Part shown: in pieces, positions 1 to 64,000 of the stretch | How positions within the stretch are numbered: the stretch's first letter is position 1 | Layout: the number at the start of each line of letters is the position of its first letter | Source: Algoriphagus vanfongensis DSM 17529 | Lineage (GTDB): Bacteria; Bacteroidota; Bacteroidia; Cytophagales; Cyclobacteriaceae | Length of the DNA stretch: 64,000 nucleotides | Direction: 5' to 3' | Assembly (NCBI RefSeq): GCF_000429465.1 | Contig: NZ_AUBX01000010.1 | Location: 1 to 64,000, forward strand | Program-made: the position numbers and the translations under genes | Notes under the pieces: model-generated | Told to the model about the DNA's origin: nothing | Seen by the model: only the letters and a program-made list of their open reading frames with translations | The model's database searches: none

Positions 1-15
1 ATCTTCCATCCAAAT

Positions 16-46
16 GGAGATGAAAGTTCATCGCGCTTTCATCTCC
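16..46. repeat. Perfect 11-bp inverted repeat
   Basis: Two arms, GGAGATGAAAG (16-26) and CTTTCATCTCC (36-46), pair perfectly around a 9-nt loop. Neither side carries an adjacent T tract, so it does not look like a standard intrinsic terminator. It lies just beyond the 3' end of the surE remnant and could be a weak terminator or operator for a gene outside the window. Confidence 0.5.
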
Positions 47-133
47 CCATAATGTTTCTCTTCTTTTCTGTCAATTACCCCTGTAGAAACTTCCCTACAC
101 ATGAGGAATCTTATCCACAAGATTTTCAATTGA

Positions 134-883
134 TTACAAAGGAATCTCAGTTAAAACATCCAACTCTAGATTTTTTTTCAATTGTTCTTTATCAGTCAAA
201 TCAAGTCTGAGAGGGATCACAAAGACCAGATCACTTCCAATCGCCAAGCGGTCAATCCTTCTTTTGGGTTTTCAAGAAGGTTCTCAATAGACCACACATT
301 TTTTCTCCTTAGTTGATTTACCAGGGTGTCATATTGTCTAGGACTCTGCCTTGATCATACCATACCTTCGGCCCTGTACGGCAACTATTCATGCCCTGTG
401 TAGGAGATTACTCTAAGATCAGATTGTCTATGGATTTCCGGATGTAGTCTCGAATTTTAGAAAAATCATATTTTCCTGATTGGACGGACTTAATGTAAGC
501 TATTCCTTTGATTCCCAATAAAACAGCTTGCTAGGCATTTGCCAGAGTTCCGAAGTGCCACATCGACTTCCCAAAGTTTAGTCAGAGATAGGTTTCAGAC
601 AGCTCGATCTCTAATTTTCCCAATCGAAACACCATCCGTCGAATTACCATTTATAAGGAAATGCATCAAATTTTCTGATGAGGATTTTCTTTTACGAAAG
701 TGGCCTAGTAGCAGTGACCACCTCCCCCATGGAAGACTCCTCCGCTTCTGGGTCCAAAATTCTAATTTCGCCGAATTCTGACCCTGCGTACGCCAATTCC
801 AAAATACCTATACCATAAGCGCTGTCATCATGAGTGATCAAAATCTCCCTTGTCAGTCGTTTAGTCACTCTTTTTGTATGCAA
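134..883 (-). pseudogene. surE: Decayed 5'/3'-nucleotidase SurE
   Basis: Reading the minus strand and allowing frame changes gives an almost full-length SurE (family length about 250 residues; 750 bp here). The N-terminal part reads ILITHDDSAYGIGILELA, then FGEIRILDPEAEESSMG, matching the metal-site DD and the Ser/Met-Gly loop of SurE. After a TAA at 692-694 the same frame continues with NGNSTDGVSIG, equivalent to the SGTPVDCVKL block. Frame shifts near 600 and 555 lead to GSRCGTSELW and then QAVLLGIKGIAYI, the block after SGTVGAA. The C-terminal VIPLRLDLTDKEQL ends at a TAA at 134-136. At least three frame changes and four or more in-frame stops are visible, so it is non-functional. Known SurE is a nucleoside monophosphate phosphatase. 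The original start codon is unclear. Confidence 0.75.
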
Positions 884-925
884 CTAGCGCACATAGCTTT
901 ATTCAATCATTAAAAAACCTATCCC

Positions 926-2095
926 ATGAAGACAAAGGAAATAGTACTCAGTTTCGCATTACTTGTACTGGGAACGTACTTCCTGATCAAGGGCGTGACG
1001 GCAGCTGCTACTTTCCTTATCCCTTTGGTTTTTGCGGGGGTACTTGCCCTGATATGCATTCCCTTGTCTAGGAAACTAGAGCATATTGGCCTGTCTAGAG
1101 GCTTTGCTTCATTCCTCTGTGTCATAGGAAGCATAGTTGCTTTTTTATCCATTTTCGTTTTGGTATCTGCACAAATCAGCAATGTAGCCGAGCGATGGCC
1201 TGAAGCCAAAGAAACTTTAAAACCCAAACTGGAAAATGCCCAAACTTTCATCCGTGAAAAAACAGGCATAAGTACTCAAGAGCAGATGCAGATGCTCTAT
1301 GGCTCATCTCCAGACAGCACAAAGACTTCATCCAGCCCCAATCTGGAGGAACCTTCTGAAATGATCAGCCCAGATGCAAAAAAGAAGGTAGGACTACTCG
1401 TCATGGACTTTTTTGGATTTTTAGGCAATGCCACTCTCAGCTTTATCTATCTGTTTTTTCTGCTGTTTTATCGGCGCAAAGTCAAGCTTTCCATTCTTAA
1501 ATTTTTCAAACCAACCAATCAAGAAATGGCGAAGGAGGTCATGGCGAAGGCGATCCAGCTTTCAGTGAATTTCTTGGTAGGACGACTCACACTTATTCTA
1601 TTTCTAGCCATCATCTACAGTGTCGGCATGTCCATAGCCGGATTAGAAAATGCGGTTTTGATTGCTATCATCGCAGCTGTCTTGTCCCTACTCCCCTATT
1701 TAGGCAATATAATCGGGTATGCACTGGCGATCAGCCTGTCCGTATTTGGTGGCGCTGATACGTGGTCATTGATTGTGGTCACTACGACCTACGGCTTGGC
1801 GCAATTCATAGAGTCCTACATTCTCGAACCTTATGTCGTGGGAGAAAAAGTCGATTTAAATCCTTTGGTGACCATAGTCATAGTGGTCTTGGGAAGCTCT
1901 ATCTGGGGAATATCCGGAATGATATTGAGTATTCCATTGGCTGGCATATTAAAAATAATTTTTGACGCTACAGAAGGCTTGAAGCCTTTAGGATATGCAT
2001 TGGGAGAAGAGGATATCGAAGGTCAGGACGAACAAGGGTTTCTCTCCAAATGGGGAGAAAAAATATGGAATAAGCTGAAAGGAAAATCAGATTAA
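926..2095 (+). CDS. AI-2E family (UPF0118/PerM-like) membrane protein
   Basis: A 389-residue polytopic inner-membrane protein. Two hydrophobic hairpins open the N-terminus (about 5-80), followed by a soluble segment (about 85-150) with a low-complexity Ser/Pro stretch. A further membrane block with the family's characteristic GL-x-NA and LLPYLGNIIGY segments spans about 225-345. Family members are proposed exporters or channels, some linked to AI-2 or to Na+/H+ exchange, so the substrate here is unknown. The start at 926 gives a normal membrane N-terminus. It is transcribed divergently from the decayed surE and no close downstream partner is visible, so it is probably monocistronic. Confidence 0.85.
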   Translation: MKTKEIVLSFALLVLGTYFLIKGVTAAATFLIPLVFAGVLALICIPLSRKLEHIGLSRGFASFLCVIGSIVAFLSIFVLVSAQISNVAERWPEAKETLKPKLENAQTFIREKTGISTQEQMQMLYGSSPDSTKTSSSPNLEEPSEMISPDAKKKVGLLVMDFFGFLGNATLSFIYLFFLLFYRRKVKLSILKFFKPTNQEMAKEVMAKAIQLSVNFLVGRLTLILFLAIIYSVGMSIAGLENAVLIAIIAAVLSLLPYLGNIIGYALAISLSVFGGADTWSLIVVTTTYGLAQFIESYILEPYVVGEKVDLNPLVTIVIVVLGSSIWGISGMILSIPLAGILKIIFDATEGLKPLGYALGEEDIEGQDEQGFLSKWGEKIWNKLKGKSD

Positions 2096-2473
2096 AGTCT
2101 GACTATCATGAAAGATCTTTCTTACACTGAGCAAAATAGCCGTGGGTTGAATAGGGTTTCTGCACCACAGTTTGGGAAAAAATTCTACCTATCTGGGTAT
2201 AGGATATTCAGATCAAACCTCAACTAAACCTGGTAAAAAGATGAAAATTCCAATCAAGAAAAACGATTTCACCGGCTCCATCCACCCATAAAAAACAAGC
2301 TATAAACGCTTTAATTTCAGAATATTAAACCATTCAAGCAAAGCGTCACTTCGGTTTTTGGGCACTACCGCATTTACAAAGTATGAGAAATACTACTGCT
2401 TTCTGAAAGGGACTGGTTTTTGACCTACCTCTGTCAAATGAAACAACAATTCTGCTCACTAAATCCGAATTTT
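2096..2473. other. Intergenic stretch, nothing recognised
   Basis: About 380 bp between the AI-2E gene and the small lipoprotein. Both strands are interrupted by stops and I see no family-like peptide, RNA gene or clear terminator. It presumably holds the promoter of the lipoprotein gene. Confidence 0.4.
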
Positions 2474-2848
2474 ATGAAAACTCAATATATCATATATCCC
2501 GCGATGATAGCGGCACTGTCAACTGGCTGCGGCAATAGCGAATACAAGGAAGAAAACATGGAAGCTCAGGAATTGAGCGCGGAATCCTACGAGCAAGATA
2601 CCATGGTGGTAAAGCGGGATGGCACCCTGATTACGGAGTCTTTTGAAGGACTCGACAGCTTGATGCTTCCACCTCAAGTGATCAGTACGATTGAAAAAGA
2701 TGCAAATCTCTCCATATCCGACATTGTAAACACAAGTAGTAAAACCGAGGATTCCAAAACTATTTATGAAGTCGAGTTTAGGCTACAAGATGAATCAACC
2801 AAGAAGGTGGTATTCGATGAAAATGGTGATAGAATTCAAGAAATGTAA
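2474..2848 (+). CDS. Small PepSY-like lipoprotein
   Basis: A 124-residue protein if started at the ATG at 2474, which places a type II signal peptide at the N-terminus (MKTQYIIYPAMIAALSTGC, lipobox LSTGC with the acylated Cys at residue 19). An upstream in-frame start would bury the signal and is less likely. The mature region is acidic. It ends with an alpha/beta pattern (PPQVISTIEKDAN, YEVEFRLQDE, VVFDENGDR) that resembles single PepSY-like domains in Bacteroidota, which are usually periplasmic inhibitory or binding modules. The exact function is unknown. Confidence 0.65.
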   Translation: MKTQYIIYPAMIAALSTGCGNSEYKEENMEAQELSAESYEQDTMVVKRDGTLITESFEGLDSLMLPPQVISTIEKDANLSISDIVNTSSKTEDSKTIYEVEFRLQDESTKKVVFDENGDRIQEM

Positions 2849-3132
2849 TCCAACTACCTGAACCTTGATGCCTCCTACGGCCGACTTCCCGACCTCCTCT
2901 ACTCAGAAATGAAGCAGTTCTATGAATGTAAATAGAGCAGACATATACGGAAAAAAAAGTTTCTATCCAGACCCTAGCTCAAATTCAACAAGCTACACAT
3001 TCCTAATCAACAAGAAATCAAGCCAACAACCTGATAACAATAAAATTGGAAAGGGCAATTTTTTGGTTTGAGAAAAGCTGAAACTGGAGATTCTGTCTAA
3101 ACAATAGTCTCCATCCTATAATCTCTACTCCT

Positions 3133-4434
3133 GTGATGATGAAATTCTTTCGCTTCTCCTATTTTCTGAGTTTATTAATCCTACTACTCACTGCATCTTG
3201 TTCCAAACCGGGGCTAGGAATATTCAAGTCTTCCTCTGCTCGCGAAACTTACCTAACTACCTTGAACAATTCAGGGCTATCCGATTCAAAAATCGGCCAA
3301 AATTGGATCTACAAAGCAAATGAATCTTTGAATACAGCTAGTGAGCTCACATTGCCCACCGCCATAAGTGGCTCATTCAAATCCAAAACGGTGGATGCCA
3401 ATGCTTGGAAAATTTATCTGGAGAAAGGGACTACCGTCACTATTGAGATCAGCTGGTCAGCGACTGATAGTAGCATGTTGATAGTTGATTTGCTGGATGC
3501 CACTTCTAATGAGGAATTGGAATCACATGCCATTACCAAAGACTCTTTGCAGCTCGAAGCAGACAAAACAGGACCGTATTTACTCAGAATACAGCCTGAA
3601 TTACTTGGAGAAGGGAATTTCCAAATTTTAATCAGTTCTGTCCAGACCTACGCTGTATTTCCTGTTCAGGGAAAAAACACAGCTTCAATCCAGAGTTTTT
3701 GGGGTGCTGCACGGGACGGTGGTGCCCGATCCCATGAGGGAGTGGATATTTTTGCCAGCAGAGGTACGCCTGTGCTAGCCCCAGTGAAGGGTGTAGTCAC
3801 TTCTGTGCGTGATCGAGGGTTAGGAGGCAAACAAGTGTGGCTCAGAGATAGTGAGAGGAACTGGAGTTTGTATTTTGCCCATCTGGACAGTCAATTAGTC
3901 AGCAATTTGCAACGAGTAATGCCAGGGGACACATTGGGGCTAGTAGGTAATACGGGAAATGCAAGAACTACGGCTCCGCATCTTCATTTTGGGATTTATG
4001 AAAACGGAGCCTTTGATCCATTTCCAGTCATAAATACTGATCATAAGAATGCCGATCCTTTTCCACTCAAAGAAACCCCTACTCTATTGCTGATCAGCGT
4101 GGATCAGGCCAATGTACGATCAGGCCCTAAAACTGACGCTGACTTACTGTTCCAACTGACCAAATCCACTCCTGTACTGATTACTGCAAGCACTGCCGAT
4201 TGGTATCAGATCAAAACTTTGGAGGGCAAAAGCGGCTTTATTTACCAGCAATTGCTAAGCGAACCTATGCAGGAGAGAATCACCGAAGCATCTGGTGTAG
4301 TTTATCCCTCTTTTGAAAATTTAAGCTATGGCCTGTCAGTAGATTTCGCTGATTTCACTAAAGTCGCTGAATTGGAATCATTTGAGGTCATTACGGATAA
4401 AGACGAAAACGTCTACTTCAAGGCTAAGGAATAG
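3133..4434 (+). CDS. M23-family peptidase lipoprotein with SH3-like C-terminus
   Basis: A 433-residue lipoprotein with a hydrophobic leader ending in the lipobox LTASC (Cys 23). An N-terminal beta-rich region (about 55-175) precedes a LytM/M23 metallopeptidase domain (about 180-310). The zinc-binding elements are visible: the SHEGVDIFA block and the HLHFGIY block near its end. A C-terminal SH3b-like segment follows (ANVRSGPKTDADLLFQLTK ... GFIYQQLL, about 330-380), a common cell-wall-binding add-on. It is predicted to cleave peptidoglycan cross-links in the periplasm. Three consecutive ATGs at 3133, 3136 and 3139 make the precise start uncertain by two codons. Confidence 0.85.
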   Translation: MMMKFFRFSYFLSLLILLLTASCSKPGLGIFKSSSARETYLTTLNNSGLSDSKIGQNWIYKANESLNTASELTLPTAISGSFKSKTVDANAWKIYLEKGTTVTIEISWSATDSSMLIVDLLDATSNEELESHAITKDSLQLEADKTGPYLLRIQPELLGEGNFQILISSVQTYAVFPVQGKNTASIQSFWGAARDGGARSHEGVDIFASRGTPVLAPVKGVVTSVRDRGLGGKQVWLRDSERNWSLYFAHLDSQLVSNLQRVMPGDTLGLVGNTGNARTTAPHLHFGIYENGAFDPFPVINTDHKNADPFPLKETPTLLLISVDQANVRSGPKTDADLLFQLTKSTPVLITASTADWYQIKTLEGKSGFIYQQLLSEPMQERITEASGVVYPSFENLSYGLSVDFADFTKVAELESFEVITDKDENVYFKAKE

Positions 4435-4633
4435 CAAAACCCCATATTTTATTCATAGAGCTCCAGTAATCAGATTCCACGGATGAATGCAAGTCTCTAA
4501 GTACCATCCGATAAAAGGTGATGCACCCCGTCCCAATATTTCCCTCAAACTGTGGAATCTTCTCACTTTCATTCAGCAGTACAACAGGCCTAAAACGCTA
4601 AAATGTACGATCAGGGCAGTGGCATAGGACTTG

Positions 4634-4650
4634 ACTTATATATTATAAGT
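4634..4650. promoter_or_regulatory. Palindrome upstream of the PRC-barrel gene
   Basis: ACTTATA-TAT-TATAAGT is a perfect 7-bp inverted repeat with a 3-nt spacer. It lies 24 bp before the PRC-barrel start codon and directly after a TTG that could serve as a -33 element. It is a candidate operator; the regulator is unknown. Confidence 0.4.
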
Positions 4651-4674
4651 AAAGTTTAACTAACCAACAACACC

Positions 4675-5205
4675 ATGAACACTACATTAAATTCACAAAT
4701 CAGAGCCTCAAAGGCAGTAGACCGGAAAGTAAAAACCGCAAGAGATCAAAACGTCGGGTCGATCAAAGACCTAGTGATTAACACGTCCACTAAAAAAATT
4801 GACTATGTGGTTTTGAAAGTCGATGAAGGCTTCCTAAACCTCGGCTCAAAACTATTGGCTCTTCCATTTGAATCCTTTGAATTCCATCCGGCTCAGGAGG
4901 ATATATTCATTGTAAAGGAAACGAAAGAAACTCTGGAAAACGCTCCGGGTTTTGACAGTGACAATTGGCCATCCGGTCCACAAGCAGAATTCCTTCATAC
5001 CATGAGGACTTATTTCAGCCAAGAGCCACGAAGTCTGTATGGAAAATACGATCATCAAAATAGAATCTTCTTCACCGAAGAGGAGGTTTTGTCTGAAGGC
5101 AACGAGCGAATCAGAGATGCCAAATATGGAGATGGCTTCCTAGAAAGAGATCATCGTGGCTCCAGGCAATCAGAACGCAGAAGAGGCGGAGAGCCGATTT
5201 TATAA
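4675..5205 (+). CDS. PRC-barrel domain protein
   Basis: A 176-residue soluble protein. Residues about 15-75 form a PRC-barrel: VGSIKDLVINTSTKKIDYVVLKV followed by LLALPFESF is the typical beta-barrel signature seen in RimM and photosynthetic reaction-centre H subunits. The C-terminal third is hydrophilic and rich in Arg/Gly/Glu with no recognised fold. Stand-alone PRC-barrel proteins in Bacteroidota are usually of unknown, often stress-associated, function. The gene is flanked by a palindrome upstream and a terminator downstream, so it is probably a single transcription unit. Confidence 0.8.
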   Translation: MNTTLNSQIRASKAVDRKVKTARDQNVGSIKDLVINTSTKKIDYVVLKVDEGFLNLGSKLLALPFESFEFHPAQEDIFIVKETKETLENAPGFDSDNWPSGPQAEFLHTMRTYFSQEPRSLYGKYDHQNRIFFTEEEVLSEGNERIRDAKYGDGFLERDHRGSRQSERRRGGEPIL

Positions 5206-5227
5206 GCTTCGCTAACTTCTAACTACT

Positions 5228-5256
5228 AAAGGCTAATCTATTGCAGGTTAGCCTTT
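5228..5256 (+). terminator. Intrinsic terminator of the PRC-barrel gene
   Basis: AAAGGCTAA (5228-5236) pairs with TTAGCCTTT (5248-5256) around an 11-nt loop, followed by CTTTCG. It lies 23 bp after the stop codon. Confidence 0.65.
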
Positions 5257-5397
5257 CTTTCGTAAGGACTAAAATCATAAATGTGAAATCGGGTGAAACC
5301 AAGAAATCTGCTAATTTTATATGATTGGAGATCTTCCCACAACAGCTCCATAGCTAGAGATACTCCATTCTATGACCTCTGAAAAAGTAGTAGCAAC

Positions 5398-5793
5398 ATG
5401 GTGAAACTAAAATCTATTCTGATAGTAGATGACGATTCTGATGATCGTAGTTTTTTCATCGAAGCAATCGCTCAGTCTAGCCCAGATGTTGAAGTCATGG
5501 AGGCAGAGGACGGCGAGATTGCATTAAGCTTACTTAAGAATTCGCTACAAAAACTACCTGATTACATTTTTTTAGATCTGAACATGCCTCGAAAAAATGG
5601 AAAATCCGTACTCACAGATCTTAAAAGAGACTTTCGCCTAAAGCATATTCCTGTTTACATATTTTCCACCTCATCTGACCCACAAGACAGGCAGGAAAGT
5701 ATTGATTTGGGAGCAAATTCATTCATCACCAAACCTTTTGCACTCTGCGATTGGGTCAGTCAGGTCGGAGCTATTCTTGCGACCAAAAATTAA
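5398..5793 (+). CDS. Single-domain response regulator (CheY/Rcp1-like)
   Basis: A 131-residue receiver domain with no output domain. The acidic pocket is D11-D12, the phospho-acceptor is Asp 60 in YIFLDLNMP, the switch Thr/Ser is in FSTSS (about 90-93) and the conserved Lys is in TKPF (about 112). The spacing after the acidic pocket (DDDSDDRSFF) resembles Rcp1-type regulators that pair with hybrid or phytochrome-like kinases. No histidine kinase is adjacent, so its partner is encoded elsewhere. Confidence 0.9.
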   Translation: MVKLKSILIVDDDSDDRSFFIEAIAQSSPDVEVMEAEDGEIALSLLKNSLQKLPDYIFLDLNMPRKNGKSVLTDLKRDFRLKHIPVYIFSTSSDPQDRQESIDLGANSFITKPFALCDWVSQVGAILATKN

Positions 5794-6016
5794 AACTCAT
5801 CCAGAAACTGGGAAGAAATTCCCCAGAAGTAGTATTCACACGCCACAACTTTGCTCTGGAAAAACAAGAATTTTCAATAAAATGGATTTCCGTTTTATCC
5901 ATTTCCTGCATTTTAAGCATCTCATTTGCCGCTAGAAAGCAAATGTCCCCCGACGCCTTTCTATGGCATTAAAGTTGGATTTTTTATACCGCTGCAAAAC
6001 ATCAAACTCAAAAGAC

Positions 6017-6364
6017 ATGGATTTACTTTATATAGTTCTAATCTCCTGTGGTATTATTTTCTTCTTTCTGATCATCTTGCTGGCGGAGACAAAAACAAGC
6101 AACAATATTGAAAGAAAAGGAAGCAAATTAACTGTCTGGCATCCGCTGAAAAAGGAAGTCATAGACTTAGAAACCGACCTGATCAGTTGGAATGTACAGA
6201 GAATGAAATTACTCTGGTGGGGTAAATTATACGCCGTCAATATGCAGCTCAAGTCTGGAAAATGGAAGAAAATTTACGCAAGATCACGTCGAGGAAAATT
6301 CTACAAACTGATCTCATACCTCAAAAAAAATGAGCTTAGTAAGCAAAGTCATCCATCCCTATAG
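6017..6364 (+). CDS. Small membrane-anchored protein of unknown function
   Basis: A 115-residue protein if started at the ATG at 6017, which gives an immediate N-terminal transmembrane helix (LLYIVLISCGIIFFFLIILL). A start at 5963 would add 18 poorly hydrophobic residues and is less likely. The remainder is strongly basic with several Trp residues (WHPLKKEVIDLETDLISW, LLWWGKLYAV). I do not recognise a family. The predicted topology is one helix with a cytoplasmic basic tail. It could be real but species-restricted. Confidence 0.5.
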   Translation: MDLLYIVLISCGIIFFFLIILLAETKTSNNIERKGSKLTVWHPLKKEVIDLETDLISWNVQRMKLLWWGKLYAVNMQLKSGKWKKIYARSRRGKFYKLISYLKKNELSKQSHPSL

Positions 6365-6439
6365 GCTTGCTCATTTCTACTAATTCCCTTGAAAAAAGTG
6401 TCGATGCTTGCAAGGCACAAGCTCCTTAACTAAAAAAAA

Positions 6440-6477
6440 CAGCGGTTTGCTTCCTTTCTACAAGAAGTAAACCGCTG
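6440..6477 (-). terminator. Intrinsic terminator of the 6.5-kb minus-strand gene
   Basis: On the minus strand CAGCGGTTTACTTC pairs with GAAGCAAACCGCTG (one mismatch) and runs into eight T residues. It lies 22 bp beyond the stop of the gene at 6500-7093. Confidence 0.8.
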
Positions 6478-6499
6478 CCCCTAATTTCATAAGCTTGAT

Positions 6500-7093
6500 T
6501 TAATCTCCGCTGGTCAAAATCAATATGGCAACCAAATTGACACCGAACCCTATCGCCCAGTTAGTCCAAACCTTGCCTTGTTTTACTTTTTTGGCCTTTT
6601 TAGAGTACCCATTGTAATAGTCAGCCTTTTTCATCAACTCAGAATTTGGATAATCCAAGTTCTCGTCTTTTGGCTGGGTAGAAGAGGTGGCAATAGCAGG
6701 CACCAAGCCGACAATCGGCGATACCAAACTAGCTATCAATGTTCCTGTCCCCGCGCCTTTGTAGCCTTTGTAATACTTCCCGGCATCCATCTGACCTTGT
6801 ACATATAGATCTTGATTTTGGCTATCTGAGTAAAATGCTACAGAATTATCCGATTCCGACCCAAAAATATCTTTGGTCCCATTTTCATAGCGAATCATTA
6901 CAATCATGGATTTTCTCAGGGTATAGCTAGGCCCTTCTTGATTGTCAAATTTCTTGTACGTCACTTCCGTCTCAGTCACTTCCAACACTTTTGACTCTAT
7001 ATCTTCTCCCTTTTTTGTAATGATGATGTCTTGGGAAAAACCAAGAGATACTACCCCTAAAAAGGCAAAACATGAAATAAACCAGGTTTTCAT
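6500..7093 (-). CDS. Secreted/envelope protein of unknown function, Bacteroidota type
   Basis: A 197-residue protein with an Sec signal peptide (MKTWFISCFAFLGVVSLGFSQ, cleavage after about residue 20). The mature N-terminus (DIIITKKGEDIESKVLEVTETEVTYKKF, then SYTLRKSMIVMIRYENG) is the small beta-domain often found at the start of Bacteroidota proteins annotated only as hypothetical. A Gly-rich hydrophobic segment (GAGTGTLIASLVSPIVGLVPAI) and a C-terminal hydrophobic helix (NWAIGFGVNLVAILIL) suggest membrane association. The function is unknown. It has its own terminator downstream. Confidence 0.75.
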   Translation of the reverse strand: MKTWFISCFAFLGVVSLGFSQDIIITKKGEDIESKVLEVTETEVTYKKFDNQEGPSYTLRKSMIVMIRYENGTKDIFGSESDNSVAFYSDSQNQDLYVQGQMDAGKYYKGYKGAGTGTLIASLVSPIVGLVPAIATSSTQPKDENLDYPNSELMKKADYYNGYSKKAKKVKQGKVWTNWAIGFGVNLVAILILTSGD

Positions 7094-7516
7094 TTAGTAA
7101 TTTTTAAAATTAGAAATACACGAATCCTGCCTTCAAAAAGCATTAGCAGTACGCCTTTCAGGCAAACTCGAAATTCTCTTTTTTTTCCAACATTCAAACT
7201 ATTTCAAGTCAGGATTTCTGGATAAAAAATCATATTTACCTACAGCTTAGAACATAAAACTCTAACTATAAATCGCTTAGAGCTATGAAGTTCCTAGAAA
7301 ATTTCAGAGTGCTTATTCTGAAGGACTAAGAAAGCACTGGCAGCAAAAATGGATGGGTTTATTTTCTCCTGAAAATTCAGAAAAAGACAGTGTGGAGAAT
7401 CCTATTTGACTTATAAATTACTAGCTGATTGATTCACAGACATCAAAGCATTTCTCCTTGTATTACTTCCCGATAAGCCTTCTGAGCCTATCCTATTTTA
7501 CCTATTTTTGCTTTGG
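7094..7516. other. Divergent intergenic region before topB
   Basis: About 420 bp between the divergent 6.5-kb gene and topB. No coding potential or RNA is evident. It must hold both promoters, but no element stands out clearly. Confidence 0.4.
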
Positions 7517-9826
7517 ATGATTGTTTGTATTGCTGAAAAACCAAGTGTCGCCCGTGAAATCGCCGCCGTATTAGGAGCGAATCATAAGCATGATGGGTAT
7601 TTTGAAGGGAATGGTTATCGAGTGACCTATACGTTTGGACACTTTTGCACCTTATTCGAGCCAAACGATTACGAATCCCGCTGGAAAAGCTGGAACCTCA
7701 GCTATTTGCCGATGCTACCAGGCAAATTCAAAACCAAAGTAGTAGACAATCCCGGAGTCAAAAAGCAATTTGACATTGTAAAAAAACTGTTTGATTCTGC
7801 AGATTTGGTAATCAACTGTGGGGATGCCGGCCAAGAGGGAGAACTGATCCAGCGATGGGTCATCGAGCAGGCAGGGTACAAAGGTGAAGTCAAGCGTCTC
7901 TGGATTTCTTCCCTGACCTCCGAAGCTATTCAAGAAGGTTTCGAAAAGCTCCAACCCTCCGCGAAGTATGATAACCTATATTATGCAGGATTTTCGAGAG
8001 CCATTGGAGATTGGCTGCTAGGTATCAATGCCACGCGGCTATACACAGTCAAGCATGGAGGGTACAAGCAAGTCCTGTCCATAGGAAGGGTGCAAACTCC
8101 TACCCTGGCGATGATTGTCAATCGCTTCAAAGAAATTCAGAATTTTCAGCCACAGCCTTACTGGGAACTGCAAACGGTCTATCGGGAGACTACTTTCAAC
8201 TGCGAGGAGGGCAAGTTCCTGCAAAAAGCAGATGGGGAAGCCTTTGCCAAAGTAGTAAAGGAACATGATTTTGAAGTAGTGTCCATCGAAAAGAAAAAGG
8301 GGAAAGAATATGCCCCCAAACTCTTTGATCTGACAGGCTTACAGGTGTACTGCAACAACAAGTTCGGCCTCTCAGCCGATGAAACTCTTAAAATTGCACA
8401 GCAACTTTATGAACAAAAGATAATCACCTACCCGAGAGTAGATACCACCTTTTTACCAAACGATATTTACCCAAAAGCTCATGGCATTTTGGAAAAACTC
8501 ACTGATTTCCAATCCTTGACCCAACCCTTATTGGGCAAGAAATTAAAGAAGTCGTCCAAGGTATTCAATGACAAAAAGGTAACTGATCATCACGCCATCA
8601 TTCCTACAGGTGTCCAGGCCAATCTGCATGGGAATCAGCGCAAAGTATATGATATCATTGCCAGGCGCTTCATCGCTATATTTTATGACGATTGCTCGGT
8701 AGCCAACACTACTGTTTTTGGAAAAGTAGACAGCGTTTCATTCAAAGCTACCGGAAAGGTCATTTTGGAAAAAGGCTGGAGAGTAGTCTTTGAAAGTGCT
8801 GAAAGCAAACCGAAAAAAGAGAAAGATGAGCTCCCGCTCTTTAAGAAGGGGGAAAAAGGTCCTCACGAACCTTCCTTTGTAGAGAAAGAAACCAAAGCTC
8901 CAAAGCATTTCACGGAAGCGAGTCTTTTGAGGGCTATGGAAACAGCCGGCAAACAGGTAGACGACGATGAGTTGCGGGAATTGATGAAAGAAAACGGGAT
9001 AGGCCGCCCCTCAACTCGGGCAAGCATCATAGAGACCTTATTCAGAAGGCAGTACATAGAGCGGAACAAAAAACAGATTTTGCCTACTGCTACAGGCATT
9101 CAATTGATCGATATCATCCAAAACAATCTCCTGACCTCGGCTGAACTGACCGGCCAGTGGGAAAAGCAATTGAAAGAGATAGAGAAGGGGAATTTTCATG
9201 CGGGAGCATTCGTGCAAAACATGAAAAAAATGGTTCACCAGCTAGTGCATGAAGTGATTCGAGCGCAAAGTCACGCAATCATTTCCCATCAAGCCGAAGC
9301 CCAAGCCCAAAGCGAGCCAAAACCGAAAAGCACTACGGCTCTGGTAGGATTTGAATGTCCTAAATGCCAAAAAGGAACTCTGCTCAAGGGAAAATCGAGC
9401 TTCGGGTGTAGTAGCTACAAAAGTGGATGTGACTTTTTATTACCTTTTTCTTTCGAAGGAAAGAAAATCTCCGAAAAGCAGTATTTACGATTAGTACAAA
9501 AAGGATCTACCGTCAACTTAAAAGGATTTAAAACCTCCACGGGAGATAAAGAAGGTCTGATCCGATTCAAAGAAGGTTTTCAACTTGTTTTTGAGGAAAA
9601 GAAAGGAAGTGCCTCTTCAGGTTCTGAAAAAACTCCTCGGGTAATTCCTTGCCCCCTATGTCTACAAGGAACGGTCATCAAAGGCAAAAAAGCTTACGGA
9701 TGCAGTGCCTACAAAGATGGATGTGACTTTAGATATGCATTTGACAGCCTTCGAAAAAATGCGAATAATAAACCACTCACTGAAGAACTGGTGATTTCTC
9801 TGCTAAAGGAAAGTGTGAGTGGATAA
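7517..9826 (+). CDS. topB: DNA topoisomerase III (type IA)
   Basis: A type IA topoisomerase of 769 residues if started at the ATG at 7517, which places MIVCIAEKPSVA at the N-terminus as in the family; an ATG-less extension of three codons is possible. The TOPRIM domain occupies about 1-145 (acidic NCGDAGQEGELIQ). The catalytic tyrosine lies in QKIITYPRVDT (Tyr at about 305, followed by Arg and Asp). The C-terminus carries two Zn-ribbon-like repeats (CPKCQKGTLLKGKSSFGCSS near 615 and CPLCLQGTVIKGKKAYGCSA near 715), as in the plasmid/ICE-style and Bacteroidota TopB. It decatenates DNA and removes negative supercoils. No mobile-element genes are adjacent, so this is probably the chromosomal copy. 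Confidence 0.93.
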   Translation: MIVCIAEKPSVAREIAAVLGANHKHDGYFEGNGYRVTYTFGHFCTLFEPNDYESRWKSWNLSYLPMLPGKFKTKVVDNPGVKKQFDIVKKLFDSADLVINCGDAGQEGELIQRWVIEQAGYKGEVKRLWISSLTSEAIQEGFEKLQPSAKYDNLYYAGFSRAIGDWLLGINATRLYTVKHGGYKQVLSIGRVQTPTLAMIVNRFKEIQNFQPQPYWELQTVYRETTFNCEEGKFLQKADGEAFAKVVKEHDFEVVSIEKKKGKEYAPKLFDLTGLQVYCNNKFGLSADETLKIAQQLYEQKIITYPRVDTTFLPNDIYPKAHGILEKLTDFQSLTQPLLGKKLKKSSKVFNDKKVTDHHAIIPTGVQANLHGNQRKVYDIIARRFIAIFYDDCSVANTTVFGKVDSVSFKATGKVILEKGWRVVFESAESKPKKEKDELPLFKKGEKGPHEPSFVEKETKAPKHFTEASLLRAMETAGKQVDDDELRELMKENGIGRPSTRASIIETLFRRQYIERNKKQILPTATGIQLIDIIQNNLLTSAELTGQWEKQLKEIEKGNFHAGAFVQNMKKMVHQLVHEVIRAQSHAIISHQAEAQAQSEPKPKSTTALVGFECPKCQKGTLLKGKSSFGCSSYKSGCDFLLPFSFEGKKISEKQYLRLVQKGSTVNLKGFKTSTGDKEGLIRFKEGFQLVFEEKKGSASSGSEKTPRVIPCPLCLQGTVIKGKKAYGCSAYKDGCDFRYAFDSLRKNANNKPLTEELVISLLKESVSG

Positions 9827-9890
9827 ATAGTAAACTATTAGACCTATAAAGACCTATCGGAACGGTTTCAGTTTGTTTGACAGCAAACAA

Positions 9891-9919
9891 AAAAAGCGGA
9901 CCCTAGTGATCCGCCTTTT
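9891..9919. terminator. Bidirectional terminator between topB and the DUF4394 gene
   Basis: An A tract, the GCGGA/TCCGC stem (9896-9900 with 9910-9914) and a T tract lie between two convergent genes. An unpaired C at 9915 interrupts the A:T extension. It can serve both strands. Confidence 0.65.
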
Positions 9920-9940
9920 CACAACTATTCAACCAATTTA

Positions 9941-11458
9941 TCAAAACCCTAATCCGACGGCCATGGCATTAGGGCTAAAACTTACGTCACTTACTTTCAT
10001 CGCTTCGCCGGTCATGAGGTCGATCTGATATACTCCGGTGACACCGGAAACCTGAAGCAGAGCATAGGCCATTCCTGACGTTCCACCTATATCAAATCCA
10101 TTTTCCTCGCTAAACTCAAGTCCAAGATCTCCCACGGCTACCAGTACACCATCATTTGGAGGAATCTGCTTGTACAGCATATGATCCATGTGATCCAACA
10201 CAAACAAGGTGGTTTGGGTCGTACCAGCAAAATTATCTGAATAGGCCGCTGCAGAAACCATCGGCATGCCCGGATTCAAATCTCCATCGATAGCTACGAC
10301 TGTGCCTAGATCCGGATGTAACCTCAAATTCTGACCAGCATCAGTCACCAAGCGAATTCTATCTACAGTAGGGTTAAAATCAAAACCGACCCAAGTCCCT
10401 TCAATCATAGGCGTAAAAGGATCTCCGATCTTCATCAACATCCCATTGGATGGATTCACGGAATACAATTGACTCCAGTTGGATACTGCCAAAAGCTGAC
10501 CTTTTGCAGGTCTAAAGTCCAGCCCAACTATTTCTTCACCCTCACCCAATCCTTGTAAAGCGACCATAGTCGGTTGTGGCATCATTGGATTGAAGCGATA
10601 AAACATACCTTCAGCATCCGTTGCATAGGCAATTGGGTCTGTTTTGAAAGCCACGCTGATTACGTCTTCTTGGAATATGCCGATCCAAGAGGCATTTCCA
10701 GAAGCAAGATCAATCAAATAAAGTCTAGCTTGATTGGAAGTGGTCCTGCTGACTGCAAGAGCATAGGTATTGTCCGGGTTGATGTCCATATCTGTGGCTC
10801 CGTCAAAGTCTTCCCCCAAGTCACCAACTTCTTCCAGTCCCCCATCGTTTGGCGGCACCTGTTTGTAAAGTTTATCCTGATTGATATCTATATCAAACAA
10901 GGTGGTGGAAGTCGCTCCAGACACGCTGTTGGAATAAGCAACCGCACCAATCATGGGATTCATTCCTCCATTGATACTCCCATCAATAGCTACTACCATC
11001 CCGGTTTCGGGATGAAGCCTCAGGTTTTGCCCTGACTCAGAGACTACCCTTACACGATCTACGGTGGGGTTAAAATCTAGCGAAGCACTGGTCCCTTCTA
11101 TAGCTGGAGAAAAGGCCATCTCACTGAGAGCTGTGGCCATCCCGGAGTTTTCATTGATTAAATACAGTTTGCTCGCCGAACTCAGGCCATACAGTTGACC
11201 TGTTGCAGGGCGATAGTCAATGGAGATGATGGATTCGCCTGACTCGAGTCCCGAGATCATCTTGGAGTCAACGGGGAAGTCTAAATCTCCTTCTTGATAG
11301 AAGTAAAGTTGATTGCCCTCTGCCAAAGCTGTGAAATCAATGGCTGGTGGATTTCCCGGATTTACTACTGGGGGATCATTGCTCTCTTGACAAGAAAAGG
11401 TGCCGATAGCCAAAAAAATCAAGGCTAGGATCGATGAGTTAATGGAATTCTTTTTCAT
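9941..11458 (-). CDS. Lipoprotein with two tandem DUF4394 domains
   Basis: A 505-residue lipoprotein with lipobox GTFSC (Cys 23). The mature protein consists of two near-identical beta-propeller-like halves (about 40-275 and 280-505). Each starts with a GLDFRPAKGQLLAVS or SIDYRPATGQLYGLS block and contains the FNPTVDRIRLVT(D/E)AGQNLRLHP block typical of DUF4394. Later come AYSN/AYSD, TTLF and YKQ(V/I)PPNDG segments. DUF4394 proteins are secreted or surface proteins of unknown function; some carry PEP-CTERM or sorting tails, but here a lipid anchor is used. The duplication is also visible in the DNA (about 10250-10400 against 10970-11080). Confidence 0.85.
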   Translation of the reverse strand: MKKNSINSSILALIFLAIGTFSCQESNDPPVVNPGNPPAIDFTALAEGNQLYFYQEGDLDFPVDSKMISGLESGESIISIDYRPATGQLYGLSSASKLYLINENSGMATALSEMAFSPAIEGTSASLDFNPTVDRVRVVSESGQNLRLHPETGMVVAIDGSINGGMNPMIGAVAYSNSVSGATSTTLFDIDINQDKLYKQVPPNDGGLEEVGDLGEDFDGATDMDINPDNTYALAVSRTTSNQARLYLIDLASGNASWIGIFQEDVISVAFKTDPIAYATDAEGMFYRFNPMMPQPTMVALQGLGEGEEIVGLDFRPAKGQLLAVSNWSQLYSVNPSNGMLMKIGDPFTPMIEGTWVGFDFNPTVDRIRLVTDAGQNLRLHPDLGTVVAIDGDLNPGMPMVSAAAYSDNFAGTTQTTLFVLDHMDHMLYKQIPPNDGVLVAVGDLGLEFSEENGFDIGGTSGMAYALLQVSGVTGVYQIDLMTGEAMKVSDVSFSPNAMAVGLGF

Positions 11459-11557
11459 AGGTTCAAAATTTTAAACACATCTACGAGGTAGAACCCCTAC
11501 CTGGATTGACCCAAAAAGAGAAGTACTAATGGGCTTTAGAAAAGATACAGTCTTTGA

Positions 11558-12574
11558 TCACTCTTTGGAAAAGGACTTATCCTTCTGAAAACTGTATAGT
11601 AAATAGTACAAAGAAGGTAAAATAAAAACACTTCCTATAAGCAATGCCCAAGCGAGTGTGGTGATAGGCTTTCCTGTAGCCGCTGAATTGAATACTGATA
11701 AATTGTCTCCTGACTTGGTGATGACAATATCCGGAAAGTAGTGGTACCCAAATGCTGACAAGATGGAGACCACCACAAAACCACCCAGTAATCTGGGGAA
11801 GGCTTTATTGCTTTTACCTAGATTAATCCATAGCAATCCCATTGCTATACTAGCTAAAACTAAAATCCCTATGGTAATCGATTCTCGTAGCAACAAACCC
11901 ACTAGTGGCACTTCATCCACAACGCTGGCACCAAAAACCAATCCTCCTGAGAGCACGGTAAAAAGTATAAAACCTTTGGCCTTTCTCACCATTCCTTGCT
12001 TATCCGCTGGTCTTTTTGCTTCTCCTACCAAGAAAACAGAAGCCAGAAATCCACAAATGGCGATGGTGAAAATCCCTACTGAAACACTGAAAAAATTGAA
12101 CCAAGGGTGAATGTATGCCTCATAAAACCCTACTGCTTCTGGATCTATTTGCCCTCCGACTGTAGCTCCAAATAGTAATCCCAGAAAAAAGGGTGTCACG
12201 AAGCTAGAATAAACAAATATCAGATTGTAGACCTTTTGCATTTCATCTTGGTAAGCATCGTAGTGTCTGAATACAAATGCCGTACCCCTGCCAATGATCC
12301 CGATAAGCATCAAAGCAAGGGGAATATGCAGGTGGACAGAAAGCAAGGTATAAATCGGCGGAAATCCCACGAATAGAATAACTATTGTGATGATCAACCA
12401 CATATGATTCGCTTCCCATATCGGCCCTATCGTCTTATAGGTGGTGGACCGAAGTTGATCCCGCTTCGATGAGCTGGTGAACATCTCCACTATACCAGCT
12501 CCGAAATCAGCTCCCCCCAAGATCACATACAGCAACACGGACAAGCCCAAAAATATGATAACTACGTACAGCAT
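11558..12574 (-). CDS. cydB: Cytochrome bd ubiquinol oxidase subunit II
   Basis: A 338-residue polytopic membrane protein starting MLYVVIIFLGLSVLLYVILGG with the family motif GGADFGAGIVEMF and the GPIWEANHMWLI block. About eight or nine transmembrane helices fill the length, the normal size for CydB. It starts 2 nt after the cydA stop codon, so the pair is translationally coupled. It acts with CydA in the inner membrane as a high-affinity quinol oxidase under low oxygen. Confidence 0.95.
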   Translation of the reverse strand: MLYVVIIFLGLSVLLYVILGGADFGAGIVEMFTSSSKRDQLRSTTYKTIGPIWEANHMWLIITIVILFVGFPPIYTLLSVHLHIPLALMLIGIIGRGTAFVFRHYDAYQDEMQKVYNLIFVYSSFVTPFFLGLLFGATVGGQIDPEAVGFYEAYIHPWFNFFSVSVGIFTIAICGFLASVFLVGEAKRPADKQGMVRKAKGFILFTVLSGGLVFGASVVDEVPLVGLLLRESITIGILVLASIAMGLLWINLGKSNKAFPRLLGGFVVVSILSAFGYHYFPDIVITKSGDNLSVFNSAATGKPITTLAWALLIGSVFILPSLYYLLYSFQKDKSFSKE

Positions 12575-12576
12575 GT

Positions 12577-13914
12577 TTAGGATTTAGAGTCTATCAATGG
12601 TTCTTTCTCTCCTTCTAAAATGTCCGGAACAGCCTTGATCTGGCGATACAGCAAAAACGCTACGATAGCTGCCAGAGAAATGTAAATTGCGGTAAAAATG
12701 AAGAAGGAATACTTAATACCAGGAATAGGCGTCACGGCATCTTTGGTGAGCATGATCTCATAGATAATCCACGGCTGCCTGCCTACCTCCGTGACGGTCC
12801 AGCCTGCTTCCAAAGCTAAAAATCCAAGGGGAGTTGCTGCCACGAAAAGCCAGAGAAACCATCGTTCTGATTGCCATTGTTTCTTTTTCCAGTTAGAAAA
12901 AAAATACAACAAACTTAATCCTACCAGCATCATCCCCAATCCCACCATGATCTGAAATGCAAAATGCGTCACCAAAACGGGAGGATGGTGTTCTTCTGGA
13001 AATTGGTCCAAGCCCTTAACTTCAGCTTCGAAATCACCATGGGCAAGGAAGCTCAAAGCTCCGGGAATCTTGATCGCATAATTCACTTCCTTCGTCTCTT
13101 CATCAGGAATACCTCCTAGGATGAGCGGCGCACCCTTTTCAGTCTCGAAATGAGCCTCCATCGCGGCTAGTTTCGCAGGTTGCCTCACTGCGATATCCTT
13201 GGCTGAGATATCACCAGAAATAGGCTGAAGTACCGCTGCCACTGCTCCAAATACGATAGCAATGGTGAATGCTTTTCGATGAAAATCCACATGCTTGCCT
13301 TTCATCATCATGTAAGCGTGAATTCCTGCTACTGCAAATCCGGTAGCTGTGAAGGCTGCCAAGGTCATATGTAGGGACTGAGTAAACCAAGCATCATTAA
13401 ACAAAGCTTGAACGGGGTCAATATTTAAATACTTCCCATCGACAAAGTCAAAACCACTCGGACTATTCATCCAGCCATTGGCAGCGACTACTAATATTCC
13501 GGAAGCTAAACCACTGATGCCTACTACCACACCCGTAAACCAGTGAAACCAAGGCTTAAATCTCCCCCATCCATAGAGAAAAAATCCCAAAGCTATCGCT
13601 TCAATAAAAAAAGCGGTTCCCTCCAATGAGAAGGGCATTCCAAAAATTGGCCCTGCATGGAGCATAAACTCAGGCCACAAAAGTCCCAACTCAAATGAAA
13701 GCATGGTCCCAGATACAGCCCCTGTGACAAAAAATATTGCCACACCCTTACTCCATGCTTTGGTCAGATCTTTATACAGTGGATTACCAGATTTAAGATA
13801 CTTGTAATGCGACGTCGCCATAAAGAAAGGCATCACCATCCCGATGCATGCAAAAATGATATGAAACCCTAGCGAAAGAGCCATTTGGGATCTGGCTGCG
13901 AAAAGATCATCCAT
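12577..13914 (-). CDS. cydA: Cytochrome bd ubiquinol oxidase subunit I
   Basis: A 445-residue subunit with the three haem ligands visible: His 18 in LGFHII (b595), His 182 in QSLHMTLA (b558) and Met 323 in FQIMVGLGM. The glutamates of the FELGLLWPEF block and the GRQPWIIY segment near the C-terminus are conserved. The quinol-binding loop is short, as in the Q-loop-short class common in Bacteroidota. The reaction is quinol oxidation with O2 reduction to water. It is first gene of cydAB, and no separate CydX-like ORF is seen. Confidence 0.95.
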   Translation of the reverse strand: MDDLFAARSQMALSLGFHIIFACIGMVMPFFMATSHYKYLKSGNPLYKDLTKAWSKGVAIFFVTGAVSGTMLSFELGLLWPEFMLHAGPIFGMPFSLEGTAFFIEAIALGFFLYGWGRFKPWFHWFTGVVVGISGLASGILVVAANGWMNSPSGFDFVDGKYLNIDPVQALFNDAWFTQSLHMTLAAFTATGFAVAGIHAYMMMKGKHVDFHRKAFTIAIVFGAVAAVLQPISGDISAKDIAVRQPAKLAAMEAHFETEKGAPLILGGIPDEETKEVNYAIKIPGALSFLAHGDFEAEVKGLDQFPEEHHPPVLVTHFAFQIMVGLGMMLVGLSLLYFFSNWKKKQWQSERWFLWLFVAATPLGFLALEAGWTVTEVGRQPWIIYEIMLTKDAVTPIPGIKYSFFIFTAIYISLAAIVAFLLYRQIKAVPDILEGEKEPLIDSKS

Positions 13915-14510
13915 AGAAAAATAGGCGATTAAATCTCCAGATCTTCATAATCGAGAGATATGTGACAGTTCTCTATCATTGACGAAGTAGCATGGACTAT
14001 TGTTCCCAATAAGCTCTATTAATTAGAAATAAACTAGATGAAAATACCCGAGGGTTTGCCGCTTCCCCATACTTGAAAAATCGCAATGCACATATCTTAA
14101 TAGATACGACCTGATACTCAACGGTTTTTTCTGGTGAAAAAGTGTATCCATTTTTCCTCAAAGTGTATTACAATTTCAATTGGATTTTAATCCTCTTCCC
14201 CCTTTCAAAGTCCATCTATCCCCAACACGAAAAATATATTTGTAAGACTTTCTCTTCGGCAAAATGCAAAATCCCCAACATCAAACTTGACTTATAGGTT
14301 TTTGTTGAACTTTTCACTCTAATCTGTAGAAGATCGTTAAACAAAAGTCTCCTTTTTACCCCCTAGTCTAAGAGTTCTATTTCAAAATACTTGCTAAAGA
14401 ATAGTACTGCATTACAGTGAATCTTTTTCGCTCCGGATCATTCTCGTTGGCCAATCCACATGGCATACATTTTATAACCCAATCCTTCGAATCCTTTAAA
14501 CCTTTTCCAA
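13915..14510. other. Divergent promoter region between cydA and the amylase
   Basis: Almost 600 bp of AT-rich DNA without coding potential between divergent genes. It must contain promoters for cydAB and the amylase. A TTGACTTATAGGTTTTTG string at about 14287-14304 is promoter-like, but no site is convincing enough to name. Confidence 0.35.
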
Positions 14511-15992
14511 ATGAATGGTACAATGATCCAGTATTTCCACTGGTATACTCCTGAAGGGAGTTTGTGGAATCAATTGAAAGAGCAAGCAGGTTTTCTCAAG
14601 GATCTTGGGATTACCAGTGTGTGGCTTCCGCCGGCATCCAAAGCTTCCACTGGAGGACTCAGTGTGGGCTATGATGCGTATGACCTGTATGATTTAGGTG
14701 AATTTGACCAGCAGGGCTCTATTCCGACTCGATATGGGACCAAGGAGGAGCTATTGGCAGCCGTTAAGGCTTTGAAAGAGAAAGACCTGAAGATCATTGT
14801 AGATATCGTGCTGAATCACAAAGCAGGAGGTGATGAAAAAGAAAAAGTCATGGCGATTAGAGTTGATGAGGAAAACCGAAACGAAATCGTCAGTGAACCT
14901 TTTGAAATGGAAGCCTATACCAAATTCACCTTTCCAGGAAGAAATGGGAAATACTCCGAATTCATCTGGGATCACCAATGCTTTACCGGGGTCGATCACA
15001 ATGCAAAAAATGGAGATCATGGGATTTTTAGTTTTTTAAGCGAATATGGGGATGGCTGGGATGAGGTGATTGATGACGAAAAAGGGAACTATGATTTCCT
15101 GATGTATGCGGATATAGAGTTTCGCAATCCAGCGGTAAGGGAAGAGCTATTTCGCTGGGGCATTTGGCTGCACGACACTTTAGGCTTCGATGGCGTACGA
15201 CTAGATGCAGTGAAGCATATTTCACCTCATTTTATGAAAGAGTGGTTGTTGAGATTGAGAGAACATACTGGAAAGGATATTTTCGCTGTAGGTGAATATT
15301 GGGCTCCGGGACTCTTGCATCTTCTGCAGCGCTACTTGGATACCACGGATGGGGAAATGTCTCTTTTTGATTCGTCTTTGCATCACAATTTTCACCATGC
15401 ATCTACACTGGGAAATGGCTTCGATATGCGAAAAATTTTTGATGGAACGTTGGTACAAGTCTCCCCACACCTGGCTGTAACAGTAACCGACAATCACGAC
15501 ACACAGCCAATGCAAGCTCTGGAAGCACCTGTAGAGCATTGGTTTAAGCCATTGGCCTACGCCCTGATTCTCCTTAGAGCTGAAGGATATCCTTGCGTCT
15601 TTTATCCGGACTTATTCGGTGCGAGCTATTGGGATAAAGGAAGTGATGGAAACGATTACGAGATTTTTCTCAATAAAGTCGAAGAGATAGAAAAGCTCCT
15701 GCAACTCAGAAGAGACCATGCCTATGGAGAACAACGGGACTATTTCGATCATCCCAATTGTCTTGGTTGGGTAAGGACCGGAGATGAGGAACATCCTGCT
15801 TGCGCAGTGGTTCTTAGCAACGGGGATTCAGGGTTTAAACCAATGGAAATCGGAACGCTGTATGCGGGAGTCACCTTTGTTGACACATTGGGAAAAGTCG
15901 ATGAGCGGATTGCTATCAGAGACGACGGTTGGGCTGATTTCAAATGCGCTCCGGGTTCTGTTTCCGTTTGGATTCCAGAATCTAGTCTATAA
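14511..15992 (+). CDS. amyA: Cytoplasmic alpha-amylase (GH13)
   Basis: A 493-residue GH13 enzyme, close in length and opening sequence (QYFHWYTPEG) to E. coli AmyA. There is no signal peptide, so it should act in the cytoplasm on maltodextrins or glycogen-like glucans. The four GH13 motifs are present: DIVLNH (about 98-103), GVRLDAVKH with nucleophile Asp 232, GEYW with acid/base Glu 262, and TDNHD with Asp 330. A Ca-binding region lies in the B domain (about 104-200). It is a single gene between divergent cydA and a convergent ligase, with a terminator 60 bp downstream. Confidence 0.93.
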   Translation: MNGTMIQYFHWYTPEGSLWNQLKEQAGFLKDLGITSVWLPPASKASTGGLSVGYDAYDLYDLGEFDQQGSIPTRYGTKEELLAAVKALKEKDLKIIVDIVLNHKAGGDEKEKVMAIRVDEENRNEIVSEPFEMEAYTKFTFPGRNGKYSEFIWDHQCFTGVDHNAKNGDHGIFSFLSEYGDGWDEVIDDEKGNYDFLMYADIEFRNPAVREELFRWGIWLHDTLGFDGVRLDAVKHISPHFMKEWLLRLREHTGKDIFAVGEYWAPGLLHLLQRYLDTTDGEMSLFDSSLHHNFHHASTLGNGFDMRKIFDGTLVQVSPHLAVTVTDNHDTQPMQALEAPVEHWFKPLAYALILLRAEGYPCVFYPDLFGASYWDKGSDGNDYEIFLNKVEEIEKLLQLRRDHAYGEQRDYFDHPNCLGWVRTGDEEHPACAVVLSNGDSGFKPMEIGTLYAGVTFVDTLGKVDERIAIRDDGWADFKCAPGSVSVWIPESSL

Positions 15993-16050
15993 ATGGCCCA
16001 AAAGTTCTCCTAAGTACAAACTAATCAATAGCCTCTTTTATAATCTACAA

Positions 16051-16077
16051 AAAAGCGGAGCCAAACACTCCGCTTTT
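16051..16077. terminator. Bidirectional terminator between amylase and DNA ligase
   Basis: AAAAGCGGAG (16051-16060) pairs with CTCCGCTTTT (16068-16077) around a 7-nt loop, placed between convergent genes. Confidence 0.85.
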
Positions 16078-16148
16078 CTACCACCCTATATAACTTACCT
16101 TAAGAAGGTTACATGTTTTTCTTATCTACAAAAGCAAGATGAGAGACG

Positions 16149-17759
16149 CTAGTTTGTCCCATACAGTTCCAAGAGTTGTCTCAGATCATCCAGCGTATTT
16201 ATTTCATCTGGTTTTTTATCATGCCTCCATCTTTTTATTCTAGGGAATCTCACTGCCACGCCACTTTTATGTCTATTACTTTCTGCAATTCCTTCGAAAG
16301 CCAGCTCGAAAACCAAGTCTGGCTTTACAGTCCTCACAGGCCCAAATTTTTCAATCGCATTTCGCTTGACAAATGCATCTACCTGCGCAAACTCTTTATC
16401 TGTCAAACCGCTGTAAGCTTTTGCAAATGGCACTAGACTATCGCCATCCCTTACAGCAAAAGTGTAGTCAGTATATAAGTTGCTTCTTCTGCCGCTTCCC
16501 TTTTGCGCGTAGATCATGACACAATCTATGGTCATAGGATCTAGTTTCCACTTCCACCAGTCCCCTCTTTTACGCCCCGTTTGATACACACTGTCTTTTC
16601 GCTTTAGCATAAAACCTTCGGCATAATGCTGCCTGCTCTCCTCTCGCAATTCTCTTAGCTCCTGCCAGGTAGCACAAGTCACCACAGAGGACAGCTGTAA
16701 CTTTTCGTGATTTACCAGCTTGACGACTTGTTCCAACGCGAGTCTTCTTTCTGCCAAAGGCCTACTTCTATAATCCTCAAAGTTTAACTCCAATAGATCG
16801 TAAGCAAAGAAACTCACCGGAGCCTCCTGCATGATTTTGTTTGATAGGTTCTTTCTGCCGATTCTTTTTTGCATCAAAGAAAAAGGAAGGGGTTCATTTC
16901 CGTTAGCGACAATGATCTCTCCATCTAGGACAGTGCCATCTGGCAGTAGCTTACAAATCGGGTCATATTCTGGAAACTTATCTGTCATCAACTCTTCGCC
17001 ACGACTCCATACAAAAAACTCGTTGTTACGCTTAATCAGTTGTCCTCGGATGCCATCCCATTTCCATTCCGCTTGCCAATCTTCAATGCTCCCAAGTGAT
17101 TCCGGTTCTGCTTCTAATGGATAAGCCAAATAAAATGGATACGGTCTTGAATCATCCGCTAAGCTTCCCGCATCGTTCAGCAGTTCATCAAATGTAATTT
17201 TGCCGGGATCCCATTTTCCACTGATCCGGTGGGCGATCACTGCGGGCTCTAGCTGAGTCACTTTTGCCAACGCTTTCACCATCAGCTGCTGGGAAACACC
17301 AATCCGAAAGGAACCACTCAATAGTTTATTGAAAATAAAACGCTCGGTGACCGTTTGTAGCTCTTTCCATCCCTGTAGCATGACTTGTTTACGCTCTGCT
17401 TCTGTTGCTTTCTCTACTTGATGAAATGCTTCTATATAATGAGTCAATGAATGGTCAGCAGGATGAGTATCTGGAGTGTAGTAGGCATCTATCAGCAAGG
17501 CTATCGTTTCTGAAAGATCTCCTACAGTATGATAGCATTCTTCTACGAGCCATAGTGGAAGCTGACAATACTCTGCGCACCATACTCTCAATAGCGTAGA
17601 AGATATGGTTCGTTTGGGCCTTCTACCTGTAAATAAGGCTATCACCCATACTTTATCCCTGTCGGAGGCATTGTGAAAATATTCTTCTAGCGCTCCTATC
17701 TTCTCGTTCGTTTTAGTAGTCGCCATCAACCTATCTACAAGACTCGCAAAAAATTTCAT
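16149..17759 (-). CDS. ATP-dependent DNA ligase (cisplatin-damage-response/ligase-associated type)
   Basis: A 536-residue ATP-dependent ligase. An N-terminal DNA-binding domain (about 1-200) precedes the adenylation domain with the KxDG nucleophile (Lys 233 in AEWKWDGIRG), then DGEIIV, FFAYDLLEL and MLKRKDS motifs, and an OB-fold ending in RFPRIKRWRHDK. This matches the bacterial ligase found in the ligase/exonuclease/helicase/PdeM repair cluster. Its ATG overlaps the TGA of the upstream MBL exonuclease by four bases (17756-17759). The expected Lhr-type helicase and PdeM genes are not downstream; a convergent amylase is there instead. Confidence 0.9.
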   Translation of the reverse strand: MKFFASLVDRLMATTKTNEKIGALEEYFHNASDRDKVWVIALFTGRRPKRTISSTLLRVWCAEYCQLPLWLVEECYHTVGDLSETIALLIDAYYTPDTHPADHSLTHYIEAFHQVEKATEAERKQVMLQGWKELQTVTERFIFNKLLSGSFRIGVSQQLMVKALAKVTQLEPAVIAHRISGKWDPGKITFDELLNDAGSLADDSRPYPFYLAYPLEAEPESLGSIEDWQAEWKWDGIRGQLIKRNNEFFVWSRGEELMTDKFPEYDPICKLLPDGTVLDGEIIVANGNEPLPFSLMQKRIGRKNLSNKIMQEAPVSFFAYDLLELNFEDYRSRPLAERRLALEQVVKLVNHEKLQLSSVVTCATWQELRELREESRQHYAEGFMLKRKDSVYQTGRKRGDWWKWKLDPMTIDCVMIYAQKGSGRRSNLYTDYTFAVRDGDSLVPFAKAYSGLTDKEFAQVDAFVKRNAIEKFGPVRTVKPDLVFELAFEGIAESNRHKSGVAVRFPRIKRWRHDKKPDEINTLDDLRQLLELYGTN

Positions 17760-18787
17760 GAGGATGGGTGATTGAGTTGGTCTGCTTCTTTTTCTGTCTC
17801 CTCTTCGGCTTCATTACCATAGGCAGTTTTTACTTCAGAGGCATCTATCCCTATTTCATTCAAATACTTGGTAAACACGGATTGAAAGCCATGTGTGACA
17901 AAAGCCTTTTCGCAACCTGTCGCTTTGATACTGGAAAGCAATCCCTCGAAATCACAGTGATCACTGAGGACAAAACCTTTGTCTGCGTTTCTTCTTCTTT
18001 GATTTCCTCTTACCTGCATCCATCCACTGCAAATAGCTGTACGATAGGGAGTAAACTTCTTCATCCAAGAAGTACCATCAGCTCCCGGTGGAGCTACGAT
18101 TACGGCATTTCTATACTTTTCCTTAGGTAATTCGTTGGAAATACGTATCACTTTCACATGATGCAGCTGGTGAGCCAGCAAGACCTCCTGCATGTTATAG
18201 ATAGCTCCATGCACATAAATCTCATCTGTTACTTGACTGATAGCACCAAGTATTCTCTGCGCTTTTCCAAGGCTATAGGCTAGGAGAACTGATGCTTTGC
18301 CCTCCTGTTTATTCTGCAAAATCCATTGCTGCATATCATTATAAATATGCTGCTGTGGTTTCCATTTGTAGATAGGCAAACCAAAGGTACTTTCCGTAAT
18401 GAATGTATGACATCGGACAGGAGCGAATGCGCCACTGATGCCATCATCTTCCGTTTTATAATCTCCGGAAAAAACATACACTTCCCCCTTATACTCAACT
18501 CTTACTTGGGAAGAGCCGATGACATGGCCTGCAGGATGTAGTGAGACTGTCACCCCATTGATGGTTAATTTTTGATCCCACACTACTGTCTGATAATTGG
18601 CCTCTCCCAATCGGTGCTGCAGAATGGGTTTGGAGTAAGTATGGCACAAATAATTCTTGCTTCCTCCCTTAGCATGATCACTATGTCCATGTGTAATGAT
18701 CGCATGATCCACTGGTCTCCATGGATCAATGTAAAATCCACCTTTTGTACAAAACAGTCCCTTATCTGTAAATTGTATAAGTCCCAT
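17756..18787 (-). CDS. Ligase-associated DNA repair exonuclease (MBL-fold, beta-CASP-like)
   Basis: A 343-residue metallo-beta-lactamase-fold nuclease. The start is set to the ATG at 18787 (MGLIQFTDKGLFC). The metal site HGHSDH is at about 33-38. GHVIGSSQV, FSGDY and a C-terminal SDHCDFEGLL and VTHGF complete the set of SNM1/CPSF-like motifs. This is the exonuclease regularly encoded next to the ATP-dependent ligase, with which it overlaps by four bases here, so the two are co-translated. The predicted role is end processing before ligation. Confidence 0.9.
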   Translation of the reverse strand: MGLIQFTDKGLFCTKGGFYIDPWRPVDHAIITHGHSDHAKGGSKNYLCHTYSKPILQHRLGEANYQTVVWDQKLTINGVTVSLHPAGHVIGSSQVRVEYKGEVYVFSGDYKTEDDGISGAFAPVRCHTFITESTFGLPIYKWKPQQHIYNDMQQWILQNKQEGKASVLLAYSLGKAQRILGAISQVTDEIYVHGAIYNMQEVLLAHQLHHVKVIRISNELPKEKYRNAVIVAPPGADGTSWMKKFTPYRTAICSGWMQVRGNQRRRNADKGFVLSDHCDFEGLLSSIKATGCEKAFVTHGFQSVFTKYLNEIGIDASEVKTAYGNEAEEETEKEADQLNHPSS

Positions 18788-18846
18788 AATACCAATCAAA
18801 TATTCCTATTTTTAACCGCTGAGGTGGATAAAAGTTATAGATACTA

Positions 18847-18873
18847 AAAAGACCGTCGGTTTGACGGTCTTTT
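18847..18873 (-). terminator. Intrinsic terminator of katE
   Basis: AAAAGACCGTC and GACGGTCTTTT form a perfect stem with a 5-nt loop, 24 bp after the katE stop. It is symmetrical, but only katE points into it. Confidence 0.85.
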
Positions 18874-18896
18874 GAAAACCCTCCTAAAACTAGTAG

Positions 18897-20969
18897 TTAA
18901 GGCAATTCTCTTACGGATGGCTCTCTTTTAAAGAAACGCTTAGAGGCGGCTTTGACAAAGGAATCATCAACTTTCACCACTCCTTCGTCAAACTCCACAT
19001 GGGCCTTCTCGAGTAGAGATTTTGATTCTTCCGTATAGCCTATCGCTTTCAGATGTCCAAAAGCATCCATAACCCACTGAACAGCCGCACCCTCTTTTGA
19101 CATCATTTCGGTGCCTTCAGCTGACAGTACTATCGCTACGGCATCAAATAGCTGAGAAGGAGTACCTGCTAACTGCCCATCTGCTTTTATCTTGGATTTG
19201 TCGCTGAGTGTGATCCCATTAATTTTGGTTGACACCAACTGACAATCAGCACCAGCTTTGGTGATGTCCTTTTTTAATTTATCTAGGATTGAGGCATCGG
19301 TTCCATCTGCGATCAAAACACCTACACATCTGCCTTCCAGAGTTTCTTTCATGTTTTTTTGGATGGACAGCGCCGGAGATGGCTTTAGCTCCTGCACTGG
19401 AGCAGCAGTTTTAGATTTTTCCGGCAAGGTCAATCCTAATCCTTTCGCCACCCTAGATGCAAGATCTTCAGACACATGGCGTAGATTAGCCAGCATTCTA
19501 GGTGCGATATGCTCCAGTTCTACTTTGGAAAGTTCGAAGACAATCGCTGATGCAATATGAGCCTGTTCATTCTCGGTTTGTGACTCGTAGAAAAGTTTTG
19601 CCTGACTATAGTGATCAGCAAATGACTCTGGCCTGATTCGTAATTTATCCCCTTGCTCCTCATTCTCTGGCCGACCTCGGAAACTGGTAAATCCAGCCTC
19701 CTTATCTTCTCTTGCGCCCGCTTCTTCACCAGCTTCCGCAAGGCTATTAGGTTCATAATTTGCCCTGCCTTTAGGCACCTGTGTTTGCATCATTCCATCC
19801 CGCTGCATATTGGCAAATGGACATTTAGGAGCATTGATAGGAATTTGATGGAAATTGGTAGTACCCAATCTTGATTTTTGGGTGTCCATGTAGCTGAAAA
19901 GCCTTCCTTGCAAAAGAGGATCATTGGTAAAGTCTATACCCGGAACCACATTCGAAGGAAGGAATGCGACCTGTTCTGTTTCTGCAAAAAAGTTATCAGG
20001 ATTTCTGTCCAATACCATCCGGCCTACGATTCGAACAGGTACAACTTCCTCAGGAATCAATTTGGTAGCATCCAATACATCATAAGGCAATGAATCTGCC
20101 GTCTTCTGGTCAAATAGTTGCATCCCAAGTTCCCATTCAGGATATTTTCCGCTTTCGATTGCCTCATAGAGATCTCTGCGATGATAATCGTTATCCGCTG
20201 CTTGCAATTTGAGTGTTTCATCCCACACGGTAGATTGCAAGCCTAGTTTGGGTTTCCAATGAAATTTTACAAATGTGGATTTGCCTTTGGCATTTACCAA
20301 TCGAAACGTATGTACGCCAAAACCTTCCATCATTCGTAGAGATCGGGGAAGAGCTCTGTCACTCATTGCCCACATCAGCATATGCGTGGATTCTGGCATG
20401 AGTGAAATGAAATCCCAGAAAGTATCATGCGCGCTGGCAGCTTGGGGATAGCCGCTATTCGCTTCCATTTTTACAGCATGGATTAAATCGGGGAATTTAA
20501 TAGCATCCTGAATAAAAAACACCGGAATATTGTTTCCTACCAAATCCCAATTACCCTGCTGTGTATAAAACTTCACCGCAAAACCTCGAACATCCCGAGG
20601 CGTATCCACTGAACCTGCACCTCCAGCTACAGTTGAAAATCTGGCAAATACTGGTGTCTTTTCTCCTTTTCGTTGGAAGATATCTGCCGTCGTGATATCC
20701 GAAAGAGACTCATACAGTTCGAAGTAACCATGAGCTGCCGATCCCCGCGCATGTACTATTCTTTCGGGGATACGTTCGTGATCAAAATGAAAAATCTTTT
20801 CCCTAAGAATAAAATCTTCCAGCAATACGGGTCCTCTCTCTCCAGACTTTAAACTATTCTGATTATCAGAAATTGGTATACCATGATTGGTCGTAAGCTG
20901 AGCATGAGCTTGATCCGCTGATTGATGTGTTTCACCACCTGGGGCTGTTTTTCTTTCAGACTGTTTCAT
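18897..20969 (-). CDS. katE: Large-subunit catalase HPII
   Basis: A 690-residue clade 2 (large-subunit) haem catalase. Catalytic His 73 lies in [12 protein letters not shown], the distal Asn 146 in VGNNIPVFF, and the proximal haem Tyr 360 in [13 protein letters not shown]. The core ends near 500. The extra C-terminal domain (about 535-690; [16 protein letters not shown]) is the flavodoxin/DJ-1-like module typical of HPII. It decomposes H2O2 in the cytoplasm. It is a single gene with its own terminator. The 450-bp upstream region fits a regulated stress gene, but no operator is identified. Confidence 0.95.
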
Positions 20970-21419
20970 TTGTAAGTTTGGTTATGTGTGGTAATTTTTA
21001 TGATTTCTTGGCTGAGGTCCTTGAATATTCCTGCTGATTTCCCCTATTCGAATAGGGAAGCCAGACATGAAACTTAATTCCGGCCTCAATCCTCATCCAT
21101 TTATATTTCAGATTGAAGACGAGTCCTTATTCTATAGGACACAAGACTGTCACTTTTGAGAGTGCTGAAATCTAAACCAAAAGTCTGCCATGCCTGAAAT
21201 GCTGATCAGTCCCATTTTTTTAAAAAATTCCTGTGGAAATTATTCCGATATCTGTAGCCAAAATTCACAGAAGGTAAAGACACTCTAAGAGTCCTGATAG
21301 TCTGCTGATCTTTTCAAAGCGTAGAATTTAAAATGCGTCAGCTGTCCGAAAGCCACTAGGCTATTCTAAGAAAATCTATTCGTAGACTGACTAAAAAATC
21401 AAGATTCTCTAGAGATATA
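20970..21419. other. Intergenic region upstream of katE
   Basis: About 450 bp with no coding potential on either strand. It contains the katE promoter on the minus strand and the 3' flank of the PD40 lipoprotein. No regulator site is recognisable. Confidence 0.4.
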
Positions 21420-22298
21420 TTATCTAGGTTTAAAAACTGCTATCTCATCCCTAAACTCACTTGTAATCACAGGCATCAAAACCTCACCATCAAGTGAGAT
21501 AAAGTATATATCTGAATTCTTTTCAATTGTTTTTGTAAAAGCTATCCATTTCCCGTCGGGGGACCAGCGAGGCCAGCGATTATCATCTATTCCCTTGGTC
21601 AGATTAATCAGATCCGAACCATCAGAGTTCATCAGCATAATATCGCATATTCCATTGTCGCAGTGATGGAAAGCTACAAATTCGCCATTTGGAGAATATT
21701 CCGGCAGCGCATTGAACCCTTTTAGATCTGTTAGTTTGTTCAGATTAAAATTTGAAGTGGTTATTTCAAAAATCTCTGCTATTCCTGAGTGATTGACGGA
21801 GTCTCCCGCTTGTATCTGAATGCTTGCTATGATTGATTTTTCATTAGTTGAAAATTTCGCTCCAGATTCATAAAATTCATTGCGAGTCAAACGCGTTTTC
21901 ATTCCCGTCTCCAAATCATACAGATAGAGTTCACCCTTTGGGTGATCTTCCGTGGTAGATATGATAAGTACTCTAGCGTCTTTGGATACATCACTGACGG
22001 ATAAAACGGTAGAATCACTTAAAATAGTAGCAACGGTTTTTGTTTTCAGATTGACACGTTTGACCTTTCTCCCATCCTTTTCATAGCTAGTATAGTATAT
22101 TTCTCTTCCATCCTTAGTCCACGTCATATTGTATTCAGTACTCGGTGAATTCGTCAAATTGACCACGTCATCATGATCAGTTTTAGTCAAATAAATATCC
22201 AACGCATCATCTCGATCAGAAGCAAATGCCAGGTAATATCCTTTACTGTTACACCCTACGAGGCTTACAAGAGTTATGAGACCAATCAGATATCGCAT
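21420..22298 (-). CDS. PD40/TolB-like beta-propeller lipoprotein
   Basis: A 292-residue lipoprotein with lipobox SLVGC (Cys 16). Repeated propeller blades with the PD40 signature are clear: LAFASDRDDALDIYL, NMTWTKDGREIYYTS, PEYSPNGEFVAFH and PRWSPDGKWIAFTK, each beginning at a strand that ends in G(K/R/E). Such TolB-like propellers are usually scaffolds or sensors in the periplasm or outer membrane. No catalytic domain is attached. It is convergent with no partner and its function is unknown. Confidence 0.8.
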   Translation of the reverse strand: MRYLIGLITLVSLVGCNSKGYYLAFASDRDDALDIYLTKTDHDDVVNLTNSPSTEYNMTWTKDGREIYYTSYEKDGRKVKRVNLKTKTVATILSDSTVLSVSDVSKDARVLIISTTEDHPKGELYLYDLETGMKTRLTRNEFYESGAKFSTNEKSIIASIQIQAGDSVNHSGIAEIFEITTSNFNLNKLTDLKGFNALPEYSPNGEFVAFHHCDNGICDIMLMNSDGSDLINLTKGIDDNRWPRWSPDGKWIAFTKTIEKNSDIYFISLDGEVLMPVITSEFRDEIAVFKPR

Positions 22299-22753
22299 GA
22301 TGAATGTGGGATTGGGTTTTGGATTGTAAAACTATCTAGAGATGAAAATACTCTTTGTAATTTAACAATAACCTGTCAAAGAGACATCTCTTAATGCAAG
22401 GGCTTAAGAACTTGCCGATGATGGCTTATAATTTCTTTTAGCCAAAAAAAGTGTAAAAAGTTGCTTTCCACTCCAACTCATTTTTTATACCGATGCCAGA
22501 GCAGCAATCAATCTCACCTTTCACCAACTCTAGACACATCCTTCGTCAATTTCACTGAGATCTTTAAGGGGAATAAAGCCCCATTCTTAGAGACCTATCA
22601 CCCGATCAATTGAAACCCCATTATGGGTGATACAAGCTAGGCTAAATACTCAGCTCCCCTTAATGCAACTTTAGTGCAAAAAATTGATGAGCGGAATTGA
22701 ATTAATGAAATAGTCTAGCTATAATCGCAACATTATTGCACAATCAAAAATCC
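22299..22753. other. Divergent intergenic region upstream of the AztD-like gene
   Basis: About 455 bp. An 8-bp inverted repeat TATCACCC/GGGTGATA (22596-22603 with 22625-22632) is visible. A putative Zur-type box lies immediately before the next gene. A TTG at 22697 and TATAATCG at 22720-22727 are a weak match to the Bacteroidota -33/-7 promoter. No other gene is seen. Confidence 0.4.
22726..22741. promoter_or_regulatory. Putative Zur-type operator (GCAA-N5-TTGC)
   Basis: CGCAACATTATTGCAC contains GCAA-N5-TTGC, the same palindrome found twice between the zinc-associated operons at 26580-26634. It ends 12 bp before the AztD-like ATG and overlaps the possible -7 element, a repressor-like position. 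Assigning it to Zur is inference from the genes it precedes. Confidence 0.6.
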
Positions 22754-23962
22754 ATGAAAAAAAACCTACTTAGAAAACTCATTTTTCCAGTTGCGATCTT
22801 GGCATTGGCCTCCTGTAACGACGACGATGAAATTTTGCCACAACCATCCGAAAATGAATTCGAATACATTCGAATCTTAGTCAATGATGAGCTTACCACA
22901 GAGCTATCGCTGGTCGATCCTGTGGAACTCAGCTCGCAATCATTTCAAGCCCTCTTCCCCAAATCTGCCTTGTATGGTACTCAGGCTGGTAGATATGCGG
23001 GCTTGGTGAACCGCGCAGATAACAATGTTCAGTTCTTCGACAGCGGATTTGAATCACATGGTGATCATGCCGACGTGATGGGAGGACCAAGATTTGGCTC
23101 CCTGGTCGGTGAAGGCAATCTTCCTACACACTTCAAAAGCAAGGGTGACGAAATCCTAACGTTCAACGACGGTGATGGGACATTGAGCTCTGCCAAGGAA
23201 TCAGACATCCACACTTCAGGTGCCAAAATGAAGACCATCAACACTGGAAATGTTGCCCACCATGGTGCTATGGCGAAATTTGACAACGGGTCGTATGCTA
23301 TTACAGAGAAAGATGGATCGGCTGCCAATACTCTTCCCGAAAGAGTCAAAATAATCGATGCTTCAGGTACGACACTTTTTGCCTCCACGATACAGACCCA
23401 AGGTATCCATGGCAATGCCGGTGATGGAAAAGTAGCCCTATTTGGTTCAATAGATGGTGTTTTGATGGTGGAGCCTTCCGGCCAACAGTCGCTCATCCCT
23501 CACCCTGCCAGCTTCGGAACAGCTTGGCTTGGTTCTATTTATGAAACAAACATCACAAACAAATTTGTGGGCTATACTGGATCCATGGGCGCCTACATGA
23601 TCGACGTAGTCAGCAAGTCAATAACTCCAATCGTAGAAAGCTCAGACCTAATCCAAGTGAAAATCGACTACGCAGGCAATAATCTCATTGCACTGTTTCA
23701 TAGTGGTGAGGTGAGAATCTACGACCTGACAACAAATACAACAACCAAAAGTGGCTCTATTTTGGAAAGTGTAGCGAAAGACGAAACTCAAAAACCCCAG
23801 ATCGAAGCCACTAGCAAATACCTTTATATCACGCAGCCGAAAACCGGAGAATTGTGGAAAGTAAGCATCAGTGACTTCACCAAAATAGAAAAGATCCAAG
23901 TTTCCAGCACACCATATCGAATGACGATTTTGGGTGTGGAGACCGATGAAGGTCATGATTAA
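22754..23962 (+). CDS. AztD-like zinc metallochaperone lipoprotein (beta-propeller)
   Basis: A 402-residue lipoprotein if started at ATG 22754 (MKKNLLRKLIFPVAILALASC, Cys 21), followed by an acidic DDDDE linker. The mature part is a beta-propeller. Its His/Asp motifs match AztD, the periplasmic zinc chaperone of the AztABCD system: DSGFESHGDHADVM, LPTHFKSKGDEILTFNDGDG, VAHHGAMAKF and QGIHGNAGDGKVALFG. The lipid anchor differs from the soluble proteobacterial proteins. No AztABC importer is adjacent, so it may hand zinc to another system. The upstream palindrome fits zinc-responsive control. I am fairly sure of the family and less sure of its partner. Confidence 0.7.
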   Translation: MKKNLLRKLIFPVAILALASCNDDDEILPQPSENEFEYIRILVNDELTTELSLVDPVELSSQSFQALFPKSALYGTQAGRYAGLVNRADNNVQFFDSGFESHGDHADVMGGPRFGSLVGEGNLPTHFKSKGDEILTFNDGDGTLSSAKESDIHTSGAKMKTINTGNVAHHGAMAKFDNGSYAITEKDGSAANTLPERVKIIDASGTTLFASTIQTQGIHGNAGDGKVALFGSIDGVLMVEPSGQQSLIPHPASFGTAWLGSIYETNITNKFVGYTGSMGAYMIDVVSKSITPIVESSDLIQVKIDYAGNNLIALFHSGEVRIYDLTTNTTTKSGSILESVAKDETQKPQIEATSKYLYITQPKTGELWKVSISDFTKIEKIQVSSTPYRMTILGVETDEGHD

Positions 23963-24023
23963 GATTTATGGTTCGGTATCAGGAAAAAGTTAACCCAGTT
24001 TCCTTGGCCTAGAATTTCTACTA

Positions 24024-24056
24024 CAAAATGCCCCGTCACTGTGACGGGGCATTTTG
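24024..24056. terminator. Bidirectional terminator after the AztD-like gene
   Basis: CAAAATGCCCCGTCA and TGACGGGGCATTTTG form a perfect 15-bp stem with a 3-nt loop, between convergent genes. Confidence 0.9.
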
Positions 24057-24169
24057 CTTTTGAGGCTTACATTGTCTTGATGAGATAGAACTCTTTGGTG
24101 ATGGGAAATAAAAGAAAGGAAACTGATTTGGAGAAAATCAATCAGATAAATTGGCACACTAACTATCCC

Positions 24170-24604
24170 TCACTTATACACAGTTGCATTTTCCAGAATA
24201 TAGTTGCACTGGTAGATATCCACCGCATTGAGTTTGAACCTTCCTCGAAATGTCAAAACTTCATCCATTTTGAACTTGGGATGATCTCGGGGAACTTTCA
24301 ATTCTATGATCGATTCTGGCCCAGCTCCACCACAGAAGAAACAAGCTGAAAAAGGATTGGCAGAAAGAATAAATATATCCTTATCAGGGTCTATTTCCAG
24401 GAGGTATCCTTTGATGATGACTTCCTTGTTGTTTAGCGCCAAGACCGATAGACCAAACTCAGGAAAGAAGTAATACGCTTTGACTTCTTCACTGTACTTA
24501 TCAATGAATTTCACATCCGAAAGTGTGTCCCATGTAATTCGTGTTTGCGAAAACGAAGAAATGGAAAGACTGCACAGGAAAACTAATAAACTAACTCTAA
24601 GCAT
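24170..24604 (-). CDS. Secreted CFFC-motif protein, last gene of the zinc ABC operon
   Basis: A 144-residue protein with an Sec signal (MLRVSLLVFLCSLSISSFSQ). The mature part has a conserved-looking SACFFCGGAGPES block (about 87-99) that could bind metal or a cofactor, preceded by NKEVIIKGYLLEI. The start overlaps the permease gene by 8 nt, so it belongs to the same operon. In proteobacterial zinc-regulated MacB-like operons (V. cholerae Zrg, P. aeruginosa PA4063-PA4066) a small periplasmic DUF3299 protein holds the equivalent position; calling this its counterpart is inference. The biochemical function is unknown. Confidence 0.65.
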   Translation of the reverse strand: MLRVSLLVFLCSLSISSFSQTRITWDTLSDVKFIDKYSEEVKAYYFFPEFGLSVLALNNKEVIIKGYLLEIDPDKDIFILSANPFSACFFCGGAGPESIIELKVPRDHPKFKMDEVLTFRGRFKLNAVDIYQCNYILENATVYK

Positions 24605-25871
24605 TGGATAGACTTTTTGAAATATCGATTTTATAAACCGTGACAGCGGGGATCAAAGCTGAAAAGAACCCAATCAATAGTGTAATCACGAGTAATATCC
24701 CTTCTTCGGGGATCAGTCCAGCTTCGAGGAAATTGTAGTGATATTCAGACTTTACAAAAACAGAAATCAACAGCAAACCCACTCTGCTAAGGACAAAGCC
24801 CAACACAAATCCAAAAAATGAAATCACGAGCCCTTCCTGAAAGATCATTGCCAGCAATTGCCTTCTAGAAGCTCCATAGGTTCGGAGCAGAGCCATTTCA
24901 TATGTACGCTCCCGCAGACTGAGATACAAACTGATAAAGACACTGATACCTGAGACCAAGATGACGATCATGGCTACGATGTTCATGGTCGTAGTGGCTA
25001 TTCCCATCAGGGAAAAAAGTTTGCTCAGTTCATAGTTTGGAAGGGCTGCCTGCATATTGGTATTCTCGTTGACCATACGTGGAAGCTGAACCAGGCCTAG
25101 TGGATTTTTGAACTTGATCAAAAGAGCTGTAATCTCTCGATTATCTTCCTCATACCTGTGCCCTTCTCCCTCGGCATGCTCATAAGCTTCATGTTCATGT
25201 TCGTGTTCGTGAACCTCTCCTTCTTCGTACTCATGCTCTTCCTCTTCATGGGCGTGGGTATCGTGGATATCCCAGACGCTTTGAATATTGGACAAAATCA
25301 GCTGGTCAACCACAGATCCCGAAGCTTTGAAAATTCCAACCACAGTATAATCCTGTCCCTCATGGACATGCCCGCCGTCACTTAAGCCATGGGATCCCTG
25401 AAACTGATCCCCCAACTTCAAACCTGTCTTCTTGGCTACCGCCGCACCGATAGTCACTTCCATAGACTTGGACCAAATGCTTCCCTCTGCCAATTTCATC
25501 TGAAAATTCTCGGGATAGCGTTCATCAGTCCCCACAATGCGAAAGCCATTGTAAGAATCCCCATAGGAAAGCGGGATACCATAGTCAATCAGTCGGTTTC
25601 TGAGTAGCTTATTTGCTTCAGAAAGTTTAATATTCCCAGTAGGCACATCTACCTGAAATACAGCAGATAGAATCAATTGAAGCGGACTGCCCTTTGCTCC
25701 CACTACCATATCAATCCCTCGAACGTTAGCGCTCATCTGATCTTTTAGATGTTTATCCATCTGTAGCATGAGAGAGATCAAACCCACCCCCAAGGATAAC
25801 AACAGCAAACTCAAGCCAGTAGAAAGTGGCTTAGACAGTATATTTTTGAAACTCAACTTGAAAATAGTCAT
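24597..25871 (-). CDS. MacB/FtsX-type ABC permease with His-rich loop
   Basis: A 424-residue permease with one N-terminal transmembrane helix (about 12-35), a MacB-like periplasmic domain (about 40-280) and three C-terminal helices (FtsX domain, about 290-420, ending in a Pro-Ala-Val segment). The periplasmic domain contains a loop at about 203-239 with ten His residues among Glu, plus HGLSDGGHVH near 161-170, a strong sign of zinc or other divalent metal binding. It sits between the ATPase (5-nt gap) and the CFFC protein. With them it resembles the zinc-regulated Zrg/PA4063-66 ABC systems. Whether it transports zinc directly is not known. Confidence 0.8.
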   Translation of the reverse strand: MTIFKLSFKNILSKPLSTGLSLLLLSLGVGLISLMLQMDKHLKDQMSANVRGIDMVVGAKGSPLQLILSAVFQVDVPTGNIKLSEANKLLRNRLIDYGIPLSYGDSYNGFRIVGTDERYPENFQMKLAEGSIWSKSMEVTIGAAVAKKTGLKLGDQFQGSHGLSDGGHVHEGQDYTVVGIFKASGSVVDQLILSNIQSVWDIHDTHAHEEEEHEYEEGEVHEHEHEHEAYEHAEGEGHRYEEDNREITALLIKFKNPLGLVQLPRMVNENTNMQAALPNYELSKLFSLMGIATTTMNIVAMIVILVSGISVFISLYLSLRERTYEMALLRTYGASRRQLLAMIFQEGLVISFFGFVLGFVLSRVGLLLISVFVKSEYHYNFLEAGLIPEEGILLVITLLIGFFSALIPAVTVYKIDISKSLSNA

Positions 25872-25876
25872 GAATC

Positions 25877-26539
25877 TCAGGGTAAGTTGTTCGTTTGATT
25901 GGTGGATGCCAGCTTGATTGAATTCTCAAACTCAGTTTTCAATCGCTGATCATGCGTGATGATCATCAGACTACATTTATTCTTTTTAGTCTGATTCTTC
26001 AGGAGCTCAATCACTCTTCTGCAGTTTTTATCATCCAGGGCAGAAGTTGGCTCATCAGCAAGAATAAGCTTAGGCTGATTGATCACTGCCAAGGCAATAC
26101 CAGCCCGCTGCTGCTCCCCTTGGGACAAATACTGAGGTTTGGTATTCATTTTACCCAACAACCCTAAATCATCCAAAACCAACTTGATACGATGGCCATC
26201 TTTGGCTCTATTTCCCAGGTATTGGATCAGCTCCAAATTTTCTCTGAGAGTCAGTGATTGGATGAAATAGGGCTTTTGAAAAATGATCCCAATGTGAGCA
26301 CCACGAAAACGGTCTAGGTCCTTCCCTTCCAGTTGCATGATGTCCGTTCTATCAATTTCTATTGAGCCAGACTTTGGTTTTAAGAGTCCAGCAGTCAAGT
26401 GAAGTAGTGTCGTCTTACCTATGCCCGAATCGCCTAAGACTAGTAGGTTCGTTCCTTCAGGCAGGTTTATATCCGGAAAATGAAATTGATTGGACTTATC
26501 GTACTCGAAAGTAACTGCGCGTGAAATCAACATAATCAT
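25877..26539 (-). CDS. ABC transporter ATP-binding protein (LolD/MacB-like)
   Basis: A 220-residue ATPase starting at ATG 26539 (MIMLISRAVTFEYD); longer starts would run into the putative Zur box. Walker A is GDSGIGKTTLL, the signature region is LSQGEQQRAGIALA, and Walker B is LILADEPTSALD followed by the switch His in IITHD. The domain is complete, of the short LolD type that partners with MacB/FtsX permeases such as its downstream neighbour. It is first gene of a three-gene minus-strand operon preceded by two zinc-type palindromes. Confidence 0.88.
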   Translation of the reverse strand: MIMLISRAVTFEYDKSNQFHFPDINLPEGTNLLVLGDSGIGKTTLLHLTAGLLKPKSGSIEIDRTDIMQLEGKDLDRFRGAHIGIIFQKPYFIQSLTLRENLELIQYLGNRAKDGHRIKLVLDDLGLLGKMNTKPQYLSQGEQQRAGIALAVINQPKLILADEPTSALDDKNCRRVIELLKNQTKKNKCSLMIITHDQRLKTEFENSIKLASTNQTNNLP

Positions 26540-26579
26540 CGATTTAGAAAGCACAAACCTAAGAATAGCGCTCTTTATT

Positions 26580-26594
26580 TGCAATAATGTTGCA
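26580..26594. promoter_or_regulatory. Putative Zur-type operator 1 in the divergent zinc promoter region
   Basis: TGCAATAATGTTGCA is a TGCAA-N5-TTGCA palindrome. It overlaps the -33 TTG of the plus-strand promoter and lies 40 bp before the start of the ABC operon on the minus strand. Confidence 0.65.
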
Positions 26595-26620
26595 TATAAT
26601 ATTTAGCAATTATAAATTTG
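26590..26620 (+). promoter_or_regulatory. Bacteroidota-type promoter for the MerC/CobW operon
   Basis: TTG at 26590-26592 and TAAATTTG at 26613-26620 match the Bacteroidota -33 TTG and -7 TAnnTTTG consensus exactly with a 20-nt spacer. The predicted transcript start is about 20 bp before the ATG at 26650. Both palindromes overlap this promoter. Confidence 0.6.
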
Positions 26621-26634
26621 CAACAGTATTGCAA
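26618..26634. promoter_or_regulatory. Putative Zur-type operator 2
   Basis: TTGCAA-CAGTA-TTGCAA has the same GCAA-N5-TTGC core as the other two boxes. It overlaps the TTTG of the -7 element and ends 15 bp before the start codon of the MerC-like gene. Confidence 0.65.
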
Positions 26635-26649
26635 TAAACTCTGTTTTTA

Positions 26650-27162
26650 ATGAAAAGCCACTCTTTGGGAATCAATTTGGATTGGATCGGTATCAGCGCA
26701 TCAGTAGCATGTGCCATTCATTGCTTGGCCCTACCCTTTTTGATTTCGGCCTTACCGCTTCTTGGTTTGGAAGTTTTAGCCAATCATTGGATCGAATATT
26801 CAGTGATAATCCTGAGTTTACTTCTGGCAGTAGTTGCCCTCTCCCATGGCTTCACAAGACACCATCAGAGATTTCTCCCGATCCTATTGGTCATTCTTGG
26901 CTTCAGTATCATTCTGATAGGACTCACCTGGGGACATGATCATGCATATGGCTTGATTGAGACTGCCGGGCCATTTCTCATTGGCCATTTGCAAGAAAAA
27001 CACAATTCTCTGGAACATTTCATCACCCCGATAGGAGCACTGATTGTAGCCTTGGCTCACTATGTCAATTGGTATTTTATCAAAAATCAAAAACAGGCTG
27101 CCTCTTGCCTGAAACCAAAAACCTATAACACATGCATAACAAAATCCCAGTCACCGTACTGA
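26650..27162 (+). CDS. MerC-like membrane protein
   Basis: A 170-residue membrane protein with four hydrophobic helices. Helix 1 carries the metal-type CAIHC pair ([15 protein letters not shown]), as in the MerC family, and further His residues occur between helices ([18 protein letters not shown]). MerC proteins move mercury in resistance operons. In Bacteroidota, members next to CobW GTPases are more plausibly part of zinc handling, which is supported by the operators upstream. Its 3' end overlaps the start of the GTPase gene by 31 nt in another frame, suggesting coupled translation. Confidence 0.8.
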
Positions 27163-28325
27163 GTGGCTTCTTGGGAGCTGGTAAAACCACCTTGCTCAAC
27201 CATGTCCTCCAAAATCGCGAAGGCTACAAAGTGGCCGTCATCGTCAATGACATGAGTGAAGTGAACGTAGACTCCATGCTAATACAAAACGAAATCAAAC
27301 TCTCCCGGACAGAAGAAAAACTCATCGAAATGTCCAATGGCTGCATCTGCTGTACACTGCGGGAGGATCTGATAGAGGAGGTACAAAAACTAGCCAAGCA
27401 GAGAAAATTTGACTACCTACTGATCGAAAGTACAGGAATCTCAGAGCCAATTCCAGTGGCCCAAACTTTTTCATTCGAGACAGGCGATAGCTTATTGGAC
27501 CTTTGTCATATCAGTCAATTGGACACGATGGTAACTGTCGTCGATGCCTATAATTTCTTTAAGGATTTTGGGTCTGCAGAAACTATTCTGGATAGAGACA
27601 TGACCGATGATCCTGAGGACATACAATCCATCGTAAACTTACTGACAGATCAGGTAGAGTTTGCCAATGTGATCGTTCTGAACAAGACAGATTTGGTTTC
27701 GGAAGGCGATCTAAAATTGCTTGAGGGACTACTTATCAAGCTAAATCCTGAGGCCAAAATCATTCGAACTTCATATGGAAACGTGCCTATTCAGGAGATC
27801 ATGAACACCGGCCTTTTTGACTATGACAAAGCCGAAAAATCCGCAGGTTGGCTCAAAGAACTCAACCAAGAACATGTTCCCGAAACAGAGGAATACGGAA
27901 TTAGCAGCTTTGTTTACAGAAATCGAAGGCCTTTTCATCCGGGCAGATTCTGGAACTACATCAGCAATTCCTGGCCAGCTAATGTAGTCAGAAGTAAAGG
28001 ATTATTCTGGTTGGCATCCAGACCTCATCATGCCTTACTTTGGAGTCAGGCCGGAGGTTCTCTCAAGGCAGAGCCATTTGGTACTTGGTGGGCTGCCTAT
28101 TCTGAAAAAGAGCGTCTTAGAAATCCTAGCTATGTAGCAAACAAAAACCTCATCATGGAAAAATGGAATCCGATGTATGGAGATCGCATGAATGAGCTGG
28201 TCATCATCGGTCAAGACTTGGATGAAAAAGAAATCACCAGAGAACTCAATGCATGTCTGATAAAAGAAGAGGAAACTTCAAATTTCTCTTTTACAAGACA
28301 ATTGAAAGATGAATGGCCATTGTAA
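27132..28325 (+). CDS. CobW/COG0523 GTPase (ZigA/ZagA-type zinc metallochaperone)
   Basis: A 397-residue G3E GTPase. Walker [12 protein letters not shown] is at about 12-22, the metal-binding CICC motif is at 71-74 ([12 protein letters not shown]), Walker B-type ESTGISEP follows, and NKTD is the guanine-recognition motif. The C-terminal CobW_C domain (about 290-395) contains [12 protein letters not shown]. This subgroup delivers zinc to client enzymes under zinc starvation and is typically Zur-controlled, which matches the palindromes before the operon. The start at 27132 gives the canonical short N-terminus. Confidence 0.9.
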
Positions 28326-28589
28326 AGCTCGGTTCAGTAATTTAGAATAATTGCCCTCCTTTACACTTTCAAGCCATTTTTCAGCGTGTCAATTGCTCTG
28401 TAAACAAGCTTGTAAGCAGTTTCCTATTGCCACACTTGCTCTTACATCAGTCTCAGAAAAGTGCGAAAGCAGCAGAATTCAAGAGAATCGAAATACCAAA
28501 ATCAATTTCAGTCTTTAAAAAACCATTTAAGAATTGGTCCTTTTCTATCTGTGTGGAAGTATTACATGTGAAGACCTATTCACATCATC

Positions 28590-29555
28590 ATGACAAAGGA
28601 AAAGGGACAGTTTCTGAATCGGAGGAAGTTTCTACAAAACTCAGGAATGGCCATGGCGGCTATTCCATTTATCCATATCCCCTCATTAACTAGTAAGAAA
28701 ACTCAGCAAAAGGCATCTGCAGAGGAATCATTTGAATTTTCCTTTCTCACGGACATTCACCTCAAACCGGAAATGAATGCCCCTTTGGGTTTCCAAATGG
28801 CCATCGACAAGGTCAATCAGCTGAAACCTGATTTTGTACTCACCGGAGGAGATCTAGTATATGATGTCATGCGTGGTGATTATGCACGAAGCGAACTTTT
28901 ATTTGATCTTTATAGAAAAATGAGTGCTGGTTTTCAAATGCCAGTATACAACTGTATCGGAAACCATGATCTATTTGCAATTTATGCAGAGAGTCCAGAA
29001 GGCTCAGATCATCCAGATTACAAGTATGGCATGTGGGAAAGATACTTTGGGAAGACCTACTATTCTTTTGACCATAAAGGCTGGCATTTTATAGTACTCA
29101 ACTCACTGGACGTAACAGAGGATCAAAGATATAGGGCGATCTTTCAGCAGGATCAACTGAATTGGCTGGCTGCCGATCTTAAAAACACCGACCCCAGCAC
29201 CCCAATAGTAGTGACCACACATATTCCCATACTTAGTAGTCATTGGCAACTGAAAGGTCAAGGTGGAAAAGTGGGTGTAGAAAACTCCGATGAAGCACTT
29301 CGAATGTTGGAAGGTCACAATCTAAAACTCATCCTACAAGGTCATATTCACTGGAAAGAATATGGTATGGTCAATGACCGTTTTGACTTTCTAACAGGCG
29401 GTTCGATCGCCGGAAACGGGTGGAAAGGAAGACGACACAATACCAAGGAAGGCTTTGTTCAGATTAAAGTACAGGGAGAGGAATTTTCATGGTCTTATAT
29501 CGACCACGGTTGGGAGGATGAACGGTTAAAAATCCAGCAAAGTACAACCCCTTAG
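28590..29555 (+). CDS. Tat-exported metallophosphoesterase
   Basis: A 321-residue calcineurin-like phosphoesterase. The N-terminus has a twin-arginine motif (NRRKFLQNSG) and a hydrophobic stretch, so it should be exported folded. Metal-ligand motifs in order are FLTDIHL (about 53), GGDLVYD (about 90), GNHD (about 128), THIPI (about 212) and GHIHWKEY (about 250). The substrate could be a nucleotide or a phospholipid-type phosphoester and cannot be told from sequence. It follows the zinc operon by 264 bp and is probably separate. Confidence 0.88.
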   Translation: MTKEKGQFLNRRKFLQNSGMAMAAIPFIHIPSLTSKKTQQKASAEESFEFSFLTDIHLKPEMNAPLGFQMAIDKVNQLKPDFVLTGGDLVYDVMRGDYARSELLFDLYRKMSAGFQMPVYNCIGNHDLFAIYAESPEGSDHPDYKYGMWERYFGKTYYSFDHKGWHFIVLNSLDVTEDQRYRAIFQQDQLNWLAADLKNTDPSTPIVVTTHIPILSSHWQLKGQGGKVGVENSDEALRMLEGHNLKLILQGHIHWKEYGMVNDRFDFLTGGSIAGNGWKGRRHNTKEGFVQIKVQGEEFSWSYIDHGWEDERLKIQQSTTP

Positions 29556-29888
29556 TTTTCTTAAAATCACATTAGAATTACACATACTACCAAATCACTT
29601 AGCCTTCCTCGAGAAAATCACCAGTTCTTCTTTTGGAATACAAGAAAGTCTGTGAGGTTGTCTAATTCCAGAAAAGAAAAATCGATTTTTTATTATTGAC
29701 TGGCTCATTGATATAGCCAAAACTCCAACTACATTTCAAATCCACCTATCGAAACAGAAAGCACTAAAACCAATTGCTTCTTGATGTATCATCTCCATTT
29801 TGGATACAATTGATAATAAAAGCTTAAAACAGATTCTGAGTTTCCAAGGGTTCTTTTCAAATACATTTGTTTGTTTTCGTCCCCCTTC
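29556..29888. other. Intergenic region with a promoter element before the ECF sigma gene
   Basis: About 330 bp without coding potential. TACATTTG at 29862-29869 is an exact TAnnTTTG -7 element placed 19 bp before the sigma-factor ATG. No clear -33 TTG is found at the expected distance, so this is only a candidate promoter. Confidence 0.4.
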
Positions 29889-30413
29889 ATGAAACTGACC
29901 ACAGAAAAACAGTTTGAGGCCTTGTTCAAAGAAAACTGGCAACAGATGTATCTAGCAGGATACACGAGACTTCCTGATCATCAGATTGTTGAAGATATGA
30001 TTCAGGAGATTTTTATCGATATCTGGAAGAGAAGGGAAGAAATTCACTTTGATAAAGACCCCAAAATATATCTCTTGACAGCGGTCAAGTATCAAGTTCT
30101 GAAACATTTGGATAGAAGCATTTCATTTGCTTCGCTTACCGATAATTCAGAATGCGGTCAGATCTCCGAGGAAGCAGATATTTTGAGTTTGGATGAGGTT
30201 TTCGAAAAAATAGAGGTGGCCGTAGATAAGCTCAGTCAGAGATCGGCTGAAATCTTCAAGCTGAGCAAATTTGAAGGAAAATCCGTAGATGAAATAGCTC
30301 AAGGACTTCAGATTTCCCCTCAAACTGTGCATAATTCTCTCTCCAGTTCTCTGAAAATACTACGAAGAGAGTTGGGTTCTCTGGGTGCTGTATTGATTTT
30401 TTGCCTTTCCTAG
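29889..30413 (+). CDS. ECF RNA polymerase sigma factor (SusCD-linked)
   Basis: A 174-residue sigma-70 family protein if started at ATG 29889 (MKLTTEKQFEALF). Region 2 (about 10-85) includes EDMIQEIFIDIWKRRE. Region 4 (about 110-165) contains LSQRSAEIFKLSKFEGKSV and the helix-turn-helix AQGLQISPQTVHNSLSSSL. It belongs to the Bacteroidetes PUL sigma-factor group. A FecR anti-sigma gene follows, then an STN-type SusC and a SusD, the standard trans-envelope signalling arrangement. It should direct transcription of the downstream SusCD genes when the glycan is bound. Confidence 0.92.
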   Translation: MKLTTEKQFEALFKENWQQMYLAGYTRLPDHQIVEDMIQEIFIDIWKRREEIHFDKDPKIYLLTAVKYQVLKHLDRSISFASLTDNSECGQISEEADILSLDEVFEKIEVAVDKLSQRSAEIFKLSKFEGKSVDEIAQGLQISPQTVHNSLSSSLKILRRELGSLGAVLIFCLS

Positions 30414-30507
30414 TCCCTGTTACCAAACCGTTATTCAAGTACATTTTTATTTCACTTTTTGTTAATCCGCTGAAGCAGTAAAAGCTCGTCACTTTGGGGA
30501 CTTATCT

Positions 30508-31488
30508 ATGAAACCCCATGGTATGAATTCCAGAAATCAACTCGTAAAATCAATCAAAAATCTTCTGAGAGGACTCGCTCATCCAGAGGAAATCAAAAAA
30601 ATCAACTCCTGGCATGACAATCAAGCCGAAGTATCCCCTGCTACTGCAGGCATATCTGAGAAGAGAGCAAAGCTAAAAGAAAAGGAACTGCTAGTTCAGA
30701 TAAAGGAAAAAGCTGGATTCAAAAAGGAACCCAAATCATCTCTGTACGCCAACTGGAAAATAGCAGCAAGTATCATCCTTTTCTTGTCATTAGGTTCCTT
30801 ATATTATCTCCAGCTACTACCTCAACCCGAATCTCCTGCTACTGAAAAGTGGATCACTTTCGAAAATGAAACCGGAATGATCAAAAAAATCAAGCTCTCT
30901 GACGGATCCTTGGTTTCACTTTATCACCGCACCAAAATTCAGCTCGCTGAGAATTTCTCAACAAACCGTACGCTCCTCTTGGACGGACAGGCATTTTTTG
31001 AAGTAGAAAAAGACAGTCTTCATCCATTCACCGTCAAAACAGCCCAATTAGAGACCCGAGTGTTGGGAACCTCTTTTCTGATAGACACTCAGTCTGAAGG
31101 CACTGAAAGCGTCTATGTCAAAACAGGATTTGTAAAAGTCAGCAAAGGTGAAGGGATCTCTGCTCACATTCAGCCCAATGAAAAAGCATACATAGACCCT
31201 GAAGGCAAGTTAAATCAGGCGATCATCACAAAACCGGAAGAAACTTTTGCCTGGACGGAAAACAAGCTTGTCTTCAAATCTGCCAGCATGCAGATATTGG
31301 TCAGTCAGTTGGAAAACTGGTACGGAGTGACAATTGAAGTCCAAAATCAAACAAGCCCATGCAAAATCTCTGGAATCTATGAAGCATTAAGCTTAGAAAA
31401 CACATTGGAAGTCATCTCCTATTCCATTCCAATTCACTATCAAATCCATGAAAAAAATGTAAGTATCCAATTCCCAAATTGTCTCTAA
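30508..31488 (+). CDS. FecR-family anti-sigma factor
   Basis: A 326-residue membrane protein: a cytoplasmic N-terminus (1-80), one transmembrane helix (about 84-103, WKIAASIILFLSLGSLYYL), a periplasmic FecR domain (about 110-215; IKLSDGSLVSLYHRTKIQL, LLDGQAFFEVEKD, VKTAQLETRVLGTSF) and a C-terminal DUF4974 domain (about 255-326). It holds the adjacent ECF sigma factor inactive and receives the signal from the STN domain of the downstream SusC. The gap to the sigma gene is 94 bp. Confidence 0.92.
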   Translation: MKPHGMNSRNQLVKSIKNLLRGLAHPEEIKKINSWHDNQAEVSPATAGISEKRAKLKEKELLVQIKEKAGFKKEPKSSLYANWKIAASIILFLSLGSLYYLQLLPQPESPATEKWITFENETGMIKKIKLSDGSLVSLYHRTKIQLAENFSTNRTLLLDGQAFFEVEKDSLHPFTVKTAQLETRVLGTSFLIDTQSEGTESVYVKTGFVKVSKGEGISAHIQPNEKAYIDPEGKLNQAIITKPEETFAWTENKLVFKSASMQILVSQLENWYGVTIEVQNQTSPCKISGIYEALSLENTLEVISYSIPIHYQIHEKNVSIQFPNCL

Positions 31489-31495
31489 CAAAAAA

Positions 31496-31515
31496 GGGTC
31501 TGCTGCAACAGACCC
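31496..31515. terminator. Hairpin between fecR and susC
   Basis: GGGTCTG (31496-31502) pairs with CAGACCC (31509-31515), 7 nt after the FecR stop. On the plus strand it is preceded by an A tract but not followed by T residues, so read-through is likely. On the minus strand it is a proper stem plus TTTTTT. It could be a partial attenuator or an antisense terminator. Confidence 0.45.
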
Positions 31516-31571
31516 TCATAGTTCAAGCAATTCCTATCGCAAAACAAGTTTTACCAGAACAATTCAAAATT

Positions 31572-34500
31572 ATGAAAAAAAAATTACCACCGCCTTTTAA
31601 AAAACTGGCAATGAGACTATTTCTTGTCCTCCTTTTAGGATCATTTTTGCAAAGTATGGTGTGGGCAGAGAGCAGCCACGCCCAAAAGCTGGAAGATTCA
31701 AAAGTACAGCTTGCTACTCGTGAATTGTCCCTCAACTCCACCTTTAAGCAGATCCAAAATCAAACTCCATTTCGCTTTTCTTTCCAAAGCGATTTGGACC
31801 TGAGTCAGCGGATCACGCTTTCTGCTAAAGACATGGACTTACTCAGTCTTTTACAGGAAGTTTCCAATCAGAGTGGTTTATCTTTTAAACAGGTCAACAA
31901 CTCCATTGCCATCGCCAAAACTCCTGGAAAAAACGAGGTCGTATCCTTGGATGAAAAAGTGAAAATCACCGGAACTGTCACCGATGCCGAAACCGGTGAG
32001 ACCTTGCCTGGTGTGAATATTATCATTGAAGGGAAAAACCAAGGAACTACTACTGACCTACAAGGGAACTTCACTTTGATGGTAGACGTCGGCGAAAAGC
32101 TCGTCTTCTCCTATGTCGGATATGACAGCCAAGTAGTCACGATAGCAAACCAAACCGAACTGAATATTCAGCTTGCCTATGACAGCGAAGTATTAGGTGA
32201 GGTCTTGGTGACAGCATTGGGTATTAAAAGAGAAGAAAAAGCATTGGGCTATGCTACTCAAAAGGTGGAATCTGAACAATTGGTGGAAGCCAGACCCAAC
32301 AACTGGTCAGATGCACTTCGTGGTAAAGTAGCTGGATTGAATATACTTTCTTCTGGGTCCGGGCCACTCAACTCTTCCCAGATCAGCTTGCGCGGGGACA
32401 ATTCCCTCAATCCTAATGGCAATTTTGCATTGATCGTCTTGGACGGCGTACCGATGAATTCAGGACTGACTTCATCTGGGGTAAGTAGTGCTTATGGCGC
32501 AGGATCTGGAAATGATGTGCCTGTTGATTTTGGAAATGGAATCGCAGACATCAACCCCAATGACATAGAAAGTATCTCCGTACTCAAAGGGGCTAGTGCT
32601 ACGGCATTGTACGGCAGTAGAGCAGCAAACGGAGCATTGATCATTACCACAAAAAGTGGAAAAAGACGTGAAAAAGGCTTGGGAGTGACCATCAATTCTA
32701 ATGTCAATTTCAACGATATACTCCAATGGCCAGACTCCCAATATGAATATGGACAAGGCACCGGACGTGCTTTTAATGCAGACGGAGATCTCTATTATTC
32801 CTATGGCGCATCCGAAGACGGCGCAAGTACAGGCGGTACTAGCTCTGCTTTCGGTCCACGATTCGATGGTCAATACTACTACCAATATGATCCGGAATTG
32901 GAAGGTCAATCTCTGGACAGAGAACTATGGAGACCTTACGAAAACAATGTAAAGGACTTCTGGAGAACAGGTCACACTTGGACCAACTCAGTCTCATTAG
33001 AAGGAAGTCATGAAAATGGTTCTGTCCGGGCGTCCCTGACCCATACAAAAAATGAGTGGATCATGCCCAATACGGGATTTGAAAGAACCGTAGCAGCCTT
33101 GTCAGTAGCTCAAAACATCAATAGCAAATTGAGATTGAATGCCAAAGTAAACTACACGAATAAAAACAGCGACAACCTGCCTGCCACTGGTTATAACAAC
33201 CAGTCAATCTCCTATTTCATGATTTTCCAAAACCCGAGTATTGATCTGGATTGGTACAGACCTATATGGAAAAAAGGCTTGGAGAATGTAGAGCAAGTAC
33301 ATCCGTTTTCCAGCTTTATAGACAACCCTTTCCTGATAGCCTATGAAATGACGAACTCTGTGAATAACAACTCGTTCCTTGGCAACATTTCAGCAACCTA
33401 TACTTTTGATGAGCACTTTGAATTGATGCTACGATCCGGCTTGACCATGAGTCAGGAAGAAAGAGCTATTCAAAGACCTTTTAGTTCTGCTAATTATCAA
33501 AGAGGCTACTACAAGGAGCAAGACATCAGCAACTACGAATCCAATACTGACTTCCTATTTACCTACAAAGGAAAACTAAGTGACAAAATCAATCTATCCG
33601 CTTCTGCTGGTGGGAATCAGATGATCAGAAAGTATAGAGCAATCAGTGCTGAGGTCGAAGGATTGGTGATTCCCGGAGTTTTTAAACTTTCTAATGGGAT
33701 CAATAACCCGGCTGTGGCTACTAATGACAACAATCGTATCATCAATTCACTTTATGCATTGGCAAGTTTTGATTACGATGAAAAGATTTTTGTGGACATC
33801 ACCGGAAGAAATGATTGGTCTAGTACACTACCTGAGCAAAACAATAGTTTCTTCTATCCTGCCATCAGCACCAGCTTTGTCCTGAGCGACATTTGGAACT
33901 TGCCTACTCCGATCTCTTTTGCAAAGGCAAGACTCTCAGCTGCCCAAGTAGGAAATGACACCGAGCCTTACCGTACTTCCAAATACTATGGTCAAAGTGA
34001 TTTTCCCGGATCAGCGTCCGTTCCCACCACTCTTTACAACGTAGATTTCAAACCAGAAATCACCACAAGTTATGAAGCAGGCTTAGAAATGATTTTTTTC
34101 AACCGACGCTTGGGTTTTGATCTGACATATTATCATACCGAAACCAAAAACCAGATTTTGGAAGTGCCTGTTGAAATTTCTACAGGTTTTTCTAGAGCTA
34201 TCCTAAACGCTGGCTTGGTGCAAAACAAGGGGGTGGAACTAGTAATCAATGGAAGTCCTATCAAAACCAAGGACTTTCAGTGGAACAGCTTTATCACCTG
34301 GGCAAAAAACACAAACGAGGTGATTTCTTTGCCGGATGAGCTTGATGGTAGTCAAACTATCGGTACAGGTGGTACCGCCTCCATCATTGCCAAAGTAGGA
34401 GGTACAACTGGAGATATTTACGGATTTGGATTTGTGAGATCTCCAGAAGGCGAAATCGTCTATGGAAGCAATGGACTACCTGCCAGACCTGATGAGATTC

Positions 34501-35057
34501 AATATATCGGAAATGCCTATGCGGACTGGAAAGGTGGATTTAGAAATGAATTCCTATATAAGAATTTCAGATTGGGGATTTTGTTTGATGGCCAATATGG
34601 AGGGATTGTATATTCCCAAACACACCATAAAATGTCAGAGCAAGGCAAGCTAAAACACACCTTGATGGGCAGAGAGGATGGATATATCATCGGGGATGGA
34701 GTGATACTCAATGCTGACGGCACCTACTCTCCAAATACTACGGAAGTAGCCCTTCCCTCCTACTATGCAGACTATTATAGAAGAGCCAATGTAGAGTCCA
34801 ATTCGTTCGACGCATCCTTTATCAAGCTGAGAGAGCTATCTATTGAATACAACATTCCCGCTAGTATACTCCAAAAGTCTGCTATCCGCAGGGCCTCCAT
34901 ATCTCTATATGGAAGAGATCTCGCCATGTGGACTAAGTTTCCAATGTTTGACCCGGAAACAGCCGCACTAAACGGAGGCAGTCTACTACCAGGAGTGGAA
35001 ATCGGACAGTTACCGACTCCTCGTTCTTTCGGAGCAAATTTGACTCTTCAATTCTAA
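31572..35057 (+). CDS. SusC/RagA TonB-linked outer-membrane receptor with STN domain
   Basis: An outer-membrane receptor of 1161 residues from ATG 31572. A signal peptide (about 1-35, LFLVLLLGSFLQSMVWA) is followed by an STN domain (about 45-110) that signals to FecR, a carboxypeptidase-like beta-sandwich (about 120-205, ITGTVTDAETGETLPGVNI), a plug (about 215-330) with the ISVLKGASATALYGSRAANG SusC signature, and a 22-strand barrel ending in a C-terminal Phe (NLTLQF). It imports oligosaccharides or peptides with SusD in a TonB-dependent way. It is preceded by sigma and FecR and followed by SusD after 12 nt. Confidence 0.94.
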   Translation: MKKKLPPPFKKLAMRLFLVLLLGSFLQSMVWAESSHAQKLEDSKVQLATRELSLNSTFKQIQNQTPFRFSFQSDLDLSQRITLSAKDMDLLSLLQEVSNQSGLSFKQVNNSIAIAKTPGKNEVVSLDEKVKITGTVTDAETGETLPGVNIIIEGKNQGTTTDLQGNFTLMVDVGEKLVFSYVGYDSQVVTIANQTELNIQLAYDSEVLGEVLVTALGIKREEKALGYATQKVESEQLVEARPNNWSDALRGKVAGLNILSSGSGPLNSSQISLRGDNSLNPNGNFALIVLDGVPMNSGLTSSGVSSAYGAGSGNDVPVDFGNGIADINPNDIESISVLKGASATALYGSRAANGALIITTKSGKRREKGLGVTINSNVNFNDILQWPDSQYEYGQGTGRAFNADGDLYYSYGASEDGASTGGTSSAFGPRFDGQYYYQYDPELEGQSLDRELWRPYENNVKDFWRTGHTWTNSVSLEGSHENGSVRASLTHTKNEWIMPNTGFERTVAALSVAQNINSKLRLNAKVNYTNKNSDNLPATGYNNQSISYFMIFQNPSIDLDWYRPIWKKGLENVEQVHPFSSFIDNPFLIAYEMTNSVNNNSFLGNISATYTFDEHFELMLRSGLTMSQEERAIQRPFSSANYQRGYYKEQDISNYESNTDFLFTYKGKLSDKINLSASAGGNQMIRKYRAISAEVEGLVIPGVFKLSNGINNPAVATNDNNRIINSLYALASFDYDEKIFVDITGRNDWSSTLPEQNNSFFYPAISTSFVLSDIWNLPTPISFAKARLSAAQVGNDTEPYRTSKYYGQSDFPGSASVPTTLYNVDFKPEITTSYEAGLEMIFFNRRLGFDLTYYHTETKNQILEVPVEISTGFSRAILNAGLVQNKGVELVINGSPIKTKDFQWNSFITWAKNTNEVISLPDELDGSQTIGTGGTASIIAKVGGTTGDIYGFGFVRSPEGEIVYGSNGLPARPDEIQYIGNAYADWKGGFRNEFLYKNFRLGILFDGQYGGIVYSQTHHKMSEQGKLKHTLMGREDGYIIGDGVILNADGTYSPNTTEVALPSYYADYYRRANVESNSFDASFIKLRELSIEYNIPASILQKSAIRRASISLYGRDLAMWTKFPMFDPETAALNGGSLLPGVEIGQLPTPRSFGANLTLQF

Positions 35058-35069
35058 CATTCAGAAATC

Positions 35070-36503
35070 ATGAAAAAATCAATCATATATACTTTCCTCT
35101 TGGTGATCATTTTTGGATCTGCGTGTACTGAGGATTTTCAGGAAGTCAACACCGACCCCAACAGAATAGATCAAATCAGTCCCGGTACGCTATTAAATCC
35201 TACGATTTACGGAATGTTCAGCTTTGGGACTGATCGTGCCGATGCTTTTACCTTCCAGGTCATGCAAGTGGCACTTCCTTTTCCGAGTCCCAATGGTGGC
35301 TTGCATCGCTATGATGTCAGCGAATCTGCAGGGAATAGCACCTGGAGTACCTATTATAGATGGTTAGTCAATCTCAAGGAAATGGAAGATGCAAGTATCG
35401 AAGCATCCGCTACAAACTACCAGGCAATAGCCTTAACACTCAAAGCATATGCGCTCAGCCAATTGACCGATAGCTTTGGAGATATTCCTATGGATGAAGC
35501 GAGCCGAGGAGAAGATGGGATATTCCAACCCAAATTTAATACGCAAGAAGAGGTATATACACAGATCTTCAGTGATTTGGAAAAGGCAAATACACTCTAC
35601 GATCCGACTATGGCAATGGTGTATGGAGAAGATATCCTGTTTCAAAATGACGTTGAAAAATGGCAAAAATTCACCAATTCACTTCACTTAAGACTATTGT
35701 TGCGAGTTTCCAAGCGCTCTGAAATGAATGCTGATCAGAAGATGGCAGCCATTCTATCCAATGCAGATCAATATCCTGTTTTTGAAAATACAGCTGAATC
35801 TGCAATTTTGGACATAACTGGAGTGACACCCAACCTTTCTCCATGGGGAAGAGCAATTGATTTTACCACCTTCCGGTCAATTTCTGAATTTTTTGTAAAT
35901 CAGCTCAATGAACTCAACGACCCCAGAAGAAGCACCTTTATGACCCAAGCGAGAGATCTAGACGGCGTGACAACACTTGGGTACAAAGGAGTCCCGAGTG
36001 GCTATGCCGGTGCCGAGACACAGTTTCAGTTTATCCCAAGCAATCACAACATTGCCTTGGTACAGGCACCGATGATTTCATTGGTTCTGACCTATGCAGA
36101 GGTAGAATTTATCAAAGCAGAGCTGGCAGCGAAAGGAGTGATTTCATCGGATGCTCAGCTTCATTATGAAAATGGTGTGAAAGCTGCGATGGAACAATGG
36201 GATGTAGCAATCACGGAGGATTATTTCAACAATGAATCAGCTAAATTCAATGGTAGTTTGGAGCAAATTTACCTGCAGAAATACTTAGCTCTGTACTTCA
36301 ATGACTACCAACAATGGTATGAATATAGACGAACCGGCTTCCCAATTCTTCCAAAAAATGAAGGAATGGAAAACAACCAGCAGGTTCCGGTGAGATTTAG
36401 ATATCCTGTATCTGTTATGATCAATAATCCGGACAATTACCAAGAAGCAATCGCTCGAATGGGAGCAGATGATATCAATACACAAGTATGGTGGGAAAAA
36501 TAA
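35070..36503 (+). CDS. SusD/RagB-family outer-membrane lipoprotein
   Basis: A 477-residue lipoprotein (lipobox FGSAC, Cys 19). It has the SusD-like TPR helices: ATNYQAIALTLKAYALSQLTDSFGDIPMDEA and the ILTYAEVEFIKAEL-type C-terminal helix. The short version resembles the SusD_RagB class 2 (SusD-like_2) group. It caps the SusC barrel made from the gene 12 nt upstream and binds the transported ligand at the cell surface. The ligand is unknown because the only nearby enzyme is a DUF4038 protein on the opposite strand. Confidence 0.92.
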   Translation: MKKSIIYTFLLVIIFGSACTEDFQEVNTDPNRIDQISPGTLLNPTIYGMFSFGTDRADAFTFQVMQVALPFPSPNGGLHRYDVSESAGNSTWSTYYRWLVNLKEMEDASIEASATNYQAIALTLKAYALSQLTDSFGDIPMDEASRGEDGIFQPKFNTQEEVYTQIFSDLEKANTLYDPTMAMVYGEDILFQNDVEKWQKFTNSLHLRLLLRVSKRSEMNADQKMAAILSNADQYPVFENTAESAILDITGVTPNLSPWGRAIDFTTFRSISEFFVNQLNELNDPRRSTFMTQARDLDGVTTLGYKGVPSGYAGAETQFQFIPSNHNIALVQAPMISLVLTYAEVEFIKAELAAKGVISSDAQLHYENGVKAAMEQWDVAITEDYFNNESAKFNGSLEQIYLQKYLALYFNDYQQWYEYRRTGFPILPKNEGMENNQQVPVRFRYPVSVMINNPDNYQEAIARMGADDINTQVWWEK

Positions 36504-36519
36504 CCCATCCTCAAAATCT

Positions 36520-36551
36520 AAAAAGGAGACCAAGTAGTTGGTCTCCTTTTT
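36520..36551. terminator. Terminator of the sigma/FecR/SusCD operon
   Basis: AAAAAGGAGACCAA and TTGGTCTCCTTTTT pair perfectly around a 4-nt loop, 17 bp after the SusD stop, with further T residues. It is symmetrical and can also serve the convergent DUF4038 gene. Confidence 0.9.
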
Positions 36552-36630
36552 TTATAAACCTATCTTACAAACTGTGATCAACCTTATAAACATTCTGGAA
36601 AATGGGTTCCTAGGGAAGCTCTTCACAGTG

Positions 36631-38004
36631 TCACTGATCCATCGAGCTAAAATCAACTGGAAGATTTTCATCAGATAGAATCAATAGAAAATCACTCCCC
36701 TTACCACTAGCCCAAGGTTTGAACTCCTGAGCTTTGTCCGTCTCAAATTTGCCAATAAACTTCACTGCTCCACTTCTGGGATTAAACCAATAAGCATTTA
36801 ACCTATCAGCGACCATCTTTTGCAAATCAATGGTAAATGGTTTTCCAACAGGCGTATATGCGATGACTATCTTCTTTTCAGAATCAATTGAGCTAAGAAT
36901 GTAAGACTCGTCCTCCAGATTAGTATTCCTAACTAAACTCTGATTGAGTTTCATTTTTTGCCAAGGCAGTTTCTCAAACAGGTGCCTCATATAGCCCATC
37001 TGTGCGGACCCCGGTAGATCAAGTGCGGCTTGCCAGCCAGTTCTCGCATTGATGACAGGTATTCTGCTCACATCATACATTTGCCAGATATCATTGCAGC
37101 CATAGGTATACCCTGCCGCTCCAGCTATCATAGTCCAATAGGCCGAAACTCTGACATCGCTATCATCCAGCCATCCATAAGCCTTCTCTTCCCAAAATCT
37201 ATCCGGAATATTTTCATATCTCGCTTCTCCATTGATTACCGGCCGTTTGATTGGTAGCATTTTACTCTCGCTCACATAAGCATATTCCTTTGTAGTACTG
37301 CTATGACCGCTCTGAAACATATCAAAATCAAGCCATTCCTCATTGATGAAATCCGTTGCCTTTTTTGCTCCCACTGGGTGAAAACTGATCAAATGCCTTT
37401 TGTCAACGTCCCGAATCCCCGTCGCCATTCCATGAATCACTCCAAAATGGCTATCTGTTTCCAATGCTCTATCACCACCTAAAATCCATATGAGATTGTT
37501 CGTATTCAGATATCTTTCAGCCAGAAGCTTTCCATAGTCTCTTGCATTTTCCTTTTGAAAAATCTCTGGTCCAACACCCCATTTTTTATTGAATTTATCA
37601 CCCCATGTTGGCAATAGTGCTACATAGAGTCCCAGCTCATTTGCTTTCTGCAAAACATAGTCCACCAGCGTGAAATATTGCTCATTCAATTTATTTGGGT
37701 CGTTGTCGACAAGAGGCCTTTCTCCATAAGCATTCGGGGAATTCAAACCGTCAAGTTCAGCCAAAACCACCGTTTGAATCACAGTGAAACCCTTATTTGC
37801 TCTATCAGTCAAATATTCATCAATTTGATGCTTGTCCAAGCGATGAATCAATTCCCACGCTGTATCCCCAAGCCAAAAAAATGGCTGATCATCTCCTGTC
37901 ACGAGGTAGCTGCTGTCTTTGCTGATTTTCAGCAATGCCAAATCTTGTCCAAAAGCCATCTGGCACATCAGAAAGAGGACAAAAATCACTAGTAATTTTC
38001 TCAT
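36631..38004 (-). CDS. DUF4038-domain glycoside hydrolase-like protein (apiosidase/GH140-like)
   Basis: A 457-residue secreted protein from ATG 38004 with a signal peptide (MRKLLVIFVLFLMCQMAFGQ). A (beta/alpha)8-type DUF4038 domain covers about 30-365 (PFFWLGDTAWELIHRL, YVALLPTWGDKFNKKWG, NLIWILGGDR, VINGEARYE). A small C-terminal beta domain (about 370-455) resembles the putative collagen-binding domain of collagenase. The family includes GH140 apiosidases, and related proteins act on pectic side chains. Substrate assignment here is not possible. It is convergent with the SusCD operon and may provide its enzyme. Confidence 0.82.
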   Translation of the reverse strand: MRKLLVIFVLFLMCQMAFGQDLALLKISKDSSYLVTGDDQPFFWLGDTAWELIHRLDKHQIDEYLTDRANKGFTVIQTVVLAELDGLNSPNAYGERPLVDNDPNKLNEQYFTLVDYVLQKANELGLYVALLPTWGDKFNKKWGVGPEIFQKENARDYGKLLAERYLNTNNLIWILGGDRALETDSHFGVIHGMATGIRDVDKRHLISFHPVGAKKATDFINEEWLDFDMFQSGHSSTTKEYAYVSESKMLPIKRPVINGEARYENIPDRFWEEKAYGWLDDSDVRVSAYWTMIAGAAGYTYGCNDIWQMYDVSRIPVINARTGWQAALDLPGSAQMGYMRHLFEKLPWQKMKLNQSLVRNTNLEDESYILSSIDSEKKIVIAYTPVGKPFTIDLQKMVADRLNAYWFNPRSGAVKFIGKFETDKAQEFKPWASGKGSDFLLILSDENLPVDFSSMDQ

Positions 38005-38081
38005 GGATACTATGAAGTAAGGATATAAAAGCCTGATTTGGAACGAGGATTGGATCAAATTATTTGCTATGCTAAGGATAC

Positions 38082-38519
38082 TTATTTCAACTCCATATGC
38101 AAAATCGGATAAGGTTTCCCAGAGGAATCCGATTCAGAACGCTTTTTGACTTCAAACCCGCAATGTTGGTAAAATTCCAACGCTTGTCCATTTTGCTCAT
38201 TCACATCCACCTTTTTCACTCCCATAGTATCAATAGAATATTCCAAAAGAGTTTTTCCTATTCCAATTCCTCTGAAATCAGGATGAATAAATAACATTTC
38301 CAGATTTTGATCAGCAACTCCCAAAAAACCAATAAGCTTCCCTGTTTCATTTTTAATGCATCTCAACTCTACCGCATCTAAATAGGTGTTCAAAATCAGC
38401 GGTTTAAAATATTCAATATCCTCTTCTTTTAGAAAATGATGGGTCGCTCTGACAGATGCCTCCCACAGCTCTACTACTTCTTGATAGTCCTGTTTTGCTA
38501 TTGACTATATTTGGTACAT
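38082..38519 (-). pseudogene. GNAT N-acetyltransferase with in-frame amber codon 5
   Basis: The minus-strand reading begins ATG-TAC-CAA-ATA-TAG (38519-38505), then continues in the same frame for a complete GNAT domain: SIAKQDYQEVVELWEASVRA, then THHFLKEEDIEYFKPLI, then the acetyl-CoA loop DFRGIGIGKTLLEYS and the C-terminal FYQHCGFEV. Family proteins start a few residues before the QDY segment, so the TAG sits where the N-terminal strand should be. Without the stop the protein would have about 144 residues, a normal GNAT length. A weak internal TTG start at 38393 would remove the first third of the fold. It is either a recent pseudogene or uses a non-standard start such as the ATA at 38499-38501. 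The substrate is unknown. Confidence 0.6.
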
Positions 38520-38705
38520 TTCTTCGATTTGTGGTATTCGTTTCTAGCAGCTGAAATACGCCAATTCCAGTTAAAAAATCAGCAGCTGCAACTAATTAAG
38601 GTAGATTCCAAACAACTTCACGATATACTCCATCACCTTTCTGCTCAATGTCTTGATTCATTTTTTGGTAACTTAGCGTCCACTAGACCAACAAACCCAA
38701 ATACC

Positions 38706-40589
38706 ATGAGCAGAAAGCTTTCCATTATAGTGCTTTTCCTGCTTTTTGCACCTATCGCCATTGTCTCTGCCCAGCGGATATCAGGCTCTTCCACCTTTCG
38801 GATTGAAGATGATCTGGAAGAAAGAATCTTTGCCATTGATCAGTTGGAGTTTTTTGAGGACACGAGTAATCTTCTGGAATTTGAAGATATCATCCGCCCC
38901 TCTTTTCAGGGTAATTTCAAAATTCGACCTGATTTTGACAAAAGTAATTTTGACATCGAGCATACTTACTGGGTCAAATTATCCATCGATAATGATCCTT
39001 TGAGCACTAGGAAGTGGCTGATCGAATTTTATGATCAAAGTATCGATATCCTGACCGCTTATTCTCCTGATAGGGATGGGCACTATCATGAAACCTTCTT
39101 TGGCGACGCACTCCCGTTCGAGGTCCGCTCTATCAAACACAAAAATTTTGAAATTGTGATCGCCAATGAAACAGAAGGGATCTCCAATTACTATTTCAAA
39201 ATCAGATCTTCCCAAAAAGCAGATATCCGGATTGCCGTAAGATCGATCAATCGATTCGTGCATTATGCACTCAGCGAATACTTTGCGTATGGGATATTTT
39301 ATGGGATGATTCTGATCATAGGTCTCTATAATCTTCTGATCTACTCCGCCATCCGCGAGATCAAATACCTCTATTATACATTTTATCTAGCGAGTGTGGG
39401 AATCTATGCGATGTGCGTGGATGGGATCGCATTTCAATATCTCTGGCCTGATCAGCCCGGATTAAACCAAGTGGCAAATGGAGTGTTCAGTTACTCAATT
39501 GTCCTGTGGGCGATTCTCTTTTCTATCAAATTCCTCAATACCAAAAACCGCTCTTATACGATACATGTGATCCTTTTGGGGATGTTGGTTCTGAAAACCA
39601 TCCTATTTCTCGGAGGCTTGACCAAAGACCCCAAACTTCTCGAAATCAAGTTTTACGACATTATCCCCTTCTTTTTCATCTTTGCCGCCAGCATTCATAT
39701 CTGGAGCAAAGGCTACAAGGTCGCCCGTTTTTTTGTAATTGCCTATGGGGTATTGTTTCTAGGAGTGACGATCAAAACCCTCGTCAATTCGGCCATTATC
39801 CCCCATCAGACGCTCTTGTATTACAGCCTCCACATAGCTTTTTTACTAGAAATGCTGCTGCTGACTTTCGCACTTGCAGATCGTGTCAGGATCCTCAAGG
39901 ACAACCGGGACAGGGCTTTCCAGCGAACTATACGGCAGATGGAGACCAATGCAGAACTAAAAGAAAAAGTAAATCGCGAACTCGAAAACAAAGTGAGTGA
40001 AAGAACTCGGGAGCTCTCCGAAAAAAATCAGTTGTTGGAGGATTTTGCAAAGCAAGTCAGTGAGAGAGATGAAGAGATCAAGCGAATCAATTCACTTTTG
40101 GATAAGGATAACTACAAGCTAAAAAGTAGTATCCGAGAATCTTTTCAAGCACGATTGAATAATAAATTGCTGACTTTCGAAGAGTTCAGAAAAATATTCC
40201 CAGATCAATCTGCTTGTCTGAGATATCTCGAGGAGGTCAAGTGGTCCGGTGGCTTTGAATGCCGACAGTGTGGCAACACCAAAAGTTCCAAAGGACCTAA
40301 AACCTTCACCAGAAGGTGTAGCAAATGCGGGCATATAGATTCTGTGACAGCAGGCACTATTTTTCATGGTGTCAAATTCCCTTTGGAAAAGGCATTTTAC
40401 ATCGCATACAATCTCATCACCTCACATGAAAAGCAAACTCTGAATCAACTGGCAGAGCTACTAGATCTTAGAAAAAATACTGTCTGGACCTTTCGCAAAA
40501 AACTAAGTCAGAACCTAGCAGATTCTGGAATCAGCCAACCAACCTGGAATGATTTGTGGGTCCTGCATGAACCATCGAGAATCGATTAA
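38706..40589 (+). CDS. 7TM-DISM membrane sensor fused to an IS1595-type transposase zinc ribbon/HTH
   Basis: A 627-residue protein from ATG 38706 (MSRKLSIIVLFLLFAPIAIVSAQ signal). The domains are a periplasmic 7TMR-DISMED2-type sensor (about 30-180, HTYWVKLSID), seven transmembrane helices (about 190-395), a coiled coil (about 395-485) and a C-terminal module (about 488-605). That module matches the N-terminal part of IS1595-family transposases: FEEFRKIFPDQSACLRYLEE, then a CRQC...CSKC ribbon (Cys 519, 522, 538, 541), SVTAGTIFHGVKFPL and a helix-turn-helix (LAELLDLRKNTVWTFRKKL). The transposase DDE domain is absent. 7TM-DISM proteins sense carbohydrates or similar ligands and normally end in kinase or cyclase domains. 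I infer a membrane-tethered transcription factor for the GH144/SusCD locus 290 bp downstream. Confidence 0.85.
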   Translation: MSRKLSIIVLFLLFAPIAIVSAQRISGSSTFRIEDDLEERIFAIDQLEFFEDTSNLLEFEDIIRPSFQGNFKIRPDFDKSNFDIEHTYWVKLSIDNDPLSTRKWLIEFYDQSIDILTAYSPDRDGHYHETFFGDALPFEVRSIKHKNFEIVIANETEGISNYYFKIRSSQKADIRIAVRSINRFVHYALSEYFAYGIFYGMILIIGLYNLLIYSAIREIKYLYYTFYLASVGIYAMCVDGIAFQYLWPDQPGLNQVANGVFSYSIVLWAILFSIKFLNTKNRSYTIHVILLGMLVLKTILFLGGLTKDPKLLEIKFYDIIPFFFIFAASIHIWSKGYKVARFFVIAYGVLFLGVTIKTLVNSAIIPHQTLLYYSLHIAFLLEMLLLTFALADRVRILKDNRDRAFQRTIRQMETNAELKEKVNRELENKVSERTRELSEKNQLLEDFAKQVSERDEEIKRINSLLDKDNYKLKSSIRESFQARLNNKLLTFEEFRKIFPDQSACLRYLEEVKWSGGFECRQCGNTKSSKGPKTFTRRCSKCGHIDSVTAGTIFHGVKFPLEKAFYIAYNLITSHEKQTLNQLAELLDLRKNTVWTFRKKLSQNLADSGISQPTWNDLWVLHEPSRID

Positions 40590-40879
40590 TCTCGCTTCAT
40601 TCAGGCGTTAATACGATGAAAATCGAGCATTTTTTTGCATTAGTATTCAAAGGGGACAAAGATGAAAAAATATGGCCCCATTTAATCATAGGTCAGATTT
40701 TTACTGAGATTAAACTGGAACAAACTCCTTAAATTTTGTTAATAGAATTAGGTAGATTTTCACTTTAAAATTAAAACTACCATCACAAGATTTTTTAGTC
40801 TTTCTACCTTCATATTGGGTATCTCGGACAAGCCGGCATACTATCACAATTCTTTAGTTAAACCCAAAATTCCTTTCGT

Positions 40880-43800
40880 ATGAAGATGCCTTTACTTGAA
40901 AGTAAGGAGGCATGGAAGTACCAGACATTGAGTCTGGGAAAATTATCCATGATTATGGCTCTGCTGCTATGGGCCGCTACGCTTCCAGCATTTGCCCAAT
41001 CTGTTCCCATCACCGGGACGATTGTGGATCCGACTGGCTTTCCCCTTCCCGGAGTCACCGTACTCGAAAAGGGCACCAGCAACGGAACTATCACTGACAT
41101 CGATGGTCAATACACCATCAGTGTCTCTTCTACTGAGTCGACTCTGGTATTCTCATTTGTCGGATATGAAACTCAGGAAATTCTCATCGGAAATCAGACT
41201 ACCATCGATTTGACACTCGCAGAAGCCATCGGCTCTCTAGACGAAGTGCTGGTCATCGGATATGGTACACAAAAGGAAAAAGATCTGACTTCGGCCATCT
41301 CCACGATCAAAACCGAGGACATTACCAAGACTCCCACACCTAATGCAATGCAATCTCTGCAAGGACGAGTAGCAGGTGTGCAGATCGTAAGTAACGGAGC
41401 GCCAGGTTCTTCTCCGACTGTGAGAGTGAGAGGCGTGGGATCATTCGAGGGAAATGCCGCTCCACTCTACGTGGTAGACGGGATGTTTTTTGACAATATA
41501 GACTTCCTCAATCCCAATGACATCGAAAACATTTCCGTACTGAAAGACGCCTCTGCATCAGCTATTTATGGTGTAAGAGCTTCCAACGGGGTGATCTTGG
41601 TCACCACCAAGTCTGGCTCTTATGAGCAGGCGCCGGAGGTAGTGTATGATGGCTATTATGGTGTCCAGGTCCCACAGAATGTTTTGAAAATGGCAAACAC
41701 GCAGCAGTTTGCTCAATATATCCGTGAAACCGGCTCCGCGCCTGACATAGCATTTTTGGAAAATGCCATCCAGCGTTACGGCAGAAGCCGTGTGGACCCA
41801 ACCATCCCAGACGTCAATACTGACTGGTACTCTGAAATCATGAGTCCTGCATCGATTCAAAATCATAGCCTTACATTCAATGGAGGATCTGCCAAAACCA
41901 GATATTCCATCGGTGGTAGCTTTTTTGACCAGCAAGGATTACAGAAGGAGATCAGAAATGAATACAAACGAATCAATCTTAGGGCAAAAATCGATACCGA
42001 TGTCAAAGATTGGCTGACTGTAGGTGGTAACTTCAATTTCTCAGTCGCAAGACAGTATGTCGGTGAAGATGCGGCTTGGTTTAGAGCCTATTTCGCAGTA
42101 CCGACTATCCCGGTTTACGATGAAATGAATACAGCTGCTAATCCTCTGAATCTATCCAATGCGCAGCAATTAGGCTACAGAAGTAGTCAAAACCCTTTCT
42201 ACCCGCTGATGTACACTGATAATAGAAACAATGTGGCTAAGGTGACGGGGAATTTCTATGCAGACATGAATTTGATTCCGGACAGATTGGATTTCAGAAC
42301 TTCCTACAATTACAGCCTATACCAGCTCAATTCCAGAAATGTGAATTTTGCCTACAACGACGGCATTACCGAATCTCAATCTGCCTTGAGAAGACAGAGT
42401 GAATCTGGTTTCAATCAGATCATTGACAACTATTTCACTTATACTAATATCTGGGGTGATCACATGCTGACGGTCACTGCTGGCCAGTCTTTCAGAAGTG
42501 AATATGCTGAAGTGCTTTTTGCACGGGGAACAGGACTCAGCCCTAATCCTACTTGGGAAAATGAGCAATACTGGTACCTTTCCAATTCTCAAAATTTTGA
42601 CTTGGACGGCATAGGAGATGCCAATGGAAACACCATCAATTCCAACCTTTACTACTTGTCATTCTTTGGAAGAGTAGCTTATAACTTTGATGAAAGATAC
42701 CTTCTCTACGGTACTTACCGTCGGGATGGCAATAACAAGTTTCAGCAAAAATGGGGGGACTTCTTCACCATTGGCGGTGGATGGGTGATCACTGAAGAAG
42801 ACTTCTTTGGGGTAGATGCCATCAACTTTTTGAAACTTAGAGCTTCATGGGGGCAACTGGGAAATGATGGAATCAGGCCTTCGATCGGCGCTCCTTCCCT
42901 AGAAGAATCCAACACTGCACTGGGAGATGTCCGCTACATCGGTCGAGTATTGAACCCGACCTATGACCTCATCGACAAATGGGAAACTACCGTCGAGAAA
43001 AACTTTGGAATCAATGCCAAACTATTGGAAAATAGACTCTCTATAGACGCTGATTATTTTATCCGAGACACCAAAAATCTGGCTGTTAGCATCATTCCTC
43101 CGGTATTCCGATCGACTGAAAGACGAAGTGTCGGTGAAATCAGAAATCAAGGTCTTGAATTGAATATCACTTGGGCAGACAATATCACTGAAGATTTCTC
43201 CTACTACATCGGAGGAAATATAGCTACGCTGAAAAACACTGTGCAAAGCCTCGGTGGTCCTGAAGGACTGGATGCAGGGTCGGCTGAATTCAGACAGAGA
43301 TCCATTATCGGCCAGCCTTATCAGGCATTTTTCGGCTATGAAAGCACAGGAGTCTTCCAAAATGAGGAGATGATCACAAACAGCGGCTATACAGCTGAAT
43401 TTATCGCTGAAAACAATCTTGTCCCGGGTGATCTGATGTTCAAAGATCAAAATGGAGATGGCGTCATCAATGATCAGGACCGAGTCGTATTGGGATCTTT
43501 TCTGCCCAAATTGACCTATGGCGCCAACCTTGGGTTTTCATGGAAAGACCTCGAGTTTTCAGCTTTGATTCAAGGTCAGACAGGTCATAAAATCCTCAAC
43601 AGAAAGCGCGGAGAGATCATTTTCACCAATGATACCAATATCGATGCGGATCTAGCAACCAATCTCTGGAGGGGTGAAGGCACTTCGGACAAGTATCCGT
43701 CAGCTGCCGGACTCCGCAAAGGTTGGAATCAAAACTTCAGCACCTACTTCGTAGAGGACGGCTCCTATTTCCGGGTACAAAACGTCCAAGTAGCATATAC

Positions 43801-43975
43801 TCTCAGAAATATACTCGGAGGAAATATCCCGGCGACTCGCATGACTTTCACTGCAGAGCGTCCCTTGACGATATTCAGCTACAATGGCTTCAATCCTGAA
43901 GTTGCCAACGGAATTGACCGCCAGGTTTATCCGATTCCAGCTGTCTACACTTTCGGCCTGAATGTGAAGTTTTAA
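40880..43975 (+). CDS. SusC/RagA TonB-linked outer-membrane receptor
   Basis: A 1031-residue receptor with an extended N-terminus and signal (SMIMALLLWAATLPAFAQ, cleavage at about 40). A carboxypeptidase-like domain (ITGTIVDPTGFPLPGVTV, about 45-120) leads directly to the plug (DEVLVIGYGTQKEKDLTSAI; ISVLKDASASAIYGVRASNG) and the barrel ending in Lys-Phe. There is no STN domain, so it does not signal through a FecR; regulation must come from elsewhere, plausibly the preceding 7TM-DISM protein. It is first gene of the predicted beta-1,2-glucan locus and is followed by SusD after 18 bp. Confidence 0.94.
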   Translation: MKMPLLESKEAWKYQTLSLGKLSMIMALLLWAATLPAFAQSVPITGTIVDPTGFPLPGVTVLEKGTSNGTITDIDGQYTISVSSTESTLVFSFVGYETQEILIGNQTTIDLTLAEAIGSLDEVLVIGYGTQKEKDLTSAISTIKTEDITKTPTPNAMQSLQGRVAGVQIVSNGAPGSSPTVRVRGVGSFEGNAAPLYVVDGMFFDNIDFLNPNDIENISVLKDASASAIYGVRASNGVILVTTKSGSYEQAPEVVYDGYYGVQVPQNVLKMANTQQFAQYIRETGSAPDIAFLENAIQRYGRSRVDPTIPDVNTDWYSEIMSPASIQNHSLTFNGGSAKTRYSIGGSFFDQQGLQKEIRNEYKRINLRAKIDTDVKDWLTVGGNFNFSVARQYVGEDAAWFRAYFAVPTIPVYDEMNTAANPLNLSNAQQLGYRSSQNPFYPLMYTDNRNNVAKVTGNFYADMNLIPDRLDFRTSYNYSLYQLNSRNVNFAYNDGITESQSALRRQSESGFNQIIDNYFTYTNIWGDHMLTVTAGQSFRSEYAEVLFARGTGLSPNPTWENEQYWYLSNSQNFDLDGIGDANGNTINSNLYYLSFFGRVAYNFDERYLLYGTYRRDGNNKFQQKWGDFFTIGGGWVITEEDFFGVDAINFLKLRASWGQLGNDGIRPSIGAPSLEESNTALGDVRYIGRVLNPTYDLIDKWETTVEKNFGINAKLLENRLSIDADYFIRDTKNLAVSIIPPVFRSTERRSVGEIRNQGLELNITWADNITEDFSYYIGGNIATLKNTVQSLGGPEGLDAGSAEFRQRSIIGQPYQAFFGYESTGVFQNEEMITNSGYTAEFIAENNLVPGDLMFKDQNGDGVINDQDRVVLGSFLPKLTYGANLGFSWKDLEFSALIQGQTGHKILNRKRGEIIFTNDTNIDADLATNLWRGEGTSDKYPSAAGLRKGWNQNFSTYFVEDGSYFRVQNVQVAYTLRNILGGNIPATRMTFTAERPLTIFSYNGFNPEVANGIDRQVYPIPAVYTFGLNVKF

Positions 43976-43993
43976 ACCCAAAAGAATCAGAAA

Positions 43994-45526
43994 ATGAAAA
44001 TTCATCAAAAACTAACGATACTGGGACTAGCCACGGCTTTCATTCTTCCGACAGGCTGTACCGACTTATTGGACGAACCTCTACAGAATGTCCAACGGGT
44101 AGAGGAAACGGACTATACGCAAACTGAAAACATGATGCTCCTCGTCTATGGAGCCTATGCAGAACTGAATGAACTACAGTGGGAAAGCTTCCCTACCATC
44201 TCTGTCAGGGGTGACGATGTCAATCCTGCAGGAGATCAGGAAGCGTTGACTCGAACTGATCTATTCGAATATGACCGCAATTTCTGGCTGTACAATTCTA
44301 CCTGGCTCAATCTCTATTCTGATATCATCTATTGGCATGGAGCGATGGAGGAAATTCTAAAATACCAAGAAGCAGGAGCTGATTTGGCACAAACCAACCA
44401 ATACATCGCTGAATTGAAAGTCATGCGCTCTTTCGAACTTCTCATCTTGGCGAGACTTTGGGAAAACATCCTAATTCCGACGAGTTCTCAGCCTAGAGAT
44501 CTTTACAATGTGGAAGTCTCCAGCTTTGAAGAGGTCATGCAGCATATTTCCGAGCAAATGGACGAGGCCATCCCCAACTTGGCCACCGTCCGTCCCAATC
44601 AACGGACAGATATTCCCGGAGGTATCAGCCGCTATACCGCGCTGGCTGTGAAGGCGATGGCCAATCTGGAGCTAGGCAACTACCAAGCAGTAGCCGATGC
44701 TACCGGAGAGATCATTGCGAATGGTAATTTCGCTTTAATGGATGATTACTATCAGCTTTTCAAAATACCCGGCAAGTTGAGCAATGAAAGCCTGCTGGAA
44801 TTGCAATATTCAGATTATGGCACTGCCACTGGTACGGTCAATAGATACCTATGGGACTTCTTTGGTCCTGCCAGCTGGGCACCTGCAGTCAGTGGAGCTG
44901 GAGGTGGCTGGGGATTCTGGGAACCGTCCAGTACCTATGTGAAATTCATGCTGGATAGAGGAGAAAGAGAACGACTGGAAACCACCGTTTTATTCACTCC
45001 AGATGGGATAGTCGCCATCCAATCTGACCCAGATTATGCGACTTTGCCTTCATGGGTGAGCAATACCTCTCCCGATGGAGATGTATTCAACAACCACCCT
45101 AGGTATAAATTCCTCAGTGGTAAATTTTACTTGCCTTCGAATCAATTGACTGAGGGGAGATTTACTTATGGAGAAAATAAAAACTTCTCCGTGATCCGAT
45201 ATTCTGAAATCCTCCTGATGCATGCGGAAGCATTGACTAGCGGTGCAGCTAGCTCCGTGATGAGCGCAGATGAAGCTGTCAATCTGGTAAGAAGTAGAGC
45301 TGGTATGAACGCCCTTTCCGGAGTGACTCTGGATCAGGTTTTAGATGAAAAATATGCAGAATTCGGTACGGAATGGGGCATCCGGTTTTTTGACTTGGTC
45401 CGCCACGGCAAAACTTCGGCTTTAAGCTATGAAGGAAGGACTTTCTCAGAAAGTGACAGATACCTGCCCTATCCATTGGAGCAGCTGGATATTCTTCCGC
45501 AATTGGCAGAATTCGAAAACCCTTAA
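43994..45526 (+). CDS. SusD/RagB-family outer-membrane lipoprotein
   Basis: A 510-residue lipoprotein (lipobox LPTGC, Cys 22, then TDLLDEP). Typical SusD features are the N-terminal TPR helices (ELKVMRSFELLILARLWENI), the FEEVMQHISEQMDEAI helix and the C-terminal SVIRYSEILLMHAEAL with VRSRAGM and WGIRFFDLVRHG. It forms the lid of the preceding SusC and binds the glycan at the surface. The distance to the next gene is 30 bp. Confidence 0.94.
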   Translation: MKIHQKLTILGLATAFILPTGCTDLLDEPLQNVQRVEETDYTQTENMMLLVYGAYAELNELQWESFPTISVRGDDVNPAGDQEALTRTDLFEYDRNFWLYNSTWLNLYSDIIYWHGAMEEILKYQEAGADLAQTNQYIAELKVMRSFELLILARLWENILIPTSSQPRDLYNVEVSSFEEVMQHISEQMDEAIPNLATVRPNQRTDIPGGISRYTALAVKAMANLELGNYQAVADATGEIIANGNFALMDDYYQLFKIPGKLSNESLLELQYSDYGTATGTVNRYLWDFFGPASWAPAVSGAGGGWGFWEPSSTYVKFMLDRGERERLETTVLFTPDGIVAIQSDPDYATLPSWVSNTSPDGDVFNNHPRYKFLSGKFYLPSNQLTEGRFTYGENKNFSVIRYSEILLMHAEALTSGAASSVMSADEAVNLVRSRAGMNALSGVTLDQVLDEKYAEFGTEWGIRFFDLVRHGKTSALSYEGRTFSESDRYLPYPLEQLDILPQLAEFENP

Positions 45527-45556
45527 TGCCATTTCCTAACAGATAACCCAAAAAAC

Positions 45557-46651
45557 ATGAAATTCAACAGCAAGTACATTGTTGCAGGACTACTGGCAGT
45601 CAGCTTTGCCTGCAAGGATAGCTACATAGATGATATTGAACCCGTGGCCGCTGGTACGGATGAGGCAGCACCAGTTATTTCAGTGGATTTCCCTTCAGAG
45701 GGCACCATGATACGAGTGACTGAAGATATCACCTCCATCGATATCAAATTCTCGGTTTCAGATGACATCGAAATCGGAGATATCAAAGTACAAATGGACG
45801 GGACTGAGATAGGTTCTTACTCAGACTTTAGAGATTATAGAAATGCTATCATTACCCTGCCTTATGAAACCTTGGGTAATGGAGAGCATACTTTGAGCAT
45901 CACTGCAACTGACCTTTCTGGTAAAAACAGTTCTGAATCCATTGCTTTCCAAAAAGCAGAACCTTACCAACCTGTTTATGAGGGCGAGGTATTTTATGCT
46001 CCATTTGATGGTGAAAACCTGGAACTGATCACTCTTACAGAAGCAGAAGTCACAGGAGCACCTGGATTCACGACAGACCGTGTCGCGGGCACCAATGCCT
46101 ATGCAGGAGCAACTGGAGCCTATTTGACATTCCCTACCACTGGTCTACTCAATGAGGAATTCAGTGCTGCCTTCTGGTACAAAATCAACGCAAATCCAGA
46201 TCGGGCAGGAATCATGGTAATCGGACCTCCAGATGAAGCAAATCCATCTGCCCAAAATAATCGGGTTTCAGGTTTCCGTCTTTTCAGAGAAGGGTCTGCG
46301 ACCCGCCAGGTTTTCAAACTCAACGTAGGAAATGGCACTGCAGATTCCTGGTTTGACGGAGGAGATGACGCAGCTATCGATCCTACTGTCAACAATGGTT
46401 GGGTTCATATTGCCTTTACCATTTCCAATACCGAAGCGGTAGTCTATATCAATGGGGCAGTAGCCAAACAAGGTGAATTTTCGGGTGTAGACTGGTCTGG
46501 ATGCGATATACTATCCATTATGTCCGGAGCTCCTAGGTTTTCAGGTTGGAACCACCTTTCCGACCAGAGCTACATGGATGAATTGAGGATTTTCAACAAG
46601 GCACTCAGCCAAGAAGAAATCGTCACAATCATGGCAGAAGAACAACCTTAA
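45557..46651 (+). CDS. LamG-domain surface lipoprotein (candidate glycan-binding protein)
   Basis: A 364-residue lipoprotein (lipobox VSFAC, Cys 19). An Ig-like domain at about 35-130 (PVISVDFPSEGTMIRVTEDI) precedes a concanavalin/LamG jellyroll (about 145-360: FSAAFWYKINA, NNGWVHIAFTISNTEAVVYI, SYMDELRIFNKALS). In Bacteroidota loci the lipoprotein after SusD is usually a surface glycan-binding protein that helps capture the polysaccharide. No catalytic residues are apparent. The locus continues with two GH144 enzymes, so the predicted ligand is beta-1,2-glucan. Confidence 0.82.
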   Translation: MKFNSKYIVAGLLAVSFACKDSYIDDIEPVAAGTDEAAPVISVDFPSEGTMIRVTEDITSIDIKFSVSDDIEIGDIKVQMDGTEIGSYSDFRDYRNAIITLPYETLGNGEHTLSITATDLSGKNSSESIAFQKAEPYQPVYEGEVFYAPFDGENLELITLTEAEVTGAPGFTTDRVAGTNAYAGATGAYLTFPTTGLLNEEFSAAFWYKINANPDRAGIMVIGPPDEANPSAQNNRVSGFRLFREGSATRQVFKLNVGNGTADSWFDGGDDAAIDPTVNNGWVHIAFTISNTEAVVYINGAVAKQGEFSGVDWSGCDILSIMSGAPRFSGWNHLSDQSYMDELRIFNKALSQEEIVTIMAEEQP

Positions 46652-46736
46652 TCACCTCATCAGCCGAAGTCGCGCTTGCCTAGCTTTCAACTTTGAAATT
46701 CGGGCAAGCCGATTTCGGCTCTTTGCTTTTTACTAC

Positions 46737-48689
46737 ATGAAACAACTATTTCTCCTGCTGGGTATTTTTCTGCTGCTTATTTCTTGCAGAGAAGAGGAAA
46801 GCCCAGACCTCATGCTTTTGGAAGCTAAAGTAGGCTCATTGGTGATCCCTCTTGATGGTTCGGTAGTAGAAAATGTACCGCTTGACAGAACGATCAGCTT
46901 AAATTTTTCAGAAAATCTGGATCCATCCAGCGTCAATGGTTCGATACTTCTCACTGCAAATGGGCAGGCTATTTCCAGCAACTTGAACCTTGCTTCTCCC
47001 AAAACTCTTACCGTTCAGGCTTTGGGTGGTTTTCTCAGCGGTCAAGTTCATCAACTGGAAATTAAGAGCACCCTACAAACCACTGCCGGAAAGTCATACA
47101 TGGGTAAGATACTTTCATTTTCCACCCAAGCTGGTGATTTGACTGTAGAATCCTTCAATTTCGAAGGAGCAGAAAAGCTCCCGAATGGAAGAATCCAAAA
47201 CGTCTCATTAGACCTTGACGCCCAAATCAAATTCAACTTTGCACTAGATCCAAGCACAATCGAATCCGCCATCCTCTTAGCTGGACCAGAGGCTTCCTCC
47301 CTTGCTTTTGAGCTATCCACTGATGGTAAACTATTGAAACTGAATTCCACGGAGCCTTTGTTGGATCTCTACCCATTTGAGCTTTCCTTGGCTAATACCT
47401 TAAAAGGAGCCAATGGAGAGACGTTTTCTGGTTGGCAGCAGGAGTTTTATACTGTCGTAGATCCCACTCCCAAATTTCCCATGATTTCAGACGAGGAGCT
47501 TTTGACCACAGTTCAGGAGCACACTTTTCGCTATTTCTGGGACTTTGCCCATCCTAGTAGTGGCATGGCACGAGAGCGATATACTTCAGGCAATACCGTG
47601 ACCACAGGAGGAAGTGGATTTGGTCTTATGGCCCTCATCGTCGGAGTAGAACGAGGGTTCATCAGTAGAACACAAGCAGTCGAGCGCTGGACCAAAGTGA
47701 TCAGCTTCTTGGAGACTGCCGACCGCTTTCACGGAGCATGGCCTCATTGGCTACATGGAGAGACGGGCACGACTATCCCATTCAGCACCAAGGATAATGG
47801 AGGAGATTTGGTAGAAACTGCACTTTTGGTCCAAGGGCTACTGACTGTCCAGCAATATCTCAATCCTGCTGAAGTGGCTGAAAAGCAACTCATCGATCAA
47901 ATAACAAAACTGTGGCATGATGTCGAGTGGGACTGGTATACCAAAAATGATAGTGGCGTACTCTACTGGCATTGGTCACCGGACTACACGTGGGAAATGA
48001 ACCTCCCCATAAGTGGATACAATGAATCTCTCATCGTCTATGTCTTAGCTGCTAGCTCCCCCACCCATTCTATCTCAAAAACCACCTATGAAGAAGGATG
48101 GGCGCGAAATGGAGCCATTCAAAACGGATCTAGTTTTTATGGAGAGCTGCTACCTCTGGGAGACGATTATGGTGGTCCACTGTTCTTCTCCCACTACTCT
48201 TTCCTAGGGCTTGACCCAAGAAATCTCCAAGATCAATATGCTGACTATTGGGAGCAAAACGTGCAGCACAGCCTGATCAACCAAGCGCATGCTGAAGCCA
48301 ATCCCAAGAGTTTTATAGCCTATTCGGAGGAAAATTGGGGTTTTACTGCTAGTGACAATCCTACGGGCTATAGTGCCCACTCTCCTACCAATGATTTAGG
48401 CGTGATCACTCCAAGTGCGGCAATGTCTTCTTTTCCATACACTCCTAACCAATCCATGAAGGCATTGAAGTTTTTCTATTATTCATTGGGTGAGCGTATC
48501 TGGGGAGAATATGGATTCCACGATGCATTTAATATCACAGAAAACTGGTACGCAGATTCCTATCTCGCCATCGATCAAGGGCCGATTATCATCATGCTAG
48601 AAAATCACCGAACCGGGAAAATCTGGGATCTTTTCATGCAACAACCTGAGGTACTATCCGGTCTGGATAAGCTTGGGTTCTCATACTAA
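46737..48689 (+). CDS. GH144 family lipoprotein with N-terminal Ig-like domains (predicted endo-beta-1,2-glucanase)
   Basis: A 650-residue lipoprotein (lipobox LLISC, Cys 16). Two Big_5-like Ig domains (about 35-240) precede an (alpha/alpha)6 barrel of the glucoamylase-like family now in GH144 (about 250-645). Visible family blocks are TFRYFWDFAHPSSGMARER, TTGGSGFGLMALIVGVERG, ADRFHGAWPHWLHGETG, DNGGDLVETALL and AIDQGPIIIMLENHRTGKIW. Characterised GH144 enzymes release sophorose oligomers from beta-1,2-glucan. The lipid anchor suggests surface or periplasmic action. The next gene is a close paralogue. Confidence 0.88.
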   Translation: MKQLFLLLGIFLLLISCREEESPDLMLLEAKVGSLVIPLDGSVVENVPLDRTISLNFSENLDPSSVNGSILLTANGQAISSNLNLASPKTLTVQALGGFLSGQVHQLEIKSTLQTTAGKSYMGKILSFSTQAGDLTVESFNFEGAEKLPNGRIQNVSLDLDAQIKFNFALDPSTIESAILLAGPEASSLAFELSTDGKLLKLNSTEPLLDLYPFELSLANTLKGANGETFSGWQQEFYTVVDPTPKFPMISDEELLTTVQEHTFRYFWDFAHPSSGMARERYTSGNTVTTGGSGFGLMALIVGVERGFISRTQAVERWTKVISFLETADRFHGAWPHWLHGETGTTIPFSTKDNGGDLVETALLVQGLLTVQQYLNPAEVAEKQLIDQITKLWHDVEWDWYTKNDSGVLYWHWSPDYTWEMNLPISGYNESLIVYVLAASSPTHSISKTTYEEGWARNGAIQNGSSFYGELLPLGDDYGGPLFFSHYSFLGLDPRNLQDQYADYWEQNVQHSLINQAHAEANPKSFIAYSEENWGFTASDNPTGYSAHSPTNDLGVITPSAAMSSFPYTPNQSMKALKFFYYSLGERIWGEYGFHDAFNITENWYADSYLAIDQGPIIIMLENHRTGKIWDLFMQQPEVLSGLDKLGFSY

Positions 48690-48777
48690 ATGGAAAATTC
48701 TCAAGCTATCCTCCTGAAAAATTTATGTTTCATCGCTGCAGTTTCAGCTTATCACCGAACTATAAACTTTGAATATT

Positions 48778-50364
48778 ATGAAAACATATTTGAAACTATC
48801 TATTAGCTACTGCTTCTTAGCTCTCATGGGCTCGGGCTGCGGAACCAAGGAGCCATCGGAGCCAAGTCCTGTGATAGCCAAAGGCTACGATCGACATGTG
48901 GAGCTACATTGGCCAAAGCAAACCGGAGTCTCCACCTATGAGATTTGGGTGAGTACCGAAAACAATAAGTTTGCGAAAAGAGCCACTGTTCAAGACACGA
49001 TCTACATGGATTTTGTCAATGACTTGGGTAAAAACCTAAACCTGAAATACAAGGTGGTCGGAATAGACGAAACAGGTGGCTCTCAAGACCTAGGGACAAG
49101 CCCAGCTACTACTCGGGACTTTTCGGATGAGGAGTTAATCAATATGGTCGAGTATTATACTTTTAGATATTTCTATCAAGGTGCCGAAACTAATTCGGGT
49201 ATGGCCCCAGAGCGAATACATATCGACGGAGACTATCCTCAAAATGATCAACATGTAGTCACCACAGGTGGTACAGGGTTCGGGATATTCGGACTTTTGG
49301 CAGGAATAGATCGCGGCTGGATCACTCGACAGGAAGGCGCAGATCATTTCGAAAAGATGGTCAATTTTCTCGAAAAAGCAGATCGATTCCATGGAGTATG
49401 GCCGCACTGGCTGGATGGTCAGACAGGAAAAGTAAAGCCTTTTGGCACGAATGACAACGGAGGAGATTTGGTAGAATCTGCCTTCCTGATGCAGGGCCTA
49501 TTGGCTGTAAGAGAATATTACAAAGATGGTTCAGAGCAGGAAAGGAGTATAGCCTCCAAGATCGATCAACTCTGGAAAGAAATGGAATGGGACTGGTACA
49601 CGCAAGGCGGGCAAGAGGTGCTCTATTGGCATTGGTCACCAGACAAGGAATGGGTGATGAATTTTGCATTGGAAGGTTACAATGAGTGCCTGATCACCTA
49701 TATTCTTGCAGCATCCTCCCCTACCCACACGATATCGCCGGATGTCTATCACAAGGGGTGGGCGAGAAATGGTGGAATCAATACGGACATCAAAGCTTTT
49801 GGATATCCCCTAAAACTCAAGCATAATGGTTCGGAAGCCATGGGAGGACCGCTGTTTTGGTCTCACTATTCTTATTTAGGACTCAATCCCAAAGGCCTAA
49901 AAGACCGCTATGCAGATTACTGGCAAGAAAACACAAATCATACGCTGATCAACCGAGCCTGGTGCATTGCCAACAAAGAGGAGCACAAAGGGTATGGTGA
50001 AGATCTCTGGGGACTCACTGCCAGCTATTCTGTCAATGGCTACTCAGCCCATCGTCCGGGAGAAGATCTTGGGGTCATCTCCCCCACAGCGGCCCTTTCA
50101 TCCATGCCATATACACCTGAGGAAAGCCTAAAAGTGCTCAAAAATCTCTACTATAATTATGGAGAAAAAGTATTTGGTAGATATGGCTTCTACGACGCCA
50201 TGAGTCCGGAAGCCAACTACTATCCTAAGAGATACCTAGCCATCGACCAAGGTCCCATCGTCGCCATGATCGAAAATCATAGAACAGGATTAGGCTGGGA
50301 ACTATTCATGGGAGCTCAGGAGATCCAAGATGGACTGGCCAAATTAGATTTTCGGGTAGACTGA
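48778..50364 (+). CDS. GH144 family lipoprotein, second copy (predicted endo-beta-1,2-glucanase)
   Basis: A 528-residue lipoprotein from ATG 48778 (lipobox MGSGC, Cys 21). An N-terminal fibronectin III-like domain (about 35-110, VELHWPKQTGVSTYEIWVS) replaces the Ig domains of its neighbour. The GH144 barrel (about 115-525) retains TFRYFYQGAETNSGMAPER, VTTGGTGFGIFGLLAGIDRG, ADRFHGVWPHWLDGQTG, DNGGDLVESAFLMQG and AIDQGPIVAMIENHRTGLGW. The two genes probably arose by tandem duplication with exchange of the accessory domain, and may split the work on long and short glucans or between cell compartments. Confidence 0.88.
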   Translation: MKTYLKLSISYCFLALMGSGCGTKEPSEPSPVIAKGYDRHVELHWPKQTGVSTYEIWVSTENNKFAKRATVQDTIYMDFVNDLGKNLNLKYKVVGIDETGGSQDLGTSPATTRDFSDEELINMVEYYTFRYFYQGAETNSGMAPERIHIDGDYPQNDQHVVTTGGTGFGIFGLLAGIDRGWITRQEGADHFEKMVNFLEKADRFHGVWPHWLDGQTGKVKPFGTNDNGGDLVESAFLMQGLLAVREYYKDGSEQERSIASKIDQLWKEMEWDWYTQGGQEVLYWHWSPDKEWVMNFALEGYNECLITYILAASSPTHTISPDVYHKGWARNGGINTDIKAFGYPLKLKHNGSEAMGGPLFWSHYSYLGLNPKGLKDRYADYWQENTNHTLINRAWCIANKEEHKGYGEDLWGLTASYSVNGYSAHRPGEDLGVISPTAALSSMPYTPEESLKVLKNLYYNYGEKVFGRYGFYDAMSPEANYYPKRYLAIDQGPIVAMIENHRTGLGWELFMGAQEIQDGLAKLDFRVD

Positions 50365-50451
50365 TGCAGTCCTTTCAAAGGTCAAGGTTATTTCAATAGC
50401 CAAAAGCCTAATTATGAGCTGACCTCTGAAAAACAAGCTCGGTTCTCAATC

Positions 50452-50485
50452 AAAACCCCTTCCATAGTCCTTTGGAAGGGGTTTT
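50452..50485 (+). terminator. Terminator of the GH144/SusCD locus
   Basis: AAAACCCCTTCC pairs with GGAAGGGGTTTT around a 10-nt loop, followed by another T. It lies 88 bp after the last GH144 gene. Confidence 0.85.
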
Positions 50486-50591
50486 TAGTTTGTTAATCTG
50501 GAACCATCTATTTTCCATGAAAAACTTCTTTTGAAAGCTCCAATTCATTCCGGTTCGAGAGCAAGATTTTCAGTTCACCTCAGGATTAAAT

Positions 50592-52007
50592 TCAGCTCAA
50601 TTTCCGTATCAGTCCAGAAAAAATAAATCCATGAAATGGATACACCATGTACCAGTAGAGTCTCCCAAATAAGCCTTTGGGCCGAAATGTAGCTGTCTGA
50701 TGCAGTAAACCATCTTTCACCTGAAACTCCAACCAGGCCTCTCCCGGAAGCTTCATTTCAGCAAACAAAAGCAATCGACCATCAGATTTATTGGCATACA
50801 AAACTCTCCAAAAGTCCAGCGTATCTCCAGCTTGAATGTGAATGCTGCTCGTTCTACCTCTCCGCAGGCCCACTCCGCCTACAAGCTTGTCCAGAAAACC
50901 CCTGAGCTTCCAAAGCCAACTGCCATAATACCATCCCTGCTCCCCGCCTATCATCCATATCTTTTCTATAGACTCAGCCACATTGGCAACTTTTGCTTTC
51001 CGGGCGTCTTTGAAGCAGCCATAAGCTGGAACCTTTATAAAATCGGAAATTCTATAATCCATCCTCCCACTAATCGTAGAGTCTTTCCAACTGGATACGA
51101 TCTCGTTTTGCTCAATTTTGCTAAAAGCCCGTCGAATACATTCTTGATACGACAAGGGCTCCAGGTGAAGGATTTGGTTGATTTCAGAGTCTTTGGCTAT
51201 CACTTCGACTTTCATACTATCGACCAAAGAGATGGCAAGTTTATAAGAAGTCGAGGTAATGAAATACAACCAATACGAAGAAAGCTTTGGCGTCATGACA
51301 GGAACTGTCAATATGCTTCTCTTGAGACCTCGCTGGCGCGCAAAACCCAAGAGCATCTCCTTATAAGTTAATATTTCCTTTCCGGCAATATCATAACTCT
51401 GCTTAAAGGTTGCTTCATTGCCCAGAACTCCTACCAAAACTTTCATCACATCTGACACACCAATAGGTTGACATTTGGTCTTCAGCCATTTTGGGGCGAT
51501 CATGATTGGTAGTTTTTCTACCAAATCTCTTATGATTTCAAAGGAAGCACTCCCCGAGCCGATGATGATTCCAGCCCTGACAGTTGTCAGTGCAAAATTT
51601 CCTTTTTGCAGTTCCAGCTCGACTGTTTTTCTGGATTGTAGATGCTTCGATAAAGTGTCAGAATTGACAATGCCGCTTAGATAGATTACTTGTCTGGCAT
51701 CTGTTTGATTTATTTCTTCTCTGAAATTGACAGCGGATAGTTTTTCCAGTTCATTGAAATCACTGGCTGTAGACATCGAATGAACCAGATAATAAGCATA
51801 GTCAATATCTCTCGGAATAGTATGTAAAGTCTCTTTTTTCGTCAAGTCCAGCTCGACGACCTCTACATTTTCCTTGAGGGCGTTTACTAGATGAAATTTA
51901 TTTTTGTCCCGAACACAACAGATCACATGGAAGCCATTTTCGACTAATATCGGCAATAGCCTCTTTCCAATATATCCAGTTGCTCCGGTCAGAAAGACTC
52001 TTTTCAT
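50592..52007 (-). CDS. NAD(P)-binding SDR protein with DUF2867
   Basis: A 471-residue protein. The atypical SDR domain (about 1-290) begins VFLTGATGYIGKRLLPIL (Rossmann loop GATGYIG at about 7-13) and contains AYYLVHSM and VIYLSGIV. The C-terminal DUF2867 domain (about 320-465) contains GDTLDFWRVLYA and the terminal LYWYMVYPFHGFIF. Such fusions are widespread and uncharacterised; links to membrane or quinone-related chemistry have been guessed only. It is a single gene on the minus strand, convergent with the GH144 operon. Confidence 0.85.
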   Translation of the reverse strand: MKRVFLTGATGYIGKRLLPILVENGFHVICCVRDKNKFHLVNALKENVEVVELDLTKKETLHTIPRDIDYAYYLVHSMSTASDFNELEKLSAVNFREEINQTDARQVIYLSGIVNSDTLSKHLQSRKTVELELQKGNFALTTVRAGIIIGSGSASFEIIRDLVEKLPIMIAPKWLKTKCQPIGVSDVMKVLVGVLGNEATFKQSYDIAGKEILTYKEMLLGFARQRGLKRSILTVPVMTPKLSSYWLYFITSTSYKLAISLVDSMKVEVIAKDSEINQILHLEPLSYQECIRRAFSKIEQNEIVSSWKDSTISGRMDYRISDFIKVPAYGCFKDARKAKVANVAESIEKIWMIGGEQGWYYGSWLWKLRGFLDKLVGGVGLRRGRTSSIHIQAGDTLDFWRVLYANKSDGRLLLFAEMKLPGEAWLEFQVKDGLLHQTATFRPKGLFGRLYWYMVYPFHGFIFSGLIRKLS

Positions 52008-52147
52008 AGGCTTGCTTTGAGCACCAAAACCTGATTGCTACATAGAAAACCGGAAATAATCCTGAATGTTTGTATCACCTCAGGAGCAAGCTGGAGTATT
52101 TGGAAATCCTAGATGGATCAGTCCCACACTACGAGACCAGAGTCATC

Positions 52148-52657
52148 CTATTTCTGATAGGCTCCAGAGGAATAGGTCAATTCGTAGCTATGAGTATAGA
52201 TTTCAAATACAATCCCGAAAGGATCCTGAACATACACCATTTTATAAGGTTTTTCTTCCGGATAGTATTCTCTAATTGGCATTCTCTGCTTTCCGCCGGC
52301 TGCAACTATTTTCTGAGTCAATCCTTCAATGTCTGGATCTTGCACACAAAAATGAAACAAGCCTGTATTGAAAGGGTTAAATTCAGGAGCTTCTTTCACA
52401 CCATGTGGAAAAGAAAACAACTCAATCCCGATGCCATCTGACGTAGACATGTGGGCGATTTCAAATTCTTCCCAATCCTCCCCAAATACATCGATGCACA
52501 TTTGACCAATGGCTGTATCCGTTTCTTTTTTGACTACGGAAGGAGGCATGATTACATACCAACCCATGACATTTTCATAAAATTCCACTGCCTTGGTGAT
52601 GTCGGGCACGGTGATCCCAATGTGGGAAAAGGATTTGGGATAGTTCATTGCTTTCAT
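52148..52657 (-). CDS. VOC/glyoxalase-family protein
   Basis: A 169-residue protein of the vicinal oxygen chelate fold. Two babbabb halves are visible: SFSHIGITVPDITKAVEFYENVMG (about 9-32) and LFHFCVQDPDIEGLTQKIVAAGG (about 105-127). Candidate metal ligands are His 12, Glu in GIGIELFSF, His 107 and Glu in GIVFEIYTH. It could be a glyoxalase-type lyase or a dioxygenase; the substrate is unknown. The start may be at Met 1 or Met 4. Confidence 0.85.
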   Translation of the reverse strand: MKAMNYPKSFSHIGITVPDITKAVEFYENVMGWYVIMPPSVVKKETDTAIGQMCIDVFGEDWEEFEIAHMSTSDGIGIELFSFPHGVKEAPEFNPFNTGLFHFCVQDPDIEGLTQKIVAAGGKQRMPIREYYPEEKPYKMVYVQDPFGIVFEIYTHSYELTYSSGAYQK

Positions 52658-52848
52658 ATTCTTGAGATTTTTCTATTGTCCCGCTGGAGATTGCCTAGCG
52701 ATAATTTTAGCTTACAATCCCAAAAGGTCCGAGATGGTTCAAAAATTTCAGAATACTGAAATGAAAAATATCCGAACCCATCCTTGTCCTGAATAAGTCA
52801 AAATTGGCATTCTATGCATTTTGATTCTAGAAAGGAATAAACAAAAAA

Positions 52849-52873
52849 CCCAAACTACCTGTAATAGTTTGGG
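52849..52873 (-). terminator. Terminator of the small gene at 52885
   Basis: On the minus strand CCCAAACTA pairs with TAGTTTGGG around a 7-nt loop and runs into TTTTTTG. It begins 11 bp past the stop codon of the 69-residue gene and supports that this gene is real. Confidence 0.8.
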
Positions 52874-52884
52874 AGCTGATTTTG

Positions 52885-53094
52885 CTACATTTTTCCACCC
52901 AAATCGAGTGAGTTGTCTATTGAATTGATCAATTCCTGCTCCAACAATTTCAATTTGGAGAAGCAGTTTTTCAATTCACTGTTAGCAAGTCGGGTCATCA
53001 TAAGAATCTTTTTTCCATCCCGTTCCCCTCTTTTTAGTTCTCCCAGTACTTGCTCGATATTCTCGATAGATTTAGAATATGAATTCGTTTCCAT
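52885..53094 (-). CDS. Small helical protein of unknown function
   Basis: A 69-residue protein predicted to be almost fully alpha-helical, with heptad-like spacing (IEQVLGELKRG, NCFSKLKLLEQELINSI). It has no signal peptide or Cys-rich motif. The ATG start and the strong terminator immediately downstream argue for a real gene. I do not recognise the family. Confidence 0.6.
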   Translation of the reverse strand: METNSYSKSIENIEQVLGELKRGERDGKKILMMTRLANSELKNCFSKLKLLEQELINSIDNSLDLGGKM

Positions 53095-53287
53095 TCCGTT
53101 TAAAATTAGAAAACTTGATACTAATAATTACCCCAGGTGAGTGATAAGAGAAAAGGGCCAAAGAAAAGATTGAAATAAAGAATCTGTTATGCGTATTTCC
53201 TTTATATCTACCCTCCTTAGCCCTCTTCATTTTTTAATCAGAATAGACTTTCTGATCATCTAAGCCATAGACTAAATCCTTTGGCTT

Positions 53288-53485
53288 TTACAAGTTGTTC
53301 TTGTCGATAAACTTCTCCAACTCTTCTTGCGTCTTGCCAGTTTTCTTTTGGATGCGTCCCAAAAGCTCGTCTTCCTTGCCTTCTACATAGGTCAAGTCAT
53401 CATCTGTCAAGTCTGCATATTGTTGTTTCAATTTGCCCTTGATCACATTCCAGTTTCCTTTGATTTTGTTTGTGGTACTTTCCAT
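53288..53485 (-). CDS. CsbD-family stress protein
   Basis: A 65-residue hydrophilic protein from ATG 53485 (MESTTNKIKGNWNVIKGKLK). It has the CsbD pattern: KIKGNWNVIKGKLKQQYADL, then LTYVEGKEDELLGRIQKKTG. In-frame sequence further upstream lacks the family pattern and is not included. CsbD proteins accumulate under general stress (sigma-B controlled in Bacillus). The molecular role is not established. Confidence 0.9.
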   Translation of the reverse strand: MESTTNKIKGNWNVIKGKLKQQYADLTDDDLTYVEGKEDELLGRIQKKTGKTQEELEKFIDKNNL

Positions 53486-53771
53486 GGTTAAATTTGGTTT
53501 GGTTGTACTACTATATATCCAAGCACTATACCAGAGCCTGCTTCCGATCCCCCAAAAACCACAAAACACTGTTTTACAGTTAATTACATAAAATTCAAGC
53601 CTACGAAACTTGATTATTGAAAGCACATGGATTAGCAAGAGCGCCTCATTGTGAGGCTTAAATTTCACATCTTGTAGACTATCTTTTTCTTAGGATTAAC
53701 AAGTAAAGTGGTGAATCCCCGCAAAGCGACTGATGATTTGCAAAAGGGCTTCCGACAATATTGGGTTTGCA
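53486..53771. other. Promoter region of CsbD
   Basis: About 285 bp upstream of csbD on the minus strand, up to the terminator of the PLP operon. Nothing else is recognised. Confidence 0.35.
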
Positions 53772-53796
53772 AAAAAAAATCCGACGTAAAGTCGGA
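53772..53796 (-). terminator. Terminator of the PLP/FAD operon
   Basis: On the minus strand TCCGAC pairs with GTCGGA around a 5-nt loop and is followed by nine T residues, 58 bp after the Y4yA stop. Confidence 0.8.
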
Positions 53797-53853
53797 AAGG
53801 ATATAAATGTGAAATAAGGATATAGCATGATTCAATGGATTGCCCTGTCAAGT

Positions 53854-55284
53854 CTACTTGTGGGCGAGACTGTCATCTTCCACAAAAGCATCTTGCTGCA
53901 AGCCTTTGCTTTCATCATAAATCAGATTGCTGGCAAGTGGAAATAAATGCGCGCTAGATTCAAAGAAATGCATCATATAGCCCGCTGTATTGGGGAACAC
54001 TACCATATCGCCTACTTCTGGCAGCTGATGGAGCTCAATTTTTCGCTTCAAAATCACATCTCTCTCCAAGCAATAGGCTCCTGTAAAATACACTCCAACC
54101 GATTTTGAGTCAGATTGCTTCTCTCGATAGACCACCCAAGGATCCAGTAGAAAATCAGCACTACCACTCATGAGTTGGCTCATATTCATCTCCAAACCAA
54201 TCAGCCAATCCCCTCGTGAATCTTTTTTTCGAAAAGCTACTTTGGCGACTGTCATGCCTGTTTGATCCAAAAGTGAGCGACCTGGCTCCAGCCTCAGCTC
54301 TATCCCTCGTTTGCTGATGGCATCTCCTATTCTTTCTCCTTTGGAGGTTTGATAAGAGAGGATATTTTGCAGAAACTTCCCTTTTGCACAAGTATTCCAG
54401 AAGGGATAAGTTTGGCGCTTTCCAACTACTTGATCATGCTCAAAGCGCAAACCCAAGCCATTATTGCCGAAGGTGATTGGAGGTATTTCTCCTTGTAAAG
54501 CCCTTGTCAACTGGCTCCAAAAAACCTCCCATTCCTGCTCATTTTCAAGATATTGAGTCAATAATCCTCCGCCTATATCTATAAATTCAGTTTTTAGTCC
54601 TTTTGCCTCCAAAACATCCACCACAGCCAAACAACTCTCCAGCGCTGCCCCTCTGTCATCCATACTGTAACCGTCCAAGTGAAAGTGAAGCCCTCTATAT
54701 TCTAGTGAGTCATACCGAAGCAATGAATCATCCACAAATCTGATAAAATCAGAAATATCAAAGCCAAACCGGCTATACAACTTCTCTCCATTGGCACTTT
54801 GAAAACCGCTGAGACGAAAAGCTACCAAAGCTTTTTTATTTTGATCTTTGGCGATACGCTGTATTTGAGCACATTCATCTTCATTGTCAATGATGATCAG
54901 GCTGCCCTCTTTCACAGCTCTTCGGAGCAAGTTTTCATTTTTGATAGCAGCCGTGATGATGAGTTGATTTGCAGGGAGCCCCAGTTCCAAACACTGAATG
55001 TATTCTTCCAAACTAGCGGTATCAATCCCCATTCCTTCCTGATGTGCTTTCAGAACATAGGCCTGACATTTGTTTGCTTTTCGAGCAAAAAAAACCTGAT
55101 ACTTCAAACCAAAGCTTTCCAATACTTCCTGATACGATTGATAATTATCCTTCATGAGCGAAGGATTGATCAGATTAATCGGCGAGCCATAGTTTGCAAC
55201 CAGATCATTCAATAAGTGAAAATCATCTTTGATCTGCTTCATCCATTGGGATGTAATTGGTGTAAGGCTAGGTAGTTTATTCAT
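53854..55284 (-). CDS. Y4yA-family PLP-dependent decarboxylase-like enzyme
   Basis: A 476-residue fold-type III PLP enzyme of the Orn/DAP/Arg decarboxylase 2 group. The PLP lysine is Lys 69 in VFFARKANKCQAYV. The barrel shows GMGIDTASLEEYIQCLELG, HFHLDGYS, FIDIGGGLLTQY and the ELRLEPGRSLLDQTG block. The C-terminal beta domain has the dimer-site CLERD Cys-x3-Asp pattern. This subgroup resembles SbnH-type decarboxylases in siderophore pathways. It is last gene of an operon with an SbnA-like synthase, after a 102-bp gap. The product is unknown. Confidence 0.82.
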   Translation of the reverse strand: MNKLPSLTPITSQWMKQIKDDFHLLNDLVANYGSPINLINPSLMKDNYQSYQEVLESFGLKYQVFFARKANKCQAYVLKAHQEGMGIDTASLEEYIQCLELGLPANQLIITAAIKNENLLRRAVKEGSLIIIDNEDECAQIQRIAKDQNKKALVAFRLSGFQSANGEKLYSRFGFDISDFIRFVDDSLLRYDSLEYRGLHFHLDGYSMDDRGAALESCLAVVDVLEAKGLKTEFIDIGGGLLTQYLENEQEWEVFWSQLTRALQGEIPPITFGNNGLGLRFEHDQVVGKRQTYPFWNTCAKGKFLQNILSYQTSKGERIGDAISKRGIELRLEPGRSLLDQTGMTVAKVAFRKKDSRGDWLIGLEMNMSQLMSGSADFLLDPWVVYREKQSDSKSVGVYFTGAYCLERDVILKRKIELHQLPEVGDMVVFPNTAGYMMHFFESSAHLFPLASNLIYDESKGLQQDAFVEDDSLAHK

Positions 55285-55386
55285 TGTCAGTAGTATCAGA
55301 GTTAAAGCTTAAGTGTGAACATCAAATTCATGAAAAGTGTCAGCAGGACTTTTGGACGAACTGGATCGACTCAAGTGTATCACCTT

Positions 55387-57192
55387 CTAAAGCAAGCTAG
55401 TCGCATTGACCGAAATACTTTCAGTAGGAATCCCATCCATCATTTTCAATTGATCACAAACATTCTTAGCCCAGTCATCTAGAAAATCATTCTTATCTCG
55501 AGATAGCGTGTCGTTGTCCAGTGTGATTCCCTCCGTTGGCGTTCCCATAAAAGTAATCTGAGAATTCACCTCTTCATTTGGATTGATCGGATGACCTTGG
55601 TGATTGATCCAAGGGCAGCCAGGTGAATAGGTATTTCCAAGACTGTCACTGTTTTGGAAGGGCACAATCAACCCATTTTGAATCATGTTTCCATACAATT
55701 CCCCCGGACAGCTAGCTATCTCATATCTGGGAACCTGTGCATGAATCATCCATTCACATTGCTTTTCCAGAGCTTCTCCAGTATTGCATGCAGAGTTTTT
55801 ATCTTCATCCCATCCACGGGTCAAATCCAAAATTCCACACTCAGCGATTGCCTGTAATTTTTTCAGGTTGATTACCGGAGGACCATAAGAAACCCGATTG
55901 AACGCCCCGAAAAATTGTGTATCAAACAGCCGATGAGACTCCGGGTCAAGTCCTCCAAATCGATAAAGCACTCCAAAGTCAAAAGCTAACCTCCTCCATA
56001 GTGCCGCCACAGTAGCAAGGGCACTATTTCCGATCCCTTTTGCTGATTCCCGTAAGTAAATGGACAAAAGCTCAAATTGAGATTTGACTTCTCCCTCGCT
56101 CACAAAAGGCTCTTTCAAAAAGCGGATTAGATCAAACTTATTAAGCTGAGGGTGCCTCTCATGAAACTGATCAATCTGCCATTGCACTGCTTCAAAATCC
56201 TCATGATAGCTCAGGTGTTCTCCGCATGTTGAGAAAAGCACTGCATAATATTGCCATTTGTACTCCTGTTCTAGAAAGGGTAAAACTGTGGATTCAAAGC
56301 TAATTTTTAAGTTTTCCGCCTGTATTTCACGAAGTTTTTCAGAAGTACAATAATGTAGTATGAGTTCGCTTTCTCTAGCGCCGGGACTTTTTGGGAAAGG
56401 TACTAAGCCGGACCTGGAGAAAGGTGTAATTCTGAGAGGTTCATGACCCGAGGCCAGATATCTCCATTGCCCATCTTGCACGTCAAAAGTTCCGCCCCGC
56501 CCTTCTGTCAATGCCAACACAGCATCGATGAAAGTCAATCCCATCCCTTTTATCAACACTTGACTTCCTGATTTGACTGGTTGCAGACATTGCTCTACTG
56601 GATAAATTTCATGAATACTAGTAGCCGATTCATGTTTAGAATTGCTCTTTCCCCAAGGGTGGCCCGTTGTGATCAAGAGATTGTCGATATTTTCTACCTC
56701 CAAGGGGTAGCCATCCTTATTTCTATAACTTATTGAGTAAGTCTTATCAGTTTGCCTGATGTCTATCACTTCGCCTTGATGATAGGATAAGTTGATAGAA
56801 ACTGGACAGGAATCCAGTAATTGATCAAACCCATCCAATAGGTATTCTCCTACTTTGGCTCTGGGTGAAATATCAGTATCTGAGCAAAATTCTGAATGAG
56901 TCTGAAGCCATTCTTCATATGTTTGAGGATGTGAGACTATGGGGCTTACTGAATAAGTAGGCCACATCGATATTTTGCTATTTTCATAATTCATCAGCAA
57001 ATAAGCCGGCTGATTGGGATCATAATTGTCTCCAGTAGCAAAATTGGAGGTTTTGTTGAATAGGTGAATTTCTACCTGTTGGTCAAGGTCCAAATGCCTA
57101 TAATGAGCTAATAAGCGCTCCAATCCATAGAGACCCTTTGGACCAAAACCTACGATAGCGATACGCAGCTTTATTTCCATTTTGGAAATCAT
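55387..57192 (-). CDS. FAD-NAD(P)-binding protein (NAD_binding_9 family)
   Basis: A 601-residue flavoprotein. The N-terminal dinucleotide loop IAIVGFGPKGLYGLERLLAH is followed by the family's acidic strand end (VEIHLFNKTSNFATGDNYD) and LLMNYENSK. The second binding segment is SQVLIKGMGLTFIDAVLALTEGRG (about 215-238). The C-terminal half is family-specific. Members are predicted oxidoreductases or N-hydroxylase-like and are often near siderophore or non-ribosomal genes. The start codon overlaps the stop of the SbnA-like gene (ATGA at 57189-57192); a second ATG at 57180 is possible. Confidence 0.8.
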   Translation of the reverse strand: MISKMEIKLRIAIVGFGPKGLYGLERLLAHYRHLDLDQQVEIHLFNKTSNFATGDNYDPNQPAYLLMNYENSKISMWPTYSVSPIVSHPQTYEEWLQTHSEFCSDTDISPRAKVGEYLLDGFDQLLDSCPVSINLSYHQGEVIDIRQTDKTYSISYRNKDGYPLEVENIDNLLITTGHPWGKSNSKHESATSIHEIYPVEQCLQPVKSGSQVLIKGMGLTFIDAVLALTEGRGGTFDVQDGQWRYLASGHEPLRITPFSRSGLVPFPKSPGARESELILHYCTSEKLREIQAENLKISFESTVLPFLEQEYKWQYYAVLFSTCGEHLSYHEDFEAVQWQIDQFHERHPQLNKFDLIRFLKEPFVSEGEVKSQFELLSIYLRESAKGIGNSALATVAALWRRLAFDFGVLYRFGGLDPESHRLFDTQFFGAFNRVSYGPPVINLKKLQAIAECGILDLTRGWDEDKNSACNTGEALEKQCEWMIHAQVPRYEIASCPGELYGNMIQNGLIVPFQNSDSLGNTYSPGCPWINHQGHPINPNEEVNSQITFMGTPTEGITLDNDTLSRDKNDFLDDWAKNVCDQLKMMDGIPTESISVNATSLL

Positions 57193-58175
57193 AGAGCTAA
57201 AGCTTTCTCCTGATACAATTCACGCTCTACCCATTCGTCATTGTAAATGGTGTCCAAATATCTCTCTCCTCTGTCGCAGAGAATCATCGCTATAGTGGAA
57301 TCATTGGGAATAAGGGGCAAATAGTTTTCCAAAGCAGCTACTACTGCTCCAGAAGAGCCTCCACACAACAAAGATTCTCTATCTAACAATTTCCTACATC
57401 CACGCACGCAGTCTCTATCGTCCACATGCACGACGTCAGCGATCAATTCAGGATTGAGAAACTGGGATTTTCTACTTGCTCCATGCCCAGGAATTTTTCT
57501 TTCTCCAGGAGCTGAACCAAAAATCACGCTTCCCATGGCATCCACCGCAACTACCTGAGTAGGCAATTCTTTCTCCTGGATGTACTGGATACAGCCCATC
57601 AGCGTACCACAGGTGCTCGTAGCAGCAAAAAGGAAATCAGGAGCTTCTCCCAATGCCATTTCTATTTCTTTCATAGTAGTGAGATGGGCTTCCGGATTTT
57701 GGCGATTGGCGTATTGATTGGTCCAAAAACAATTCTTTTCATGCCGCATGATTTCCTGCACCTTATCTAATCTCGCTTGCAAAAAACCACCCGGATTGGC
57801 AGGCTTTTCCACTCTATTGATATTGGCACCATATGCTTTCATAATTTGCACTGTCTGATTATTGACCATAGGATCGACGACTATCTCCAGTTTTAAATTG
57901 AAATAATTGCAGATTTGTGCCAGGCCGATCCCCATATTTCCAGAGCTAGATTCTACGACAGTATCGCCACTTTTCAGTTCTCCCGAATGGATGGCATGTG
58001 AGATCAATTGCATGGCTGTTCTATCCTTGATGCTCCCTCCAGGATTAAATGCCTCTAGCTTTCCATAGATAGCATGATCGTGTGGGAGAAATAATCTTTT
58101 CATTCGCATCAAAGGAGTGTTGCCAATAGTGTCCAAGATGGAAGTGGGCAGTTTGTCTAAAGCTGTAGAGATCAT
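57189..58175 (-). CDS. PLP-dependent cysteine synthase-family protein (SbnA-like)
   Basis: A 328-residue fold-type II PLP enzyme. Lys 50 in FNPGGSIKDRTAM forms the Schiff base, SSSGNMGIGLAQ is the substrate loop and LCGGSSGAVVAAL binds the cofactor phosphate. It is close to cysteine synthase, but its company (FAD protein with a 4-nt overlap, and a SbnH-like decarboxylase) fits the SbnA branch, which makes diaminopropionate precursors from O-phosphoserine and an amino donor. It is first gene of the operon. Confidence 0.82.
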   Translation of the reverse strand: MISTALDKLPTSILDTIGNTPLMRMKRLFLPHDHAIYGKLEAFNPGGSIKDRTAMQLISHAIHSGELKSGDTVVESSSGNMGIGLAQICNYFNLKLEIVVDPMVNNQTVQIMKAYGANINRVEKPANPGGFLQARLDKVQEIMRHEKNCFWTNQYANRQNPEAHLTTMKEIEMALGEAPDFLFAATSTCGTLMGCIQYIQEKELPTQVVAVDAMGSVIFGSAPGERKIPGHGASRKSQFLNPELIADVVHVDDRDCVRGCRKLLDRESLLCGGSSGAVVAALENYLPLIPNDSTIAMILCDRGERYLDTIYNDEWVERELYQEKALAL

Positions 58176-58365
58176 AAAAGGCTAATTAATAGTGGTTGCT
58201 GTATCTTCTTTCCAAAATCGAACCTGCTCAATCCACATCTCAGAAATTGAGCAAAAAAGGCTTTTAGGATCAATTGAGTGGGTTTTAAAAGTGAATGACT
58301 TCATAGGTCGCTGCTTTTATTGAGGATTTTTTTTCACCTTCAGTGGCATTTGACCACACTTATGT

Positions 58366-59844
58366 TTAGTTCAATTTTTTCAAGAAATTCTCAGCTTTTT
58401 CCAGATGGTCGTTCTTCTTCTTTTCGTCCATGCGGTTCAATGTGTGATACATCATACTAAGACGAGGGTTTGATTCGAAAAAAGACCGATGCTTACTGAT
58501 GAATCGCCAAAAAAGCCCGTCCCAAATCTCTTCCCAATCTCCAGATGAGTAATCGCTCATCTTTCTGAGATAATTGGATGCTCCGATGTAAGGCTTGGTA
58601 GCGAACAAGCCTCCATCTGCAAACTGACTCATGCCGTATACATTGGGAACCATCACCCAATCATAGGCATCAATGAACAACTCCATAAACCATCGATAGA
58701 CTTCATCCGGGTGGATTTCGCAGAGCAACATAAAATTGCCCAGAATCATCAATCGCTCTATGTGATGACAGTATCCAGTGGACATTACCTTCTTGATAGT
58801 ATGGTCCACAGGCTCTATCCCCGTGGTCCCATCGTAAAAACTCCTGGGCATCTTCCGCGAAAACCCCCAAAAGTTATTGGTCCGAGAAAAGCTTCCTTTT
58901 ACGAGGTACATACCCCTGATAAATTCCCTCCAGCCCAGCACCTGGCGAATAAATCCCTCCGTAGAATTGATCGGAACCTTGCTCTCCAATGCAAATCTTA
59001 GACTCTTGCTGATCACCTCCTCCGGTAGTAGCAGTCCCACATTGATCAAGGGCGAGAGCACACTGTGATTCAACCAGCTTTCATGCTTGACGATAGCATC
59101 CTCATAAGGTCCGAATTCATGAAATCTACTTTTCAAAAATTCGGTCAACCAATCCTCCGCTTGCTGATGATCAATCGGGTATAGCGGATCTTTGGTCAAC
59201 TGACCTGGATTTGATTCAAAGTTGTTTTTGACGTAGGAAACTGCTTCTCTCCACTCTTCAGAGCTTGCAGGAAATTGGACCGTCGGTGCAGTTTTTCCCT
59301 TAGGGTATTTCTTTCGATTATCTTTATCATAGGTCCAGTCGCCTCCTACTGGGTTTTGATCTTCCTCCACTAGGATTTTGCGCTTCTTTCTTTGATTTTT
59401 ATAGAAGGAGGTCTGAAAAAAAGATTTTTTATCTGCCTTGAAGTCCTTGGAAATATCCTTTTGCTGATTGATAAACGCAGGTGTCTCATGAACTTTCAGC
59501 TCAATAGAACCCGCCATTTTTCGAATTCTTTTTTCCAACCAATTGTCCACAGGATCCAAGCAATGAATTGCTGTGATGTTCCTGTTTTCTATTTCCCGAT
59601 GAAAATTACGGATATCCGAAAGCTCATGACCTGATTCTATGTAGTGTACTTTCAAGCCTCGCTTCTCCAAATACTTCTGGTATGACTTCATCGAAGCCCG
59701 GTGAAAAGCGATCTTTTGACGATGAAAATCATACAGCCTAAAAAACAGAAATTCCTCTATCAGATAGCTGTCATTTCCATTCTCCAAAATAGGATTGGAA
59801 GCGAAGAGCTGATGAGGGAATATGAGATTTACAGATGTTTTCAT
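58366..59844 (-). CDS. DPRP-type photolyase/cryptochrome lacking the usual Fe-S cysteines
   Basis: A 492-residue protein of the deoxyribodipyrimidine photolyase-related (bacterial 6-4 / FeS-BCP) family. An N-terminal alpha/beta domain (about 1-150, LIFPHQLF) and a helical FAD domain (about 200-470: LGWREFIRGMYL, GYCHHIERLMILGNFMLLCE, YGMSQFADGGLFATKPYIG) are visible. In FeS-BCP photolyases three cysteines follow this block. Here the segment reads KMSDYSSGDWEEIWDGLFWRF with no Cys, so a [4Fe-4S] cluster is unlikely. The predicted role is light-driven repair or blue-light sensing. It is last gene of a three-gene operon, after a 1-nt gap. Confidence 0.85.
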   Translation of the reverse strand: MKTSVNLIFPHQLFASNPILENGNDSYLIEEFLFFRLYDFHRQKIAFHRASMKSYQKYLEKRGLKVHYIESGHELSDIRNFHREIENRNITAIHCLDPVDNWLEKRIRKMAGSIELKVHETPAFINQQKDISKDFKADKKSFFQTSFYKNQRKKRKILVEEDQNPVGGDWTYDKDNRKKYPKGKTAPTVQFPASSEEWREAVSYVKNNFESNPGQLTKDPLYPIDHQQAEDWLTEFLKSRFHEFGPYEDAIVKHESWLNHSVLSPLINVGLLLPEEVISKSLRFALESKVPINSTEGFIRQVLGWREFIRGMYLVKGSFSRTNNFWGFSRKMPRSFYDGTTGIEPVDHTIKKVMSTGYCHHIERLMILGNFMLLCEIHPDEVYRWFMELFIDAYDWVMVPNVYGMSQFADGGLFATKPYIGASNYLRKMSDYSSGDWEEIWDGLFWRFISKHRSFFESNPRLSMMYHTLNRMDEKKKNDHLEKAENFLKKLN

Positions 59845-59845
59845 G

Positions 59846-59983
59846 CTATTTATTTCTTCGGCAGCGCAGACTACAATAGGCTACTTCTTCCCAGTTTTTC
59901 TCCCACTTTTTTCTCCATGAAAATAGCCTTTTGCAGGTTTTGCATAGCTTGGTGGGCAAGTGATTTTTCTTTTTACCCTGCAT
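59846..59983 (-). CDS. DUF2256 zinc-finger-like small protein
   Basis: A 45-residue protein from ATG 59983. It has the DUF2256 pattern [22 protein letters not shown], with CxxC and, at the end, CSLRCRR, giving four Cys for one metal. It is packed with 1-nt gaps between two photolyase-family genes, the normal place for DUF2256, so it is probably an accessory to them. The function is not known. Confidence 0.85.
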
Positions 59984-59984
59984 A

Positions 59985-61076
59985 CTACTGGAGCAATTCC
60001 TTTTTACTTTTTTTCCAGAAGGCAAAAAACGAAGGATAGTCACCCTGAACCGAACTCATCCATTCACGTGGCTCCTCCTTGCCCTTGTAAAGAGAATTAG
60101 TAGGGTGCTCTTTGTATATCAAATGCTCGCTCGAAACTATTGAATTCAACTCATCAAACTCCCCAACAAAAACCTGTATATCAGCGATGTTCGAAGAAAG
60201 ATCCAAGAAGAAATCCAAGCATTTTTGACTGACTGGAAATTTCTCAAAAAAGGATGGCTCTAGTAATAAAACCCGCTGAAACTCCTCTCCACCATGCCAA
60301 TAAGGGTCTAAATTGTAATAGTTATAGATCAAGGTGGGAGCATCTTTTAACGTGTTTGTACTCGCATATGGCAAGCTCATCCTTGCCTCCAGAGGTTTGA
60401 CTTCTTTCAAAATATCCGGGACCTCCATCCTCTCAAAATCCGCATAGGGTACATCTAAAAATGTCCCTTTCTGATCAGATGAGAAATACTTATTGATATT
60501 ATCCTGATTGGCCACATATTTTTTGGAAGAATTGGTTCCAGCCACCCATTGCCAACTCAAGTGATTGCTCCCGAGATCCCCATCTAGCAGGAGAGAATAC
60601 ATCCAACGGGCAGGCTGGAGCCAATGGGATTGAGCTATATTGCAGCAGATTGCAGCTACATACATGCGCATGTGATTGTGCATATAGCCTGTTTCATACA
60701 GTTCCTTAATCGCTTGATCTACAGCTTCAATTCCCGTTTTAGCTTCTATGACTGCTTTTGGAATACTTAGATTAGCAACAGGGCTTTGGGAGCTTTTTAG
60801 GTCTTGAAAAATTTCATCCTTTTTGTGGAGCCATACTTGCTGCCAATAGTCTCTCCAAGCCAATTCTTGTATCAACTTTTCAGTATGGGAAGGGGGAAGA
60901 TTTAAGGAATAAATATGCAATAACACTTGCCTCGTCGATATCACTCCTCTGGAAATATAAGGGCTGAGGTAGGTGACTGCGCCAGCTTTGTAATTGCGGC
61001 TAGCAGAATACGCCGCAGGTTGAATTCCCCTGATCCTCTCTTCGATTTGATTGATCTTCGTTGGAAATCCTTTCAT
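59985..61076 (-). CDS. FAD-binding photolyase/cryptochrome protein with apparently permuted domains
   Basis: A 363-residue protein from ATG 61076 ([15 protein letters not shown]). The helical photolyase FAD-binding domain comes first (about 5-215): [43 protein letters not shown] and [20 protein letters not shown], then [14 protein letters not shown]. There is no N-terminal antenna domain. Instead the C-terminal part (about 225-350) has an alpha/beta pattern ([40 protein letters not shown]) that could be the antenna domain moved to the end. First gene of the photolyase operon. The FAD module is secure; the permutation is inference. Confidence 0.82.
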
Positions 61077-61424
61077 CTCAAGCAAACGAAAAGTAAAGGA
61101 ATCGATCCCCTTTCAGCACTTTTCAAAGTGGCTGAGCAATGTCTAGATTTCAAGTAGTTAGTTTCCTGGCTTTTCATACCCCAAACAAATTCACTTTTTC
61201 GGATTTCTAATTTCACACCTTATCAAAGTGGAATTGAAGTGAAATTGTTTAAGATGACAGTGATACTATCACCACTTTCTGAAAATGAAAATCCGCAATT
61301 CTAAAAATCACAGCCTTTCACTGTCAACCATGCGGCGGCTATCAAAAAAGAATTAAAATTTGACGATCAAAAGCTTACCCAACGAACCATCTTTGAAGAA
61401 TGACTTCAAAAGAATGATTTCAAA
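61077..61424. other. Intergenic region between the photolyase operon and araB
   Basis: About 350 bp. It holds the promoter of the photolyase operon and the 3' flank of araB. No hairpin with a T tract or coding potential is visible. Confidence 0.35.
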
Positions 61425-63083
61425 CTATTGTAAGCATTCAGAAAAGTCTCCTAGTTTGAGATAGGTCTGATATTTCTCATTATAATACTTGAGGAATTGC
61501 TCTTGAGGAAGATATGTTTTTTCAAACCCAGGCGCCATTCTTGAAATTGCCTCTTCCAATGAATCATATATACCTGCGGCCACGGCTGCATAGATCGCAG
61601 CTCCCAAAGCTGGAGTTTGGTCTGATGAAGAAATTTTAATGGGACTTTGAAGGACATCGGCCATAGTTTGCATCACCAGCTCTGATTTTTTGGCGACACC
61701 TCCCACAGCGATCACCTCATCTATCCGCACGCCTTGTTCTTCAAAACGCTCACTGATCCTGCGAGAGCCAAAGCACAAGGCTTCCACCAATGCTTTGAAA
61801 ATGTGGGCAGCAGAAGTCCCCATCCCTATATTCATCATTCCGCCTTTCAAGGATTCATCCACATCAGGAGAGCGTCTACCATTGATCCAGTCCAGCGCTA
61901 TGAGATCATTCTCAGTGGTTGGCAGATTGGAAGCCTTTTCAGATAATTCTATCAAAAGCGATTGCGAAATTTCTCCTATCAAATCAGATTTTTGTGCTTC
62001 GGAAAGTGAGCTATTCTTTTGGATCAAATCCAACAGAGGTGCGGCTACCATCGAACTAAACCATGCTAGTATATCCCCAAAACCCGCTTGCCCTGCTTCT
62101 AAGCCTATCCAACCTGGAACCACCGACCCGTTTACTTGACCGCAGATTCCGGGCACCAAGCGACTTTCCATATCCTTTGCGGAGGCTATTAAGATATCAC
62201 AAGTGGACGTCCCCACTACTTTGACGAGCGTATTTTCCGTGATTCCGGCACCTACAGCTCCCGCATGTGCATCGATTGTCCCCACGGCCACCAAAGTCTC
62301 CTCAGATAGTCCCAGTTTTCTTGCCCATACTTTACTGATTTTACCAGCAGCCTCGACTGACGTGTAAGTTGATTCAAACAAGCGATCCCGTATTCCTCTG
62401 AGAGATTCATCCAGTTGCACTAAGAAATCATCAGAGGGAAGTCCATTCCAGCTTTGATGCCATAGTGCCTTGTGTCCTGCCGCGCATCTTGATCGTTTGA
62501 CGAGAGCTGGAGGTAACCCTGTCAGTACTCCCGTGATGTAATCACAATGCTCCATCCAAGTGTAGGCCCCTGCAGCTACACTTTTATCCTTCCTGTGAAT
62601 AGAAAGAATTTTGGCCCAAAACCACTCAGAAGAATACAAGCCTCCCGAAAACTTTGTAAAATCCTCACCTCCCCAGTTTTTAGCAAATGCTGTGATCTCG
62701 TTAGCCTCTGCAATGGCTGTATGATCTTTCCAAAGTAGCATCATTGCATTTGGGTTCCCCTCAAAATCAGGCTCCAAAGCCAAGGAAGCACCTTGCTCAT
62801 TGACCGCCATAGGTGATGAACCAGTAGTATCTACACAAATTGCCTTAATCAGATCTACCTTCACTTCCGACTTGCGGACTACCTCGGAAAGGGTAGCCTC
62901 TAGTCCTTCTAGATGATCTAAAGGGTGTTGTCTAAACTGATTGATCGCAGGCTCACAATAAAGCCCCTTTTTCCAACGAGGATAGGCGAAGACAGAAGAG
63001 CTCAAGACGTTACCCTTCACAGTATCCACCAAAACAGCTCTGACTGAATCTGTACCATAGTCCAGTCCGATTACATAGCTCAT
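61425..63083 (-). CDS. araB: Ribulokinase
   Basis: A 552-residue FGGY-family kinase starting MSYVIGLDYGTDSVRAVLVD, the normal ribulokinase N-terminus and length. Further marks are MMLLWKDHTAI, GRRSPDVDESL and the C-terminal ATP-site segment MGTSAAHIFKALVEALCFG. It phosphorylates L-ribulose in arabinose catabolism. It starts 1 nt after the stop of the upstream symporter, so transport and phosphorylation are co-translated. Other ara genes are not in the window. Confidence 0.92.
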   Translation of the reverse strand: MSYVIGLDYGTDSVRAVLVDTVKGNVLSSSVFAYPRWKKGLYCEPAINQFRQHPLDHLEGLEATLSEVVRKSEVKVDLIKAICVDTTGSSPMAVNEQGASLALEPDFEGNPNAMMLLWKDHTAIAEANEITAFAKNWGGEDFTKFSGGLYSSEWFWAKILSIHRKDKSVAAGAYTWMEHCDYITGVLTGLPPALVKRSRCAAGHKALWHQSWNGLPSDDFLVQLDESLRGIRDRLFESTYTSVEAAGKISKVWARKLGLSEETLVAVGTIDAHAGAVGAGITENTLVKVVGTSTCDILIASAKDMESRLVPGICGQVNGSVVPGWIGLEAGQAGFGDILAWFSSMVAAPLLDLIQKNSSLSEAQKSDLIGEISQSLLIELSEKASNLPTTENDLIALDWINGRRSPDVDESLKGGMMNIGMGTSAAHIFKALVEALCFGSRRISERFEEQGVRIDEVIAVGGVAKKSELVMQTMADVLQSPIKISSSDQTPALGAAIYAAVAAGIYDSLEEAISRMAPGFEKTYLPQEQFLKYYNEKYQTYLKLGDFSECLQ

Positions 63084-63084
63084 C

Positions 63085-64000
63085 TTATTGATTGGTTTGT
63101 TTGGAAAAAAATCCTGTCAAGAGAAAGCCAACCACAAAAATGGTCAAGGTTCCCATGACAATCGTCAAGTTTGCGTGCAGTGTGTTTTGATACGCTTCAA
63201 GGGCTGTGCCCTGCCAGACTACTGGAGAAAGACTCATCCATCCTATCACCACTACCCCACAGATTACGCCTATTGCAGCTGCTTTGCTGCTTGTTTTGGG
63301 GATGATGAATCCCAATAAAAACAAGCCCAATATTCCCCCACTAAAAATGGAAGATAAGGCCCACCAAGCATCTAAGGCGCTGGTCACTCCATTAAAAGCG
63401 AGCGCCACCACAATACTGATCAATCCCATCACAAAAGAAGCAGCCAAAAGAACCTTCATAGACTCACGCTCTTTCGCATGAGGCCTGATATATTTTCTGT
63501 AATGATCAGAAAGAAATACAGTCGCAGAACTATTGATACTCGTGGACACAGTACTCATCCCTGCAGCGAAGATCGAGGCAATCAAAATCCCGGTAACTCC
63601 CTGCGGTAGGCCAGAAACGATGAAATAAGGAAATACTTTGTCGGCATTTTCTGCCAAGTGCAGTTCCGCCGGTAATAGGTCTGGGTAAGCTTGATAGTAC
63701 GAGTACAACGCCGTGCCAATGAAAAAGAAGAGCAAAGAAACCGGAACATAAAGCAAACTTCCCAACCAAGTAGATTTCACTGCTTCTTTTTGGTTTTTAG
63801 CAGAAATATAGCGCTGAATGTAACTTTGATCTATCCCGAAATTCTGAAGATTTATAAACAAGCCGTACACAAGAATCAGCCAAAAAGTGGATTCTACGAA
63901 GTTAAAATCAAAACTACCCAAGCTGAACTTATCAGCCTCAGCTGCAATAGAAAACACCTCAGAAGGTCCATTGGGCATAGAGAATAGAATCACCACCACA
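63085..64000 (-). CDS. Sodium:solute symporter, 5' part cut by window edge
   Basis: About 305 residues of the C-terminal part of an SSS-family (SLC5-like) symporter. It includes FGIDQSYIQRYISAKNQKEA, GLPQGVTGILIASIFAAGMSTVSTSINSS (split here over two blocks in the family signature) and several transmembrane helices. Coupled to araB, it most likely takes up arabinose or a related sugar. The start lies outside the window. Confidence 0.88.
   Translation of the reverse strand, partial: VVVILFSMPNGPSEVFSIAAEADKFSLGSFDFNFVESTFWLILVYGLFINLQNFGIDQSYIQRYISAKNQKEAVKSTWLGSLLYVPVSLLFFFIGTALYSYYQAYPDLLPAELHLAENADKVFPYFIVSGLPQGVTGILIASIFAAGMSTVSTSINSSATVFLSDHYRKYIRPHAKERESMKVLLAASFVMGLISIVVALAFNGVTSALDAWWALSSIFSGGILGLFLLGFIIPKTSSKAAAIGVICGVVVIGWMSLSPVVWQGTALEAYQNTLHANLTIVMGTLTIFVVGFLLTGFFSKQTNQ

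Follow-up and report, generated by a model that had tools for sequence, protein, structure and literature searches.

A 7TM-DISM membrane sensor with a transposase-type DNA-binding module is a candidate regulator of the adjacent SusCD/GH144 locus

A membrane sensor whose C-terminus is a predicted DNA-binding module of transposase type is encoded directly upstream of a SusCD/GH144 locus in the window, by which we mean the whole 64,000-nucleotide stretch of DNA analysed here. We put at about 80% the probability that this protein is a membrane-bound one-component regulator whose IS1595-derived module acts on paired repeats and activates the susCD-GH144 operon. DNA binding, activation, dimerisation and the ligand are what we infer in this reading; the architecture, the adjacency, the paired motif and the association of the motif with the sensor are read from the sequences themselves. 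That a membrane sensor with a transposase-type output might regulate the SusCD/GH144 locus was the original prediction, and it is supported by the conserved adjacency of the two, by the motif pair in the gap between them, and by paralogs beside other glycoside hydrolase genes.

Domain organization of the sensor and known 7TM-DISM outputs

The gene is one unbroken frame, with the coordinates first given for it (Table 1). Its DISMED2, 7TM, and Zn_ribbon_IS1595 domains all scored above the Pfam cut-offs. The zinc ribbon, with cysteines C519, C522, C538, and C541, had an E-value of 8e-8 in the whole protein and 1e-8 when the C-terminal fragment was searched alone, so a significant match to transposase zinc ribbons, on which the earlier interpretation depended, was obtained. 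The helix-turn-helix (HTH) was matched by the NCBIfam IS1595 transposase model NF033547 through no more than its positions 2-53 of 215; the E-value was 2e-5 with the whole protein and 3e-6 with the fragment, and both scores were under the model's curated one. Since two transposases scanned alongside the sensor match positions 2-214 of the same model, the sensor lacks the DDE domain, as had been proposed in the initial description of a signal peptide, a 7TM-DISM sensor, a coiled coil, and an IS1595 zinc ribbon and HTH; its stop codon lies 21 residues past the HTH match. Pfam detected no kinase, cyclase, phosphatase, or other output domain in the protein, and its putative output is the predicted DNA-binding module. 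Judged from domain order, at the level of sequence and model, sensor and DNA-binding output thus lie within one membrane protein. No other PF12760 match was found in the window's genome at an E-value of 0.001.

Table 1. Features of the sensor gene, the gap downstream of it, and the SusCD/GH144 locus (window positions)
Feature	Position	Strand	Basis
Putative membrane sensor-regulator gene	38706..40589	+	Single open frame, 627 aa
Signal peptide or first membrane helix, residues 1-26	38706..38783	+	Sequence; model helix 2-26
7TMR-DISMED2 extracytoplasmic domain, residues 46-178	38841..39239	+	Pfam PF07696, E 9e-24
7TM domain, residues 191-393	39276..39884	+	Pfam 7TMR-DISM_7TM PF07695, E 6e-44
Helix from last membrane helix to DNA-binding module, cytoplasmic part	39885..40163	+	AlphaFold2 model
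IS1595-type zinc ribbon, residues 499-543	40200..40334	+	Pfam Zn_ribbon_IS1595 (PF12760)
IS1595-type helix-turn-helix, residues 556-606	40371..40523	+	NCBIfam NF033547; helices in models
Candidate operator repeat R1, TAGTATTCAAAGGGGACA	40641..40658	+	Motif model
Candidate operator repeat R2, TGAGATTAAACTGGAACA, 64 bp from R1	40705..40722	+	Motif model
Possible Bacteroidota -7 element TACCTTCA, weak	40805..40812	+	
SusC-like TonB-dependent transporter, proposed target	40880..43975	+	
SusD-like protein	43994..45526	+	
Big_7 + Laminin_G_3 protein	45557..46651	+	
GH144-type enzyme (PF10091)	46737..48689	+	5gzh endo-beta-1,2-glucanase, E 9e-157
GH144-type enzyme (PF10091)	48769..50364	+	5gzh endo-beta-1,2-glucanase, E 6e-190

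An AlphaFold2 model of the sensor, built with a 27-row alignment (mean pLDDT 82.8), has a beta-rich domain at about residues 30-180 followed by the 7TM helices. A single continuous helix (residues 374-486) then runs towards the DNA-binding module, with pLDDT below 50 at residues 455-475. Coiled signalling helices that join sensors to outputs, occasionally to HTH domains, have been described (PMC1592074). The extracytoplasmic domain resembled the RetS periplasmic domain 3jyb (Foldseek E 1.3e-4, TM 0.70 by target length); human WLS, ranked first by Foldseek over a longer span, was a poor match (E 2e-5, TM about 0.2). Modelled alone, the DNA-binding module reached a pLDDT of 89.2, and the PDB held no convincing relative of it (best E 0.19).

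The extracytoplasmic and 7TM domains of the sensor (PF07696 and PF07695) are those of 7TMR-DISM receptors. Nine other 7TM-DISM proteins that we scanned end in a SpoIIE phosphatase (seven proteins), a histidine kinase (one, the window genome's own second copy), or a guanylate cyclase (one), whereas the C-terminus of the sensor is a zinc ribbon and HTH of transposase type. The premise that 7TM-DISM outputs are kinases, cyclases, or phosphatases is incomplete, since 7TMR-DISM is among the architectures reported to end in a ChiS-family DNA-binding domain (PMC8092284). ChiS-family proteins, like the sensor, carry their DNA-binding domain at the C-terminus of a sensor protein; in PMC8092284, this domain is a cryptic HTH variant reported from proteobacteria, and the word transposase is absent from the main text. 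The sensor's module is accounted for by PF12760 and NF033547. IS1595-family transposases, which match these two models, have the zinc ribbon and HTH in common with the sensor but carry a DDE domain; in the sensor the module sits at the C-terminus and no DDE domain accompanies it. A DNA-binding end of the ChiS type is therefore known for 7TM-DISM proteins, and what appears to be new is the transposase-derived output, for which no example was found in the open-licence literature searched. In Bacteroidota, polysaccharide-use loci have inner-membrane regulators of the SusR type and hybrid two-component systems, whose DNA-binding end lies in the cytoplasm; they differ from the sensor in both their sensor and their DNA-binding families.

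Conservation of the sensor and its gene neighbourhood

Distribution of the sensor was analysed in several genome sets. A set of 98 genomes, the window's included, contained full-length orthologs in 11 other genomes of the same genus (57-80% identity) and full-length relatives in other families of the order (about 23-39% identity). Among 60 genomes of the genus, 12 carried the sensor, again counting the window's. For named genomes, search patterns were taken from the sensor part rather than the DNA-binding module, and the best 80 of 387 related stretches were kept. The top four of these 80 were from Algoriphagus (Cyclobacteriaceae), and the same architecture recurred from Algoriphagus to Fulvivirga, Roseivirga, and Marivirga. 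As far as sequence comparison tells, the near relatives of the sensor are in Algoriphagus and other Cytophagales. The architecture survey called for at the outset thus describes a conserved family, not a single case.

The four zinc cysteines were invariant in all 27 aligned full-length rows, the window's included, down to 23% identity, and were present in all of the best 80 named-genome relatives. Together with the 11 genus orthologs, the invariant cysteines in the 27 rows indicate that the sensor is not a recent insertion or an assembly artefact. A chance fusion or assembly artefact would not be expected to recur in so many named genomes, and we regard that explanation as refuted by the genus orthologs, the 27-row alignment, and the named-genome relatives. 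It is also very improbable that the C-terminal module has no role in DNA binding and is just what decay left of a transposase, with output signals passing by another route. The module has no clear solved relative and is recognised by sequence only, which leaves some room for that explanation; retention of all four cysteines in both comparisons, and the failure of Pfam to find any other output domain, speak against it.

The genes downstream of the sensor are conserved as well. All 12 genus loci have susC, susD, and GH144 genes downstream on the same strand, with susC directly after the sensor gene; in nine of the 11 loci other than the window's, SusC and SusD are about 35% and 25% identical, respectively, to those of the window. 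GH144 is a beta-1,2-glucanase family (PMC12102758). Named-genome loci were counted where at least 700 bp of downstream sequence was available (79 loci from the best 80 of 387 relatives). The next gene was susC in 69 of the 79, with a median gap of 262 bp. In loci L103, L104, L164, and L166, susC lies 0.3-4 kb downstream, in L168 it is divergent, and in L151 a GH144-like frame is next to the sensor. GH144 was likewise found in 69 of the 79 loci, being missing from six with only 2.2-5.2 kb of downstream sequence and from L117, L122, L124, and L129, where neither susC nor GH144 accompanies the sensor in the available stretch. The sensors of these last four loci may be orphan regulators or have other targets.

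Among the matches listed for the 60 genus genomes, a long form of GH144 (aligned from query residue 16 or earlier) occurred in exactly the 12 sensor carriers. In five sensor-less genomes of the genus chosen from these matches (L274-L278), GH144 was present in a shorter form, and about 7-8 kb around it contained no frame resembling the SusC or SusD of the window.

The SusCD/GH144 locus had been noted to lack a sigma/FecR pair, and the one at 29871-31488 lies ahead of another SusC/SusD pair. A scan of seven genes between 50.6 and 61.1 kb recognised no regulator. Positions 29871-38058 of the window form a glycan locus of their own, which has genes for an ECF sigma factor, FecR, and SusC/SusD-like proteins and is adjoined by a convergent gene for an apiosidase-like enzyme.

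Paired repeats upstream of susC

Expectation maximisation (EM) on 71 sensor-susC gaps yielded an 18-bp motif, TGtTaTTnAAgcGtgAaA, with a log-likelihood of 391.5, compared with 61.5 in one shuffled set. Although repeat spacing was not part of the training, 60 of 70 gaps had their best pair within 18-200 bp spaced 63-66 bp, while shuffled gaps had it at 63-67 bp in 58 of 1,400 cases, and a motif-free self-comparison of the gaps also peaked at lags of 64-65 bp. Pairs above 12 bits spaced 62-67 bp apart were present in 64 of the 71 gaps (63 of those at 64-66 bp); these gap statistics overstate significance, because related genomes are not independent. The two copies are direct repeats with closely similar consensus. 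When entire loci were scanned, the top pair at 63-67 bp fell inside the gap in 69 of 70, a count that includes training data.

Held-out models succeeded in part. With the window's group left out of the training, the gap pair still ranked first among the 63-67-bp pairs of the 64-kb window on both strands, at only 6.1 bits. Across groups, the top pair of a held-out locus lay in the gap in 16/26 and 27/45 loci, and the free best spacing was 63-67 bp in 11/26 and 28/45. A pattern merged from R1 and R2 had no match in the 4.7-Mb genome beyond its own two sources. Outside the held-out test the window pair scored 20.0 bits, its own R1 being low at 6.9 bits. Chance pairs reached 14.6 bits in five sensor-less control loci and 18.2 bits inside a gene of L043, scores not far below that of the window pair.

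Sensor and susC are confounded, as both are common to most loci, and the paired motif might thus be a promoter or leader element of susC that serves another factor, with the sensor working by some other mechanism. We consider this quite unlikely. Had the pair belonged to susC genes as such, comparable pairs would be expected elsewhere in the same genome, but the best pair upstream of 26 other SusC-like genes scored 7.6 bits (27 upstream stretches, taken from 29 loci out of the 75 matches). Loci left out of the training, moreover, separate the two genes. The top pair adjoined the sensor in six of ten such loci, and in L103, L104, and L166 it directly followed the sensor gene with other genes intervening before susC; in L151 it preceded the GH144-like frame. 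These four pairs precede a gene other than susC, and a single copy of the motif also occurs in the gap of a paralog beside a GH81 gene (below). L143, likewise outside the training, had a pair of 35.3 bits before susC, and no pair above 8.3 bits was found in the available stretch of L117, L122, L124, or L129. L152 and L164 belong to the training set, and the best pair of L152 lies elsewhere in its locus.

Our preferred reading, in which the repeats are operators for activation of susC by the sensor, presumes that these sites stand upstream of the promoter. In 64 gaps the start of R2 is 68-242 bp ahead of the susC start codon, a position compatible with activation without proving it. A promoter and terminator scan of the sensor-susC gap gave nothing useful, and four sensors have no susC neighbour (L117, L122, L124, and L129). 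Both observations would suit a protein that binds the repeats as a repressor, or that mainly regulates itself, instead of activating susC. That alternative seems unlikely, since the pair stands between the sensor gene and its proposed target, and since in the sole divergent case, L168 (outside the training), it is on the minus strand, which is the strand of susC. The distance from R2 to susC also mostly leaves room for a promoter downstream of the repeats, which argues against that alternative. Activation by the sensor therefore remains the reading that we favour.

The weak candidate element TACCTTCA was assigned by the Bacteroidota -7 consensus, and a fixed -7 promoter element was rejected because it had no consistent position across loci. 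In L099, a stem-loop with a T tract, resembling an intrinsic terminator for the sensor gene, was seen by eye between R1 and R2.

Paralogs, origin of the module, and proposed mechanism

Distant paralogs of the sensor adjoin other genes: GH9 (L044, divergent), GH3 with SusCD (L049), GH81 (L051, divergent), GH64 with a GH5 domain (L054, divergent), and a pfkB kinase gene (L050). Two further paralog neighbours, of 1511 and 411 aa, had no Pfam match. The motif was sought in 16 paralog gaps with single-base shuffles as controls. The divergent gap of the GH81 paralog held one copy, TGTTTTTTAAGTGATAAA, at 16.2 bits, a score reached in 0 of 300 shuffles. Single sites with p about 0.01 were found in the gaps of L055 and L058, which share a genus code and so are not independent. 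The remaining 13 of the 16 gaps had no motif at p of 0.01 or below; L049 gave p 0.037, and the other 12 were negative. Direct repeats resembling TTTAAGTGAT and exactly 80 bp apart were observed beside the pfkB gene (L050:10798-11058) and beside SusCD (L053:10885-11202), the two loci encoding paralogous sensors of one genome; their single-lag p-values were 0.013 and 0.009, and other lags were as good.

A phylum-wide search with the module matched 59 of 395 genomes at 1e-6. Among the matches listed, 11 were in frames of 620-718 aa with the zinc ribbon near the C-terminal end, and all had E-values of 4e-49 or less. The next match, in genome G256, had an E-value of 5e-48, and it and the remaining listed matches were of transposase length or shorter (at most 368 aa). 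Frame length, not E-value, thus divides the two kinds of frame among these matches. Among the matches listed, the transposase-like N-termini closest to the sensor module were also in G256, where the highest score against the sensor profile was 164 bits. An unrooted tree was built from 42 sensor modules together with 28 other rows; in it, the sensor modules grouped apart from 27 transposase or transposase-fragment rows with support of 97/95, and the only non-sensor row within their group was a stand-alone zinc-ribbon/HTH frame of 137 aa (L076:1194-1607). Label counting on the tree gave two changes, with one change in 14% of bootstrap trees. A single capture of an IS1595 module is the simplest reading of this tree.

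G256 also encodes ten divergent IS1595-like genes (L174-L183; 294-332 aa) with apparently altered catalytic motifs: VDExxxGG was found in none of the ten, and seven have TTGW or TNGW where TDxW is expected. Their ends share an inverted motif, with TTAGGC in 13 of 20 ends, and these genes, which belong to the transposase-like N-termini nearest to the sensor module among the listed matches, are possibly non-autonomous or domesticated. Descent of the operator from transposon ends was considered and not established. The ends of three IS1595 elements whose inverted repeats are clear (L185, L079, and L267) gave p-values of 0.14-0.23 against the operator matrix. Ends of the ten-copy family gave p 0.0007 when seven of the 20 were chosen for TTAGGCG, but significance was lost (p 0.05-0.30) with motifs taken from all 20 ends without choice.

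As a mechanism, we propose that DISMED2 senses a sugar outside the cell, most likely an oligosaccharide cut from beta-1,2-glucan by the GH144 enzymes. These enzymes alone point to beta-1,2-glucan or sophorose as the presumed ligand. The 7TM part and the long helix would carry the signal to the C-terminal zinc-ribbon/HTH module, which, presumably as a dimer or a pair of dimers, would bind the two direct repeats, which are spaced 64-66 bp, ahead of susC. The anatomy of the protein suggests that the signal may reposition paired modules on sites about six helical turns apart, and the bound module would then switch on the susCD-GH144 operon.

We further consider it reasonably probable that one capture of an IS1595 module by a 7TM-DISM receptor founded a Cytophagales regulator family, which radiated over beta-1,2-glucan, cellulose, and beta-1,3-glucan and uses paired same-face operators about six turns apart. 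Transposase capture is known for vertebrate transcription factors, and the Cytophagales family would be a bacterial counterpart. Thanks to the two repeats, a single DNA fragment and a single purified domain would suffice for a direct test of the regulator hypothesis. If correct, it would extend the outputs of 7TM-DISM receptors by a new class and bring a new family of regulators to polysaccharide use in Bacteroidota. It would also be a clear example from bacteria of how the DNA-binding module of a transposase became a regulator that responds to a signal.
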